Below, piece by piece: positions 1 to 64,000 of a stretch of 64,000 nucleotides of DNA. Position numbers and translations under genes: made by a program. The stretch lies in NCBI GenBank assembly GCA_036924285.1, contig JAYKYS010000005.1, positions 2,666,001-2,730,000 of the forward strand, in the 5' to 3' direction. Within the stretch, counting starts at the first letter, position 1; the number at the start of each line of letters is the position of its first letter. Under the pieces are notes generated by a model, which saw only the letters and a program-made list of their open reading frames with translations, had not been told where the DNA came from and did not search any database. This stretch comes from Asterella californica (lineage: Eukaryota; Streptophyta; Marchantiopsida; Marchantiales; Aytoniaceae).

Positions 1-1555
1 TTTCCTCGCCGCTCGCCCTTCCTCCACCAGCTCTCTCACCAAGAATCAAGTAGAGTTCACATCGGACAGTACAGGTCACCGTTTCTCCGCACCGTCCGAC
101 TTTCCAGATCGTACAGCGAAAGAGGCCTCAAATACCAAGAAAAACATTAACAGTATTAAAAATCCCTAAACCATTTAAAAATGAAAACTTGCTAGATCGT
201 ACTCCAGGAAAGCTTACCCGGACTGCGGAACGTGGTTAGCATTTGGTCTCCAACTGAGCTGGGCCGTTTGGAATAAAGAGGAATTGTATTTATTATGAAA
301 ATGGAAAGTGTAAAAAGTAAAATCAATAATCAAAGTCTAGAATCTAGATTGAATAAGTAATGGATTATAGGACAAAATCAATAAAGTTGATCAGTATATT
401 ATCCATACACAAGCACATCCACTGCAGCTAGGGGGCCTTCCCCATTACTGTATCCTTTTCAGCGCCGTCTGTATGTATTCTTTAAATCCTCTTTCCCGGC
501 GAAGAAGGACATCTGTCAAGTCTTTCAAGGTAACCGCTGCAAAAGTACACTAGTCATTGTGCAAGCGGTTGCCATCCTTCCGTCAACTTCAGTGTCTTTT
601 AGCAAAGCAGAAAAGCGACACAGTTTTCCAGCTTTCCCTCCTCAGTGAGAAGTCAAACCTGTTACTACCTCGAAGAATGGACAACAAAGAAGTTTAAACT
701 GAATTTCGAAGATCGTGGTAAAGGATGTGACTGATATCAACCACGTTAAATGTGCAGTCCTTCCAAAGAGAGACGCCCGCGTGCAGGTTTTACATTGAAA
801 GGTCTGCAAGTTGTTCAATCCTTTCGTATGGAGCTTTCGAAGTGTGCTTTGGACCACACGCTACTACTGCTGCCAGTTGTCTTCCAACCCAAGCCGCCTT
901 GACGGCGACACGTGTGCCGGGATACGACGCAGGATGAAAAAGAAAACAGGATGTGTCAAAGCTGATCCCATAAAACGGGAAACTGGAGTAGCCGTAATCT
1001 GAAAATGTATGAGACTGTTAGAGCATTTCCACCGGAGCATTGTAAACAGTCACGGTAACCAGTCGTCTTCTTGGCGTGATGGGTGAGAAAAGATGATAAA
1101 TGAAAGATTTTTATTTCCATTAGAGATTATGGAACTTACACCTTAAGAAGGTATGCATCTATATTATTCACCTCTTGCAAGTTAGGACTAGGGGAATATG
1201 CACAGTTGGTTTAATTTATTATTTAATTATTGTAAAATAAAAAGTAGATATTAAATTAATATTTTATTTTATTAATATAATGGTATGAACATTTTATGGT
1301 AATTATATTCTCGGAGGCGTGTCTGGGCGTCCTCCTCTTATGGGTTCAACGAGCATATACAACTCTCTTCCTCGTGTATAAAGATGTTGTCGAGAGCAGG
1401 TAAGGAAGACCGATATACTTCACGATAATAGAATGTCTAAATTAAATTCAATAAAACTAAAAGCTTCTTATCCTCTTCATGTCTTAGAAAGAAAGAATTA
1501 ATTCTAAACTAGTTCAATCAAAGTTAAATTATTCTTTTGTTGTACATCTCTTTCC
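1..1555. other. Unassigned spacer
   Basis: I recognise no gene here. The open frames are short, overlap one another on both strands, and show no family motif or splice pattern. The first 130 bases are richer in C and T than what follows and could be the edge of a feature lying outside the window. From about 1,090 the sequence becomes strongly AT-rich. Confidence 0.4.
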
Positions 1556-1639
1556 GTGTTCCCATGGCTAGAAAAGTCTTCTCCGGAGGCAGAATTTATA
1601 TTCCTATCGTTCATGCATGTCCTGTTCTGGCCCTTGCAC

Positions 1640-1925
1640 GAAAATATGCTTTGGATGTATATATTCACCTCCTCCATCTTCCATGGAGGAGGTAAATATA
1701 CAGATGTTAGGTGTTATATTAAACTGCGTGTATTCGAGTGTATTGATGAGTATGAATTCTCTGTCCTGAAGCGCGGTATTCCAGCCAAGACTTATGATTT
1801 ATCTCTTGCTCTCTCCGTATTTCTAGACATAAGTCAACAAATAACTTTTATAAAATATTTTAATTTTTTATATCTACTTAGTATATATTTTTATTTAATA
1901 TATATATATTTTTCTAATAAATAAT
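1640..1925 (+). repeat. Dispersed repeat with strong hairpin, copy 1
   Basis: An 18-nt arm at 1,660-1,677 and its complement at 1,683-1,700 form a foldback with one mismatch and a 5-nt loop; the core is CACCTCCTCCAT / ATGGAGGAGGT. The downstream 200 bases (an 'atgttaggt..tta' block, a 'cttatgatttatctc' block and an AT-rich tail) resemble those after a second hairpin near 43,080, in the same order and orientation. Two copies sharing flanks indicate a mobile or formerly mobile element, perhaps a MITE or a Helitron end. The overlapping 122-codon open frame looks like chance reading through the repeat. Confidence 0.55.
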
Positions 1926-3700
1926 ATATGAAGAGATACATTTTATGATGGTTGAAGAATTTAGAAACCAACCCCCAACGTCCCGTCTCGCCCACAGCTG
2001 CTGCCCTATCCACCACTTGTATTTTTTGCTGGCGTGTCGAATGAAAACAAAGTGATTGTTTATGTTGTCATTTATCCTTATCTTTCAGCTGATTATACTG
2101 AAAGATCTTATCATTATATTCATCCTTTGATGATTCTATTTTTCTTATGTGGAGTTGTCATTTTTAGACTACTATGATTATCTGTAATGTTTTGCAACTT
2201 TACTTAGTCATTTATGTTTTCTTGTATTTTTTGAACCGACATGTAAGACTTAAAGAACTAAAGGTATCAAAACAAAGTTAGAATTATTAACTATTTCTCT
2301 GTGTTATCGCATAGCTCTCTAAACAACTTTATAGAGATGTTATGCTAAGGGTTATATATATATGTGTTCTTGCTGTCCATCCAAACATGTCATATAAACC
2401 ACTATGTGGTTTACATGTGTATGTAGCATACATGTGCTAGTTAAGACACTGTAGGTTTTATGAACTCCTTAAACAAGTATTTCATACTTGTTCGATGTTA
2501 CTTTGTATCTTCAACTTGGATAACATGTCATCAAAACTTGGATAAACAAGTTTATCTGACCTATTTCATGGATATCTAACCCCCAAACATGTTAAATAAA
2601 CTTGGCTTTTGCAGGTTTTATAACTTGCAAAATCTGATTTCATAAACTTGTTGGTCACATACTTATGATGTTTTGCATATATGTTTAGTTATCATGTTTG
2701 CCACAGGTTTACAGTAACTGTCCAAACAAGTTATATTAAAAGTCACCGTTGTTTGACATAGGATTATGTGACCTCTTTTAACATGTCCTCTTTTGCCTAA
2801 ACAAGTTTCTGCTGGAAAGTTTTGCTCATTTGCATGAATTAGTATCTTTTCAAGACAAAATTGCATGTAGATATTATAGTTTCAGTTTCCAATCACAGTA
2901 TGTTTAATTTTTGGAATGTGCACAGAAATTCTCACAACCAAGTACTTCCAATAGGAGCTGAACCCTAGCTTGTCCGGGAAGCTGGAGCTAGGAAGGTTCA
3001 CTCCCCTCATAACTTCACAAAAGAGAAAGGGGCCCAAGTCTACGAAATAACAGAAAACCGGAAAAACTTGTTAAACTTGTTATACATGTTGGACCTTGAG
3101 GCTAGGTCCAACATGCACATAACAAAAACAACTAACTAAGCTTATAAGGAAATTACGGGGTTATGCGTTAGTAATTTATCTATAACCGATCTAACTTTTT
3201 CAAGCTTTTGTTTCCTTTTAATCCCTCCTTTTTTTTTTTAAGATATTTATTTTTAGTCTAACACTTCTACATAGAGTATAGTCGACCGAAAGTTATACCC
3301 AGTACAGAAGAAAAGTTTATTCTTGTTTTGTTGTTCATGAGCTAGAGTTTTCTCCATTCCTCGATAGGAGAGATGAAGACTCTTTCCATCAAACTAACGC
3401 ATGATGGATTCTCTCTCGCTCTCTTCTCAGCACACTATTGATACAACAAAATACATTAAGCGACATAAAATTATTTCCTTTTCTTTCTAGTTATCATAAT
3501 TTACATAATTAATATAATTAGATTCATGATTCCACTTCGATATCCAAAGAAGCAGGAACGAGTTGCCTATAGATATAGAATCGCTTCTCTTGGGGGGTCT
3601 TGCCAACAGCAGTCCAGTCCAACACGCAAGTAACAAAACCGAATTCCCCTTCCATATCCAAAGGAACAGCAAACGTACTACAAGCAGCAGTGAGAAGAAA
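1926..3700. other. AT-rich spacer with recurring AAACAAGTTT/AACTTG words
   Basis: No gene is supported. From about 2,340 to 3,110 short words such as 'aacttg', 'aacaagtt' and 'aacatgt' recur many times on both strands, giving a low-complexity, locally self-complementary region. It may be a decayed transposon, but I see no coding remnant or clear termini. Confidence 0.4.
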
Positions 3701-3759
3701 GAGAAGAAATGACCACATACAGTACAACAAACTGCAATACTCAACCAAACGAGGTGACC

Positions 3760-4560
3760 AGGCGAAGCATGGGTTTTGCAGCCGTCCATGCGTCCCGCTA
3801 ATATCTCCCGCCGATGCGTACCGTATCCGGCGGTCGGATGGAGCGTCATCTGACACGTAGCACACAGCTGGAGCACCGTGGGCACCTAGCAACAACTGGT
3901 TTCAGGGACCACTAGCTGCTACACCAATCAGATACGTTACATCGGATGTCGTGAACGGCTGATGGGTGTTAGACGTGAAGGGTAGTCACGGTCTCCGGTC
4001 ACCATCGCCGTGGTATCAACGCATGGGATGCGGGTGGACAGGGACTTTAGTAAATCGTGGAGGGCGACAGAGAGCCGAACGGGCGTGACTTGTGGTTATG
4101 GTAGGCTGTTCTGTTGTTGGCTCGCTGGAACAGTTGGGCGCCCATGGGGAGCGTATGTTATCACACCATCGAACGTAGTCTTTATTGACCCGGCCGCGAC
4201 CTTCCCTCCGCGGAAGAACAGTAACGCACCCGGTCCGGTCCCGTCCTCGTCCAGTTTGCCTTGGTCCCTCAACTACCTTCCCTTCGCTGCTACTACAAGA
4301 GACCTCGCGCGGCCCATTTCGAAAAGCGCAGCCGAGCATTTCTTCATTCTCAAGCGAGTCTTCTGTCTGTTGTCTTCAAAGCGTCTTTGTGGTACCGTTC
4401 ATCTATTTACTTTGATTGTGCTGTCGGGTTTCTTGGACCTAAGGATTTGGATCATCAATTCTTCACGGTGACGACGCAGTGCGAGTTTCCGTTGTTTCAT
4501 CGGTCGATTCGCTTGGTTTTGGAGGGTGTTTTGAACGGCACTTAGCCGGGCTGCCAGTGA
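3760..4560 (+). promoter_or_regulatory. AdoMetDC copy 1: upstream and 5'-leader region shared with copy 2
   Basis: This stretch aligns by eye with about 18,500-19,280 upstream of copy 2, including a block around 'tgacacgtagcacacagctgga' and a longer, more conserved block from about 4,240 to 4,560. The latter probably holds the transcription start and first leader exon. A plausible intron donor (gtaag) follows near 4,640 and the matching acceptor is the 'ttgcag' ending at 5,402. I could not identify a convincing TATA box. Exact exon limits need transcript data. Confidence 0.5.
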
Positions 4561-5411
4561 ATTGGAAGGGTCTTGACCCTAGGAAAGTTCTCGGGTTTTT
4601 AAAGGTGGTCACCACGACGATCACGACGGAAAAAGGATTTGTAAGCATCGCTTGTGATTTTCTTATGCAAATTTCTCCATTGATGTCGAAGATTGGATAG
4701 TGGTCGTTGGCAATTAGCGACGTAGAGTGGGGGGTTTGGGTCAGACGCTTCTTTCGTTGTTCCTGCGTCATGACTCCCTGTCGGAAGTCTAGTTCATCCT
4801 CTAAGGCCTTGTCTCTCATTGTGCAATTATTGCTAGAGCTTCTCACAGCAAGTCAGCACCAATTGTCTCACAATCTCCTGGGCTCCTGGACGTGTAGCTT
4901 TCGGTAATCCCAGTCTACGTGGTAGTTATGAATAGTAGTCAAGTTTTAGGGTTAAACTGTTCACTCCTGAGAGGCTTGTTTATTCTGGTAGTTGAGTGTC
5001 CGTGCGCACGCATTCTTAGTTTTATTCATATACCATACCGTCTCCTCTTTTTTCACCCGCCTCTACAAGGCGCCTTGTTCTGTTAATGGAGTCAATCAAC
5101 GACCAGTTTGTTTCGTTAGTCAATGATGCACGACTCCTCAAAGTATCCATCGGACTACATTCTTACATTCGTACATTCTTCTTAGATCTACCCCGAAGCC
5201 AAGAGTTAGATTCTCTCTGTTTGGTGAGCCGGGAAGGTTCGAGTTTACAGGGAGTTTGCCGGAGAAGCTGCCTGTTGGTGCGGATGCACTGTCATAGTCT
5301 GCTCTGAGTGTTAAATAGTCGATTAGAGTGTTTTTTTTATTTTCGTTGTCTCAGCTTGATTCCTCGGAATGTTCAACTAATGTGCCGATTCACCGGTTGC
5401 AGAAGGCCTTA

Positions 5412-5420
5412 ATGTTATAA
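5412..5420 (+). CDS. Tiny uORF (Met-Leu-stop) of AdoMetDC copy 1
   Basis: The sequence reads ATG TTA TAA, and the last A of the stop is also the first base of the small uORF's ATG. This one-base overlap of a tiny and a small uORF is a conserved feature of plant AdoMetDC leaders, where the tiny uORF helps set how often the small uORF is translated. It lies nine bases into the exon that follows the inferred acceptor and is identical in copy 2. Confidence 0.85.
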   Translation: ML

Positions 5421-5933
5421 TGGAAGCCAAAGGAGGTGAGGATAAGAATTCCAGTCTAAGTTCTTGGCAGTACGAGAGCCCCCTTGGATACGTTGTGGAG
5501 GACGTGCGCCCTCACGGTGGTGTTGAGAAGTTCAGAAGTGCTGCATACTCAAACGTAAGTTGCAATCATTCGGATCGTTATGACAGTGTTGTAGTTGTTC
5601 CTAAATCTTTTGTAGCGGAACAGTTTTTGACCTCCTAATAACTTTGTTGTTACGTGATATCCCTACCGCGATGGTAGCACGTTTCACTTGCAACGAGGGT
5701 GCGAGATAGTTGAGAGCTTTTTATTCGTCTGGCGCATCGGCTTGGTTGGAAGGCCATCGGTGCACGTCAGTCAAGGCTTTGGAGTTTGTAATTCTTTTGA
5801 TTCAGCATGATGTTAGCCTGTTTCTCACTTGTTTCTGCTTCATTGTTTATTCGTTTAATGATGTCGACAGGTTCCAAATAAAGGCTGACATTGCGTTTGT
5901 AATTTCCTGCAGTGCGTGAGGAAGCCATCCTGA
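5420..5933 (+). CDS. Small conserved uORF of AdoMetDC copy 1 (51 aa, split by an intron)
   Basis: Exon parts are 5,420-5,554 and 5,913-5,933; the intron is 5,555-5,912, with gtaagt donor and ctgcag acceptor. Splicing adds six residues (CVRKPS) and a TGA to the 45 encoded before the intron. The peptide carries the plant AdoMetDC uORF core: PLGY, EDVRP, GG and KFRSAAYSN. In this family the peptide stalls ribosomes when polyamines are high and so represses the downstream enzyme. Without splicing the frame would run on to 5,638 with an unrelated tail, so the conserved C-terminus itself supports the intron. The main ORF starts 184 genomic bases downstream. Confidence 0.92.
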
Positions 5934-6117
5934 TATATGTTTTGAGGAGTTTGAATAGGAGAGGTGCTGCTGCCGTGTGGAATAAGCTGGTCTGCTGCTC
6001 GCAGCTCCCTTGCAGATCGGCTTCATTTTTTCATACTGCCCCGCCAGTTCTCTCCATTCCTTAATCTCGTACTCTCTGCCATAAAGGAGTGATAGTGTCT
6101 TTTACTTCTAGGTCAAC

Positions 6118-7359
6118 ATGGGAGTGTGTGTTGCTCCTCAGTCCGAAAGCGGGATGGAGGTCAAATCCTGCCCAGGATTCGAAGGGTTTGAGAAGCGGTT
6201 GGAAGTAGAGTTCCATCCTGCCCCCGTATTTACTGATCCTGCTGGTAAGGGATTGAGAGCTCTTGCTCGGTCAGAGTTAGACGTGATGTTGGACGCTGCG
6301 AAGTGTACAATCGTCGCACAGCTCTGCAACGAGGATTTCGATTCGTACGTGCTGTCTGAATCGAGCCTCTTTGTCTACCCGTTAAAGATTGTTCTGAAAA
6401 CTTGTGGTACAACCCAGATACTGAAAGCAGTACCGTCTTTGCTGGAATTTGCTGGCGCACTGTCTCTGAAGCTTCGTCGCTGCAAGTACACGCGTGGAAC
6501 ATTCATGTTTCCCGCCGCCCAGCCATTTCCGCACGGGAGTTTTAGCGAGGAGGTGGGGTACTTGGAGCAGTACTTTGGCAATCTAGGATCAGGGGGTAAA
6601 GCTTACGTGATGGGAAACATGGCCAAGTTCCCGAATTGGCATGTTTATTCCGCTTCGGACGAAAGCGACTTGACGGATGAGCGCACTTACACCTTGGAGA
6701 TGTGCATGACCAAGCTAGATAAGCAAAAGGCAACGCAGTTCTTCAACGCAGATGGTACGAAGTCGGGTGCGGACATGACGGAGGCGGCGGGGATTAACAA
6801 GCTCCTTCCTGGCTCCAAGGTTTGCGATTTTTCATTTGAGCCCTGCGGTTACTCTATGAATTCAATCGAGGGCGCAGCACATTCAACTATTCATGTCACT
6901 CCAGAAGATGGATTCAGTTTTGCCAGTTTTGAGACCATGGGATACGGCGGTGGGGAGGTAGACCTGCAGGCACTGGTGGAGAACGTGACCTCTATTTTCA
7001 GACCTGCTTGCTTCTCGATGTGTCTCTACGCTACAGGCGGCACGGATTGTGGATCCCGTTCAGTGTCTTGGGAGAGGTCTATTCGGCCGTCTGGTTACAT
7101 TTGTGATGGTACTAGTCGACAGGAGCTGCCTTGTGGCAGTGTCGCAGTGTTTCATACATTTAAGGCATCTGGATTCGAAACTGTAGCCGCTGTCCAGCCT
7201 CTGGCGTTGTTCCAGGTCCCGGAGTACATGTCTTGCGAGGATTACTTGCCGAAAAGGATGTTGGTTAAGAAGGACTCGAAAATGTCGTTGTCAGGTGTGA
7301 CGAACTCCATGTGGAATGTGGATGGTCTCATGGGGGGGAGTTGGCTAAAGTGTTCTTGA
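6118..7359 (+). CDS. S-adenosylmethionine decarboxylase proenzyme, copy 1 (C-terminus disrupted)
   Basis: Decarboxylates S-adenosylmethionine to supply aminopropyl groups for spermidine and spermine. The proenzyme self-cleaves in the LSESS motif (residues 79-83), between Glu81 and Ser82, which becomes the pyruvoyl cofactor. KTCGTT (catalytic Cys96) and the plant PEST-like segment IHVTPEDGF are present. The start is the ATG just after a possible 'ttctag' acceptor. The first 380 or so residues closely match copy 2. Then a run of seven G near 7,330, one fewer than the aligned frame needs, shifts the frame into an early stop. The unshifted frame would still end early, at a TAG at 7,440-7,442. The enzyme core is complete, so activity is possible; equally this may be a young pseudogene, or the G-run may be a sequencing error. 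Confidence 0.9.
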   Translation: MGVCVAPQSESGMEVKSCPGFEGFEKRLEVEFHPAPVFTDPAGKGLRALARSELDVMLDAAKCTIVAQLCNEDFDSYVLSESSLFVYPLKIVLKTCGTTQILKAVPSLLEFAGALSLKLRRCKYTRGTFMFPAAQPFPHGSFSEEVGYLEQYFGNLGSGGKAYVMGNMAKFPNWHVYSASDESDLTDERTYTLEMCMTKLDKQKATQFFNADGTKSGADMTEAAGINKLLPGSKVCDFSFEPCGYSMNSIEGAAHSTIHVTPEDGFSFASFETMGYGGGEVDLQALVENVTSIFRPACFSMCLYATGGTDCGSRSVSWERSIRPSGYICDGTSRQELPCGSVAVFHTFKASGFETVAAVQPLALFQVPEYMSCEDYLPKRMLVKKDSKMSLSGVTNSMWNVDGLMGGSWLKCS

Positions 7360-7442
7360 ATTTTGACGCTTCCTTCATCGGAACAACTATGGAAGGATAC
7401 GATGCGTTCATAACAAGAACAGTAGTGGTGACTGGCATTTAG

Positions 7443-9100
7443 AGCGCCTTCTATGGACTCGGGTTCCGTTCTCATTTAGGATTCAGGCTGACCGCGCATG
7501 GAGAGGATTACGGAGGGTGTACTGCTTACTCCGGAAATATGTCCCTCCAGCATCTACTACGCGGGCTATTAGAAGTCGGTATTTTGATACCAGATGACTA
7601 TTATTTAGGGACGGTTAGCTTCTACAAATTCTATTGAAACCGGAACGTGGAAGTGCGAAGGTGTTCGAACGATCGGGTGACCTTTATCTGAACTATCGGA
7701 TTTCCATCTGAAACAGACCTTACTTAAAAAAAGTTTCGTAGTTCCTCTGCACTCGAGTCAGCTTCCATTTTCTGTTTTGGAACTTCGTATGTATTTTTTC
7801 TTTGTCTTAGACGTACTATTTCATGTTTCTGTGTAATTATGTAACTTGAATTCTCTCTGTATCGTAGTCCATCTGTACTCGATTGTGTTTCCCTCCTTAA
7901 GTTTCCTTTTGCGTCTTCTTTCCTATGGAATCTAGTATTTCTGTTCGAGGAGTTTTCTCTGCTTTTACATTTACCTACGTTAGTTTTTCTCTCACATCAT
8001 TCCGTGTTTTCATATGGTAAGCGTCTTCGTCGATTATTCGTCGATTATACAGTTTCATGTTTCCTTGATACTCGAACTCGACCGGATTGTTTAGCTATCT
8101 CTAGTGCGCGCAGGGGATATTTTGCGTTACAGATAAAGCTTTCACCGGTAGATAGTGCACTTTTGACCATCGATTTCAATAGGTGTAGGTTACGTGGTCG
8201 ACTGGGAGAAGGGGAGAAGGGAACATTTGCCCACACATGCAATGTCGATAGGTCAATCCGGGAAACTTGCTGGATAAACTTGCGGGAACTTAAGAAGTTC
8301 CCGTTTCAGATCTTGAAGCTCCGTGTTTCAAAACACCGCACATCGAGGCCAAAGGGCTACCGCACTGTAGAAGCTAGGTTTCTTTTCTTTGCTCTACCTT
8401 CCATTTCTGTTCGTAGCCGAGCTGTTCCAACAGGCAGTCAGATTCTATATAACCAGATGTTTTGGGAGAGAACAAAAACCCCGAGAACGAGAAACCCCAA
8501 AAACGAGAACAAAAACCCCGATTTGAACCGAGCAAAAACGAGAAAGAACCGCTATGAACCGTGGGAAAACGATAAGGAAACGCTTTACGAGCAAAAACGA
8601 GCAAAAACGAGCAGGAACCGATCTAGATCGAAATCAACAAGAAGAACGAGAAGCACGCAATCAGACTCAGACAGCACTGCTATCGATCCATCGAAGTAAC
8701 CCAGCCGAAATTAACGAGAAGCTACCGATCTGCGACCATCGTCTTTACATTCGCTTGTCCCGTTATATTTTTATCACTCGGTTGTTAGACACTGTCGCTC
8801 ACACGACTGCGCTCATCACAACTGCGAAGACTCAAAAACGTACATAACACACAGAAAACTCGATTTCACAGAAACGAAATTTTAACGATTCGAAAACACA
8901 GAGACCTTGAAAACACAGAAAACTCAACTTCTAGTTCTGGTGATATCCAAGAATAGCACTGCTAACGATCGATCGAGTGGTTCGATTGAAATTAACGAGA
9001 AAGAACCGAGGTAAGCAGCAGTTTGAAATGAAAGAAACTTTATAAACAGAAAAAATTTCAAATCATCGGGAGCTCAAGTTCGAGTTTCAAACTGCAGGCT
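7443..9100. other. Downstream of AdoMetDC copy 1; spacer with imperfect short repeats
   Basis: The first few hundred bases are probably 3' UTR. At about 8,465-8,640 there are many imperfect copies of A-rich words such as 'acgagaacaaaaaccccg' and 'gagcaaaaac', which make the overlapping 231-codon frame look low-complexity. A short inverted pair (gcagtttgaaa near 9,018 and tttcaaactgc near 9,085) is also seen. No gene recognised. Confidence 0.4.
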
Positions 9101-10219
9101 GCCATGACAACGATATTTACAAATTAAGTAACTTGCTACTCTCAAGGAATTGAACAAATTACACAATCTGAAGGGCATGAGAACTCTGAGTCGACCTCGT
9201 AAAGTAACACTCGATCAACATAGACTACTTCGTGAGTTGCAAATAAGTCTGACATCATACTCTTCACAAGCTTGCGCTGGGCTATGTGACCAGTGACTGC
9301 GAACCCGGCACATATCAGCATCGAAAGCTCGAAGATGGAACCCAAATCTATTTCTTCACTGACGAGATGTGCATCTTCTCACAACTGCAAGCACAATTCG
9401 TGCCACACCAAAAACATCACCTTCAGATCTTCAGGGTCAATTTCCATGGGTCAATTCAGCTCTGCACCAACAACCTCCCACTTCTCTCTTGTTATACCTT
9501 CACAACAGACAAAAAGTCATATGCACACCAATCGTGGTCAAAGCTCGATTGTGACCGTGTAGGTGTATCAGACTCCAAGGTCCACATTGGACGTCTTGTG
9601 ATGAATCCAAGTGAATATTAGTCTTTCGAAATAAACATTGAGAAGAAATGTGTGTAGAAACAACATCAGATAATCTATTTTGCTGTTTGAACGAGTTCAC
9701 ACTCATGTTATCTAGCTTTATCTCGCAAATGCTCAAAGTTTTTGTCTCGACCCAACAGCAAATAAAGTCCTGAAGCGATAGATCGATGCACTACTGTCTT
9801 CAACTGATGGACTGAACTGAGACATCTTTGCTAGGTTACTTACATACCTCGAAGGGAGAACCAAAATTCTTCGAAGACAAGCAGTCATGTTAGTTGCAAC
9901 CACTACAACCTCAAAATGCAAAATTTTTGACTTTTTCGAGTCATATTTGAAGTTGAAATAGTAAACATAACCCCTTGCAAAATCAGCGAAACCACTACAG
10001 CGAGATCTCCTCAAGTCTAATATCAAAACATGGTTGATTTTGCTATTTTGGTAACTAGTTTTGTCACTTAATCACTACTCTCTCGGTGATTGAAATTAGA
10101 TTACAAAAACTGTACTGAGAAGAGAGTGGGAGTGGAGGCGTGAAAGTCATTAAATGCACATCCTTTCAGATGTTTTAGCAAGACGTATTAATGACATAAC
10201 ATACCTCAAGGTCCTTGAA
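9101..10219. other. Probable interior of a decayed PIF/Harbinger element
   Basis: No coding feature is recognised. The stretch lies directly 3' of the minus-strand transposase remnant and may belong to the same transposon, but I could not find matching terminal inverted repeats or a 3-bp target duplication to fix its edge. Confidence 0.3.
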
Positions 10220-11206
10220 GCATCAAGGAGCTGAAGACGACTCCAAATACGTAGCTAACGCATCTCTAACTTCACTGCCACTCTCCCTGATCGAGTTATG
10301 AACATGATCGATGACCGTTGTCACGGAGGACGTGGTGGCAGCCGAATCTACGTCTACCACCACTCTATAGTGCACTAGAAAATTATGTAACACACAACAA
10401 CACTTCACTATTTCAGCTGCTCATTTCATGCTACTATGTGATCCCAACACTAAGAATTGTAAAGCTTTCTTTCTGCACACCGAAGGCTTGCTCAATACAT
10501 ACTCTATCTTTTATCTGACGTTCTATGAATATTCTATGTACATGTGGCGACTTCGAGTTCAATGAGAATGAGGGCATTAATCACCTTTCCATCGTGTGTA
10601 ACCGGAGATTCTTAACAAATACGGGTGAAGCTGAAATCAATTAGGTAGTGTAACTATGGGCTCTATTAAAACTTTGAGGTCTCGAATATGGGTCCACATG
10701 ACAGAGATTCTGAGAACTCGTGAGTCGTGGTTCGAGCCTGCCCGGCCGCAACTCACATCGAGAAAACGTCCTTTCTTGTTGCACACGCATTGCAACACTA
10801 AGCTGTGATATTGTTTTCTATTGTAATATTCTTCAAGAAGCTCTCTGGACGAGGCTCTGATTTTAATATGTGAACCCTCTATGGCACCTTGACAATTGAG
10901 GATACCAGCTTTCTTAAAAAAACCTTACGACACTCGTTGCATAGCTGATCCAGTAGGCCATTGGACAAACTGAGGACCAAAGACTCTATTCACAACAGTA
11001 ACAACATCTGCAAAAACTTCTTGAGAGGTGGTCTCCCTTATACCAAACCTCCCGCTCACCTGAAAATGAGTCATGTTTGAGGTCAGTCTTAGTAACGCTG
11101 CCCCAACTCGAACCTCGACGAGGACGACTTTTCGATAATGAGCATTTGCATTTGACACATGTGGTCCAAGTAAAGTGACAAGCTGGAGGAACAATGTCTT
11201 AGGCAT
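10220..11206 (-). pseudogene. PIF/Harbinger (HARBI1-like) DDE transposase, decayed
   Basis: Catalyses cut-and-paste transposition in this superfamily. In order on the minus strand: an N-terminal part with 'HYRKVVLVEVRVG' and 'FVQWPTG'; a GAIEGSHIKIR block where the family usually has Asp at the first catalytic position (Glu here); GRAGSNHDS with the second catalytic Asp; a shifted IEQAFGV with the catalytic Glu; and a C-terminal CCVLHNFLV block. The span of about 990 nt fits the usual length of about 330 residues. An in-frame TAA at 10,925-10,927, later stops and at least one frameshift show it is dead. The Myb/SANT-like remnant upstream is the usual partner protein. Confidence 0.8.
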
Positions 11207-11971
11207 TCGAAGAGTTCTAATCCATCAATCTTCTTTATAACTCTTCATGAGATAGTAGTCAAACCATATTAAAGATCTTGGCTTCACCCACCAGGTATTT
11301 GTTCAATCTACTGAAAATGCTCAACGACAAGTTGTTATGTCATGAAGACAACTCTTGTGAGCGAGTCATGCACGGCCATAATATCTAACGACGAATCTGA
11401 GATATCATCCTCTTCCTCTTCCTCTTCAGCTCTCACCCACTCTACCGCAATGTCTGTAACCAAGACAATCGCTGTAGCCCACTACCACCAAGATAGCATG
11501 AATATCTGCAGAAGAAGACAACATTCTCTTACTTCAGAACTCATGTACTTACCACTTCTAACGTACTGGATATTAACTAGCAAACAGTAAATGGATGTTC
11601 ACTTGGAATGCAGCCGACCGCTCATTGTGAAATAACGTGCAACAACTCGAGACTTCACATGGTAAGTGAAACGATGATAAGTGAAACTATGATTCGGCTC
11701 TTGGACTTGAAGCAAGACTAATTCAAGTGGAAAGCTCAAAGTTACAAACAATTGAGCAAAGAGTGAAGCTCACTAGCCTAAAAGGAATTAAAAAGCACAT
11801 CGGAAATGGGTGAACTTACACAACATCATACAAGCTAGGCAAGAAAGTTAGAAAACACTTCGCAGATGAACTACACAGACAACAACATTCGAAGGTTGAT
11901 ACTGAATTGGACTAGTGAAACATCGAGAGCAACACACCTCACACTGAGATAATTCGAATACATAATCTGTA
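11207..11971. other. Spacer between transposase and Myb-like remnants
   Basis: Contains a short CTT/CCT-rich microsatellite near 11,408-11,428 and no recognisable coding sequence. It probably belongs to the same PIF/Harbinger element. Confidence 0.3.
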
Positions 11972-13094
11972 TCAGAAATACATGGCTGAAAATTCAGAAC
12001 GAAGAAATAGTAGAAACAGAATGTTCCGAGTGTAGATACGGATCAGAACTATAACAGTGAAACCATTCTGAACTTTGTAGTTTATGATCAATGCGCTACC
12101 AACGTTAGCCAGTGCCCTTGTCATCTTATCCAACACACTCACAATTTGGCCCGAATGAACGTTAGCTCCTTCTTGTTTGCTCTTCTCTTGCAAGAGTTTT
12201 TGAGCTTCTAGTTCTCTATACAAACTCAACTTCTCTCTATCAATTTTGAGTTTCTCTATCTCAACTATGGAGCTAGAAAAACACATGAGAGTTTGATTCA
12301 GAGCATAAGCAGAGCGGCTCATTTCACGCTTCCATTTTCTTGCATTATGACGACTCCTCGGTATCTATCTCTGTGGAATTTTGAAATTCAGAATCCGGTT
12401 GAGGATCCGATTGAACATCATCACTATCTGGACCTGCAGGACCATGACTCAGGAGTGAGAGATTCGGCCATGCACGGCGTGGTAGTGCTAGATCGGAGAT
12501 CATACCAACAATCAATGAGCGAATAGTGATGCAATGGATAATTCAAAGAGAGTTTCTTCTCTTCACGTTCCTGTCGACTCAACGAGGTGTACGTGGCATT
12601 CCCAGAGACCTTGTTGTGATCTCGAATTTTTCTGTATCCGATAATCACTGTCTCCCACTTGTTCTTTATCACATGTCCGTGATAACAACACCTTTTGCAC
12701 GAAGGAACGACTAGACCTGCTGAAGCGTGCTCACCACCGTGATCATTTTCTTCAAACTTGAACTCTTATTCTGCTCCTCATGCTCTAATCGCTTTGCCTC
12801 AATCAGGTGCACCACTTGCCAATCTTGCCACACAAACCTACTTTGCTTATGACAATTACCTGGCATCAGTGAGCCTAACTGAGAGGTAGCATCGACCTCA
12901 GAAATTGAGATGGAATTCGTATAACGTACGCAGACAACTGAACTGTGAGATTCTTCATTTCGGATTCTCACTGCGAAATGCTTCTCGATTTTCTTACCGT
13001 GAATGTTCGACTCTTGAGAGCTGGGCATTTTCCGCTCCATCTCTACACATGTGGACATTGAATTGCTCGAGGAGCTGGTGCTTTCTCGCTCCAT
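11972..13094 (-). pseudogene. Myb/SANT-like protein of the PIF/Harbinger element, decayed
   Basis: Three fragments in different frames, in the expected N-to-C order. First is a piece ending near 12,711 with 'DWQVVHLIEAKRLEHEEQ', the start of a trihelix-like domain. Then comes 12,424-12,672 with 'KNKWETVIIGYRKIRDHNK' and a SLIDCW-type end. Last is a charged, probably coiled-coil tail (EIEKLKIDREKLSLYRELEAQ) at 11,972-12,322. In PIF/Harbinger elements such a protein binds DNA and helps the transposase reach the nucleus and the element ends. The frame changes mean introns, decay or both. Confidence 0.65.
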
Positions 13095-16000
13095 CGCAAC
13101 ACAAGTGGACTTTTTGTGTTTAATTCACATGCGAAGCAGAGATAGCGGACTCGTGCGGAAGATCAAAAATCTATGTCATCTCTTTGACCTCACCCTTTTG
13201 GAACTTGTCTCGGAAATATTCTTAAACAACCATAATCTAACGTTGATTGATAGATCCAAAAGTTCGACAAGACTGCACTATTCACTCCAATCGTCCAAAA
13301 ATTCTGCACTGTCCACTCCAATTGTGCTACTAGATTTTGCTTGTTCTACTAGATTTTTGTTTTATTTTGTCTTTTGTTTCTCTAGAGAAAAAGGTTATTT
13401 TTTTACTTTGTCTTTGTTTCCTCTAGAGGCAAAGGCCGTAACCACACCCACATTAAGGAATCTGGTTTATCGTCAGACGCGTGTGAAAGTTACGGTTGGA
13501 GATAGAGACGTTTATCGCACAGTAATCAATTTCAGTTTGCGCGACGGATTGGAGCCGGACCGTACACATAATTATGAATTTTAATTTTATGTATAAAAAT
13601 AAAAACATATAAAAATTTTAAAATAAAAAGTTATATTATATATAATATACATAGTGCATGTAAATATTTTATAAACTATGTATGCCGAAGTACGTTCTAA
13701 GAACCATTAGATCAATTTATTTCAACTAAAAGTTTAAGTTTTGTTATAAGTTTAATTTATCACACAAATTTTTTTCACGAGAAGAGTTAAGTGCTAAATT
13801 AAACCACTTTGCATTATTCTCCTCTTCCAAATAAAGAAGAATTTGAATACATAAAGAATATACCTTGTGTTGTAATGGATCGGTTCTAAGATGAAAAGAT
13901 GAGAATTATGAAAAGTATTAACTAAGTTAGCTAATCTGCACCTTAGTTCAAAATTTTCTTTAGGTGAACTTGGATCTTTAGGTTAGCTTCAGAACTTCAG
14001 AAGTCAATAAAGTGAAATTTCCATTGTTGTGAAGATGATGTTCTTGGAGAAGCAAGGAATTTCTAATTTTGATGAGTTGAAACAAGTAAGAAACAAGAAA
14101 ACACATAGTTGGATGTCATAATTTCTTTTTACTCCTTGAAAACTTTAGAAACATACAAAATTTTGTCTGTATCAAACTTCTTTTTTCTTTTATTTCTTCA
14201 TCCTCTCAAATCCTACGTTCTTGTACGCAGAATGCCACCCAAAAATACTTTACTTAAGTACACGCGTCAGCAGGAACCGACCGTCTTATCTGTTTTCTTT
14301 GTTGTTTCTCTATAAAATTTTAAGCCGAGTTGAATCCAACGAATCTAAATCTACATCTATATAGTCCGATAAGATAGGAACTGGAAGTCAATATTTTTAA
14401 CACAGAAAACTTCAAAAATGGTAAATTTTTAAAAATTACTCCTCAACTATTTTTCACCAAATGTATTTTTCTTTGTAATCCTTGATTTGAAGCCACCGGT
14501 GGATTTTATAAGTTGAGCTGAATCGAACAGTCCTTGTGGTATGAACCTTTATGCTTTGGATATAAACTAATTTGATTCGAAAGTCTTTTCCAACCTCAAA
14601 TTGACAACGATTTATCAAGACAAACGAGACTACCAATTCATGTCTTGGTCAATATGATCTTTTGGACCTTCAATCCACTAGATATTTTTAATTTTATTTA
14701 AATAGTTTTTGGATCTTTAAAATAACATTGTAAATTTGTAAAGTCAACATCTCATAATATGACTAAATGAGTATCAAGTCTAATGTTACTATGAGTACAT
14801 AAACTTGATTAACCTCAAATCTCCTCAACCTAGTATGCTTGATTTGAATCTAGTCTAAAACTCTAGAAGTCTAACCTTCAGAAATATATCCGAATTGAGT
14901 ATATTTACGAAGGGGTTTACAACAACATAGCCAAGGTTACCTCAACTTGATTCATAGGTCCAAAAAATATATCTAGAAAGCTAAAGCTATAAATGTCACT
15001 TAGCTTTTACGTTCTATGTCTATATGTGAACTATTTCTACAACATGACTTCAAAATATAGGGAATGCTCACGATGTAATTGCATTTTATGAATTATACAA
15101 AATTGGGTGTGAAATAGTCTTAAGACATAAATGTATAGATTTTGGTATGTAGTGTACTCTACAAACTTCAATTGTCAAGAATGGATCTGTATGGAAGAAA
15201 AAAGAATAAATGTGAAAATTTGCTTATATTATTATTAGTCCATTTCAGACATATGTTAGATAGGATGAGCTGATTATCACATCTTCTTGATAACAAAAAG
15301 TCTTGGTTTCACTCCCTTGCAGCTGAACATAAGATCTATTACTTACACACACAACAAGAGTTTATAAAGCACGTTGGTCCTTCTGAAGGATTATGCGTTA
15401 CTAAAGTATATTTTGTGCACCAAGTCGTGATCTTTTGATCGACGAAGGAGTAAACTTGACAAATGTAAAGATTTTACTAGATGATGCATAACAATGTTTA
15501 TCTTTATGCATTCAGACACCTTTATGCATTTGTTGCTACATAGTTATATTAAAGTCTTTTACAAAATAGAAATTATGTATAGACCATTATGTGACAAGTG
15601 TATTTAGACAACCATGAACGTGGTAAATGTATGTAGCATAGTGCTCCGTGGTTCGTATGACTAAGCATGGAACATTTATTAGATGATGCGTTGTCATGTT
15701 GTGGACCGGCTTCTGCTTGAAAATCAAATTTTGAGATTTCACATTTTCACTTTAAAGATGCTTTTGGAAATGAAATAACGACTTTTCTTCTACTTTTGGA
15801 TCTCCATTCTCACAGCACCAAGTGGCAGACGTCGTTGTAACGTTCTCACGAGCACTTCATCTACTTCATTTGTATGCTTAATGATGACGTTACAAAGTTC
15901 GAAAGATCGAAAAAACAAGCTATATCTTAGCTTGTTAACGCTGACTGGGTGTTTGCAGTTCATGACTTTATACTAAAAGCACGAGAGGGTTGCTTGTCAT

Positions 16001-18490
16001 AATATAGGATAACTTCACTTATTGTGAATTGACGTAAAGGAGGTGCTTAAGAGATCAGCTTGTATCTATCGCTGGACATTTCAGAAGATTGGGAGGTCTA
16101 ATGCATACGTGTAAGATGTCATTGCCGGTGCAATGACACGACACCTAGGATAAGACGGTTAGTGAAGAAGTGGATCATGTTGTGTGTTAGGAAGAAAATG
16201 AGATGTAGAAAAAAAAGATTGGAGTGCTTCTGTTGTCTGCAAATGAGAGTTAGACAACTTGAAACATTTCGGAGTCCAAACTACTATCCTTAGATCCATT
16301 GGGATCAGAACATCGAGTTCTTCAAGAAATTGAAGACGATGCGGAGTTTCATCATACGATTTGAGAGATGCGAGAGATGCCAAATATATGCGGCACAATG
16401 TTTCGAGGTAGCATAGTATGACTATGCATGGAACTCTGATTTTGATTGTAGATCCATATGATAACATATGGTGATGTGATTGATACTTACTTGAGTGTTG
16501 AGCAACCATAACCCAAGAAAAATAAAGGTCTAAAGTCCATCAAGATCTAAGGAAAGGTTTCAGCAATCACAATGGAGAGAAGAGAGCTATTTACATGTTT
16601 GAGAATTTTAGAGTAATATTTTGTTCATGTAGATAGTTTAGTGTCAATGTCATATGAGTAAGATCTATCAGTGTATTCAGCCATTGGCTCAAGTTTCATG
16701 CTGATCAAAACTTGAGCTGGTCAAGATATAGCTCGTTGAAGTTACTTTGATGTTGCCAACCAAGTGGTATCCATGCGATGACCACGTCAATCTGACATCT
16801 CAGTCATCATTGGCAATCATCATCTCAGTCACCACGTTGGCAATTTCTCTATCAACATTTGCTTGACATGTCACCTTGAAATGTCACTTCAACATCAATT
16901 CAACTCGTGTCAATCATGTCAACCAAACTGTCACATCATCTATTATTTTGCCATATCAATATCTAAGATATCAGCAGCCCTAAACCTTATGCTTCCATGT
17001 ACTTTTATTTACATTGGTCCAAAAGATAATTTTGACTTGCTTTGTGATCCTTATCCAACTGTGAAGTCAGATCCAAGTTTCAGATAAGTGAAAAAAACTA
17101 TGTGTACACGACACAAAAATGTTTCCATAATTCTCAAGATTACTGTCATTTGACAATTACATATTAATCTAACTTTTCTTTAAAGCTTATTATAGAAATT
17201 ATGTATAACACATATATTTTCTGATAAAAATACGAACAAAAGTTCACCAAAGGTGGTTGAGCATGCTTATTATTTAACTTCTAAAAAGACAAGGAACTAA
17301 GAACAGTAAGGAATAAACAGAAATATTAGAAAGCAGATTGTAAACCTCAAATGCCACACTCTATCAAGGTGTGCAAAAGCTAAACAAAAGCTAGATCCAG
17401 AAATTACTACTTGCACTGGAAAATATAGATTTACAACCAGAAATCATTTCGGCTCCTGTTATAAATATTTTACAGGCATCTCCATCGGTGGTCCATCAGT
17501 GGATGGCCCCATCAGCCCTACATGGTTATGGTCGCAAAGTGTAACCATGTAAGACCGTAACCATGTAACATCTCTTTTTCGAAACCTCATATTTTTCACT
17601 TTCATTCATCGATGATTTCAACAGTACTTCCGAAAATTTCCACTGCTTATTTTAAGTGATTCACAAGCATAAGAAAAAGCTTAATGGTTTTTATATATAC
17701 AACCACTTGTTCATATTGATACCTCACATCCAAAACATACAAATAAATATAAATAATCCAGTCGACAACAAACCATAGTGGATGCACGTTAAGAAGAAAA
17801 CCACAAAAAGACCACCGAAATAATAATGCGTGTCAAAGATAAGAGAAAAGATTCTCTTATTTCCAGAAAGAATACAGCCATAATTTATTGAAGGTCTGCT
17901 TTGTATAGAGCTGTGAATCGCTTATAATCGACTTTGTGAAATGATAATATTATATTTTTAAATATAAATATTTAAAAATTAAAAAAGATTATTCATTCAT
18001 TAATTACCTTATTGCAAAAAGTTATGGAAGAATCCAAAGAAAAATCAATAAGAAACCCTCATTGCGTTTTCTTACCGGTATTTCTGGAGGTGCTCGCAGA
18101 AAACATCTGTGTCCTCTTATCGTAATTGTAACACTCGCTCGTGGATAAAAAATAAAAAAGATAAATTATAGCTTTTAATAAATAAAATATAAAAAAATTA
18201 TATTGTGTGTCAAGATCACTATATATTTTCTTAGGCGTGATCCTGAATATAAAAGAAATAAGATAAAGGAAGCAAATCATGGATATAAAGAAAACTTGAC
18301 ACGAGGAAAAACCTCGCAGCAAAATGATTTTGCCAAAGCCGGCCGGCCTACTGTAGCGAGACGAACTGCAAGAGGAAAACAGCAAAGGCGTCGCCGCAGG
18401 TAGGTCAAATCAGGTGAGGGCAAATCATGAACACTTGACCACATCCGGTACACGAACTGGAGGACTTGAGGCGGTTTCAGGCGGCGAGGT
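13095..18490. other. Long AT-rich spacer
   Basis: I see no supportable gene. Open frames are short (the longest is 116 codons at 16,159-16,509, minus strand) and without motifs. The stretch from 13,570 to 15,600 is especially AT-rich. A 'ggtagcatagtatgac..atgcatggaac' phrase near 16,410 loosely resembles one near 15,640, suggesting old repeat copies. Confidence 0.35.
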
Positions 18491-18499
18491 ACTAACCAG

Positions 18500-19320
18500 G
18501 AGAATCATGGGTTTGGCAGTCCGTCCATGCGTCCCGCTAAAATATCACCGATCTATGCGTACCGTCTCCGGCGATCGGCTCGAGACTGATCTGACACGTA
18601 GCACACAGCTGGAGGACCGTGGGCACCTAGAAACGACTGGTTTCAGGGTGTTGTAGCGGCTGCACCAATCCGTTTCATCACTTGGAGATCGGTGGGAGAT
18701 GTAAATGGTACCCACTATAGCCGGTCACGGTTCGCCCGTCCGGTCGAAGCGTGGGGTGCGGCTGGCGCGGTGTCAGGGACAACTACTGTAGATCGTGGAG
18801 GGCGACAGATAAGAAAGCCGAAAGGGCGTGACTTGTGGTTATGGTAGATTGTTCTGTTTGTGGTTGGCCATGAGGAGCGTATGTTCACACTCTACCGTAC
18901 GTAGTCTTTATTGATCCGCCCGCGACCTTCCTTTCGTGGAAAACGAATAACGCATCCGGTCTGGGCCGGTCATCGTCCAGTTTGCTTTGGTCCCTCAACT
19001 ACCTTCCCTTCCCTGCTACTACAAGAGAGCGCGCGCGGCCCATTTTACAAAGCGCAGCCGAGCATTTCCTCCATTCTCATGCGAGTCTTCTGTCTGTTGT
19101 CTTCACGCGTCTTTGTGGTACCGTTCATCTATCTACTTTGATTGTGCTTTCGGGTTTCTTGGACCTAAGGATTTTGGATCATCAATTCTTCACGGTGACG
19201 GCGCAGTGCGAGTTTCTGTTGTTTCATCGGTCGATTCGCTTGGTTTTGGAGGGTGTTTTGAACGGCACTTAGCCGGGGCTGCCACTGCTGGAAGGGTCCT
19301 TGACCCTTGAAAAGTTCCTG
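18500..19320 (+). promoter_or_regulatory. AdoMetDC copy 2: upstream and 5'-leader region
   Basis: This is the counterpart of 3,760-4,560. Conserved blocks include the 'cacgtagcacacagctgga' segment and the probable first leader exon from about 18,960, with 'ggttttggagggtgttttgaacggcac' shared in part with copy 1. The leader intron probably begins at a gtaag near 19,367 and ends at the 'ttgcag' finishing at 20,130. Sharing of promoter, introns and leader shows that whole genes were duplicated, not a processed copy. Confidence 0.5.
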
Positions 19321-20139
19321 GGTTTTAAAGGTGGTCACCACGACGATCACGACGGAAAAAGAGTTTGTAAGCATCGCTTGTGATTTTCTTATGCAAATTT
19401 CTCCATTGATGTCGAAGATTGAGTAGTGGTCATTGGCAGTTAACGACGTAGTGTGGGGGGTGTGGGTCGGACGCTCCTTTCGTTGTTCCTGCGTCATGAC
19501 TCCCGGTCGGGGGCTAGTTCATCCTGTAAGGCCTTGTCTCTCATAAACGACTGTGTGTGGAATTATTCGGCTGTCCGATCGCCTACTCTTACAGCTTCTC
19601 ACAGCAAGACAGCACCAATTGTCTCACAATCTCCAGGGCTCCTGGCCGTGTAGCGTTCGGTAATCTTAGTCTAAATATTAGTCAAGTTTTACTGCTAAAC
19701 TGTCTACTCCTGAGAGGCTTGTTTATTATGGTTGTTGAGTGTCCGTACGCACGCATTCTTAGTTGTATTCATATTCCAAACCGTCTCCTCCTTTTCACTC
19801 GCCTCTAGAAGGCAACTTGTTCTGTTAATGGAGTCAATCAACGCCAGTTTGTTTCCTGTGTAAATGATGCGCGACTTTGGAAGTATCCATCGTACTACAT
19901 TCTTACATTCGTACATTCTTCTTAGATCTACATCGAGGCCGAAAGGTAGAGTCTCTCTGTTTGGGGCCACGGGAAGGGAGTTGATCGAGGAAGCTTCCTG
20001 TTGGTGCGGATGCACTGTCACAGTCTACTCTGAGTGTTAGAGGGTCGATTATAGTGCATTTTTTTCCCTTTCGTTGGCTCAGCTCGATTCCTCGGAATGC
20101 TGAACTAATGTGCCGATTCACGGTTTGCAGAAGGCCTTA

Positions 20140-20148
20140 ATGTTATAA
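20140..20148 (+). CDS. Tiny uORF (Met-Leu-stop) of AdoMetDC copy 2
   Basis: Reads ATG TTA TAA and shares its final A with the small uORF's start codon, exactly as in copy 1. Identity of this nine-base element and of its position relative to the splice acceptor, while nearby intron sequence has drifted, is consistent with selection on the leader. Confidence 0.85.
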   Translation: ML

Positions 20149-20616
20149 TGGAAGCCAAAGGAGGTGAGGATAAGAATTCCAGTCTAAGTTCTTGGCAGTA
20201 CGAGAGCCCCCTTGGATACGTTGTGGAGGACGTGCGCCCTCACGGTGGTGTTGAGAAGTTCAGAAGTGCTGCATACTCAAACGTAAGTTGGAAGTCCTTT
20301 GGATCATTATGACAGTGTTGGAGTTGTTTCTAAATCTATTGCGTTGGAACAGCATTTTACCTCCCGTGATATCTCTACCGCGATGGTAGCACGTTTCACT
20401 TGCAACGAGGGCACGGGCACGGCATCGGTTTGGTTGGAAGGCCATCGGTGCACGTCAGTCGAGGCTTTGGAGTTTGTAATTTTGTTGAATCAGCATGATG
20501 TTAGCCTGTTCCTTACTTGTTTCTGCTTCATCTTTTATTCGTTCGATGACGATGACAGATTCCAAGGCTGACGTTGCGTTTGTAATTTCCTGCAGTGCGT
20601 GAGAAAGCCATCCTGA
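20148..20616 (+). CDS. Small conserved uORF of AdoMetDC copy 2 (51 aa, split by an intron)
   Basis: Exon parts are 20,148-20,282 and 20,596-20,616; the intron has gtaagt and ctgcag borders. The encoded peptide is the same as in copy 1, with the PLGY, EDVRP and KFRSAAYSN core and the spliced CVRKPS end; one codon (AGG versus AGA for Arg) differs silently in the second exon. Retention of an identical peptide in both copies suggests both leaders have recently been under polyamine-responsive translational control. Confidence 0.92.
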
Positions 20617-20800
20617 TATAGGTGTTGAGGAGTTTGAATAGGAGTGGTGCTGCTGCCGTTTGGGATAAGCTGGTCTGCTGCTCGCAGCTCCCTTGCAGAT
20701 CGGCTTTTTCTCCAACACTTCCCCGCCAGTTCTCTCCATCCCTTAATCTCGTACTCTCTGCCATAAAAGAGTGAATAGTGTCTTTTACTTCTAGGTCAAC

Positions 20801-22198
20801 ATGGGAGTGTGTGTTGCTCCTCAGTCCGAAAGCGGAATGGAGATCAAATCCTGCCCAGGGTTCGAAGGGTTTGAGAAGCGGTTGGAAGTAGAGTTCCATC
20901 CTGCCCCCGTATTTACTGATCCTGCAGGTAAGGGACTGAGAGCTCTTGCTCGGTCAGAGTTAGATGTGATGTTGGACGCTGCAAAGTGTACAATCGTCGC
21001 ACAGCTCTGCAACGAGGATTTCGATTCGTACGTGCTGTCTGAATCGAGCCTCTTTGTCTACCCGTTAAAGATTGTTCTGAAGACGTGTGGTACAACCCAG
21101 ATACTGAAAGCAGTACCGCCTTTGCTGGAATTTGCTGGCGCGCTGTCTCTGAAGCTTCGTCGCTGCAAGTACACGCGTGGAACATTCATGTTTCCCGCCG
21201 CCCAGCCATTTCCGCATGGGAGTTTCAGCGAGGAGGTGGGGTACTTGGAGCAGTACTTTGGCAATCTAGGATCGGGAGGTAAAGCTTACGTGATGGGAAA
21301 TATGGCCAAGTTTCCGAATTGGCATATTTATTCCGCTTCGGACGAAAGCGACGTGTCAGATGAGCGCGCTTACACCTTGGAGATGTGCATGACCAAGCTA
21401 GATAAGCAAAAGGCAACGCAGTTCTTCAATGCAGATGGTACGAAATCGGGTGCGGACATGACGGAGGCGGCGGGGATTAACAAGCTCCTTCCTAGCTCTA
21501 AGATTTGCGATTTTTCATTTGAGCCTTGCGGTTACTCTATGAATTCAATCGAGGGCGCAGCACACTCAACTATTCATGTTACTCCAGAAGATGGATTTAG
21601 TTTTGCCAGTTTTGAGACCATGGGATACGGTGGGGAAGTAGACCTGCAGGCATTGGTGGAGAACGTGACCTCTATTTTCAGACCTGCTTGCTTCTCGATG
21701 TGTCTCTACGCTACAGGCGGCACGGATGGTGGATCCCGTTCAGTGTCTTGGGAGAAGTCTATTCGGCCGTCGGGTTACATTTGTGATGGTACTAGTCGAC
21801 AGGAGCTGCCTTGTGGCAGTGTCGCAGTATTTCACACGTTTACGGATCCTGGATTTGAAACTGAAGCCGCTGTCCAGCCTCTGGCTTTGTTCCAGGTCCC
21901 GCAGTATATGTCTTGTGAGGAGAATTATGTACCCAGAAGGATGTTGTCGGCTAAGGACTTGAAAGGGTCGCTGTCAGGCGTGAAGAACACCGTGTGGAAT
22001 GTGGATGGCTTCGTGGGAGGAGAGTTGGCGAAATTATTAATGGATTTTGACGCTGCCGTTTTCGGATCAACTCTGAAAGAAACGCATGCGTTCCTAAAAA
22101 GAACAGTAATGGAAACTGGCATTCTGCGTTATGGACTTGGGTTGCGTTCTCATTGTGCACTCAGGCAGCCGACTCATGGAGCTGTTTCTCCGGCATAA
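20801..22198 (+). CDS. S-adenosylmethionine decarboxylase proenzyme, copy 2 (465 aa, intact)
   Basis: Makes decarboxylated S-adenosylmethionine for spermidine/spermine synthesis; cytosolic by family expectation. The self-cleavage motif LSESS (residues 79-83) gives a small beta chain and a large alpha chain starting at the pyruvoyl-forming Ser82. KTCGTT with Cys96, and IHVTPEDGFSFASFE with the conserved His and PEST-like region, are present. At 465 residues it is longer than the roughly 350-390 typical of angiosperm enzymes; the extra length is at the C-terminus, after the 'VGGELAKLL' segment. Start choice follows the conserved N-terminus and a possible 'ttctag' acceptor six bases upstream. 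The coding region shows no intron. Regulation is expected through the two uORFs. Confidence 0.95.
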   Translation: MGVCVAPQSESGMEIKSCPGFEGFEKRLEVEFHPAPVFTDPAGKGLRALARSELDVMLDAAKCTIVAQLCNEDFDSYVLSESSLFVYPLKIVLKTCGTTQILKAVPPLLEFAGALSLKLRRCKYTRGTFMFPAAQPFPHGSFSEEVGYLEQYFGNLGSGGKAYVMGNMAKFPNWHIYSASDESDVSDERAYTLEMCMTKLDKQKATQFFNADGTKSGADMTEAAGINKLLPSSKICDFSFEPCGYSMNSIEGAAHSTIHVTPEDGFSFASFETMGYGGEVDLQALVENVTSIFRPACFSMCLYATGGTDGGSRSVSWEKSIRPSGYICDGTSRQELPCGSVAVFHTFTDPGFETEAAVQPLALFQVPQYMSCEENYVPRRMLSAKDLKGSLSGVKNTVWNVDGFVGGELAKLLMDFDAAVFGSTLKETHAFLKRTVMETGILRYGLGLRSHCALRQPTHGAVSPA

Positions 22199-23319
22199 AG
22201 ACGAAGGACGGACGATTTCCGGAAGGGGTAATGAGTACTCCAATTTTGAGTTGTAATGCCAGATGACCATTTTCTGGTGTATAGTTTCGACAAAGTCTAT
22301 CCAAACCGGAATAACGCGGAAGAGCGAAGATGCTCAAACAATGATCCTAGAGATAAAGTCGAACTTGAACTTATACTCTGTATTTACCGACCGTCATAGT
22401 TCTCATTTGAAAGATATTTTAGTTCATGCATCTCGGATATGTCCGTAAAACTGTCGTAGAACATCTTCGTTTAGATTTTTCCTTACCTCGAGAGGAGTTT
22501 CCATGTTTCTTTATCATTTGCTACTCTTGGACAGACAAATAAGCGTCGATTTTTACGTATTCACGTTTTGATGTGGATACTGTGAGAACGGCATTGAACC
22601 ATATGGATATTGTGATAACGGCACTGAACCATATGTTTAGTTACCGCAAAGAGAATCTTCAATTAAAGAGTGCGCTCGGTAGTTCCTACAATTCAGTCAT
22701 TGTTATTATTATTATTTTTCAACTTCCACCGTCAATGCGAATTACCTTAACCCACCATTGTTCACACCATTGGTTCTTTGAACTCTTCAGGTACAAAACT
22801 ACCCAATGGACTGGGAAACATGTAACTCGATTAATAAATGTATTGTCAGATCAGTCGAAAACCGCATGATATGTCCGGACTCTTCTTAGGGTTTAAGGGT
22901 ATAGGGTTTAAATCCATAAACCCTAAACTGTTACTGAACAAAACCCAAATCTCCCCATTCGACACGCACCCACAGATATGGGAGACTTCACCTCTTCAAT
23001 CCGAAATCCGAAGATGGAAGAGGGCAGCCTTTGCTTATATGGAACTCGGAAGTGAAGAGTTGGCTACATTGTCAGAAGATAGCACACTGACCTCTCATGC
23101 TAACTGTTGTACCCATTGAAGTAGTTTACATCTAGTATAAAAGGTGGACCGCACTACCCTGCTCGACGCGGCCGGTTTCGAGATTTTCGTGGCATTTACA
23201 CATCGCCGAGTCGGTCTCCTCTTCTCGATATTTTTGGGAAATGTCGCGTGGAACCGCACTTCTCCGATGTTCTCTAGCTGGCAAAAATTTTAAACCAAAA
23301 TTCAGTTTAGAAAAGTTCA
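22199..23319. other. Downstream of AdoMetDC copy 2; spacer
   Basis: Probable 3' UTR followed by non-coding DNA. Near 22,888-22,930 there are three loose 'agggttta/aaaccct' words, too few for a telomeric array. A 'tataaaagg' box at about 23,137-23,146 could be a core promoter; it lies about 180 bases before the perfect foldback. No protein gene recognised. Confidence 0.35.
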
Positions 23320-23376
23320 TTCGAAACACAACACATCCTATAACGACTAAAGGGGTAGGATGTGTTGTGTTTCGAA
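23320..23376. repeat. Perfect 21-bp inverted repeat with a 15-nt loop
   Basis: The arm at 23,320-23,340 is exactly complementary to 23,356-23,376. The arms begin TTCGAAACAC and end GTGTTTCGAA, and the loop is 'taacgactaaagggg'. A TATA-like box lies about 180 bases upstream on the plus strand. It could be a young small-RNA hairpin, a foldback remnant, or a transposon footprint. The arm length equals that of plant microRNAs, but a perfect stem with nothing beyond it is shorter than a normal microRNA precursor. Confidence 0.7.
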
Positions 23377-24010
23377 CGTGTATCTCTATAGGCTAACGTT
23401 ACTGAAAAGACTATTTTAGAGTATGAAGTTGAGTCATACATTCTTGGCACCAAAATAAAACTCTGTTGACTTCTTAGTTGGGGCACCTCCCTGTTGTTTA
23501 ACGCTATAATATTGATAGTTTCTCTCCGGTGGAGATGTCCTTAAAAGAATTGGAATTCGCTTCATCTCAACTTCCATGGACACACGAAGCAGTGTGAAAC
23601 TAGTGGGTATGGAACAATGAGATCCGCTTGCAATGGAATTGCGTGACTATGCGTTAGTGAATTTCTCAGTGTATTTTTTTCTTTTGTCTTTCTTGGTTTT
23701 CACCATAATTTCATTCCCTCTATTCTTTTCTGATTTTTACAATCGACATATAACTATGCTATCACATAGGAAAAATTCACACGTGTAGAACTGAAATATT
23801 CACACCAGCGTGACAAATATATCTTTTCGCTAACCAGCCTCCCATACATAGAGAAATGAGTACGCTATGGTTACATCCACTTCAAAAATTGAATTGGGTG
23901 TAAATGCGATGTACTAGGTTCTTGCACGCTTTTGAGAGGAAAAGTTGTTTCAATAATCTTGGTGCAATTACGTCATTAGTCTTCTTATATTAAAAATTCT
24001 GCTAAGAGAG

Positions 24011-24117
24011 TGTCGTGCGCATACACATCGCTACACAACATACATCGCTGTCAGAGAAACACCACACATACACATAACACATGGACGATGTCATACACAT
24101 ACACAAGTGTACCACAA
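24011..24117 (-). repeat. Element O terminal repeat B2 (107 bp)
   Basis: This is the 3' terminal block of the element in sense orientation, bordered outside by the AGAG target duplication. It is identical by eye to B1, is absent from the 5' end, and is rich in CA/ACA words on the plus strand. The same block ends the related copy at 52,172. Confidence 0.85.
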
Positions 24118-24411
24118 TAATCTGAATACAGAGATTACCATCTCCAACACCACAACAAGGATTACTCACAAACGGTCAAGCCAAACCCACTCTAAACGCG
24201 AAGAGAATCCGGGTTACACTCAACTAGACTATCCACCATAGCCTGGAGCTTCAAGGCTCAACTCAAAGAACTAAGGCCTCCAAGCCCTACCTGCGAAGTT
24301 TACCCCTAGTGGACTCTCCTCCCAACTCGCCCTAACGGCACTAACGGCCTTACCGGGATGCGCCACTTCGCACTCGGTCAACCTAGCCGAGGTGCCCAAA
24401 CTGACGTGACA
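24118..24411 (-). repeat. Element O repeat A2 (294 bp)
   Basis: Identical by eye to A1 at 42,402-42,695. It lies between the two B blocks, separated from B1 by two bases. Because A2 is followed by B2 while A1 is followed by leader sequence, the element's repeats are split direct repeats, not ordinary LTRs. Confidence 0.85.
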
Positions 24412-24413
24412 GC

Positions 24414-24520
24414 TGTCGTGCGCATACACATCGCTACACAACATACATCGCTGTCAGAGAAACACCACACATACACATAACACATGGACGATGTCATACA
24501 CATACACAAGTGTACCACAA
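24414..24520 (-). repeat. Element O repeat B1 (107 bp), preceded by a purine run
   Basis: Same sequence as B2. In sense orientation it is directly preceded by a G-rich purine run (plus-strand complement at 24,521-24,531, tcgcccccc), a candidate polypurine tract. If that run primes plus-strand synthesis, the DNA copy would be expected to start with B, which is not what the genomic 5' end shows. Confidence 0.75.
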
Positions 24521-24692
24521 TCGCCCCCCTAACTGGCGGTTAGGTCCCTCTAACTCCAGATAGCTCCATATCCCAACTACGTGATACACACCTTCATGGG
24601 TGCAAGGATCAGGAGGCCGGGTGCTACATCGCCCCATCGTTAGTCGCCTGTCTGCAATCCATACCACGCAAAGATCTAATTGACTATCTCCG

Positions 24693-25502
24693 CTATATAC
24701 ATCGAGGACAAACCCACAGTCCAGTAGGAACTACACTGAGAGGTGGAGTCAAACATGACATGTGCCAACCTCTCGAACAACCATCACACACCAACATACG
24801 GGCTGCTCCGCTAGCAGACCCACACAACATACACCTCAAGCCCGCGCGTACAACTGCTAAGCTTGGATCGACGGTACCATCAATGTTGGGAAGATGACAT
24901 GGCGCGCAATTACGCACATGGTCCTTCCACACAACACCATCACGGCCCTCTAACATGAGTACTCCAGAAGGTAACACCTCACGCACTCGTAAAATAGTGC
25001 GCCCTGCGGTCACGTCCAACGTCGTCGGTGCAGTCTGCTGTAGATAGATATAATCGCCAGGATGAAACCTGCGAATCGACGGCCGATAACCTCCTCCTCG
25101 GATAGTCGCATACCGCAACGTGTCTCTATGCTGGGCAATCGCTAGGTTCTCAAAAGCCATAGGCATAACTCTCCGAAATGTCTCTGCTCGTTGAGAACAT
25201 GCTCTCACCCACATATCCGGGTCATCAAGGTCCAGCACCTCAACAGAATCACGACGAATGGCCGAAGGTAGATCTGGATCTCGGCCATACAATAAGAAAT
25301 ACGGTGAGAAGGAAGCCAAAGATGCTTGTCGGCTAAAACGGTAGCCCATAGCCAACCATGGTAACTGCACATCCCAGTCTCCCAAGTGGCCCTTCTGCAA
25401 GCCATACTTGCGCAATCCTCTCTTCACCGTCTGAACTACCCTCTCCGCCAAACCATCTGCCTCAGGATGATCTCGAGATGTAGTTCGATGATCAATCAGC
25501 GC
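24693..25502 (-). pseudogene. Element O integrase C-terminal part with PHD finger
   Basis: Continues the integrase frame after a TAG at 25,503-25,505. It starts with the end of the catalytic core (ADGLAER, with the third acidic residue of DDE), then the Gypsy-type core end (LLYGRDPDLP) and a C-terminal domain with the HPGDYIYL-like segment. The last 50 or so residues form a C4HC3 PHD finger: CMLC, CDGC, GWHMSC and CPRC, with the usual Trp three residues before the final CxxC. PHD fingers read histone H3 tails, so this domain may steer integration to particular chromatin, as chromodomains do in chromoviruses. The frame is open from here to its natural stop. Confidence 0.82.
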
Positions 25503-26930
25503 CTAATCACACAAGGCCTGAAACTCACCAAGGAACTCTGTACCTTGGTCTGTCAGCACTTCAGCTGGTGCTCCGAAACGACTCAGCACTCGATCTAAGA
25601 ACGCGTACGCCGTCCCTTCACTCGCCTTGTCTGGTAATGCCACCAACTCAATCCACTTGGAGAAGTGCTCCACCATCACCAACACATACCGGTGGTGACG
25701 TACGGTCAACGGTAAGGGTCCCGCAAAATCCAAACTCCAACGGTAACCCAACCCCATAATCGGTAAGGGGTGTAACTGTGGAGTAGGAGCATTAAACGAT
25801 GCTCGTACTCGATCACAAATCACACATCGTGCGACAAACTGTTGCACATCGATGTGCATACCACGCCACCAATATTGTCCTTGGAGTAAGCTATGCGTAC
25901 GCTTCACTCCAAAATGTCCCAACTCCTCATGGGCATGTCGTACTAACTGTGCCCTCTGGGATGGATGTGGCACTATCCGTACCCTCCCATCACCCCATAC
26001 TCGAAGTACATGTCGTCCTTCTCGTCGAAATCTCTTCGCTCGTTGAAGGACACGATCTCGCTCCTTGGCACTTACTGTGCCTACTACCACACCAGTACGT
26101 AGATACTTCATCACGGTCACATCATCATGGATATCTCGCTGGTCTGAAACACCATCTCCACCTTCAGGATCTGGAGACTCATCATCTACTCTCTGACCAG
26201 AGAAAGATACGACTTGGCCCTCCATACTAGAGTTCATGGCCAACACACAAAGAAAGGCAGATGCATGCCACCCTGGCACTATCTCCTCATCAACCTCGTC
26301 ATGCCATCGAGCCCCAGTCTGATCCTGCTGACTCGTGCACGGGTTGCGACTCAACCCATCGGCATCTAGGTTTGCAACTCCAGGTCTATGTACTACCTGG
26401 AAGTCATACTCCTGTAAGATCAGAGCCCATCGTGCAAGCTTCCCTGTAAGCTTGTCGGACTCCATCAACCACTTGAGCGGCTGGTGATCAGTGATGAGAG
26501 TAAAGGGGTTCCCAAACAGATAACATCGAAAGTGTGCAACAGCCCACACTGCCGCCAAACACTCTCCCTCATACGAACTATACCTCGCCTCCGCTGAATT
26601 GTTGGAGCGACTGGCATACGCCACCACGAACTCCTTTTTCTCATCATCATGCTGAGTCAGCACTGCTCCAAGTCCCAACATACTCCAATCGGTGTGCAGT
26701 TGGAAAGGACGCCCTCTAACGGGTCTCCTCAAGATGGGAGCAGATGTCAACCTATCCTTGAGCTCTACAAAAGCTCGCTCCTGCTCATCTCCCCACTGCC
26801 ACTCCTGGTCCACCTTCATCAGCTTGGTCAACGGCTTCGCAATTGCACTAAACCCTTTCACGTATCGACGATAGAAGTTCGCCAAACCAACAAATGCTCG
26901 AACTCGACTCACATCTGTGGGGCGTGGAAT
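25503..26930 (-). pseudogene. Element O RNase H and integrase N-terminal/core part
   Basis: Begins in the RT connection region (VRAFVGLANFYRRYVKGFS), then RNase H with LHTDWSMLGLGAVL, YEGECLAAVWAV and TDHQPLKWL. The integrase zinc-binding HHCC segment (ELGHFGVKRTH..RCVICD) follows, then the catalytic Asp residues in WSLDFAGPL and LTDQGTEF. The frame ends at an in-frame TAG before the third catalytic residue, which lies in the next segment in the same frame. Upstream, the coding sequence is cut by element I between RT and this part. On the minus strand the segment is in frame with RT when 8,953 bp are removed. Confidence 0.88.
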
Positions 26931-26934
26931 ACGT
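26931..26934. other. Target-site duplication (left) of element I
   Basis: ACGT directly precedes the TGTCG start of the left LTR and recurs at 35,884-35,887 after the right LTR. The related copy near 53,826 has the uninterrupted form (atacgtgcaatag), confirming the insertion point. Confidence 0.9.
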
Positions 26935-28260
26935 TGTCGTGATGTGAATCATTTCACAGTGTAAATAATTCACCTCTCTGTCAAGCGTTAGTCTCTCTGA
27001 GTGAAATTAGGACCTCAGAGAAGTCGACACTGGAGGATGTTATATATTTTGAGTCTTAGTAGGTTGATTACCATGTAGATGGACTTAAGCTCATGGGTTG
27101 TGATTACGTGTCGCCCATGCATGCTTCTTAGCGAGGTTAGTTCTCTTTCGGGATTACGCGTCGTTTTACATGTCTTCGCATGTAGTTTAGGGTCTATGCT
27201 GGCACTTTAGGGGCTTGACGTGGTAGCCTATGTGCAAATTCAAGTCACCACGTGGTTTTGGGACACAAAAGGACAGGGGAGTGAAGCTATGAACTCCCAT
27301 TGGTCCGATTTTGTCTTTAGTGTACCGCTAAACTTAGTAGTAGGGGTCTTAAGAGGAGTTCGAGCATTTGGTGAAAAATCTTCGAAATCTGAGAGCACAG
27401 GGAGACAGGGTTCGTCGTGCCAAGCACTGTCAGCGAAATTTTTGATCGATTTGGAGCAATAAAGAAGGAGTTATGGCTGATTGAAGTTCGATTTGTGCCA
27501 GAATTGCAGCACTTCTATTGATTTTGGGGTTTTCGGTGTCAATCGCAGTAGATTTGAGAAAATCGCTTCAAACCTTCGAGGTCTCGTTCCTTGGCAGCAG
27601 GGCTACGACTGTCCCCAAATTTTCATGTCAATTGAAATTGTGAGTAATTCAGGGCGACCGCTGAAGCAGAGGGGGTCCGAAAAGCTCTCAATCTAGAGCA
27701 CCAACTTCAGAGAGCGAGATCTGGAGTTCTGTGTACAATCAGGAGGCCCAACTTCACAGGAGTGTTCAGCAAGCTGTTTACTGCAAATCCTGTAAGAATC
27801 TTTGAAAGTGATCGAGCCAATTCTCTGTTCTAGGTCGAAATAGCTGTCTGGGTACCAGAAATTGCCGTAATTTCTCTGCTCAGAACGTTTCTACCCATAT
27901 CTCGACACTCTGATTTGATCTCAAGCTGAAACTTCGTGTGTATGGTCAGTAGGGCCTCATTTACATGTAGAAGGAGTTCTGAAGTCTGAACCATCGTATG
28001 TTTCTGATTCTGGACCGTTAAAGTTCGTTGTCTGACCTGATTACTGCTAGTCTGATCTGATCTTCGCTTCCTGAACATACTGGAGGATCCATTCGACCTG
28101 AGTGAGTGTCTATAGTGCCTTTATGACCTGAACCCTACCTCTGTATAGTAAGAAACCGTAGCCTGAAGTCCAACGCTTCCATGAGTAGACTAAACACAGC
28201 CTTCAAGATCTATCACAGCCAGAAGGTTCCGCCCTTCCCAGGAAAACTCTCAACTCGACA
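26935..28260 (+). repeat. Element I left (5') LTR
   Basis: 1,326 bp, TG..CA ended, and the same length as the right LTR. Single-base differences are visible in the 'gtagtttaggg', 'gtaccgctaaa', 'gtaggggtc', 'ttcgttgtc' and 'gtccaacg' segments. Short open frames on both strands recur identically in the other LTR and are not genes. Confidence 0.93.
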
Positions 28261-28262
28261 TC

Positions 28263-28280
28263 TGGTGCTTCCACTGAGAG
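28263..28280 (+). other. Candidate primer-binding site of element I
   Basis: Two bases after the LTR the sequence reads TGGTGCTTCCACTGAGAG. A primer-binding site should start with TGG, the complement of a tRNA 3' CCA. I cannot name the matching tRNA. Confidence 0.5.
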
Positions 28281-28329
28281 CTCTTGGGGTGATTGATTGA
28301 GAAGGTTGAGTTCACTACAAGGAGAAGAG

Positions 28330-30876
28330 ATGGATCGCAAGAGTGCTGCTGCTGCTACTTCTACGCCTGCTGCATCTACGTCTACTGCAGCTCCTTCTGT
28401 AGCACCAGCGGCTACAGCGACGTCTGCACCTGGTCTGGATACGGCTGAGATTCTGAAGACACTTGCGGCCCTGGTCCAACAACATCCGATCATTGGAGGG
28501 GGTGAGTTGAAGTCTACCAAGGCTCTGCAAGCAATTGTGAATAGATGCGGTAGATTTGAAGGTAGAGATATTTCTAGATATCTGCGTGAATACAGAGGAG
28601 AGATGGAACTAGTTAGAGTTACTGATGCTGAGATGATAGGGAGTTTTGAGTTAGCTGTAATCCCTGAGTTGCGGGACCAAGTTAGGGATGTACAGAGAAG
28701 AAATCTAGGTGTCTGGATGAGTTTTGAGCGATCTCTTCGAGAGGAGTTTCTCGAAGAAGATTCGGAGAGAGTTACTAGGAGGACGTTCTTAGACTGGGTT
28801 GAGCAGCAACTTGGTCGTATGATGAGCCTGAATGAGATGCTGAGAGAGTTTGATCGGAGATACCGACAACTTTCAACTCTAGAGCGCATAACTCTAGATG
28901 CTAGGAGAACTGAACTTTTTCTGCAAGCTACCGATGATGCTACGGCAGATCGGTTATGCTTTATGTTGGCTGACCGATCGGCTGAAGGAGGAGTTACTAC
29001 TGATTGGGGGAGAGTTGAGGATGCTGTTGCTGTATTGACGAGACAAAGGCGTGGAAGAGTGGCTGTGGGAGGACGTCCGCTTGCAGAAGTGACCGCTCAA
29101 CCTCGCACTGCTCCTCAAGTACAGCAACCTCCGGCTCCTGCTCCCAGACCTGTTGTACCGGCTGCAGTACCTTTGATGCCAATTGTGCCAGTTCCTGCAC
29201 AAAGGGCACCGGTTCAGAGACCTGCAGAGAACCATGGACAGCAGAACCAGATCGAAGATTTGATTCGGCAGATGAGAGAACTGAAGGTGGAGTTAGCTGG
29301 TCTGCAGAGAGAGCAGCCACCGGCGCCTGCTGCTGCACGTCCAGGAGGTGCTCCTGTTCGTAGATGTATATGGTGTGATAGTCAAGATCATTTCCGAGGA
29401 GACTGTCAAGAGCTCACGGCTGCTCTACGAGATGGTGTGGTTCGCTACCAGAACGGTAGGCTGCACCTTTCTTCTACTGGAGAGCCGCTAAGCACGCAGT
29501 TTGGACGAGGAGGCATGAGGAGTCTACCTCAGATTACAACTGCTGCAACTGTACATGCATTGATGGCACCACCGGTAAATCCTGATGTATATGCCGGTCA
29601 CATTGAAGTTTCTTCTAGTCCTACGTTGCTAGATAGGACTACTGAGAAGAAACCTGTTCAAGTTCCTTCTGAAGTACTGAAGAGAGGAGCAGAAACTATA
29701 CGTAGAGTCACAGGATGGGGAGATCCTGTTGATGCTGCGTCTATCAAAGCATTCTTGGACGTGGATAGACACGTTCACTGGCAGGATGCTTCTGTGGAGG
29801 AGAAGAGGCGGCGAGAAGCCTCTGAACTTGATACTGGAGTTCCAGAAGAGACTGGAGATAGACGGAGGGTCACAAGGAGGCGAGCAGCCCCTCCAGAAGA
29901 CGTCCCATCTACTTCTGCAGCTCCTCCACCTACACCATGTCCGATGGAGGACGTGCAGAGATCCCAGCAGGAGCCAACGACTGCTGGTAGACGGTTTACT
30001 GCCCAAGAGAAAGGGAAGGGACCGGCTTACAAGTTGGCAGCTGATATTGAGACTTCAACTGATCTCAAGAGCATCTTGGAGCAGAGGATACTTGACGCGC
30101 GAATCGAGTTTTCCCTTCGGGAGGTTCTTGGTATTGCTAAGAGGGAGTTTCACGAGCTGATCATCGACATCATCAAGCGGAAGAGACAGGTGATGTCCGA
30201 GCAAGTAGAAAGTCAGATGATTGATGTGATAGGAGCTTCTATGAATGATGCAGAGTTCGGGAAGGTGCATTTTCAGGAGGCTGATGATATAGAGTACCAG
30301 CAAGAAGCGTTAGTTGCTGGTACCAATACTGCTGAATTCGATGATGATGAAGCTGGCGATGAGAGTCCAGCTGCTGATAGTGACTTCAGGAAGAGACACT
30401 GGGCTCGTGCTACGACGGCTACACGAGTTCGTCTTGGAAGTCTTGAACCTGTTGCTGCGTTAGTTGATCACGGTTCTGAGATCAACATCATGTCACGAGA
30501 AGTGTACGAGAGAGGACAGTGGCCTATCGAATTGAACCATGGTTGGGTGCTACGAGCTGCAAACAACCAGAAGGGTGAGTTATACGGCGCTTGTCCCAAC
30601 GTGAAGGTGAAGCTGGGTGATGTAGAGGTAGATCAGCACTTCTTCGTGCAGTCTTCTGCTTCTTATCCTGTGATTCTTGGTCAACCTTATATCACTGCAG
30701 TTAGAATGGAGACGAAGGTGATGGACGATGGATCTCACTATGCTAGGATCCGTAGTCCAGATGACAAACGTTCTGTGCAGTTTTTGACCGTTCGTTCGAA
30801 CCACGAACGAAACAGGCAGACTTTGAGAGATTCTCCTATTTGTAGGAGCAAGGGTTTTCTGAAACCACTCTTGTAG
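28330..30876 (+). CDS. Element I gag-protease polyprotein (848 aa)
   Basis: Encodes the structural Gag and the protease. The first ATG in frame is at 28,330; an upstream TTG is not a likely start. An Ala/Ser/Thr-rich N-terminus is followed by a retrotransposon Gag domain (about residues 70-200), a Pro/Gln-rich linker, and a CCHC zinc knuckle at residues 346-359 (spacing C-x2-C-x4-H-x4-C) for RNA packaging. The C-terminal retropepsin has ALVDHGSEINIM around residues 711-722, with His in place of the usual Ser/Thr of the D-S/T-G active site, and a second conserved 'YPVILGQPY' segment. The frame ends 18 bases after a GGGTTTT heptamer that could shift ribosomes into pol. Confidence 0.88.
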   Translation: MDRKSAAAATSTPAASTSTAAPSVAPAATATSAPGLDTAEILKTLAALVQQHPIIGGGELKSTKALQAIVNRCGRFEGRDISRYLREYRGEMELVRVTDAEMIGSFELAVIPELRDQVRDVQRRNLGVWMSFERSLREEFLEEDSERVTRRTFLDWVEQQLGRMMSLNEMLREFDRRYRQLSTLERITLDARRTELFLQATDDATADRLCFMLADRSAEGGVTTDWGRVEDAVAVLTRQRRGRVAVGGRPLAEVTAQPRTAPQVQQPPAPAPRPVVPAAVPLMPIVPVPAQRAPVQRPAENHGQQNQIEDLIRQMRELKVELAGLQREQPPAPAAARPGGAPVRRCIWCDSQDHFRGDCQELTAALRDGVVRYQNGRLHLSSTGEPLSTQFGRGGMRSLPQITTAATVHALMAPPVNPDVYAGHIEVSSSPTLLDRTTEKKPVQVPSEVLKRGAETIRRVTGWGDPVDAASIKAFLDVDRHVHWQDASVEEKRRREASELDTGVPEETGDRRRVTRRRAAPPEDVPSTSAAPPPTPCPMEDVQRSQQEPTTAGRRFTAQEKGKGPAYKLAADIETSTDLKSILEQRILDARIEFSLREVLGIAKREFHELIIDIIKRKRQVMSEQVESQMIDVIGASMNDAEFGKVHFQEADDIEYQQEALVAGTNTAEFDDDEAGDESPAADSDFRKRHWARATTATRVRLGSLEPVAALVDHGSEINIMSREVYERGQWPIELNHGWVLRAANNQKGELYGACPNVKVKLGDVEVDQHFFVQSSASYPVILGQPYITAVRMETKVMDDGSHYARIRSPDDKRSVQFLTVRSNHERNRQTLRDSPICRSKGFLKPLL

Positions 30877-30920
30877 GACGGGATATCAAGAGTGATGGAT
30901 TTGATACTACTATGATCCCG
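30852..30920 (+). promoter_or_regulatory. Candidate -1 ribosomal frameshift signal of element I
   Basis: The slippery heptamer GGGTTTT at 30,852-30,858 is read in the gag frame as G GGT TTT, the canonical X XXY YYZ layout. After a 7-nt spacer, arm CACTCTTG (30,866-30,873) pairs perfectly with CAAGAGTG (30,887-30,894). Loop bases CGGGAT (30,879-30,884) can pair with ATCCCG (30,915-30,920), giving an H-type pseudoknot. A one-base backward slip here enters the pol frame, which is open from 30,846, and bypasses the gag stop at 30,874-30,876. Confidence 0.75.
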
Positions 30921-33900
30921 CTTGAGCAGCCTGTGGGATCACAGGTGATTGACGAAGAGGTTGCTCAAGATTCTGAAAACTGCTACACTGTACATAGTTG
31001 GAAATCAGGTTTGATGACTTTCAGTTCTGATGATTGGAGTGAGTTCACGCGTGTAGAGGATCTGAATGAAAAGAGTAGAAGGCAGATGGAGAAGTATGCA
31101 GAAAATCTACACTGTACAGGAGTTCTGAACGAAGGTGAGATGATTTTTGGTGTTTACGAGGAGTTTGTAGGTGTACAGTCTTTTGTTCGTTGGCTGGATG
31201 ATGTAGATAGGTTGATGGAGCAGATGGGAGGAAGGGTGCTGATCCCTATCCACTCTCGTAAGGTCTATGAGGAGATTACCTCGTGCTTGCAATCTCGTCC
31301 TCATCCGAGACTGGAGAGTGGATGGAAGGATGCAATCTGCTGGTGTGGCTCTCGTGAAGAAGCAGATGTTCACACCAAATACAAAACTGTAGCGAAGAAG
31401 GTGAAACCAGTGGCGACCCAATTACCTGTTGATTCACAGCAGCAGATGGAGTTAGCGGCCACTGAGCCTGTACTAAGAGATCCTAAACAGATAGGACACG
31501 AGTTTACTCAAGAGACACTCGAGCAGCTCCAGATAGGAGGGGGTGGCTTCTTGACTGAAGTGGAGAAACGAGCTTTTGAGCAGATGATAGTTAGCCATGG
31601 TAAGGCATTTTCTTTCTCAGCTGGAGAGATTGGTTGTGTGGATCCTAGTGTGATAGCTCCGATGGTTATCTTCACTGTTCCTCACGTACCTTGGGACTTG
31701 AAGCCGATTCCAGTCCCTCGTGCCTTGCTACCGAAGGTGATTGAGTTACTCAAGGAGAGGATGCGGATGGGTATTCTTGAACCATCTATGGCTCCGTACT
31801 CTAGCCGATGGTTCACAGTACCTAAGAAGACAGGAGCTTTACGCTTCATCCAAGACTTACAGCCTGCTAACAACATCACGATTCGAAATGTTGGAACAGG
31901 ACCTGTGGTTGATGAAGTAGCCGAGGCATTTGCTGGAAGATCTATCTATTCTATTGGAGATCTGTTTTCAGGTTATGATCAGTTTCAGCTTGCTTTGGAG
32001 AGTAGAGACTTGACTACCATGCGTACACCTTTGGGGTTGATGCGGATGTGTACTCTTCCTCAGGGTGCGACAAACTCAGTAGCTCATATGCAAAACGCGA
32101 TGCATAAGGTGTTACGAGAGTTTGTACCTGAGGTTACTATCCCATTTCTTGATGATATCTCCATGAAAGGCTGTCCGGTGGAGGACAAGGACGAGACTAT
32201 GACTGCTGATGGTTGCAGAAAGTTCGTTGCAGACCACATCCGAGATGTGGAGAAGATTCTGATGCGCTTGGAAGAAGTACACCTCACTCTGTCAGGTACC
32301 AAATCTCGTTTTGGAATGTCAGAGATCATAGTGGTGGGTCACTTATGCGGTACTTTTGGAAGACGACCGAACCCAGAGAAGGTAGATGCTATAGCAAGGA
32401 TAGCAGACTGTACCAACATCACTGAGGTTCGACGATTCTTAGGAGCTTGTGTGTTCTTTCGTGTGAGTATTCCTCATTATGCACACATTGCCGAACCTTT
32501 GTATGCACTTCTGAGAAAAGGCAAGAGGTTTACTTGGCGGCAAGAGCATCACGAGACGATGGAGCAGCTGAAAGAGATTCTGAAGTCTCCACCTGTGTTA
32601 AGGAGACTTAGCTACGAGAGCGGAAGACCTATCATACTGACTGTTGACACGAGCCCAAAGGCGATTGGATGGGCAGTTGGTCAGGAAGATGCAGAAGGTG
32701 TGCGGTTTGTTTCAAGGTTTGGAGCTCGGATCTTAACAGATAGACAGCATAACTATCCTCAAGTGAAGCGTGAGTTGTGGGGAGCTGTTACTGCTATGAA
32801 GGTAGATCGAGAGTTCTTGATAGGAGCTCATGTGATACTAGAAACAGATTGTTTGCCTTTGTTGGGTATGATAGCAAACTGCAATACACCAGACATAGCA
32901 ATGCTACGATGGATTGCTTATGTCCGGAGTCTGAACCCTGAGCTAAAGCATATAGCAGGGAAAGACAATCTAGTTGCAGATATGTTATCTAGGGCTTGCT
33001 ATACAGATGAAGAAGAGATGATTACTGAAGTCGAAGATGAGGAGAAGAGAGACGTTTGGTGCCAAGTTGGTCAGCAGACTTCAGACTTGGAACCACTGCC
33101 GTTCTACGAGGAGTTCTACACGGAAAAGTTCCGCGATATCGGCTATTATCTGAGTTTATTATGCAGAAGAGAAGGATGGAGTGATGCAGAGTTCAAGGAG
33201 ATCAGAAGAAAAGCGTACGGTTATCTTCTACGTGAAGGTTATCTGTGGAAACGTCCGAAGAGAAGAGATGGGATGTTGGCTAGAGTAGTGGATGATCAAC
33301 CGACGAAGCTGAATCTGCTGAAGGAGTTTCATGACACCTTGTGGGCTGGACACCGTGGAGTTTGGGCTACATACACGAAGATGAAGGAGCGATACTGGTG
33401 GAAGGGTTTGTATCAAGACGTAGTGGATTTTGTTGGGTCGTGTCTGCATTGCCAGTTCTACTCTAAAGTCCGTTACAGAGATGGACTTGTACCTACCTAT
33501 CCACCTAGTATTCATTTTTCGTGGGTCCTTGATCTTGTGATGATGCCGTCGGGACTGTGGGGGATGCGTTACTTGGTGTTGGCTCGAGAAGATCTCTCCA
33601 ACTACGTGGAGGGACGAGCACTACGAACGAAGACTACAGAGAACATATGTAGATTCGTGCTTGAGGATATCATCTGTCGTTATGGATCTATTGGAAGACT
33701 ACGAGCAGATAGGGGCGAGCTGAGAGGTGCAGAAGCGAAGGAGTTCTTTGCTCGTTATGGAGTAAAGCTTCGACTTACTACTGCCATGAATCCAGAAGGG
33801 ATTGGTAAGAGTGAACGAGGACACCCTTCTATTGTTCACGCTTTAGTGAAAGCATGTGATGGTAGGCCTAGAGAATGGCCGAGGCTACTTCCATTTGCTT

Positions 33901-34169
33901 TGTGGGCTGATAGAACTACACATTGTACCACGACTGGCTATATGCCAGTTGAGCTTATGCTGGGGCAGAAACCGATCATGCCTGCTGAGGAGGACTTTCC
34001 TACGTGGGCTACGCTACCGTGGGAAGATGGTATAGATCATACTTCACTCTTTGCTTTACGAACTAGACAGCTGGAGCGAAGGGAGGAAGATCTTGCTGAG
34101 ACGCAAGAGAAGCTGAAGGTGGCTCGAGTTAGAAACAAGGAGCGTTTCGACAAGACTCACCGACTATGA
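30912..34169 (+). CDS. Element I pol: RT, RNase H and integrase (1,085 aa to an in-frame TGA)
   Basis: The first ATG is at 30,912, but the frame is open from 30,846, so entry by frameshift fits better than re-initiation. RT includes VPKKTGALRFIQDLQPAN, LPQGATNS and the catalytic FLDD at residues 412-415. RNase H follows (LTVDTSPKAIGWAVG, RELWGAV, LETDCLPLL, then DNLVADMLSRA). Integrase has the zinc-binding HH..CLHC segment near residues 805-845 and DDE residues in VLDLVMM, RADRGE and GKSERGH. The TGA at 34,167-34,169 is followed in the same frame by the rest of the integrase C-terminal domain, so it looks like a nonsense mutation at a CGA-type codon. Confidence 0.9.
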   Translation: MIPLEQPVGSQVIDEEVAQDSENCYTVHSWKSGLMTFSSDDWSEFTRVEDLNEKSRRQMEKYAENLHCTGVLNEGEMIFGVYEEFVGVQSFVRWLDDVDRLMEQMGGRVLIPIHSRKVYEEITSCLQSRPHPRLESGWKDAICWCGSREEADVHTKYKTVAKKVKPVATQLPVDSQQQMELAATEPVLRDPKQIGHEFTQETLEQLQIGGGGFLTEVEKRAFEQMIVSHGKAFSFSAGEIGCVDPSVIAPMVIFTVPHVPWDLKPIPVPRALLPKVIELLKERMRMGILEPSMAPYSSRWFTVPKKTGALRFIQDLQPANNITIRNVGTGPVVDEVAEAFAGRSIYSIGDLFSGYDQFQLALESRDLTTMRTPLGLMRMCTLPQGATNSVAHMQNAMHKVLREFVPEVTIPFLDDISMKGCPVEDKDETMTADGCRKFVADHIRDVEKILMRLEEVHLTLSGTKSRFGMSEIIVVGHLCGTFGRRPNPEKVDAIARIADCTNITEVRRFLGACVFFRVSIPHYAHIAEPLYALLRKGKRFTWRQEHHETMEQLKEILKSPPVLRRLSYESGRPIILTVDTSPKAIGWAVGQEDAEGVRFVSRFGARILTDRQHNYPQVKRELWGAVTAMKVDREFLIGAHVILETDCLPLLGMIANCNTPDIAMLRWIAYVRSLNPELKHIAGKDNLVADMLSRACYTDEEEMITEVEDEEKRDVWCQVGQQTSDLEPLPFYEEFYTEKFRDIGYYLSLLCRREGWSDAEFKEIRRKAYGYLLREGYLWKRPKRRDGMLARVVDDQPTKLNLLKEFHDTLWAGHRGVWATYTKMKERYWWKGLYQDVVDFVGSCLHCQFYSKVRYRDGLVPTYPPSIHFSWVLDLVMMPSGLWGMRYLVLAREDLSNYVEGRALRTKTTENICRFVLEDIICRYGSIGRLRADRGELRGAEAKEFFARYGVKLRLTTAMNPEGIGKSERGHPSIVHALVKACDGRPREWPRLLPFALWADRTTHCTTTGYMPVELMLGQKPIMPAEEDFPTWATLPWEDGIDHTSLFALRTRQLERREEDLAETQEKLKVARVRNKERFDKTHRL

Positions 34170-34513
34170 CCAAAGCCAATACGTGTTGGTGATTGGGTTC
34201 TGGTGTATGATAGCACGCTAGAGAACCAGCATTCTACACTTCGTAAGTTCTCGCGAAGATGGTTCGGGCCTTATGTTGTGCTAGATGTTTATGAGAATGC
34301 CACTTATAGTTTACGTGAGTTGGATGGTACTCCTTTGAAACTATCTGTGGCTGGCAAACGAGTGAAGTTGTTCAAACAACGTGGAGGATCAGTAGATTTG
34401 TTCAACTTTCTAGAGTCTGAGCAGAGGATAACAAGAGATGACGACAACTCGGCTACTGAAGAGGCTGAGGCGGAGGAGAGTGACGATGATGATGAAACGA
34501 CAGAAGGATGAAG
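34170..34513 (+). pseudogene. Element I integrase C-terminal tail after the in-frame TGA
   Basis: Same frame as pol. It contains VGDWVLVYDS, then RKFSRRWFGPYVVLDVYENATYSL, the SH3-like fold seen at the end of Gypsy integrases, and an acidic tail (EAEAEESDDDDETTEG). No chromodomain is visible. It is not independently expressed as far as I can tell; it is the natural end of pol cut off by the TGA. Confidence 0.8.
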
Positions 34514-34540
34514 AGGTTGGCACATGCCAGAGGATGTGCA

Positions 34541-34557
34541 GGTTTGGAGGGGGTGGA
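34541..34557 (+). other. Candidate polypurine tract of element I
   Basis: The sequence ggtttggagggggtgga lies directly against the TGTCG start of the right LTR, where plus-strand synthesis is primed in LTR elements. Confidence 0.7.
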
Positions 34558-35883
34558 TGTCGTGATGTGAATCATTTCACAGTGTAAATAATTCACCTCT
34601 CTGTCAAGCGTTAGTCTCTCTGAGTGAAATTAGGACCTCAGAGAAGTCGACACTGGAGGATGTTATATATTTTGAGTCTTAGTAGGTTGATTACCATGTA
34701 GATGGACTTAAGCTCATGGGTTGTGATTACGTGTCGCCCATGCATGCTTCTTAGCGAGGTTAGTTCTCTTTCGGGATTACGCGTCGTTTTACATGTCTTC
34801 GCATGTAGTTTATGGTCTATGCTGGCACTTTAGGGGCTTGACGTGGTAGCCTATGTGCAAATTCAAGTCACCACGTGGTTTTGGGACACAAAAGGACAGG
34901 GGAGTGAAGCTATGAACTCCCATTGGTCCGATTTTGTCTTTAGTGTACCTCTAAACTTAGTAGTAGAGGTCTTAAGAGGAGTTCGAGCATTTGGTGAAAA
35001 ATCTTCGAAATCTGAGAGCACAGGGAGACAGGGTTCGTCGTGCCAAGCACTGTCAGCGAAATTTTTGATCGATTTGGAGCAATAAAGAAGGAGTTATGGC
35101 TGATTGAAGTTCGATTTGTGCCAGAATTGCAGCACTTCTATTGATTTTGGGGTTTTCGGTGTCAATCGCAGTAGATTTGAGAAAATCGCTTCAAACCTTC
35201 GAGGTCTCGTTCCTTGGCAGCAGGGCTACGACTGTCCCCAAATTTTCATGTCAATTGAAATTGTGAGTAATTCAGGGCGACCGCTGAAGCAGAGGGGGTC
35301 CGAAAAGCTCTCAATCTAGAGCACCAACTTCAGAGAGCGAGATCTGGAGTTCTGTGTACAATCAGGAGGCCCAACTTCACAGGAGTGTTCAGCAAGCTGT
35401 TTACTGCAAATCCTGTAAGAATCTTTGAAAGTGATCGAGCCAATTCTCTGTTCTAGGTCGAAATAGCTGTCTGGGTACCAGAAATTGCCGTAATTTCTCT
35501 GCTCAGAACGTTTCTACCCATATCTCGACACTCTGATTTGATCTCAAGCTGAAACTTCGTGTGTATGGTCAGTAGGGCCTCATTTACATGTAGAAGGAGT
35601 TCTGAAGTCTGAACCATCGTATGTTTCTGATTCTGGACCGTTAAAGTTCGCTGTCTGACCTGATTACTGCTAGTCTGATCTGATCTTCGCTTCCTGAACA
35701 TACTGGAGGATCCATTCGACCTGAGTGAGTGTCTATAGTGCCTTTATGACCTGAACCCTACCTCTGTATAGTAAGAAACCGTAGCCTGAAGTCTAACGCT
35801 TCCATGAGTAGACTAAACACAGCCTTCAAGATCTATCACAGCCAGAAGGTTCCGCCCTTCCCAGGAAAACTCTCAACTCGACA
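34558..35883 (+). repeat. Element I right (3') LTR
   Basis: 1,326 bp, nearly identical to the left LTR and followed by the ACGT target duplication. Its last bases are fused in frame to element O's RT on the minus strand, adding a short foreign tail (about 13 residues) to that open frame. Confidence 0.93.
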
Positions 35884-36771
35884 ACGTGCAATAGCCTCAA
35901 CCTTCGTCTGTTGAACACCCAATCCACCTGGATAGATGGTGTGGCCCAGATACTCTACCAACTCCTGGAAGAACTTACACTTCCCAGGGTGTAACTTCAA
36001 CCCATGAGCTCTCAACCGCTCAAACACATCCCGTAAGTGTCTCTCGTGCTCCTCCACTGTAGCACTATAGACTAAGATGTCGTCAATATAACATCTGACA
36101 AAATCCAATCCTGTTAGGATTCTGTCCATCACCCTTTGGAACTCAGCAGGGGCGTTCTTCAACCCAAATGGTAAGAACCGCCACTGATACAAACAATCCT
36201 TGCCGTGAGAGTCAATTCCCCAGAATGCTGTCTTGGACTTATCTTCTTCTCTCACTGGCAACTGATGATACCCTGCTCGAAGATCCAAAGTACTGAAGAC
36301 CTTCACATGCCCCACTGCATCAAAGATCTCCTCAGGTGTCGGCATGGCATACTTATCGGACTTCGTCTGCCGATTGATAGGACGATAGTCCCCACACATC
36401 CGTCTATCTGTGTAGTTGCCATACATATCCTTCTTGGCTGGCATAACTATGGCAGATGCATACTCTCCATGCGACATCTCCACCAACCCAGCCTCCAACA
36501 AGTCTTGAGTCCGACTCTGGATCAAGGCTCTCTCCATGTCACTGTACCTGTAAGGACGTCGAAAGATTGGCGTGTCATTAGCCAAGTCGATCCGTATACC
36601 AGGTCCCTTCAAGGTACCCAAATCCTTCATACTGAAGGCAAAACAATTCCTGTAGCTCTTCAGGAATCTTTGGACTCTTCGTCTCTCCTCTCCTATAAGC
36701 TTGGGTCCGATCTCCGGCTCCTAAGTATCCTCTGTCACCATGCTAGAGGTAGAAGACGAAGTCGTTGACTG
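35884..36771 (-). pseudogene. Element O reverse transcriptase
   Basis: Follows the conserved UAG in the same frame. A linker (about 17 codons) leads to a TAG at 36,721-36,723, where the copy near 62.7 kb has a Trp codon and the copy near 54.7 kb has TGA; both stops are single G-to-A changes. RT then runs from 'GPKLIGEERRRVQRF' through MCGDYRPINRQT, STLDLRAGYHQL and LPFGLKNAPAEFQRVM to the catalytic YIDD (in CYIDDILVY) and HPGKCKFFQ. The coding sequence is cut after 'QQTKVEAIAR' by element I. The fold is complete through the palm; the thumb and connection are on the other side of the insertion. Confidence 0.9.
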
Positions 36772-36774
36772 CTA
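36766..36774 (-). promoter_or_regulatory. Candidate UAG readthrough signal between methyltransferase and RT
   Basis: In sense the element reads AGA TAG CAG TCA: a UAG followed by CARYYA, the tobamovirus-type readthrough context. The same stop occurs at 54,712-54,714 (TAG CAA TCA) and 62,680-62,682 (TAG CAG TCA). CAA versus CAG is the only change and keeps the consensus. RT follows in the same frame, so occasional readthrough would give a gag-protease-methyltransferase-pol fusion in limited amount, which is what retroelements need. Confidence 0.72.
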
Positions 36775-38050
36775 TCTTGCAGCCTCTGGAGCAGTTTCCT
36801 TCTGCTCACCACCAACAACCTCCACCGCTACTGTGTGTAAAACTTCTGCAGTTCTAGCTGCAAACTCCACACTCTCTCCTATGACATCCCATGATGTCCA
36901 AGGATGACGAACTCCACGTGCCTCGCCCCCAGCCTTTGCCTCCACCGACCCGGTAGGCAAAGAGCTCAAGAGTGCTCGAGCAGTAACACCCGTCGATCGC
37001 ATCCGACGCTGCTCAGCCAATCCAAGGCTAACAATCCATGTCAAGCAATTCAAGTCCATTGCTTGACCCAATACTTGACGACGTGAAGCCTCCGACACCG
37101 AAGCTACTGCCGTCGTACCCGTAGTGAAACCCATCGCTCGCTCTCTCTCATCGGCATTGGGCTCCACCAACTGCCGTAATTGAGCATCCCACACAAGCCC
37201 AGGTCCTCCATCTCTGTAAGCATGTGACGCTGGAAAGCTTACCAATGTGGGTAATGCTACCATGGGCCGTCCCACTAGGTTCACCACTGCCATGGGTGAC
37301 CTATCGACGACTCTCACTACTTGAGATCGTCGTCCTGCATCCAAGATGCTATCAACCGTGAGGTGCGCTGGTCGTCTCACTCCATCGTGTGCGCGCTTAA
37401 GCACCTCTCTCGGTAACAAGTTCGTCCACCACAACGGTGGACGATGTGCACGAGATCCCACTCTCGCTGCATCCAACAACACTGCTGGTCCAACCCAAGA
37501 CCGCACTTGGTGCACACTCGCCATCATCTGTGTACGAGCATCACCCAACAAAGGAACATTCTCCAAGATGTATGCTGGAGAATCCACCTGATGCATCTGG
37601 AGATGTCGTAGGATCCGTAACATCTCCCAGAACATCCTAGATCGCGGGTCATGTAAACCCTGACCTCTCCCTGCACGCGTGTGACCTTGACATGGCCATC
37701 CGGCTATCACCAAGTGAATGGTGCCCACAAACGTAAGATCCTGCGCCCCCAGCAACGAAATATCCGACGGTAATGCTTGCTGGTATCCTCTAACAGCTGA
37801 TATGGGCAACAACTCAGGATATCTTTGCACCAAACGTGCCACATGTCGCAATGAGATGCGTCTCGCAATCTCATCTCTCTCCACATACAAGTATCGCTGT
37901 ACTTGTATACCTGCCTGCAATACCGCAGCCAAACCTGTGCTGATCCCTCCAAACAGCTCCAGCACACATACACCTTCCTCTGGATACTGCCACACAATGG
38001 GAGTCGTATCCAACGGTGATAAGGTCACAGGGCCAGTGGCAGGAACAACC
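36772..38050 (-). CDS. Element O DNMT3-like cytosine-C5 DNA methyltransferase domain
   Basis: C-terminal third of the frame that starts near 40,245. It transfers methyl groups to cytosine C5. Motif I is VLELFGGISTGLAAVLQAG (about residue 757) and is followed by IQVQRYLYVERDE; motif IV is IAGWPCQG with the catalytic Cys (about residue 851); motif VI is YILENVPLL (about 894); a motif-VIII-like SRAHRPPLWWTNL follows; and ERERAMGFTTGTT plus RRQVLGQAMD correspond to motifs IX-X. The short target-recognition region, the 'GIxTGL..GIQVxRY' wording and the AHRxxxxWTNL block resemble DNMT3/DRM-type enzymes more than DNMT1 or CMT. The domain is open and all key residues are present, so it could be active even though other parts of the element are broken. 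Confidence 0.88.
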
Positions 38051-40248
38051 CTTTGTTCCTCTACTGGTGGTACAAAAGTTTCACTCCAAGCCTGCTGCAC
38101 CAACTGATCAGCATACTGCTGCAACCCTCCACTCGAACTCCAGAGTGGAACATCCAAGGCAGATGGTACTAACGTAGACATGCTAGGCATGTCCTCCACC
38201 TCCTCATAGATCGGAGTATCCTCCGCATGGGCATTACCCTCCAACAACTCGTCCGGCCAAGTGATGATCGAACTGAACCTTGCAACGGATGCCATCGTTC
38301 CTGGTGTAGGCTCCGTCGTCCCAACTCTAGCACTGAACCGCACTGGTAAGCGGCTCACTCGTCCCTCACCGGACCGCCAACCTGGTCTATAAGATGCTGT
38401 CTCTGCCCAATAGTCAATCACGAACCCCATAGGGTACAACACAGCACCTCCCACCAATACATCATAAGACTCTGCGGCTGTAACAATGGCCTTGGCCTTC
38501 ACCATAGAGCCATCCGTGGGGTGATCTGGCCGAACTCTCACCGTCAACATCTCCCGTGTCATGTGTAGAGCCGTACCTCCTGATCCCCCTAGAGATGTCT
38601 GCAACTGGAATGGACATCTCTCTATCTCAGACTTCTTCAGACCCAAACCAATACACGCCGCCTTTCCCAACATCAACGGTTGGGCTCCAGAGTCTAACAA
38701 GACCTTCTGGGGTCGATACACTTTCCCTGAAGGTGCCACCAAACAGAAGATACCACTTCTGTTGTCCAACAACACCACACCTGGTGCCAAACTAGCACGG
38801 TCAATCGCCGGCCTAGCTGGTAACTCATCTAACCTAGCAGCCGCCGCTTGCCAAGTACCACTGGTAGCTGTCCTGATCCTCGACTCCATGGACACGTCTA
38901 CCGTCTCTTGCTGAACTACTTCAGCACTAGAGGTAACTACATCCTCGCTCTCACTGAGCGTGGCCGCCAACTGGAACACTGGAGCCAAGTTGACTCCCAA
39001 TGCTCTCATATCCGTGGCTGAAAATAGTGGGGCTCGCAAAACTGCTGTAGCCGCCCCCAACATCGGGTTCGACGTCGCATCCACAAACGTCGAAGGTGGG
39101 CTCACATCACACCCACTCCTGGATGTCGATGCCTCCAACTCTACTGCACCATCGGTAGGTCGTTTAGGAACCATAGATGTGGTCCTCAACGCCTCCGATA
39201 ACGTGAACGACTGGGGAAGCCTGGCTTGTCTACCAGCCTCCCCGCGTTGTAGATCCAACTCCACTGACGCACCTCGTGGCTCAGAGACACGTACTGCACC
39301 TCTAGTCACTGCTGCAGATGCCTCAATCTGCGCCACACCAGCCATGAAGTCGAAGTCACCTCCTTCTCCTCCATAAGACGTGGAAGCCTCTGTTCCACTC
39401 GATCTCCGCTGAGCCATAGCCATACTAGCTATCCTCTGCTCCAACTGCTCAATCCGAGCAGCCATACCTGCTTCTGATGTCGTAGCAGGCGGTGGACCGA
39501 TCGGTCCTCTCCCAGGTGCTGGACCTCTACCTCCAGCTCGACCACCACGGCTTCCCTGAGCTCCTCCGCCTCGTCCACGATCAGCCTTCCCTTGCCGCAA
39601 CTCGGGATGGAGATCAAAACAACGGTCACTACTGTGACCAGGTCGTCCGCAATGCTCACATTGCCTAGGTACTGCTGGAGACGTCCCTGATGTCCCTGAC
39701 GTCTCATAACCTCTCCTCTGTGGACAGTCCCTCTGCTGATGAGGACCATCACACGTCCAGCAAGGACCCGCTTGCTGCTGACTAGAGAAGGACGGCATGG
39801 GCTTCTGCCCACCAGATCCTCCTACACCTCCCTGCGATCGTGACTGCTCTGCACGATCCTCACCACCACCACCACCACGCTGTTGCGTAGCCTGTGATCC
39901 TCGAGAAGAGGTGGTCGCTCCATGTGGTGTCTCCTTGCTGAACCCAGCAACCACCACCCTCTCCTCCACCATGTTGAGCTCAATCCGCTCAGCCAGACTA
40001 AAGACAACCGCCAACGTCGGAGCGGTATCTCTAAGAAGAGTAGCATCTCTAACTCTCCTACGCAGCTCCCGGTCTAGTATCCCATACCAGAACTGGACTG
40101 CCTGTGCTTCCGTCACCCCTTGGGTAACGCTGATCAACCGCCTCATGCGAGTAAATGCCTCGCGTAGGCTCTCTCCAGTCTTCCGCTGGAACTCCTGCAG
40201 ACTCCTCAACTTGTCGGTCCGCACACCCTGATAGTTCTTCCTCAAACA
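38051..40248 (-). CDS. Element O gag (main part), two zinc knuckles and retropepsin
   Basis: N-terminal two thirds of the same open frame (1,157 codons in all, ending at the UAG at 36,772). It begins inside Gag, directly after a TAA, with LRSLQEFQRKTGESLREAFTRMRRL and a Gag helical region. Two zinc knuckles follow near residues 163 and 197: CWTC..H..C (C-x2-C-x3-H-x4-C, one residue short) and CEHCGRPGHSSDRC (canonical). An Arg/Gly-rich stretch and a short coiled coil (ARIEQLEQRIAS) come next. A retropepsin has VLLDSGAQPLML near residue 515 and YDVLVGGAVLYPMGF. The reported first residue is a TTG, so this is not a genuine start; translation should begin in the upstream segment. Confidence 0.85.
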
Positions 40249-40860
40249 TTAGAAGAACTGAACCACAGGGTTAAACCCTGGTGGTATCCCGCTCATACTA
40301 CCACCTGCTCCACTACCTGTGGACGCACCGCTGGTAGTAGGTACTCCGCCACCTGCGGCTGTACCACTGCTACTGACACCCGAACTCGCAGGTGCTACGC
40401 CTCCCGAAACTGCGCCAGTAGTGATAGAAACGTAGTTGGGAGACCAATGTTGTCTCCACAACTCGATCTCAACACTGTAATCTCGCCTGAACTCATGATA
40501 ATCGTCCATCGGCGATCCCTCCAAGTGCTGGAACAAACCCTTCCACGCCATGAAGGGTGTAAACAGCTGTGGGTTCCGCATCTGCTGCAGATCGCACCAA
40601 CTGTCGAACTCCTGGATGAAGTCATCCAGCTCAATGGTACCAACTGTACCCGAGTAACGTCGAGGCCCCTTCGTGGCCCCATAGATCTCGTCCATGTCCC
40701 ACAACAACGGTGTGGTGACACTAGACTCACCACCAGAAAACGCGTTGTCTGCGTCTGACTCGTCCTCTGGAACAACTGACGGCAATGGTGTAGGTAGTCG
40801 GTACCTCACCCCACTCCGTGTATACCCACTATCGGAGAAGTCCCCACCAGAACCTCCCGA
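40249..40860 (-). pseudogene. Element O gag N-terminal part
   Basis: Same frame as the main gag segment, ended by a TAA at 40,249-40,251 where the copy near 59.25 kb has CAC. Contains 'YSGTVGTIELDDFIQEFDSWCDLQ' and 'FTPFMAWKGLFQHLEG', typical of Gypsy Gag, then a Gly/Ser/Thr-rich linker. The likely original start is the ATG of 'MRYRLPTPLP' seen in the 58.7-kb copy; here that codon is GTG (40,807-40,809), so this copy has lost its start. A further in-frame stop lies about 60 bases upstream. Confidence 0.75.
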
Positions 40861-42401
40861 GAACTCCGTGATGAGAGAATCCCGCTAGCACACTCCCCAA
40901 CCGGAAGTCGCAATCTCCGTCACCACCATAATCACCACTTGCCTAACCCCGCTCCTACTGAGCTCACCTATCCCCTACTAGGACGGTCAAGGTAAGGGCA
41001 ACCTGTACCTGCCATCACCACAGGCAGCCTCTCACGGTCTGTTGGTCGTCACTCCAACCGCACCGTGAGAGAGACAAAGGTAGTCTGACTGGTCCGCAAC
41101 TCCAGCCTCACTACCGACAGCACACTGGAGTGAACTCACTCCGGAAATCAAGCGCCAACACAAGCAAACGCGGCGCACAAACAGGAAGCAGAATATGGAG
41201 GGGTTCCAACCACAAGAAGTCCAAACGATAACCCTCCACACTCAAACATTCACATAAAGAGAAATCCAGCCCCACCCGGACTGACGTCTCCTCGTCGGTT
41301 ACCACATGCACAATATATGATCACCAACTGTCGTAACTGACACTGGAGGTCACTAACTAGATGTCCACACCTCTAGTAGCTCCAAAAACATCCACGTGGT
41401 AGCTCTACTAGCTCACCCAAGACAACTGCCACCAACTGCCTACATACGCGTCTCTACGGTATAGACAAATACTACCACAACTATAGCTTGCCCCTAATAC
41501 TATGGGGTCGCCTTACCACTCCTCTAGGAACGTGCGAGAAGGTCTCCTACTACCTTAAACAAGTCCATAAGTACTTGCACGCATCCCTGTAGGACACCAA
41601 GAGCTATTGGTCTAGTGGTAAAGCCAAAGCTAAGACTAAAAAGTCAGGAGTCCAGGTCCAGAAATAGTGTTGGGATGGGTGACCAGCTGGTTTTACCCTT
41701 CCCACACACTAGAACTTGGATACCTCTCTCACGCACGCCAGCAAGCTGGCTTGCGGCGGGCGCGGGCTCGGGCTCAGGCTCAGCTCCGCTCCGCCTCCGC
41801 ACTCTCGCACTCCGCTCTCACGCCTCCGCACTCACGCACCTCTGCTCTTCGAAGCCTCTAAACGATTCGCAAATGCACCACACACACTTCGCGGATGCAC
41901 ACACACACAAAACAACTACTAAACTCGAGTTTCCTCACGAAATTGAGCCAAAATCTGACGTAACTAGCCTTTTAGTGCTTGCGGGTTTCACGGCAGCCAA
42001 CTTCGACATGCCAGAACTTCTTCAATCCTTGGCCAAACTCCACGAAACTTAGTGCGCTAGAATCGTCTCTCCAATGCGCTTCCAAAGAGTCCACTCCGGC
42101 CCGACATTGACAAGTATTTCAGCTGCTACGCCCAAACGCGCAATCCGGCTCCAACAACACACTTCAAGAACATTCCGCAAAATTTCTGCAGCGCTTCCGC
42201 ATGACAGAAATCTCCACTCGACCCCAATCAACAGCAAATCGATCTGCAACAGCAATGTAGCACGGCGCCCACACACCTCGATCACAGCTCCAAACAATCA
42301 ACCACGAACAACAACGCCCGAAGATACCAGCGGACGATTTCTGATTTCAGATCTGCGAGCTCTTACTGAACTCCGCCTCGACCTGCACTGAGTTCTTTGA
42401 G
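40861..42401 (-). other. Element O 5' leader
   Basis: About 1.5 kb between repeat A1 and gag with no long sense frame. It contains a plus-strand segment with Pol III promoter-like blocks, a C-rich tract of 'ctccgcactc'-like repeats at about 41,760-41,850, and a junction with A1 that lacks a recognisable TGG-type primer-binding site. The same leader organisation is found at 57,051-58,697 in the related copy, where C-to-T drift is obvious. Confidence 0.6.
41600..41700 (+). promoter_or_regulatory. Pol III promoter-like segment, antisense in element O leader
   Basis: TGGTCTAGTGGTA at 41,608-41,620 equals the A-box region of plant tRNA-Pro genes, and GGATGGGTGACC at 41,673-41,684, within 'tagtgttgggatgggtgacc', equals the C-box region of plant 5S rRNA. 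A TTTT at 41,691-41,694 could terminate Pol III. It lies on the strand opposite to the element's genes. No complete tRNA or 5S gene can be folded from it. The counterpart in the 56.8-64.0-kb copy is at about 57,835-57,911, minus strand, with a few changes. Confidence 0.5.
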
Positions 42402-42695
42402 TAATCTGAATACAGAGATTACCATCTCCAACACCACAACAAGGATTACTCACAAACGGTCAAGCCAAACCCACTCTAAACGCGAAGAGAATCCGGGTTA
42501 CACTCAACTAGACTATCCACCATAGCCTGGAGCTTCAAGGCTCAACTCAAAGAACTAAGGCCTCCAAGCCCTACCTGCGAAGTTTACCCCTAGTGGACTC
42601 TCCTCCCAACTCGCCCTAACGGCACTAACGGCCTTACCGGGATGCGCCACTTCGCACTCGGTCAACCTAGCCGAGGTGCCCAAACTGACGTGACA
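42402..42695 (-). repeat. Element O repeat A1 (294 bp, sense 5' end)
   Basis: Starts TGTCACGTCAG in sense and is bordered by the AGAG target duplication at 42,696-42,699. Identical to A2 by eye. It ends at 'cagatta' and is followed by leader, not by a B block. An 8-nt inverted pair, GAGTAATC inside A1 and GATTACTC across its junction with the leader, could form a hairpin in the transcript. Confidence 0.85.
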
Positions 42696-42699
42696 AGAG

Positions 42700-43040
42700 C
42701 TATAATAGTATATAATTTCTCGTCGCTGGTGATCTCTGTTTGAAAAGTTATGATCTAAAAACATTCTCTTGTTTCATATTGAAGATATTGTTGTATGTTG
42801 ATGAAAAGAACCGAGTGGCACAATGCCACAGCAATATCAAGCATAACTGAATGGGATCTCAGCGTGTGATTCAAGAAGATAGTCTTGAGCACAGATGAAT
42901 GATACTAGTGGAATGATACTAGTGGAAGGATAGAGAAGAGCAATGTGAGGAAAGAAAAATAACAGGTACGAACTAAATATTCTTGCAACTATGATGGATG
43001 AGGTAAAAATGAAAAAGTTCAACAAACTTTAACATGAATA
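42700..43040. other. Spacer next to element O
   Basis: AT-rich DNA that resumes the pre-insertion sequence after the AGAG duplication. It includes a short tandem duplication, 'gaatgatactagtgg', near 42,897-42,925. No gene recognised. Confidence 0.35.
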
Positions 43041-43345
43041 ATGTTCATACCACATGGATATTATATTTACCTCCTCCATCTTTCGATGGAGGAGGTAAAT
43101 ATCCATACGTTTATTTTAATATCTAACCCTTCCTGCAGGAAATGTTAGGTATTAAATTAAACTCATATTGAACTAATGCATTAATGACTACAGCTTCCCG
43201 GACTTGTATCTTTTGAAGCACGACATCCTATTCATGACTTATGATTTATCTCCTAGTCTCTCCATGTTTCCATGCATGGACTAACAGATAATATTTATGA
43301 AATATTTAATTATTTATATCCACTTGGTATATAGTTTTTATTTAA
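43041..43345 (+). repeat. Dispersed repeat with strong hairpin, copy 2
   Basis: A perfect 17-bp stem, 43,064-43,080 with 43,085-43,101, and a TTTC loop (core ATTTACCTCCTCCATC). The downstream blocks (aatgttaggtattaaattaaact, catgacttatgatttatctc, then an AT-rich tail with 'ttatatccacttggtatatag') match those after the hairpin near 1,660 in order and orientation. The hairpin is among the best conserved parts, suggesting it is functional, for example as a transposon end or transcript structure. Confidence 0.6.
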
Positions 43346-43399
43346 CACTTCTAAATTTCCATGATAACAATAAGTGAGCAAAAGTTCCCAGAAGTTCAT

Positions 43400-44640
43400 C
43401 CAGTATGCATATTTGGTCTCAGCGGATTTGGTGCTACAAAAAAAATGCTGAAGAATGTTCTTAATGTGTACAAACCATGAACTACATCAGTAGATGGTTT
43501 TTTCAACTTCTACTTGAACCGATCAGAATGTTTATGACTCTAGAAACAATTATAACATCTGATTGACAAAAAGATCTAGAGTCTACAATTGCTGAGGTCT
43601 TCCCAAACATTGTTCATGGCCATTGTATGTATCATCTACAAATGAATGTTCGCAGCAGATTAGGAAAGTGTGTCGAGACACTATTCAAGGAGTTGATTAT
43701 GTCAGCAGATTATCACAGTTGATTTTCTCTTACTCTTTACCAGCAGAACTCCTTCTTGCCTTGTAATAGTTTGTTCTCGTTGCTTGCCTGTTTGGAGAGT
43801 GCTCATGTCTGTTCGGCTTCATAAGTATAAAAGACATCATTTTGTCATTCTATGTAAGGAACTGATCTGACAATGTCATTCTTTCTACAGATATAACCAG
43901 ATGGTAGATAGGCTGGAGAGATTTGGAGACAAGTGGAAGGCTTTTGCGGAGTACATACATTCAGTTTTGTCAGAACGGTTTGCAAAGTATGTTTTCCCAC
44001 ACCCTCGTTATGGGAAAATTACATCGAATCTAGTCTGAAGCGCATCCGCCTCAGTTCTCACTTCAAGATATTTTATGATATATGGTTTCATGTAATGCAT
44101 AAGTTCTTACAACGTCGTCAAGAGCTGGAGGGACGGAGTGATCTGTTATTATAATTGCACAAAGTAGATTGGTTGAGAACGAGAGGTTGGCAGAAAAATT
44201 ATAGTGCATCGTCTCTACTCGTACAAGGCACCGATACAAGCATTGAATGACAGACATAACTTGATTGTCAGAGTTGGAGATGGCTTGAAGCTTGAGTGCA
44301 CTTGTCAAGAGTCTCAAGAGATACACTGATCTTGCTCACATGTCATCTGTTGACATATGGAGCTAGGCAGATGTCCAATCAATTTGGTATCATGATAGCC
44401 TCGTCGAGATTTACACGAACTCTCTATCTGCATTTTCTCTACAAGAACTACATGTAGTGTTTGGCTGTGGCCTCCACCAATAGCAGTTCGGAGAAGTAGG
44501 CACAAGTGGCAAACCGTGCCACTTGGATTCAGCGTTACACAATGACAATATAATGTGATTTCTGCTTCACGTCTAGGGACACCTCGGTTGCTTTTCGGAT
44601 TTGACGTTGGGTGAGGAGCAATCTGCAAACACGGAGTGCC
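43400..44640 (+). pseudogene. MULE (MuDR-like) transposase remnant
   Basis: Fragments of a Mutator-like DDE transposase in order: 'ITSD.QKDLESTIAEVFPNIVHGHCMYHLQMN' (family pattern DRQKGL..AVFP..H.YC..HL..N), then after a probable intron of about 150 bases a 'YNQMVDRLERFGDKWKAF' piece and 'FPHPRYGKITSNLV' (pattern RYG..TSN..ES). A SWIM-type zinc finger piece follows: 'LECTCQES..IH.SCSHVIC'. Stops and frame changes are frequent, so it is inactive. I did not find its terminal inverted repeats. Confidence 0.72.
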
Positions 44641-44767
44641 ATATGGACTGAGGAGGAGATGTGAGCATGTCGAGCATACATACTAGTACTGCAACGACCT
44701 ATGTTACACCCAGGAAGTTTGTCTATTAGTAAGGTGTTTAGTTATAACTAAGTGTGGTGAATGTTTA

Positions 44768-44905
44768 TTTGCTGTCCAAGTACTTTAAAGAGATATCAAG
44801 TTAGTCATGACTAGCTAAACCTAATTATAATTAAACTTAGTTGTACTTTTGGATAGAATTCATATATTTCTTAAATAGTGAGCACTACTATCTTGTCATC
44901 TTGTC
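44768..44905 (+). repeat. Direct repeat, possible LTR part of a decayed Gypsy element (left)
   Basis: About 138 bases starting 'tttgctgtccaagtactttaa' and containing 'ttagtcatgactagct' recur at 49,688-49,825 in the same orientation with scattered differences. A TATA-like 'ctatatatacatgg' and a CT-rich segment follow at about 45,040-45,110, as expected of an LTR promoter. Between the two repeats lie Gypsy RNase H and integrase remnants. Confidence 0.55.
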
Positions 44906-47680
44906 AATAAGGTAAAAAGTGTTGATATAGTCCCAAGCTCTAGTAGATCGACTGTTAATATTAGCCGAAGTGATTATGATAATTATGTACAGTTAGTTAG
45001 AGGACTAACCCACCATTAGAGTTTCCCTTGTACCCACCTCCACTATATATACATGGAGAGGCGAAGCCTCTCTCATCTCATTCTTATTTTACTTCCTTGT
45101 CTACTCGTTCTCTTCTCTTGGAGTGTCTTCCTAGAAGTTCGATCTTTCGACATAGTATGAGAGAAGTAGAGAGCGTGTGTCTCTTGCTGATGAGCAAGAT
45201 GGAGTTTGTGCATAGAGAGTATAGGAGAGAGCAGCTAGATTTGTGCTTGATGTCGAGCACTATCTTGCTGATGTGTTTGGGTGAGACGAAATCGTTTCTT
45301 TCGTCATCAAAAACTTTGAATACAATCTCGGAGGCCTAGACGATTTTTTCCCGCTGAAATTTGTCGACCAGCCCTAAAAAGGTTGTCTTGTTTAGAAGGT
45401 GCGAATTGTGTACTCAATCGACTTTCAGCCAATTTGGAGTTTTTCAGCGACAGATTCTCAATCGGATCTTTTTCAATCAAAAAGTATCTGCACCATCACA
45501 ATTGATGATCGCTTCAACGTCAGCTCCTACTCCAACAGCGGTGCCAAGACCGTTTGTCCCTACAGTGATTTTCATGCCGAGTTGAAAAGCATCATCGATA
45601 CTCTTGAACTGTAGGTGTACAAAAAAAGACGAAAACGTTGAAAGAATAAACCAAGAAACATCGAAATTGGACCAAATGACATCAGAAATGAACGCGCTAT
45701 ATCTTGAAATTTTGCAAATTTTTCAAAGTGCTAAGACCAACTTAATCGGACCAGTATTTCATCTGGGCTCAAGTGGTTACACCAAGAGCCGCAGTCGACA
45801 CAGAGCGTTATGATAAGGTTGGATGAGATCCTTTTCATCCAAACTCTCTTTCATATTTGTCATAATTCTGATGACCTCCGCTTTGGTTGCTGGCTTCTCG
45901 TACCTCACTTGAGTTCGAATTGAAGGTTTTAATCCTCCCATCAAGTTCTTGATCAGCACTGCTCAAAACCACCATCGTTAACTCCACGTTGTCTCCACTC
46001 TTTCATAAGATCGCTTGAAATCGTTGCTCCAACTTATCCATCCTTTCGGAATACTGTCAAACTTTCTTGTCATCCCATTGCTTAAAATGAGTGAGCTCAA
46101 CCATGAGCTTCTCATAACTCTCTTATGGAAGAAATTATTCTATGTGTGCGTTACTCAATGTCTCTCATGTGTCCTGAATTGCACCTTGCGTTTTGCTCTT
46201 CACTCGGTCTTCATATCACGTGAGAGTAAAATCTTCCAAAAACTCTAATAACAACAACACCCACTCTTTCTTCTATTATTTTCAATGCAACCCCTCTTGA
46301 AATCTCGAACAAACGGCTCTACATCTTCATTGTCTTTCTCGAAACACTTTTAGTTTCTTCATCTTGTAACTAATCTTCGTGCTCTTCTAATCTTTGCGCA
46401 ATAACGAATCGCTAAAAGAGTACAAATATCATCAATTCTATTCGAGAATAATCTACCATAAGTAAAATGAAAAAAAAATGATAGTAACAACACCTCTTGT
46501 GTCATTTCTTCTTCCAAGGTAATCATGAGCCTGAGTCACTTACCACTTTCTCCACCACCCGAATAACGATCTCCATCACAACTCAACCGAGTCTTTCTTT
46601 GAAGTCGACAACTTCTCTGTCTCAGCTCTTTGAGTCTTGTCTAAATTCTCGACTATTGACATAAGTAGAGCGGCCACATCTACGCACTTGTGTCCTCTTG
46701 ACAGATCACCCACTCCACAACTTGGACAAAGATTTTCTCCTAGAAGATGAACTGGCGTTGGTAAAGATGGACTGACAATAAATCAATAAACTCGAAGACT
46801 CAAATCAGTAAACTTTCGTTTCTCTTTGGCTCTCTCTGCTTTGATCATAGTTGGAAAATTCATTACTTTATATCTCAATCCTCTACAAAAATAACACCAT
46901 ATGTTGGTTTCTACTCTTCTCCTCGGAGATTCTACTTGAGTTTTAGCGCGAGTGTCTTCAAACTCAACCGTAATCTCTCTCGGGCTCTCACTGACACTTA
47001 CCATGACATCTAAACCTTGAGGAAGGTTTCTAAGTCTAATTTTCTAGTCCTTTGAACTTCCATTCATGTTGTTGCGCCTTCTCAATCATTGAGTAGACAA
47101 AAAAGAAAAACAAATCTACATAATTTACTTACTCTGTTGAGCTTTATATTGGAAATTGTGTATTATACATGCTATACACAAAACAAAATCCAATCTAAAA
47201 TCAATTGTCTAAGATAATCATCTGATGATAATCATCATTATCGATCTTAGGTGACAACTTAACGTCACTCTTGTATGTATCTAACTCTACTTCACCAAGA
47301 GCATTTATCACCTCCACAATGAATGATGCTTGAAACTCCACCTTCTTCACATCAACTCCGATGGTCTCAGAAGCTTAATGATACACAACGAAAGATCACC
47401 CCAAGTGCTATAGATGTGTGTTCACAACTCACCTATACTTGAACTTTCGCTTCTCCTTCTCTGTTCGAACTTCTAAATGTATCTTCTTCCTCCTCGACAT
47501 TCGAACTGGATTGTCCATGAAATGTATTCAAGACCTCCTTGTATGCCGAAATGTATATCTCGTAGTCGGTAAGAGATCTCTCCAAGATTTTTGTGATCTC
47601 TAGTAGCTCAACCTTCAGACTATTAACTCATGAAGTTTGAACAAAAAATTACTTAACCAAAAGAATTGATGTTGACTGTA
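44906..47680. other. Mixed retroelement remnants
   Basis: On the minus strand 45,777-45,959 reads as a Gag piece (GGLKPSIRTQVRYEKPATKAE), and 46,783-47,004 has a degenerate zinc-knuckle-like CYFC segment next to an Arg-rich patch. Their order does not match a simple Gag, so more than one element may be layered here. Other open frames are short and without motifs. Confidence 0.4.
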
Positions 47681-48110
47681 CAAATTTTTAGAGAACTGAA
47701 ATTTGTACGTTTTGACTTCACTCACGAACGTCCACCCACACTTTAAAAACTTATATCTCCCTCTCTAGACCTCATCTTCTCATGCTTTTTATTGTCAATG
47801 ATAGCTTATCAGCCAAGTTATAATCCTGGAAATTCACAGAGAAATAAAAAACACAGAAAAGCTGACAGCGACTGTACACAATTTTCAGAGAGCAGAATAT
47901 CGAAACTCTCATGAATAAACCTCCTTAAATTTTTAAAAAATTATATCTCCCTCTCTACACCACATCTTCACATGATTTCTATTGTCCTTGATAGCTTATC
48001 AGCCAGGCTACAATCTTAGAAATTTTCACAAAGAAATAGAAAACATAGAAAATATCATAATCATTGTAGAAATGTTTTAGAGAGCAGAATTCCTAAACTC
48101 TCTAATTTCC
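47675..48110. repeat. Tandem duplication of a ~190-bp unit
   Basis: Two consecutive units share 'ttatatctccctctcta', 'gatagcttatcagcca' and 'agagaactgaaa/agagagcagaat' in the same order, and a third partial unit starts near 48,060. It lies between the Gag-like remnants and an inverted LTR-like segment. Confidence 0.55.
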
Positions 48111-48399
48111 TCCTCTAGTAACTTCTTTCTCCTCCTTTCTCTTAAACTCGTGTTGCATCCACTCATAACTCTCCACAAATTCTTTCTAAGTAAACAAGAT
48201 ATAAAAAATGACTTCAAACGCGTCACCGAGATACATGGAAGATTTTAAAATTACTAACATCACATTATCTCTCTTTCCTCCCAACGTTCTCTCCATGTGC
48301 TCTCGCATGATCTTCTTCTATCGATTGTAGAATTGAACTCTAAACATTCTTCAACGATCCCTTCAAATGAAATCTCGGCAACGAAATCAAAAATGTAAA

Positions 48400-48840
48400 C
48401 TCTCAACGGTCCTATCGATCAGCTATCCTCTCAATCTCTCAACCTCCACGATAGTCATCGATCAATTTGCAACATGTCGGGCTTATCTCTCACTCAAGGG
48501 GTCATCTGTGATGACTTTGATGGAAGCACATCATTAACTTGAAAGAAAAAATGCTAAGTTCAATTCTTCACACACCCATAAATTCATAAACTAAAATTCT
48601 TCATTCGAACGATGTCTCTCAAGTTCTCGCCTTCTAAATCTTACACTCTCTCTATATTGCTCAAAATGTCATTACTACGATGTGAAAACAAGGATGAGAA
48701 GCTATTCTCTACTCTTCTATTTATAAATTCTAGGTTTTTACTTTATTATCGTCGATTTGTCTTTTCTTCTCAAACAAATCAATAACTTTGACTATTTACA
48801 TGAAGAAGAGAGTTGACTTTGACTTGATAGTGCATTATCA
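48400..48840 (-). repeat. LTR-like segment, inverted partner of 50,000-50,470
   Basis: Reverse complement of a stretch near 50,090-50,465, with matching phrases 'gatcgataggacc', 'aacctccacgat', 'gcaacatgt', 'tgatggaa', 'cattaacttgaaag' and 'aaacctagaa.gtataaatag'. The last contains a TATA box that is functional-looking in both. Probably LTRs of one element family inserted in opposite orientation. Confidence 0.55.
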
Positions 48841-49660
48841 AAAGACAAGGAAGCATTTGAAGAGCTAAAAAAAGTATTGGTGACAGCTCCTGTACTTGCT
48901 AAACTTGAGTAGAGTAAAGTATTTATTTTGTATACGGATGTCCAATGTAGCAATCGGATGTATATTAAGTCAATTAGATGGAGATGGACATGATCATCCT
49001 ATAGCTTATACCAGTAGGTAGATGGTTCTCGCGGAGAAAAATTACTTTATGACTGAACGAGAAGGATTAGCTGTGATTTCTGGATTGAAGAAATTTCGAC
49101 ATTACTTACTAGGAGAGAAATTTTCCATAGCCACATATCATAAGGCTTTAAAGTATATCTTTAATAAGCCTAACGTCGTATTGCTCGTTGGAAGATCCTT
49201 CTAATATAATACGATTACGTGATCGAAGATAGATCACAGAAGAAGCAAATGTTGATCTCTTGTCGAGAGCTTAGATCATGAGGGAAAAGAAAATTTTGAT
49301 GATTCATTTTCAGACGAGCAAGTGATGATCATTACAAGCACAGAGGAGATAGCAGACGAGTACAAGGAAATCTGGAGTTTTCTTGCAGATGATTTTTTCT
49401 CAGAAGGTATACATACTCGAGAACGTAACGCGTTGATCAAGAGATGCAAATCTTACACCATGGTGGAGTGAATTCTATTTCATCAAGGAGTATATGGTTT
49501 ACTAAAGAGAGCAGTTGGTCAAGAGGAGGCTTTCAAGCTAATGCATATGTTTCACGACGGCACTATTTGTGGATGTCACTTTATTGATAAGATAACATCC
49601 TTCAATATTTGGATGCGGGTTATCATTGGAGAGGTATTTTCAAGGAGTGTTTAGCTATTG
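48841..49660 (+). pseudogene. Gypsy RNase H and integrase N-terminal remnant
   Basis: Reads 'EAFEELKKVLVTAPVLAK', then 'KNYFMTEREGLAVISGLKKFRHYLLGEKF' with 'HKALKYIFNKP' (RNase H), then 'SYTMV..ILFHQGVYGLLKRAV' and 'LMHMFHDGTICGCHF', the start of the integrase zinc-binding region. Several stops and frameshifts are present, and the integrase core is missing before the right-hand repeat at 49,688. Confidence 0.75.
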
Positions 49661-49687
49661 CAAGATACTTGCAATAGTCCAAGATAC

Positions 49688-49825
49688 TTTGCTGCCCAAG
49701 TACTTTAAAGAGGTATCAAGTTAGTCATGACTAGCTAAAGTTAATTATGATTAAACTTAGCTATACTTTTGGGTAGAATTTAAATATTTCTTAAATAGTG
49801 AGCACTATTGTCTTGTCATCTTGTC
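49688..49825 (+). repeat. Direct repeat, possible LTR part of a decayed Gypsy element (right)
   Basis: Same 138-base block as at 44,768, immediately after the truncated integrase remnant. It ends before 'taaaagatag', where the two copies diverge, so only part of the LTR is shared or the rest has decayed. Confidence 0.55.
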
Positions 49826-49999
49826 TAAAAGATAGAAAGGAGATGGAAAATATTCCTTATCTTCTTTTTTACTTGATATTAGTGGTGGGACTAAAGTTAT
49901 TGACTTTGTGTTACAAACAAGAAGAGATTTCACATGTAACTTTTTTAGTGGATCTAGTGTAGAAGGGGGTGAAAATTTGAGATTCCTTGAAAATATTCT

Positions 50000-50470
50000 A
50001 GAATCCTTCTAGAAGTTGTTGACTTTGAAGGAATAAGCTCATGTGAAAAGATAAGAAGCTCATGTGATTAATGCTTTTATCTTAGTGAATATTTTAGTAA
50101 AACCCAATAAAAATAGTTATGGTTGAGTAATCGGAAGGTACCAAAGTAAAAACCTAGAATGTATAAATAGAAAAGTAGAGAAGAGCTCCTCGTCCTTATT
50201 TTCACATCGTCATAATGACATTTTTGAGCAATATAGAGAGAGGTTAGATTTTATTGGTGATTTTAGAAGGTGAGAACTTGAAAGACGTCGTTAGAATGGA
50301 GATTGAACTTAGCATTTTTTCTTTCAAGTTAATGGTGTGTTTCCATCAAAGCCATCAGAGGTGACCCCTGAGTGAGAGATAGATCTAACATGTTGCAGAC
50401 TGATCGATGGATATCGTGGAGGTTGAGAGATTTGAAGGGGGGGTTAGTTGATCGATAGGACCGCTAGGGA
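50000..50470 (+). repeat. LTR-like segment, plus orientation
   Basis: Counterpart of the inverted segment at 48,400. It includes 'aatgtataaatag' (TATA-like), followed 110-250 bases later by 'gtgagaacttgaaagacgtcg' and 'tcaagttaatggtgtg'. It could be the 5' LTR of an element whose body has been lost. Confidence 0.5.
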
Positions 50471-52171
50471 TTTATAGTACTCGAGGAGATTGCCACTAGA
50501 CAAGATCAATGCCAGATGGACTTCTTTGCTTGCAATCATTTTCTTTGCTTGGAGCGCATAATCGAATAACCGAAGGCATTGATAGTACTTCGACTACACT
50601 TCAACTCTGCTTGCTTAGACCATTGGTGTTGTGAATGTATTTGTGATCGAATTTAGGTCAAAACTTGTTCCACGATTGAACGTTTTCCACTTCCTCCATG
50701 TTGTACATTCACATGCCTTAGTGGATAAATGCGAGATAACATTCACGCATAGAAATTCATAGACACAGCAGTCGAGATAAAGAGACGATCAATTGATTTT
50801 TCATAATCTAATAAACAGAGCAAACGTTCAAAGTCAAGAGTGTTCATAAAAGACAACATTTGTGCGATAGACGGACGGACGGACAAAGCTTCACAAGCGA
50901 ACAATCGAGCTAGACAGACAAACAGAGCATCGTAGACGAGCGACCGAGCTAGATACACGGATAGAGCTTCATAAGCAAACGAACGATCTCTACATACGGG
51001 TAAGCTTCACAACGAGATATTTGCTCGATAGCAACACGACTTCAATTTCTTTTCTCATTAGAGAATTTAGTTCATGTATGATGTTTGGTGCAATAGTAGA
51101 AGTTGATGAGAGAGTACAAAATAATGTTTTGCATCAAGTGTGTGGAGTCGACAGTGAGTGACAATGATCAGGCTCTGCCTTCTAACCTCGCTCACGACTT
51201 GTAGTTTTTCTTATGTTTCTTGTTTCACATGGAGAAACATTTCACTTAGTTCAACTCTCTAATGGATTCTTCGGTCGTTCGTGGACTTCTGAGCTTACTG
51301 ATGAACTTGTGTCTGACGAGGTAAGTCACCACTCAAGCTGTGTTGCTTTATATCAGCTGTACATCGACTAGTTGCCCACTTATCCACCTCGAATAGACTT
51401 AGACGAGAAGAATGACACTCTCTTGTACTTTCGGAATGCTAGAATTCTGCGAATCTGCAAACCATGGAAACCGGAGTTAGGTTCCATCTGTTGCACTACA
51501 AGATGCCCACTGAGATAAGGTTCTTGTGGAGTGGAACTTAAAGTCATTATAGTTCTGATGTTTGATCGGTAGCTCGCATGCATGTTTATTGCGGTAGATT
51601 GTTGACTGATTTACAAAATATTTCCTCAACGTATATGGGATGGTGCTTGAGGCTTGCAGGTGAGGTAGACCGCCACCGAAGAAACCAAACGTTCATTCTA
51701 AAGGATCCATAAACAACTGAGAAAATAGTGGACATTTTCTTACAAAATGATGTATGGTGCACAAATATCACTTGGAGAGATATGTGTCTCGGTTATGTGA
51801 CTCTAGACTCTCAGTCTGTGTTAGTTCATGTATATCGTTTTCAAGTTCTCTATGTTCTATCAGGTTTTGTTTTTCCTTCATTGCATTCTGAGGAATTCAA
51901 TATACAATTCAAATATGCAAGCCATGAAGCAGTTCAACCATAACGGAGTAACAAGCATTCAGCCGATCGTAGAGCGGGCCATAACTTACTATGACAAGTG
52001 AAAGATATTTGTTGCAGCACTGAAAACACGTCAGATCCTTGCAAATAGTGCTGTCAAATTTTGGATAGATACTGAACTCTCCGTGGAAGAGACAAAAGTA
52101 GAGCAAACTACCCATCGATCTTGAAGCTGATATCTCTGACCAAGATGACCTAGTGGTGAAACGAGACAAGA
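50471..52171. other. Spacer, unassigned
   Basis: No gene recognised. There is a locally repetitive patch at 50,870-51,010 with 'gagctagac/gacggac' and 'gcttcacaagcgaac' variants. Short open frames on both strands have no family motifs. Confidence 0.35.
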
Positions 52172-52652
52172 TATCGTACGCGTACACAACATACATCGCT
52201 GTTACAGATACACCACATATACACATAATACATGAACAATGTCATACACATACACAAGTGTTCCACAATCTCAACAGAATTATCATCTCCACAATGTCAA
52301 CACGGCAACAACAATTATTCGCAAAACGATCAAGTCAAACCCACTCTATGCTCACAGTGAATCCAAGTTACACTCAACAAGATTACCCACCATATCCATG
52401 AGTTTGAAGCCTCCAAGCCTTATCTGCAAAGTATATCTCAAGTGGGCTAGCCCAAGAACCTACCCTAATGGCACTAACGGCCATACCAAGATTAATCACT
52501 ACGCACTCGGTCAACCTGACTGAGGTACTAAACTGACGTGACAGCTGTCGTGCGCATACACATCGCTACACAACATACATCGCTGTCATAGTACATCACA
52601 CATACATATAACTATATGGATGATGTCATACACATACACAAGTGTATCACAA
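52172..52652 (-). repeat. B2-A2-B1 terminal repeat block of element O copy 2
   Basis: Blocks B2 (to 52,268), A2 (52,269-52,543) and B1 (52,546-52,652), with the same two-base 'gc' spacer between A2 and B1 as in element O. Diverged from element O but collinear, so the split-repeat order is a property of the family and not of one insertion. Confidence 0.8.
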
Positions 52653-52809
52653 TCGTCCCTAATTGACGGTTAGGTCTCTCTAAATCTAAATATCTCCATA
52701 TCCCAACTACGTGATATATACATTCGTGGGTGCAAGGATCAGGAGGCCGGGTGCTACATCGCCTCTTCGTTAGTCGCTTATATGCAATCCATACCACGCA
52801 AAGATCTAA

Positions 52810-54600
52810 TCTGTTTCACTCTAAAATGTCATAATTCCTCATGGACATGTCGTATTAACTGTACCCTCTGGGATGGATGTGACACTATTCATACTCTCAT
52901 CATCTCGCACTCGAAGTACATGTCGTCTTTCTCATCAAATTTGCTCGTTGGAGGACGCGATCGCACTCCTTGGCACTTACTGTGCCTACCACCATATCAA
53001 TACATAGATACTTCATTACAATCACATTGTCGTGGATATCTCGCTAGTCTGGAACACCATCTCCACCCTCAAGATCTGGAGACTCACCATCTACTCTCTG
53101 ACTTGAGAAAGATACAACATGGTCCTCCATACTAGAGTTCATGGTCAACACACAAAGAAAAGCATATGCATGCTGCCTTGACACTATCTCCTCATCAACC
53201 TCGCTATCGAGCTTCAGTCTAATCTTGCTGACTCGTGCAAGGATTGCGACTCAACCCATCTAGATTTGTAACTCCATGTCTATGCACTACCTGGAAGTCA
53301 TACTCTTGTAAGATCAGAGTTCATCGTGCAAGCTTTCATGTAAGCTTGTCGGACTTCATCAACCACTTGAGCGGCTGGTGATCAGTGATGAGAGTAAAAG
53401 GGTTCTTAAACAAATAACATCGGAAGTGTGCAACAGCCCACACTGCAGCTAAACACTCCTCCTCGTATGAACTGTACCTCATCTTCGGTGAATTGTTGGA
53501 GCGACTGACATATGTCATCACAAACTTCTTTTTCTCATCATCATGCTGAGTCAGCACCGCTCCAAGTCCCAACATACTCCAATCGGTGTGCAGTTGGAAG
53601 AGACGCCTCCTTAACGGGTCTCCTCAAGATGAGAGCATATATCAACTTATCCTTGAGCTCTACAAAAGCTCTCTCTTGCTCATCTCTCCACTATCATTCT
53701 TGGTCCACCTTCATCAGTTTGGTCAATGGTTTCGCAATTGCACTAAACCCTTTCACGTATCGACGATAGAAGTTCGTCAAACCAACAAATGCTCGAACTC
53801 GACTCACCTCTGTGGGGCATGAGATACGTGCAATAGCCTCAACTTTCGTATGTTAACACCTAATCCACCTGGGTAGATGGTGTGACCCAGATATTCTACC
53901 AACTCTCGGAAGAACTTATATTTCCCAGGGTGTAACTTCAACCCATGAGCTCTCAATTGCTCGAACACATCCCGTAAGTGTCCCTCGTGCTCTTCCACAT
54001 AGCACTATAGACTAAGATGTCGTCAATATAACATCGAAAAAATCCAGTCTTGCTAGGATCTTGTCCATCACCCTTTGGAACTCAGCAGGGGCGTTCTTCA
54101 ACCCAAATGATAAGAACCGCCACTAATACAAACAATCCTTGCCGTGAAAGTCAATTCTCCAGAATGATGTCTTGGACTTATCTTTCTCTCTCACCGGCAA
54201 CTGATGATACCCTACTTGAAGGTCCAAAAGTACTGAAGATCTTCACATGCTCTATTGCATCAAAGATCTCCTCAGGTGTCAGCATGACATACTTATCAGA
54301 CTTTGTCTGCCGATTGATAGGACGATAGTCTCCATACATCGGTCTATCTGTGTAGTTGTCATACATATTTTTCTTTGCTGACATAACTTTGGTAGATGTA
54401 TACTCTTCATGCGACATCTCCACCAACCCAGCCTCCATCAAGTCTTGAGTCCTACTCTGGATCAAGACTCTCTCCATATCATTGTATCTGTAGGGACATC
54501 GAAAGATAGACGTGTTAGTAGCCAAATCAATCCATATACCTGGTCCCTTCAAGATACACAAATCTTTTATACTGAAGACAAAACAATTCCTGTAGCTCTT
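52810..54600 (-). pseudogene. Element O copy 2: RNase H and RT, decayed
   Basis: The clearest pieces are RNase H (MLGLGAVLTQHDDEKKKF, CLAAVWAVAHFRCYLF, TDHQPLKWL), the RT end (LKLHPGKYKFFRELVEYLGHT) and the RT start (QSRTQDLMEAGLVEMSHEEY, MYGDYRPINRQT). The YIDD codons can still be read near 54,015-54,030. Frameshifts and stops separate the pieces. The uninterrupted junction near 53,826 shows the target site that element I later used in element O. Confidence 0.8.
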
Positions 54601-54711
54601 CCAGAATCTTTGAATTCTTCGTCTCTCCTCTCTTATAAGCTTAGGTCCAATCTCTGACTCTCAAGTGTCTTCTATCACCATGCTAGAGGTAGAAGACGAA
54701 GTCGTTGATTG

Positions 54712-56759
54712 CTATCTTGCAACCTCCGGAGCAGTTTCCTTCTGCTCACCATCAACAACCTCCACCTCCATTGTGTGAAAGACTCCTATAGTCCTAGTTG
54801 CAAGCTCCACACTCTCTCTTACTGCATCTCATGATATCCAAGGATGAAGAACTCCACAAGCCTCGTCCCCAGCCTTTGTCTCCACCGATCCGAGAGACAA
54901 AGAGCTCATAAGTGTCAAAACAGTAACACACGTCAACCACATCCGACACTACTCAGCCAATCCAAGACTAACAATCCACGTCAAGCAATTCAAGTCTATT
55001 GCTTGATCCAATACTTGACGACGTGAAACCTCTGACATCAAACTTACTATCGTCGTACTCGTAGAAAACTCCATCGCTCGCTCTCTCTCATCGGCATTGA
55101 GCTCCACCAACTGTCATAACTGGCATCTCACACAAGCCTAGGTCCTCCATCTCTATAAGCATGTGACGGCGAAAAGCTCACCAAAGTGGACAATGCTATC
55201 ATGAGCCGTCTCACTAGGTTTACCACTGTCATGGGTGACTTATCGACGACTCTCACTACTTGAGATCGTCGCTTACATCCAAGATACCATCAACTATGAG
55301 GTGCGCTGGTCGTCTCACTGCATCGTGTGCACGCTTGAGCACCTCCCTCGATAACAAGTTCGTCCATCACAACCGTGGACGATGTGCATGAGATCTCACT
55401 TTCACTGCATCCAACAACACTGCAGGTCTGACCCCGGACCGCACCTAGTGCACACTCGTCATCTGTATACGAGCATCATCAAACAAAAGAACGTACAAGA
55501 TATACGTTAAAGAATCCACCTGATGCATATGGAGATGTTGTAACATCCATAACATCTCTCAAAACATACTAGATCGTGGATCATAAACCCTAACCTCTCC
55601 CAGCATATTTGTGATCTTGATAAGGTCACCCGGCTATCACCAAGTGAATGGTGCCAACCAACGTGAGATCATGCATCTCCAACAGCGAAATATCTTATGA
55701 TAATGCTTGCTGGTATTCTCTAATGGCTGATATGGACAAACAACTCAAGATATCTCTACACCAAGCGTACCACATGACGTAATGAGATGCGTCTCACAAT
55801 CTCATCTCTCTCCACATACAAGTTCGCTGTATTCGTATGACTGCCTGCAATTCCGCAACCAAACTTGTGCTGATCTCTCCAAACAACTGTAGCCCACATA
55901 CACTTTCCTCTGGATATTACTATACGATAGAAGTCGTATCCAATGATGATAAGGTCACAAGACCAGTAGCAAGAACAACCCTTTGTTCCTCTACTAGCAA
56001 TACAAAGGCTTCACTCCAAACCTGCTACACCAACCGATCAGCATACTGCTGCAACTCTCCACTCGAACTCCAGAATGAAACATCCAAGGCAGATGGTACT
56101 ACCATAGTCATGCTAGGTATGTCTCTCACCTCTTCAAAGACAGGAGTATCCTCCGCATGGGCAATGTCCTCTAACAAATCGTCTGGTCAAGTGATAATCG
56201 AATTGAATCTTGCAAGAGATGCCATCGTCCCTGGTGTAAGCTCCGTTGTCTCAACTCTAGCATTGAACCACACTGATAAGCGGCTCATTCGTCTCTCACC
56301 AGACTGCCAACCTGGTCTATAAGATGTTGTCTTCGTCCAATAATCTATCACGAACCTCATAGGATATAACACAGCACCTCCAACCAATACATCATAAGAC
56401 TCCGTGGTCATAACAATGGCCTTGGTCTTCACCATAGAGCCATCTGCGAGATGACCTGATCGAACACTCACCGTCAACTTCTCGCATGTCATGTGTAGAG
56501 TGGTACCTCTTGATCCTCTTAGAGATGTCTGTAGATGGAATGGACATCTCTCCACCTCGGACTTCCTCAAACCCAAACCAATGCACGCCGCATTCCTCAA
56601 CATCAACGGTTGAGCTCTAGAGTCTAACAAGACTTTCTGCGATCGATACACCTTCCTTGAAGATGTCAGCAAACATAAGATATCACTTTTGGTTTCCAAC
56701 AACACCACACCTGGTGCCAAACCAACATGATCAATCGCCGGTCTAGCTGGTAACTCATC
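54712..56759 (-). pseudogene. Element O copy 2: methyltransferase and protease, decayed
   Basis: Starts (3' side) at the conserved UAG with the CAATCA context. Methyltransferase similarity spans about 54,780-55,910 at DNA level but is broken by many stops. The protease region at 56,187-56,765 is still open, with VLLDSRAQPLML (the active-site DSG now DSR) and YDVLVGGAVLYPMRF. The loss of the active-site Gly by a G-to-A change fits the general transition decay. Confidence 0.75.
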
Positions 56760-57051
56760 TGTCACGTCAGTTTGGCACCTCGGCTATGTTGATCGAGTGC
56801 GAAGTGACGAATACTGGTAAGGCCGTTAGTGCCGTTAGGGCGAGTTGGTGGGAGAGCCCACTAAGGGTATACTTTGCAGATAGGGCTTGGAGGTCTTAGT
56901 TCTTCGAGTTGAGCCTTCAAGCTCCTGGCTATGATGGATAGTCTTGATGAGTGCAATCTGGATTCTCTGCGAGCATAGAGTGGATTTGGCTCGACTTTGG
57001 TGATTGTTTAATGCCCGTTGGCATGGTGGAGTGAGTACATACCATTTATCA
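56760..57051 (+). repeat. Repeat A1 of element O copy 3
   Basis: Collinear with A1 of element O but drifted. It ends at 'accatttatc' and is followed by the leader phrase 'actcgaagaactcag' (element O: 'actcaaagaactcag'). Confidence 0.8.
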
Positions 57052-58697
57052 CTCGAAGAACTCAGATTGCGAGGTCTGATTGAGAGCTTTCAGGTCGCGG
57101 ATTTCAGCCGATGATATCTCCGGAGTGGGCAGATCGTTGGTAGCTTCGATTTGCGAGTGCACGCGTGCACGGAGTGGTTTTTTTGGTTGGGTGATCAATC
57201 GTTGTGACGATTGTTGTCGTTTGAACCTGTTCTTGGTTGATTTGGTGGTGAGGTAGTGCGGAAGCGCTGCTGGAATTTCTTGTGACGGGTTGATGTGGTC
57301 GATTTGTGTCAAGTTGAGGTTAGTAGAAGTACGTCGGCGGATGTGGAGTTGTCATGAGTCGACAATTTCTGAGACTGGAGAGTGTAGTAGGTGCGCGTTG
57401 GGAAGACAATTTCAACGCATCAAAAATAGTTCGATTTGGTGAAGGATCGAAGAAGTTACAAGCCGAAGAAGGTCGTAGGTGATCTAAAATTTGATGTAAA
57501 CCCGCCTGCGAGTGCCAATTTGACAGATTTCGATCTTTTGGAGTGCAATTTCGACCTCCGAGTTGCTGTTTTGCGTGTGTCCTCTTCATACACGTCCTTC
57601 TTGTGGTGTTTGTTTTCCCAAGCGGACCGGAGCGGAGAATGAGCGGCAGTGTCGAGGTGTGAAGTGCGTGTTAGTAGGTTTCGAGGAGCAGAGGTGCGTG
57701 AGTGCGGAGGCGTGAGAACAAAAGTGCGAGAGTGCGGAGGCGGAGCAGAGCTCGCGCCCGTCGTAAGTCAGCTTGCTGGCGTGCGTGAGAGAGATATCCA
57801 AGTTTCAATTGTGTGGGAAGTGTAAAACCAACTAGTCATCCATCCCAACACTATTCTTGGATCTGGACTCTTAACTCTGTAGTCTTAGCTTTGGCTTTAT
57901 CACTAGACCAATAGCTCTTGGTGTCTTCTAGGGATGCGTGCAAGTACTTATGAACTTGTTTAAGGTAGTAGGAGACCTTCTCGCACGTTCCTAGAGGAGT
58001 GGTAGGACGACCTCATAATATTAGGGGGAAGCTATAGTTGTGGTAGTGTTTGCCTATACCGTAGAGACGCATATGGAGACAGTTGTCTTGGGTGAGTTAG
58101 TACAGCTACCACGTGGATGTTTTTGGAGCTACTAGAGGTGTAGATATCTAGTTAGTGACCACAAGTATCATTTACGACGGTTGGTGATCATATATTGTGC
58201 ATGTGGTCACCGAAGAGAAGTCGTCAGTCCGGGTGGGTTAGATTTCTCTTTATGTGAATGTTTGAGTGTGGAGCCTTATCGTTTGGACTTCTTGTGGTTG
58301 GAACCCCTCTATATTCTACTTCTTGTTTGTGCGTCACGTTTGCTTGTGTTGGCGCTTGATTTCTGGAGTGAGTTCACTCTAGTGTGCTGTCGGTAGTGAG
58401 ACTGAAGTTGTGGACCAGTCAGACTATCTTTGTCTCTCACGCGGTGCTGTTGGAGTGACGACCAACAGACCGTGAGAGGCTGCATGTGGTGATGGTAGAT
58501 AAAGGTTGTCCTTACTTTGACCGCCTAGTAGAGAATATGTGAGCTTAGTAGGAGCGGGGTTAGGCAAGTGGTGGTTACGGTGGTGACGGAGATTTCGACG
58601 TTTTGGTTGGAGAGTGTGTTATCTTGATTCTTTCATCACGGAGTTCTCGAGAGGTTCTGGTGGGGACTTCTTGGACATTGGGTATACGCGGAGTGGG
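57052..58697 (+). other. Leader of element O copy 3
   Basis: Matches the element O leader in order, including the antisense Pol III promoter-like segment at about 57,835-57,911 (reverse-strand 'ggatggatgac' and 'tggtctagtg') and the 'gtgcggaggcg' repeats near 57,690-57,745. No sense gene. Confidence 0.55.
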
Positions 58698-61060
58698 ATG
58701 AGGTACCGACTACCTACACCATTACCGTCGGTTGTTTCAGAGGACGAGTCAGACGCAGACAACGCATTTTCTGATGGTGAGTCTAGTGTCGTCACACCGT
58801 TGTTGTAGGACATGGACGAGATCTATGAGGTCACGAAGAGACCTCGACGTTACTCGGGTACAGTTGGTACCATTGAGCTGGATGACTTCATCTAGAAGTT
58901 TGACAGTTGGTGCGACTTGCAACAGATGTGGAACCCACAGCTATTTACATCTTTTATGACGTGGAAGGGTTTGTTCCAACACTTGGAAGGACCGCCGATG
59001 GACGATTATCATGAGTTCAGGCGAGATAAAAATGTTGAGATCGAGTTGTGGAGGTAACATTGGTCTCCCAACTACGTTTCTATCACTACTGGCGCAGTTT
59101 CAAGAGGCGTAGCACCTACGAGTTCGGGTGCCAGTAGCAGTGATACATCCACAAGTGACGGAGTACCTACTACCAGCGGTGCATGCACAAGTAGTGGAGC
59201 AGGTGGTAGTGTGAGCGGGATACCACCAGGGTTTAACCTTATGGTTCAATTCTTTCACTGTTTGAGGAAGAACTATCAGGATGTGCGGACCGACAAGTTG
59301 AGGAGTCTGCAGGAGTTCCAGCGCAAGATTGGAGAGAGCCTACGCGAGGCGTTTATCGCATGAGGCGATTGATCAGCGTTATCCAAGGAATGACGGAAGC
59401 ATAGGCAGTCCAGTTCTGATATGGAATACTAGACAAAGAGCTGCGTAGGAGAGTTAGAGATGTCACTCTCCTTAGAGATACCGCTCCGACGTTGACGGTT
59501 GTCTTTGGTTTGGCTGAGCGGATAGAGCTCAACATGGTAGAGACGCATCACATGAGGCGACCTCTTCTTCTCGAGGATCACAGGCTGCGCAACAGCATGG
59601 TGGTGGTGGGAGTAAGGATCGTGCTGAACACTCACGATCCTATGGAGGTGCTGGAGGATCTGATGGACAGAAGCCCATGCCGTCTTTCTCTAGTCAGCAG
59701 CAAGTAGGTCCTTGTTGGACGTGTGATGATCCTCATCAGCAGAAAGATTGTTCACAAAAGAGAGGTAGTTATGAGACATATGGGACGTCTCAAGCGGTGC
59801 CTAGGCACTGTGAGCATTGCGGACGACCAGGTCATAGCAGTGACCGTTGTTTTGATCTCCACCTCGAGCTACGGCAAGGGAAGGCTGATCGTGGACGAGG
59901 CGGAGGAGCTCAAGGAGGCCGTGGTGGTCGAGCTGGAGGTAGAGGTCCAGCACCTGAGAGAGGATCAATCGGACCACCGCTTACTTTGACATCGGAAGCA
60001 AGTATGGCTGCTCGGATTGAGCAATTGGAGCAGAGGATAGCTAGTATGACTATGGCTCAGCGGAGATCTGATGGAACAGAAGCTTTCACGTCTTATGGAG
60101 GAGATGGAGGAGACTTCGACTTGATGACAGGTGTGGCGTAGATTGAGACATCTACGACGGTGACTCGAGGTGCAGTACGTGCCTCTGAGCCACGAGGTGC
60201 GTCAATGAAGTTGGATCCACAACGCGGGGAGGCTGGTCAGGCTTCCTCAGTCATTCACGTTATCAGAGGCGTTGAGGACCACGTCTATGGTTCTTAAACG
60301 ATCTATCGATGGTGCAGTGGAGTTGGAGGCATCGACATCCAGGAGTGGAGGTGATGCGAGTAAACTCTTGACGTCTGTAGATGCGACGTCGAACTTGATA
60401 TTGAGAGCGACTAATGCAGTTTTGCGAGCCCTATTATTCTCAGCCACGGATATGAAAGCATTGGGAGTCAACTTGGCTCCAGTGTTCCAGTTGACGGTCA
60501 CGCTCAGTGAGAGCGAGGATATAGTTATCTCTAGTGCTGAAGTGGTTCAGCGAGAGATGGTAGACGTGTCCATGGAGTCGAGGATCATGACAGCTACTAG
60601 TGGTACTTGGCAAGCGGCGACTGCCAGGCTAGATGAGTTATCAGCTACACCGACAATTGACCATGCTGGATTGGCACCATGTGTGATGTTGTTGGACAAC
60701 AGAAGTGATATCTTCTGTTTGGTGGCACCTTCAAGGAAGGTGTATCGACCGCAGAAAGTGTTGTTAGACTCTGGAGCCCAACTGTTAATGTTGGGGAAGA
60801 CGACGTATATCGGTTTGGGTCTGAGGAAGTCCGAAGTGGAGAGATGTCCATTCCAGTTACAGACATCTCTAGAGGGATCAGGAGTTACAACTCTACACAT
60901 GACACGCGAGTTGCTGATGATGAGAGTTAGACCAGATCATTCCACAGATGGCTCTATGGTGAAGGCCAAGGCTATCGTTACGGCCACGGAGTCTTATGAT
61001 GTATTGATTGGAGGTGCTGTATTATACCCTATGGGGTTCGTAATCGACTACTAGACGAAG
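58698..61060 (+). pseudogene. Element O copy 3: gag, zinc knuckles and protease, decayed
   Basis: Starts at the ATG of 'MRYRLPTPLP', which is the probable family start codon. Gag pieces follow in shifting frames. The zinc knuckles are still readable near 59,715-59,850 (CWTCDDPHQQKDC and CEHCGRPGHSSDRC). The protease frame at 60,272-61,054 has VLLDSGAQLLML and YDVLIGGAVLYPMGF, then a TAG where element O has a Trp codon. Frame changes occur near 59,360, between 59,530 and 59,680, and near 60,140-60,270. Confidence 0.8.
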
Positions 61061-62682
61061 ACAACATCTTACAGATCGGATTGACGGTCTGGTGAGAGAC
61101 GAATGAGCCGCTTACCAGTGCGGTTCAGTGCTAGAGTTGGGACAACGGAGCTTACATCAGAGACGATGACATCTGTTGCAGGATTCAGTTCGGTCATCAC
61201 TTGGCCTGACGAGTTGTTAGAAGACAATGCCCATGCGGAGGATACTCCAGTCTTTGAGGAGGTGGAGGACATGCCTAGCATGTCTACGTTAGTACCATCT
61301 ACCTTGGATGTTTCATTCTGGAGTTCGAGTGGAGATTTGCAGCAGTATGCTGATCGGTTGGTGCAGCAGGCTTGGAGTGAAGTCTTTGTACCGTCAGTAG
61401 AGGAACATCGGGATGTTTCTGTTACTGACCCTGTGACCTTAACACCGTTGGATACTACTCTCATTGCATGGCAGTATCCAAAGAAGGGTGTGTGTGTGCT
61501 AGAGCTGTTTGGAGAGATCAACACAGGTTTGGCTGCGGTATTGCTGGCAGACATACAAGTACAGCGATACTTGTATGTGGAGAGAGATGAGGTCACAAGA
61601 CGCGTCTCATTGCGTCACGTGGCACGTTTGGTGCAGAGATATCTTGAGTTGTTGCCTATATCAGCTGTTAGATGATACCAGCAAGTATTATCGTCAGATA
61701 TTTTACTGCAGGGGGCGCAGAATGCCACGTTTGTTGACATCATTCACTTGGTGATAGCCGGGTGGTCATGTCAAGGTCACACGCGTGCTGGGTGAGGTCA
61801 GGGGTTTCATGACCCGCGATCTAGGATGTTCTGAGAGATGTTACGGATCTTACGACATCTCCAGATGCATCAAGTGGATTCTCCAGCTTACATCTTGGAG
61901 AACGTTCCTTTGTTGGGTGATGCTCGTGCACATATGATGACGAGTGTGCACCAGGTGCGGTCATGGATCAGACCGGCAGTGTTGTTAGATGCAGCGAGAG
62001 TGGGATTTCGTGCACATCATCCACGATTGTGGTGGACAAACTTGTTACCGAGGGAGGTGCTCAAGCGCACACACTATGCAGTGAGAAGACCAGCGCACCT
62101 CACAGTTGATGGCATCTTGGATGCAAGGCGATGATCTCAAGTAGTGAGAGTCGTTGATAAGTCACCCATGGCAGTGGTGAACCTAATGAGACGATCTATG
62201 GCAGCGTTACTCACTTTGGTGAGTTTTCCAGCACATGCTTACAGAGATGGAGGACTTGGGCTTGTGTGGAATGTTCGGTTATAATAGTTGGTGGAGCCCA
62301 ATGTCAACGAGAGAGAGAGAGAGCGATGGGTTTTCTAACGAGTACGACGGCAGTAGCTTCAATGTCAGAGGCTTCACGTCGTCAAGTGTTGGATCAAGCA
62401 ATGGACTTGAACTGCTTGACATGGATTGTTAGTCTTGAATTGGTTGAGCAGCGTCGGATGCGATTGATAGCTGTTACTGCTCGGACACTCTTGAGCTCTT
62501 TGCCTACCGGGTCGGTGAAGGCTGGGGGTGAGGCATGTGGAGTTCGTCATCCTTGGACATCATGGGATGTCATAAGAGAGAGTGTGGAGCTTGCAGCTAG
62601 AACTGCAGAAGTTTTTCGCACAGTAGCGGTGGAGGTTGTTGGTGATGAGCAAAAGAAAACTGCTCCAGAGGCTGCAAGATAG
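61061..62682 (+). pseudogene. Element O copy 3: methyltransferase, decayed
   Basis: Motif I survives (GVCVLELFGEINTGLAAVL, with Gly-to-Glu and Ser-to-Asn changes), as do the motif IV segment as DNA (catalytic PCQ now SCQ), motif VI (YILENVPLL) and the C-terminal 'RRQVLDQAMDLNCLTWIVS'. Stops at about 61,673 and 61,797 and a frame change near 62,300 inactivate it. It ends at the conserved UAG followed by CAGTCA. Confidence 0.82.
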
Positions 62683-64000
62683 CAGTCAACGACTTCGTCT
62701 TCTATCTCTAGCATGGTGACAGAGGATACTTGGGAGCCAAAGATTGGACCCAAGCTTATAAGAGAGGAGAGACGAAGAGTTCAGAGATTCTTGAAGAGTT
62801 ACATGAATTGTTTTACCTTCAGTATGAAGGATTTGGGTACCTTGAAGGGACTTGGTATACGGATCGACTTATCTAATGACACGTCAATCTTCCAACGTCT
62901 TTATAAGTACAATGATATGGAGAGAGCCTTGATCCAGAGTATGACTCAAGACTTGTTGGAGGTTGGGTTGGTGGAGATGTCGCATGGAGAGTATGCATCT
63001 GCCACAGTTATGCCAGCAAAGAAGGATATGTATGACAACTACACAGATAGGCGTATGTGTGGAGACTACCGTCTTATCAATCGACAGACGAAGTCTGATA
63101 AGTATGCCATGCCGACATTGAGGAGATCTTTGATGCAGTGGAGCATGTGAAGGTCTTCAGTACTTTGGATCTTTGAGCAGAGTATCATCAGTTGCCGGTG
63201 AGAGAAGAAGATAAGTCCAAGACAGCTTTTTAGAGAATTGACTCTCACGATAAGGATTGTTTGTATCAGTGGCGGTTCTTACCATTTGGGTTGAAGAACT
63301 CTCCTGCTGAGTTCCAAATGATGATGGACAGAATCCTAGCAAGATCAGATTTTGTCAGATGTAATATTGACGACATTTTGGTCTATAGTGCTACAATGGA
63401 GGAGCACGAGAGACACTTACGGGATGTGTTCGAGCAGTTGAGAGCTCATGTGTTGAAGTTACACCCTGGGAAGTGCAAGTTCTTCCAGGAGTTGGTAGAG
63501 TATCTGGGCCACACCATCTATCCAGGTGGGTTGGGTGTTCAACAGACAAAGGTTGAGGCTATTGCACGTATCCCACGCCTCACAGATGTGAGTCGAGTTC
63601 GAGCATTTGTTGATTTGACGAACTTCTATCGTCTTTACGTGACGAGGTTTAGTGCAATTGCGAAGCCATTGACCAAGCTGATGAAGGTGGACCAAGAGTG
63701 GCAGTGGAGAGATGAGCAGGAACGAGCTTTCATAGAGCTCAAGGATAGGTTGACATCTTGAGGAGATCCGTTAGGGGCGTCCTTTCCAACTGCACACCGA
63801 TTGGAGTATGTTGGGACTTGGATCAGTGCTAACTCAGCATGATGATGAGAAAAAAGAGTTCGTGGTGGCGTATGCCAGTCGCTCCAACAATTCAGCGGAG
63901 GCGAGGTATAGTTCGTACGAGGGAGAGTGTTTGACGACAGTGTGGGCTGTTGCACACTTTTGATGTTATCTGTTTGAGAACCCCTTTACTCTCATCACTG
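62683..64000 (+). pseudogene. Element O copy 3: RT and start of RNase H, decayed
   Basis: Continues after the UAG in the same frame, with a Trp codon (TGG) at the position where element O and copy 2 have stops. RT motifs are MCGDYRLINRQT, FLPFGLKNSPAEFQMMM and a mutated NIDD in place of YIDD. The connection 'RVRAFVDLTNFYRLYV' follows, then RNase H pieces up to the window end. A frameshift lies near 63,110 and stops occur near 63,174 and 63,760. Confidence 0.82.

Follow-up and report, generated by a model that had tools for sequence, protein, structure and literature searches.

Why a Ty3/Gypsy retrotransposon in a liverwort should carry a DNA cytosine methyltransferase (DNMT), and how such an element enters the genome, are the questions raised by one locus in the window, a stretch of 64,000 nucleotides from Asterella californica. 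The original prediction placed a DNMT3-like domain beside gag and protease in a Ty3/Gypsy element, and this was borne out: a profile search of the translated region 36,772-38,050 for a C5 methyltransferase gave a Pfam DNMT match, both the catalytic motifs and the fold are those of the DNMT3 family, and reverse transcriptase (RT), RNaseH, and integrase domains are present. The single open frame foreseen for gag, protease, and DNMT stood in part, as one frame holds all three but is interrupted in the window copy. The two decayed window relatives that had been noticed do carry the domain (Table 1); the second is seemingly inserted into the protease region of the first (window 56760 onward). The stop ahead of RT, the split repeats, and the integration footprint described below go beyond the original prediction.

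The element consists of repeat A (294 nt), a body, repeat B (107 nt), the dinucleotide GC, and further copies of A and B. CTCT direct repeats flank the window copy (42696-42699 and 24007-24010) as a 4-bp target duplication. The chance of a 12-mer such as the complement shared by the candidate primer site and A is approximately 1.7e-5, and another candidate primer pair, TGAGTAATC/GATTACTCA, was dropped in favour of the 12-nt pair ACTCAAAGAACT/AGTTCTTTGAGT. The nested Gypsy-type element is very young and sits in the parent between RT and RNaseH. Elsewhere in the window, a plant-type S-adenosylmethionine decarboxylase gene is present in two copies (6112-7359 and 20795-22198, + strand) approximately 14.7 kb apart with repeated flanks; its nearest named match is from Calypogeia fissa, at 70%.

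Table 1. Positions in the window of the DNMT-bearing element, its parts, and related insertions.
Feature	Position	Strand	Remarks
Parent element, A-body-B-GC-A-B, split by nested element	24011..42695	-	ends TGTCACG...GCACGACA
Repeat A, left copy, promoter side	42402..42695	-	294 nt identical to 24118-24411
Candidate self-primer AGTTCTTTGAGT, A position 140, predicted RNA start	42545..42556	-	12-nt complement of primer site
Candidate primer-binding site ACTCAAAGAACT	42391..42402	-	exact complement of AGTTCTTTGAGT within A; kept at four right-end joints
gag N-terminal part of ORF1	40249..40884	-	in window copy, stop cuts off rest of ORF1
ORF1 remainder: gag C-terminus with zinc knuckles, protease, DNMT	36772..40248	-	DNMT by Pfam match; knuckle and protease motifs by direct reading
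DSG protease active-site motif	38686..38694	-	read directly
DNMT3-type methyltransferase fold, domain residues 20-350	37000..37992	-	
In-frame UAG (UAG CAG UCA) between ORF1 and ORF2, candidate programmed readthrough	36772..36774	-	
Reverse transcriptase part of ORF2	35884..36720	-	PF00078 1.6e-33
Nested second Gypsy-type element (DUF4100 gag, RT, integrase)	26935..35883	+	LTRs 1326 bp, 99.6% identical; ACGT both sides
RNaseH, integrase (H2C2, rve), C-terminal part of ORF2	24693..26934	-	PF17917, PF17921, PF00665
PHD finger, ORF2 C-terminus behind integrase	24699..24833	-	PF00628 4.2e-11
Polypurine tract (PPT) AGGGGGGCG	24522..24530	-	directly upstream of B1; kept in joints of L076, L083
Repeat B1	24414..24520	-	
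Internal palindrome GACAGCTGTC, predicted integrase site within LTR	24408..24417	-	read directly
Repeat A2	24118..24411	-	
Repeat B2, reached via A/B joint	24011..24117	-	
DNMT domain, decayed relative 1	54715..55979	-	end at 52183-52652 retains B-GC-A-B
DNMT domain, decayed relative 2	61414..62679	+	

The DNMT frame ends in the same nine bases, UAG CAG UCA, in the window copy and in 20/20 other copies (TAGCAGTCA), and in all of these 20 the second frame (RT-RNaseH-integrase-PHD) continues in the same frame behind the UAG. One window relative has the same nine bases and the other has TAGCAATCA (UAG CAA UCA). The TMV-type stop readthrough motif is UAG CAR YYA, and both versions fit it. This likeness suggests that pol may be made by stop readthrough, and since the DNMT lies upstream of the UAG it would then be produced at the dosage of Gag. 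Coding capacity is retained in many of the other copies, with ORF1 a single open frame of 1368-1371 amino acids in 13/20 and ORF2 fully open (1038-1041 amino acids) in 12/20. The zinc knuckle is matched by Pfam in a sister copy at only 0.81, and neither ORF1 nor ORF2 has a Pfam match to a tyrosine recombinase.

In the 517-Mb genome, 99 of 4783 candidates were scored, each spanning the whole query at 97-100% identity, and the DNMT domain is free of internal stops in 81 of them. Exact patterns found 383 A/B joints and 309 A-primer-site joints genome-wide, and the backward-read controls gave 0. Named relatives of ORF1 come from Marchantia, Calypogeia, and Sphagnum, while the 120 ORF2 relatives listed of 489 include Calypogeia, Marchantia, Riccia, Closterium, and Klebsormidium and, more distantly, Tanacetum and a pseudoscorpion. 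A PHD finger is precomputed for many of these 120, and the DNMT domain is also found in relatives from Marchantia, Calypogeia, Sphagnum, Closterium, Klebsormidium, and metagenomes. Viral contigs of 19-79 kb hold 16 loci with 26-48% identity over part of the DNMT domain.

The original prediction was correct in recalling retrotransposon-borne DNMTs from dinoflagellates and charophytes (de Mendoza et al. 2018, PMC5890265), and it had left open whether the present family matches any of those reported. The Klebsormidium one does: K. nitens P0097 (KFL_009030040), presumably one of the copies of PMC5890265, has the order protease-DNMT-RT-RNaseH-integrase, is 47% identical across 90% of ORF2, and sits within the DNMT/PHD clade of the RT tree (clade support 0.856, with several deep nodes weak). 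The DNMT-bearing family in A. californica is a high-copy one of the KnitGypsy-Dnmt3 lineage.

Two gene orders are found among the relatives, one with DNMT ahead of RT, as in P0097, and the other with DNMT between RNaseH and integrase. The latter was seen in P0094, P0101, P0112, and others, mostly from metagenomes. In the DNMT tree, whose root is a DNMT3A stretch of just 165 aa and from which a length filter removed P0097, the elements with the second order all form one clade together with two RT-less fragments (support 0.88). In the RT tree, which leaves out Closterium P0123 and Sphagnum P0020, a single clade (0.86) takes in every DNMT-bearing sequence and excludes the ordinary Gypsy elements that were sampled; many other ORFs in this clade have no DNMT themselves, and theirs may lie in a separate ORF, as in the present family, or be absent. 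Because the second-order elements share one clade and the DNMT bearers share one RT clade, the trees favour a single capture followed by a later move of the domain, with modest deep supports.

Variation among 21 copies was used to ask how the DNMT is maintained, neutral change being expected to give 2.34 replacements for each silent one. Variants shared by at least two copies comprise 16 silent and 6 replacement changes in the DNMT domain (ratio to neutral approximately 0.16), and singletons comprise 11 silent and 24 replacement changes (approximately 0.93). The sample was picked by protein similarity to the window copy, a choice that lowers replacement differences in general but should distort the shared-versus-private contrast less. 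On these counts, the DNMT protein is maintained in the source lineages and insertions drift afterwards, as the private changes look neutral. With L019 and L021 dropped as decayed or interrupted, private changes fall preferentially on C in CHG, CG, and CHH contexts, with per-site rates for C>T/G>A of 0.047/0.081 (CG), 0.093/0.110 (CHG), and 0.041/0.045 (CHH). The CG changes comprise 16 C>T versus 28 G>A at 344 sites each, and those in CHG and CHH are about even. A deamination scar of APOBEC-like or strand-specific type was considered and set aside, as a clear strand bias was not found in the per-site C>T and G>A rates. The pattern fits the scar expected from plant-type host methylation (CG, CHG, CHH) of silenced copies. 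Per site, the private C>T and G>A changes of L009-L028 peak in CHG, which suggests strong host CHG methylation of the element family.

The ends of 60 copies (L009-L028 and L065-L104) were surveyed. At the 3' side, 49 copies end in B-GC-A/B, four stop at B1 (L012, L016, L087, L088), two end in inverted A (L065, L092), one is inverted (L100), and four are illegible (L021, L067, L082, L099). The 5' sequence was in the sample for all copies but 27 of the 40 in L065-L104, and the 5' end was not found in L017, L019, L065, L084, L087, L092, and L097; in all 26 copies with a legible 5' start, the flank is followed directly by A. Wherever both flanks could be read (24 copies, including L012, L016, and L088), the insertion has a 4-bp target duplication and TGTC...GACA ends. 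In 8 of 15 copies in which they were compared, A1 and A2 match throughout 292 nt, as LTR pairs do. The motif GACA-NN-TGTCACG has GC as its spacer in 52/52 occurrences in the 60 copies, and splitting this LTR-internal palindrome, GACA-GC-TGTC, in half yields the TGTC and GACA seen at the ends of inserted copies. Other structures with target duplications are plain A-body-B (L016, L088) and A/A'-body-B (L012).

In 35 of the 49 copies the A/B joint reads CAGATT/ATTGTGG without extra bases, while in the remaining 14 the joint contains 1-2 additional bases, filler, or PPT sequence, the PPT being kept in L076 and L083. Non-standard joints likewise number 14 among the first 100 listed of the 383 genome-wide. 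Because 35 of the 49 are alike, it is the other 14, together with the tree, that carry the case for fresh joining. L024, with a 22-nt filler, differs by less than 0.1% in its body from L023, which has the standard joint; L026 and L027 (approximately 0.4% apart in the body) and L012, with its A/A' joint, and L010 (approximately 0.35%) also differ in their joints. Joint types do not track the body tree, and on this comparison the A/B joint is variable and not simply inherited. The fillers of L121 and L122 hold pieces of both ends, as judged by eye, as templated end joining would leave. At four inverted joints (L065, L092, L125, L127), ACTCAAAGAACT, the 12 nt behind A1, is kept and the body sequence is left within 0-2 nt; L125 and L127 were picked by a pattern needing 11 of these 12 nt, while L065 and L092 come from the unselected sample. 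These four comprise tail-to-tail, snap-back, and other products, in which the right end is joined to inverted element DNA. Because remnants of the PPT and of the primer copy occur in the joints, the joined ends look like the two ends of the reverse transcript, i.e., the PPT end and the primer-site end, which are the tips of a B-GC-A LTR.

DDE integrases are understood as acting on the tips of linear cDNA. The element has the hallmarks of a canonical LTR retrotransposon, namely PPT, primer site, TG..CA ends, and a target duplication within 4-6 bp, but a complete LTR at both ends is nearly absent. The whole LTR followed by the primer site has 5 exact matches genome-wide versus 309 A-primer-site joints, and four of the five are right ends joined to inverted element DNA, which leaves L126 as the sole B-GC-A-body. 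Low sensitivity is unlikely to be the cause, as an analogous pattern recovers 41 of the 49 known B-GC-A/B copies. Use of the tips, or equally frequent cutting of the two LTRs, should make a whole LTR left of the body common; canonical LTR integration is therefore disfavoured.

Instead, the insertions probably derive from an ordinary LTR cDNA that integrase cuts within the left LTR, with the outer ends sealed by the host and pol made by readthrough. Every step of this proposed route is read from insertion scars. The transcript would start within A, and its first 12 nt would prime at the site just behind A. Ordinary reverse transcription would then yield a linear cDNA with two complete LTRs (B-GC-A, approximately 402 nt). 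A DDE-type integrase would bypass the cDNA tips and make one staggered cut at GACA^GC^TGTC inside the left LTR; with its 2-nt stagger, this cut would yield both processed ends, TGTC and GACA, at once, and both would be joined to the target. Host end joining of the outer tips would give the A/B joint. The left LTR acquires its second strand earlier in reverse transcription than the right one, and it may be preferred for this reason. The DNMT, at Gag dosage, would be packed with the RNA. The plain A-body-B copies with target duplications (L016, L088) would need another order of cuts.

Those two copies resemble opened 1-LTR circles and lend weight to a reading that shares the internal cut and differs in order: the ends would be joined first, into a 2-LTR circle or a head-to-tail concatemer, and integrase would then open the internal palindrome. 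The final structure would be the same, and the tail-to-tail product L065 shows that cDNA ends can be joined to each other. A 2-LTR circle has two equal sites, yet the right-cut product, A/BA-body-B, is nearly absent (1 vs 309), and B is not found behind the left A in the 25 copies in which the left A is legible to its inner border. Furthermore, a 7-nt unit in the filler of L024 matches a target-element junction that exists only after insertion, which hints at joining after insertion, although this is one case with a chance of approximately 1% by hand estimate. Joining before integration is a serious contender, with somewhat less than an even chance of being right.

The uniformity of 35 of the 49 joints could also mean that an ordinary LTR element had its ends rearranged once and is now copied as such. 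Against this, L024 and L023 have different joints at less than 0.1% body difference, the PPT and primer-copy remnants mark the joined ends as products of reverse transcription, and the same layout is reported for Klebsormidium (PMC5890265); a frozen rearrangement is quite improbable. The A-coding-B-A-B arrangement, which is of the DIRS type and was noted as such for the Klebsormidium element (PMC5890265), is present here and would be expected of a DIRS/PAT-like element whose circle is closed by templated joining and integrated by a tyrosine recombinase. That enzyme is unmatched in either ORF, while rve and H2C2 are present; target duplications of 4 bp were seen in 24/24 copies, whereas DIRS1 integration gives none (PMC3266345); and the joint varies instead of being inherited. 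A DIRS/PAT-like route thus has hardly any probability left, and a cut inside the left LTR followed by host sealing accounts better for the insertions.

As for the DNMT itself, our best guess is that its targets are CG sites in the newly made DNA of the element itself, in its cut or joined form. This guess is based on the position of the domain, its intact motifs, and the selection pattern. The mutation pattern, which fits host methylation in CG, CHG, and CHH, gives no clear pointer to self-methylation. It is rather unlikely, but conceivable, that the enzyme acts on host chromatin, on the insertion target, or on RNA instead of its own DNA: the PHD finger, which might serve as a histone reader, stands behind integrase here and in many of the 120 listed ORF2 relatives, and LINE-borne DNMTs have been proposed to methylate RNA (PMC5890265), but the location of the DNMT in the gag frame would favour a role inside the particle. 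The damage to the window copy could be taken as the sign of a decayed passenger. This is most improbable, given that 81 of the 99 scored copies are stop-free in the domain, that shared variants are mostly silent, and that the domain persists in the relatives from Marchantia to Klebsormidium and the metagenomes. For KnitGypsy-Dnmt3, the isolated domain gave no methylation in yeast; human DNMT3B also failed there, and the authors therefore call the result inconclusive (PMC5890265). Extending the internal cut to the lineage, we tentatively propose, at a little under even chances, that the whole streptophyte DNMT-Ty3/Gypsy lineage, from Klebsormidium to liverworts, integrates by a single palindrome cut with the tips sealed by the host at each insertion, and that the DNMT at Gag dosage may belong to this route, e.g., by labelling the new DNA, or one of its LTRs, during the time it is held open.

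That retrotransposons can capture a DNMT was already known; finding such a capture at high copy in a land plant, with the DNMT ahead of a probable readthrough stop, widens its scope. The family offers a system with abundant recent copies, and hundreds of insertion scars are consistent with internal cutting of the LTR and repair of the tips by the host. An old question, whether integrase can use an internal two-fold symmetric LTR site, thus becomes directly testable. Such a cut would also explain how an integrase element could come to have split repeats, a point on which the available text of PMC5890265 offers no mechanism. Collectively, the DNMT capture belongs to a kind already known but differs in expression layout, and as far as the open-access literature goes, the integration footprint appears undescribed: titles and abstracts listed by searches of that literature contain no report of a DNMT-Gypsy element in liverworts or of internal-cut integration, and nothing on the present family is found in the accessible parts of PMC5784723, PMC6453930, PMC8616336, and PMC12440569. 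A 2025 survey places some DNMT3 members in retrotransposons and, in its section on these, names no liverwort elements (PMC12344493). An orchid Gypsy element is reported to carry a demethylase domain (PMC9289625).

Compared to known systems, the element is closest to KnitGypsy-Dnmt3 of Klebsormidium nitens, which is described with DIRS-like repeats, Gypsy domains, and purifying selection (de Mendoza et al. 2018, PMC5890265). The two share Ty3/Gypsy domains, a DNMT3-class domain, A-coding-B-A-B repeats (49/60 copies here), and purifying selection, and P0097 shares the RT clade and the order protease-DNMT-RT-RNaseH-integrase. They differ in that the DNMT of KnitGypsy-Dnmt3 is described in the Pol ORF (PMC5890265), whereas here a UAG parts DNMT from RT. 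With the UAG present in 20/20 copies and no stop in P0097, the element described here counts as a variant of the kind, distinct in element type. Copy number is lower in K. nitens than in Symbiodinium (PMC5890265), whereas exact patterns gave 309-383 copies or parts here; the main text of that paper makes no mention of target site, PHD, circular, or readthrough. The dinoflagellate elements SymbioDIRS-Dnmt3 and SymbioLINE-Dnmt are likewise retrotransposons carrying a DNMT, with split repeats in the DIRS type, but they use a tyrosine recombinase or LINE machinery and represent independent captures according to PMC5890265. Self-priming of the Tf1/Sushi type, also described for plant elements, likewise has a primer site that can pair with sequence within the repeat (PMC6317226); here the candidate complement is 12 nt and the RNA start is a predicted one. 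Finally, in the Panganiban-Temin 2-LTR circle model of 1984, integrase acts on a joined, two-fold symmetric LTR junction, a model later replaced for retroviruses by linear DNA as the substrate (PMC11054761). If the proposed route is true, the element would be a working natural counterpart of this discarded circle-junction model, with the difference that its symmetric site, with a 2-nt spacer, is encoded inside the LTR.
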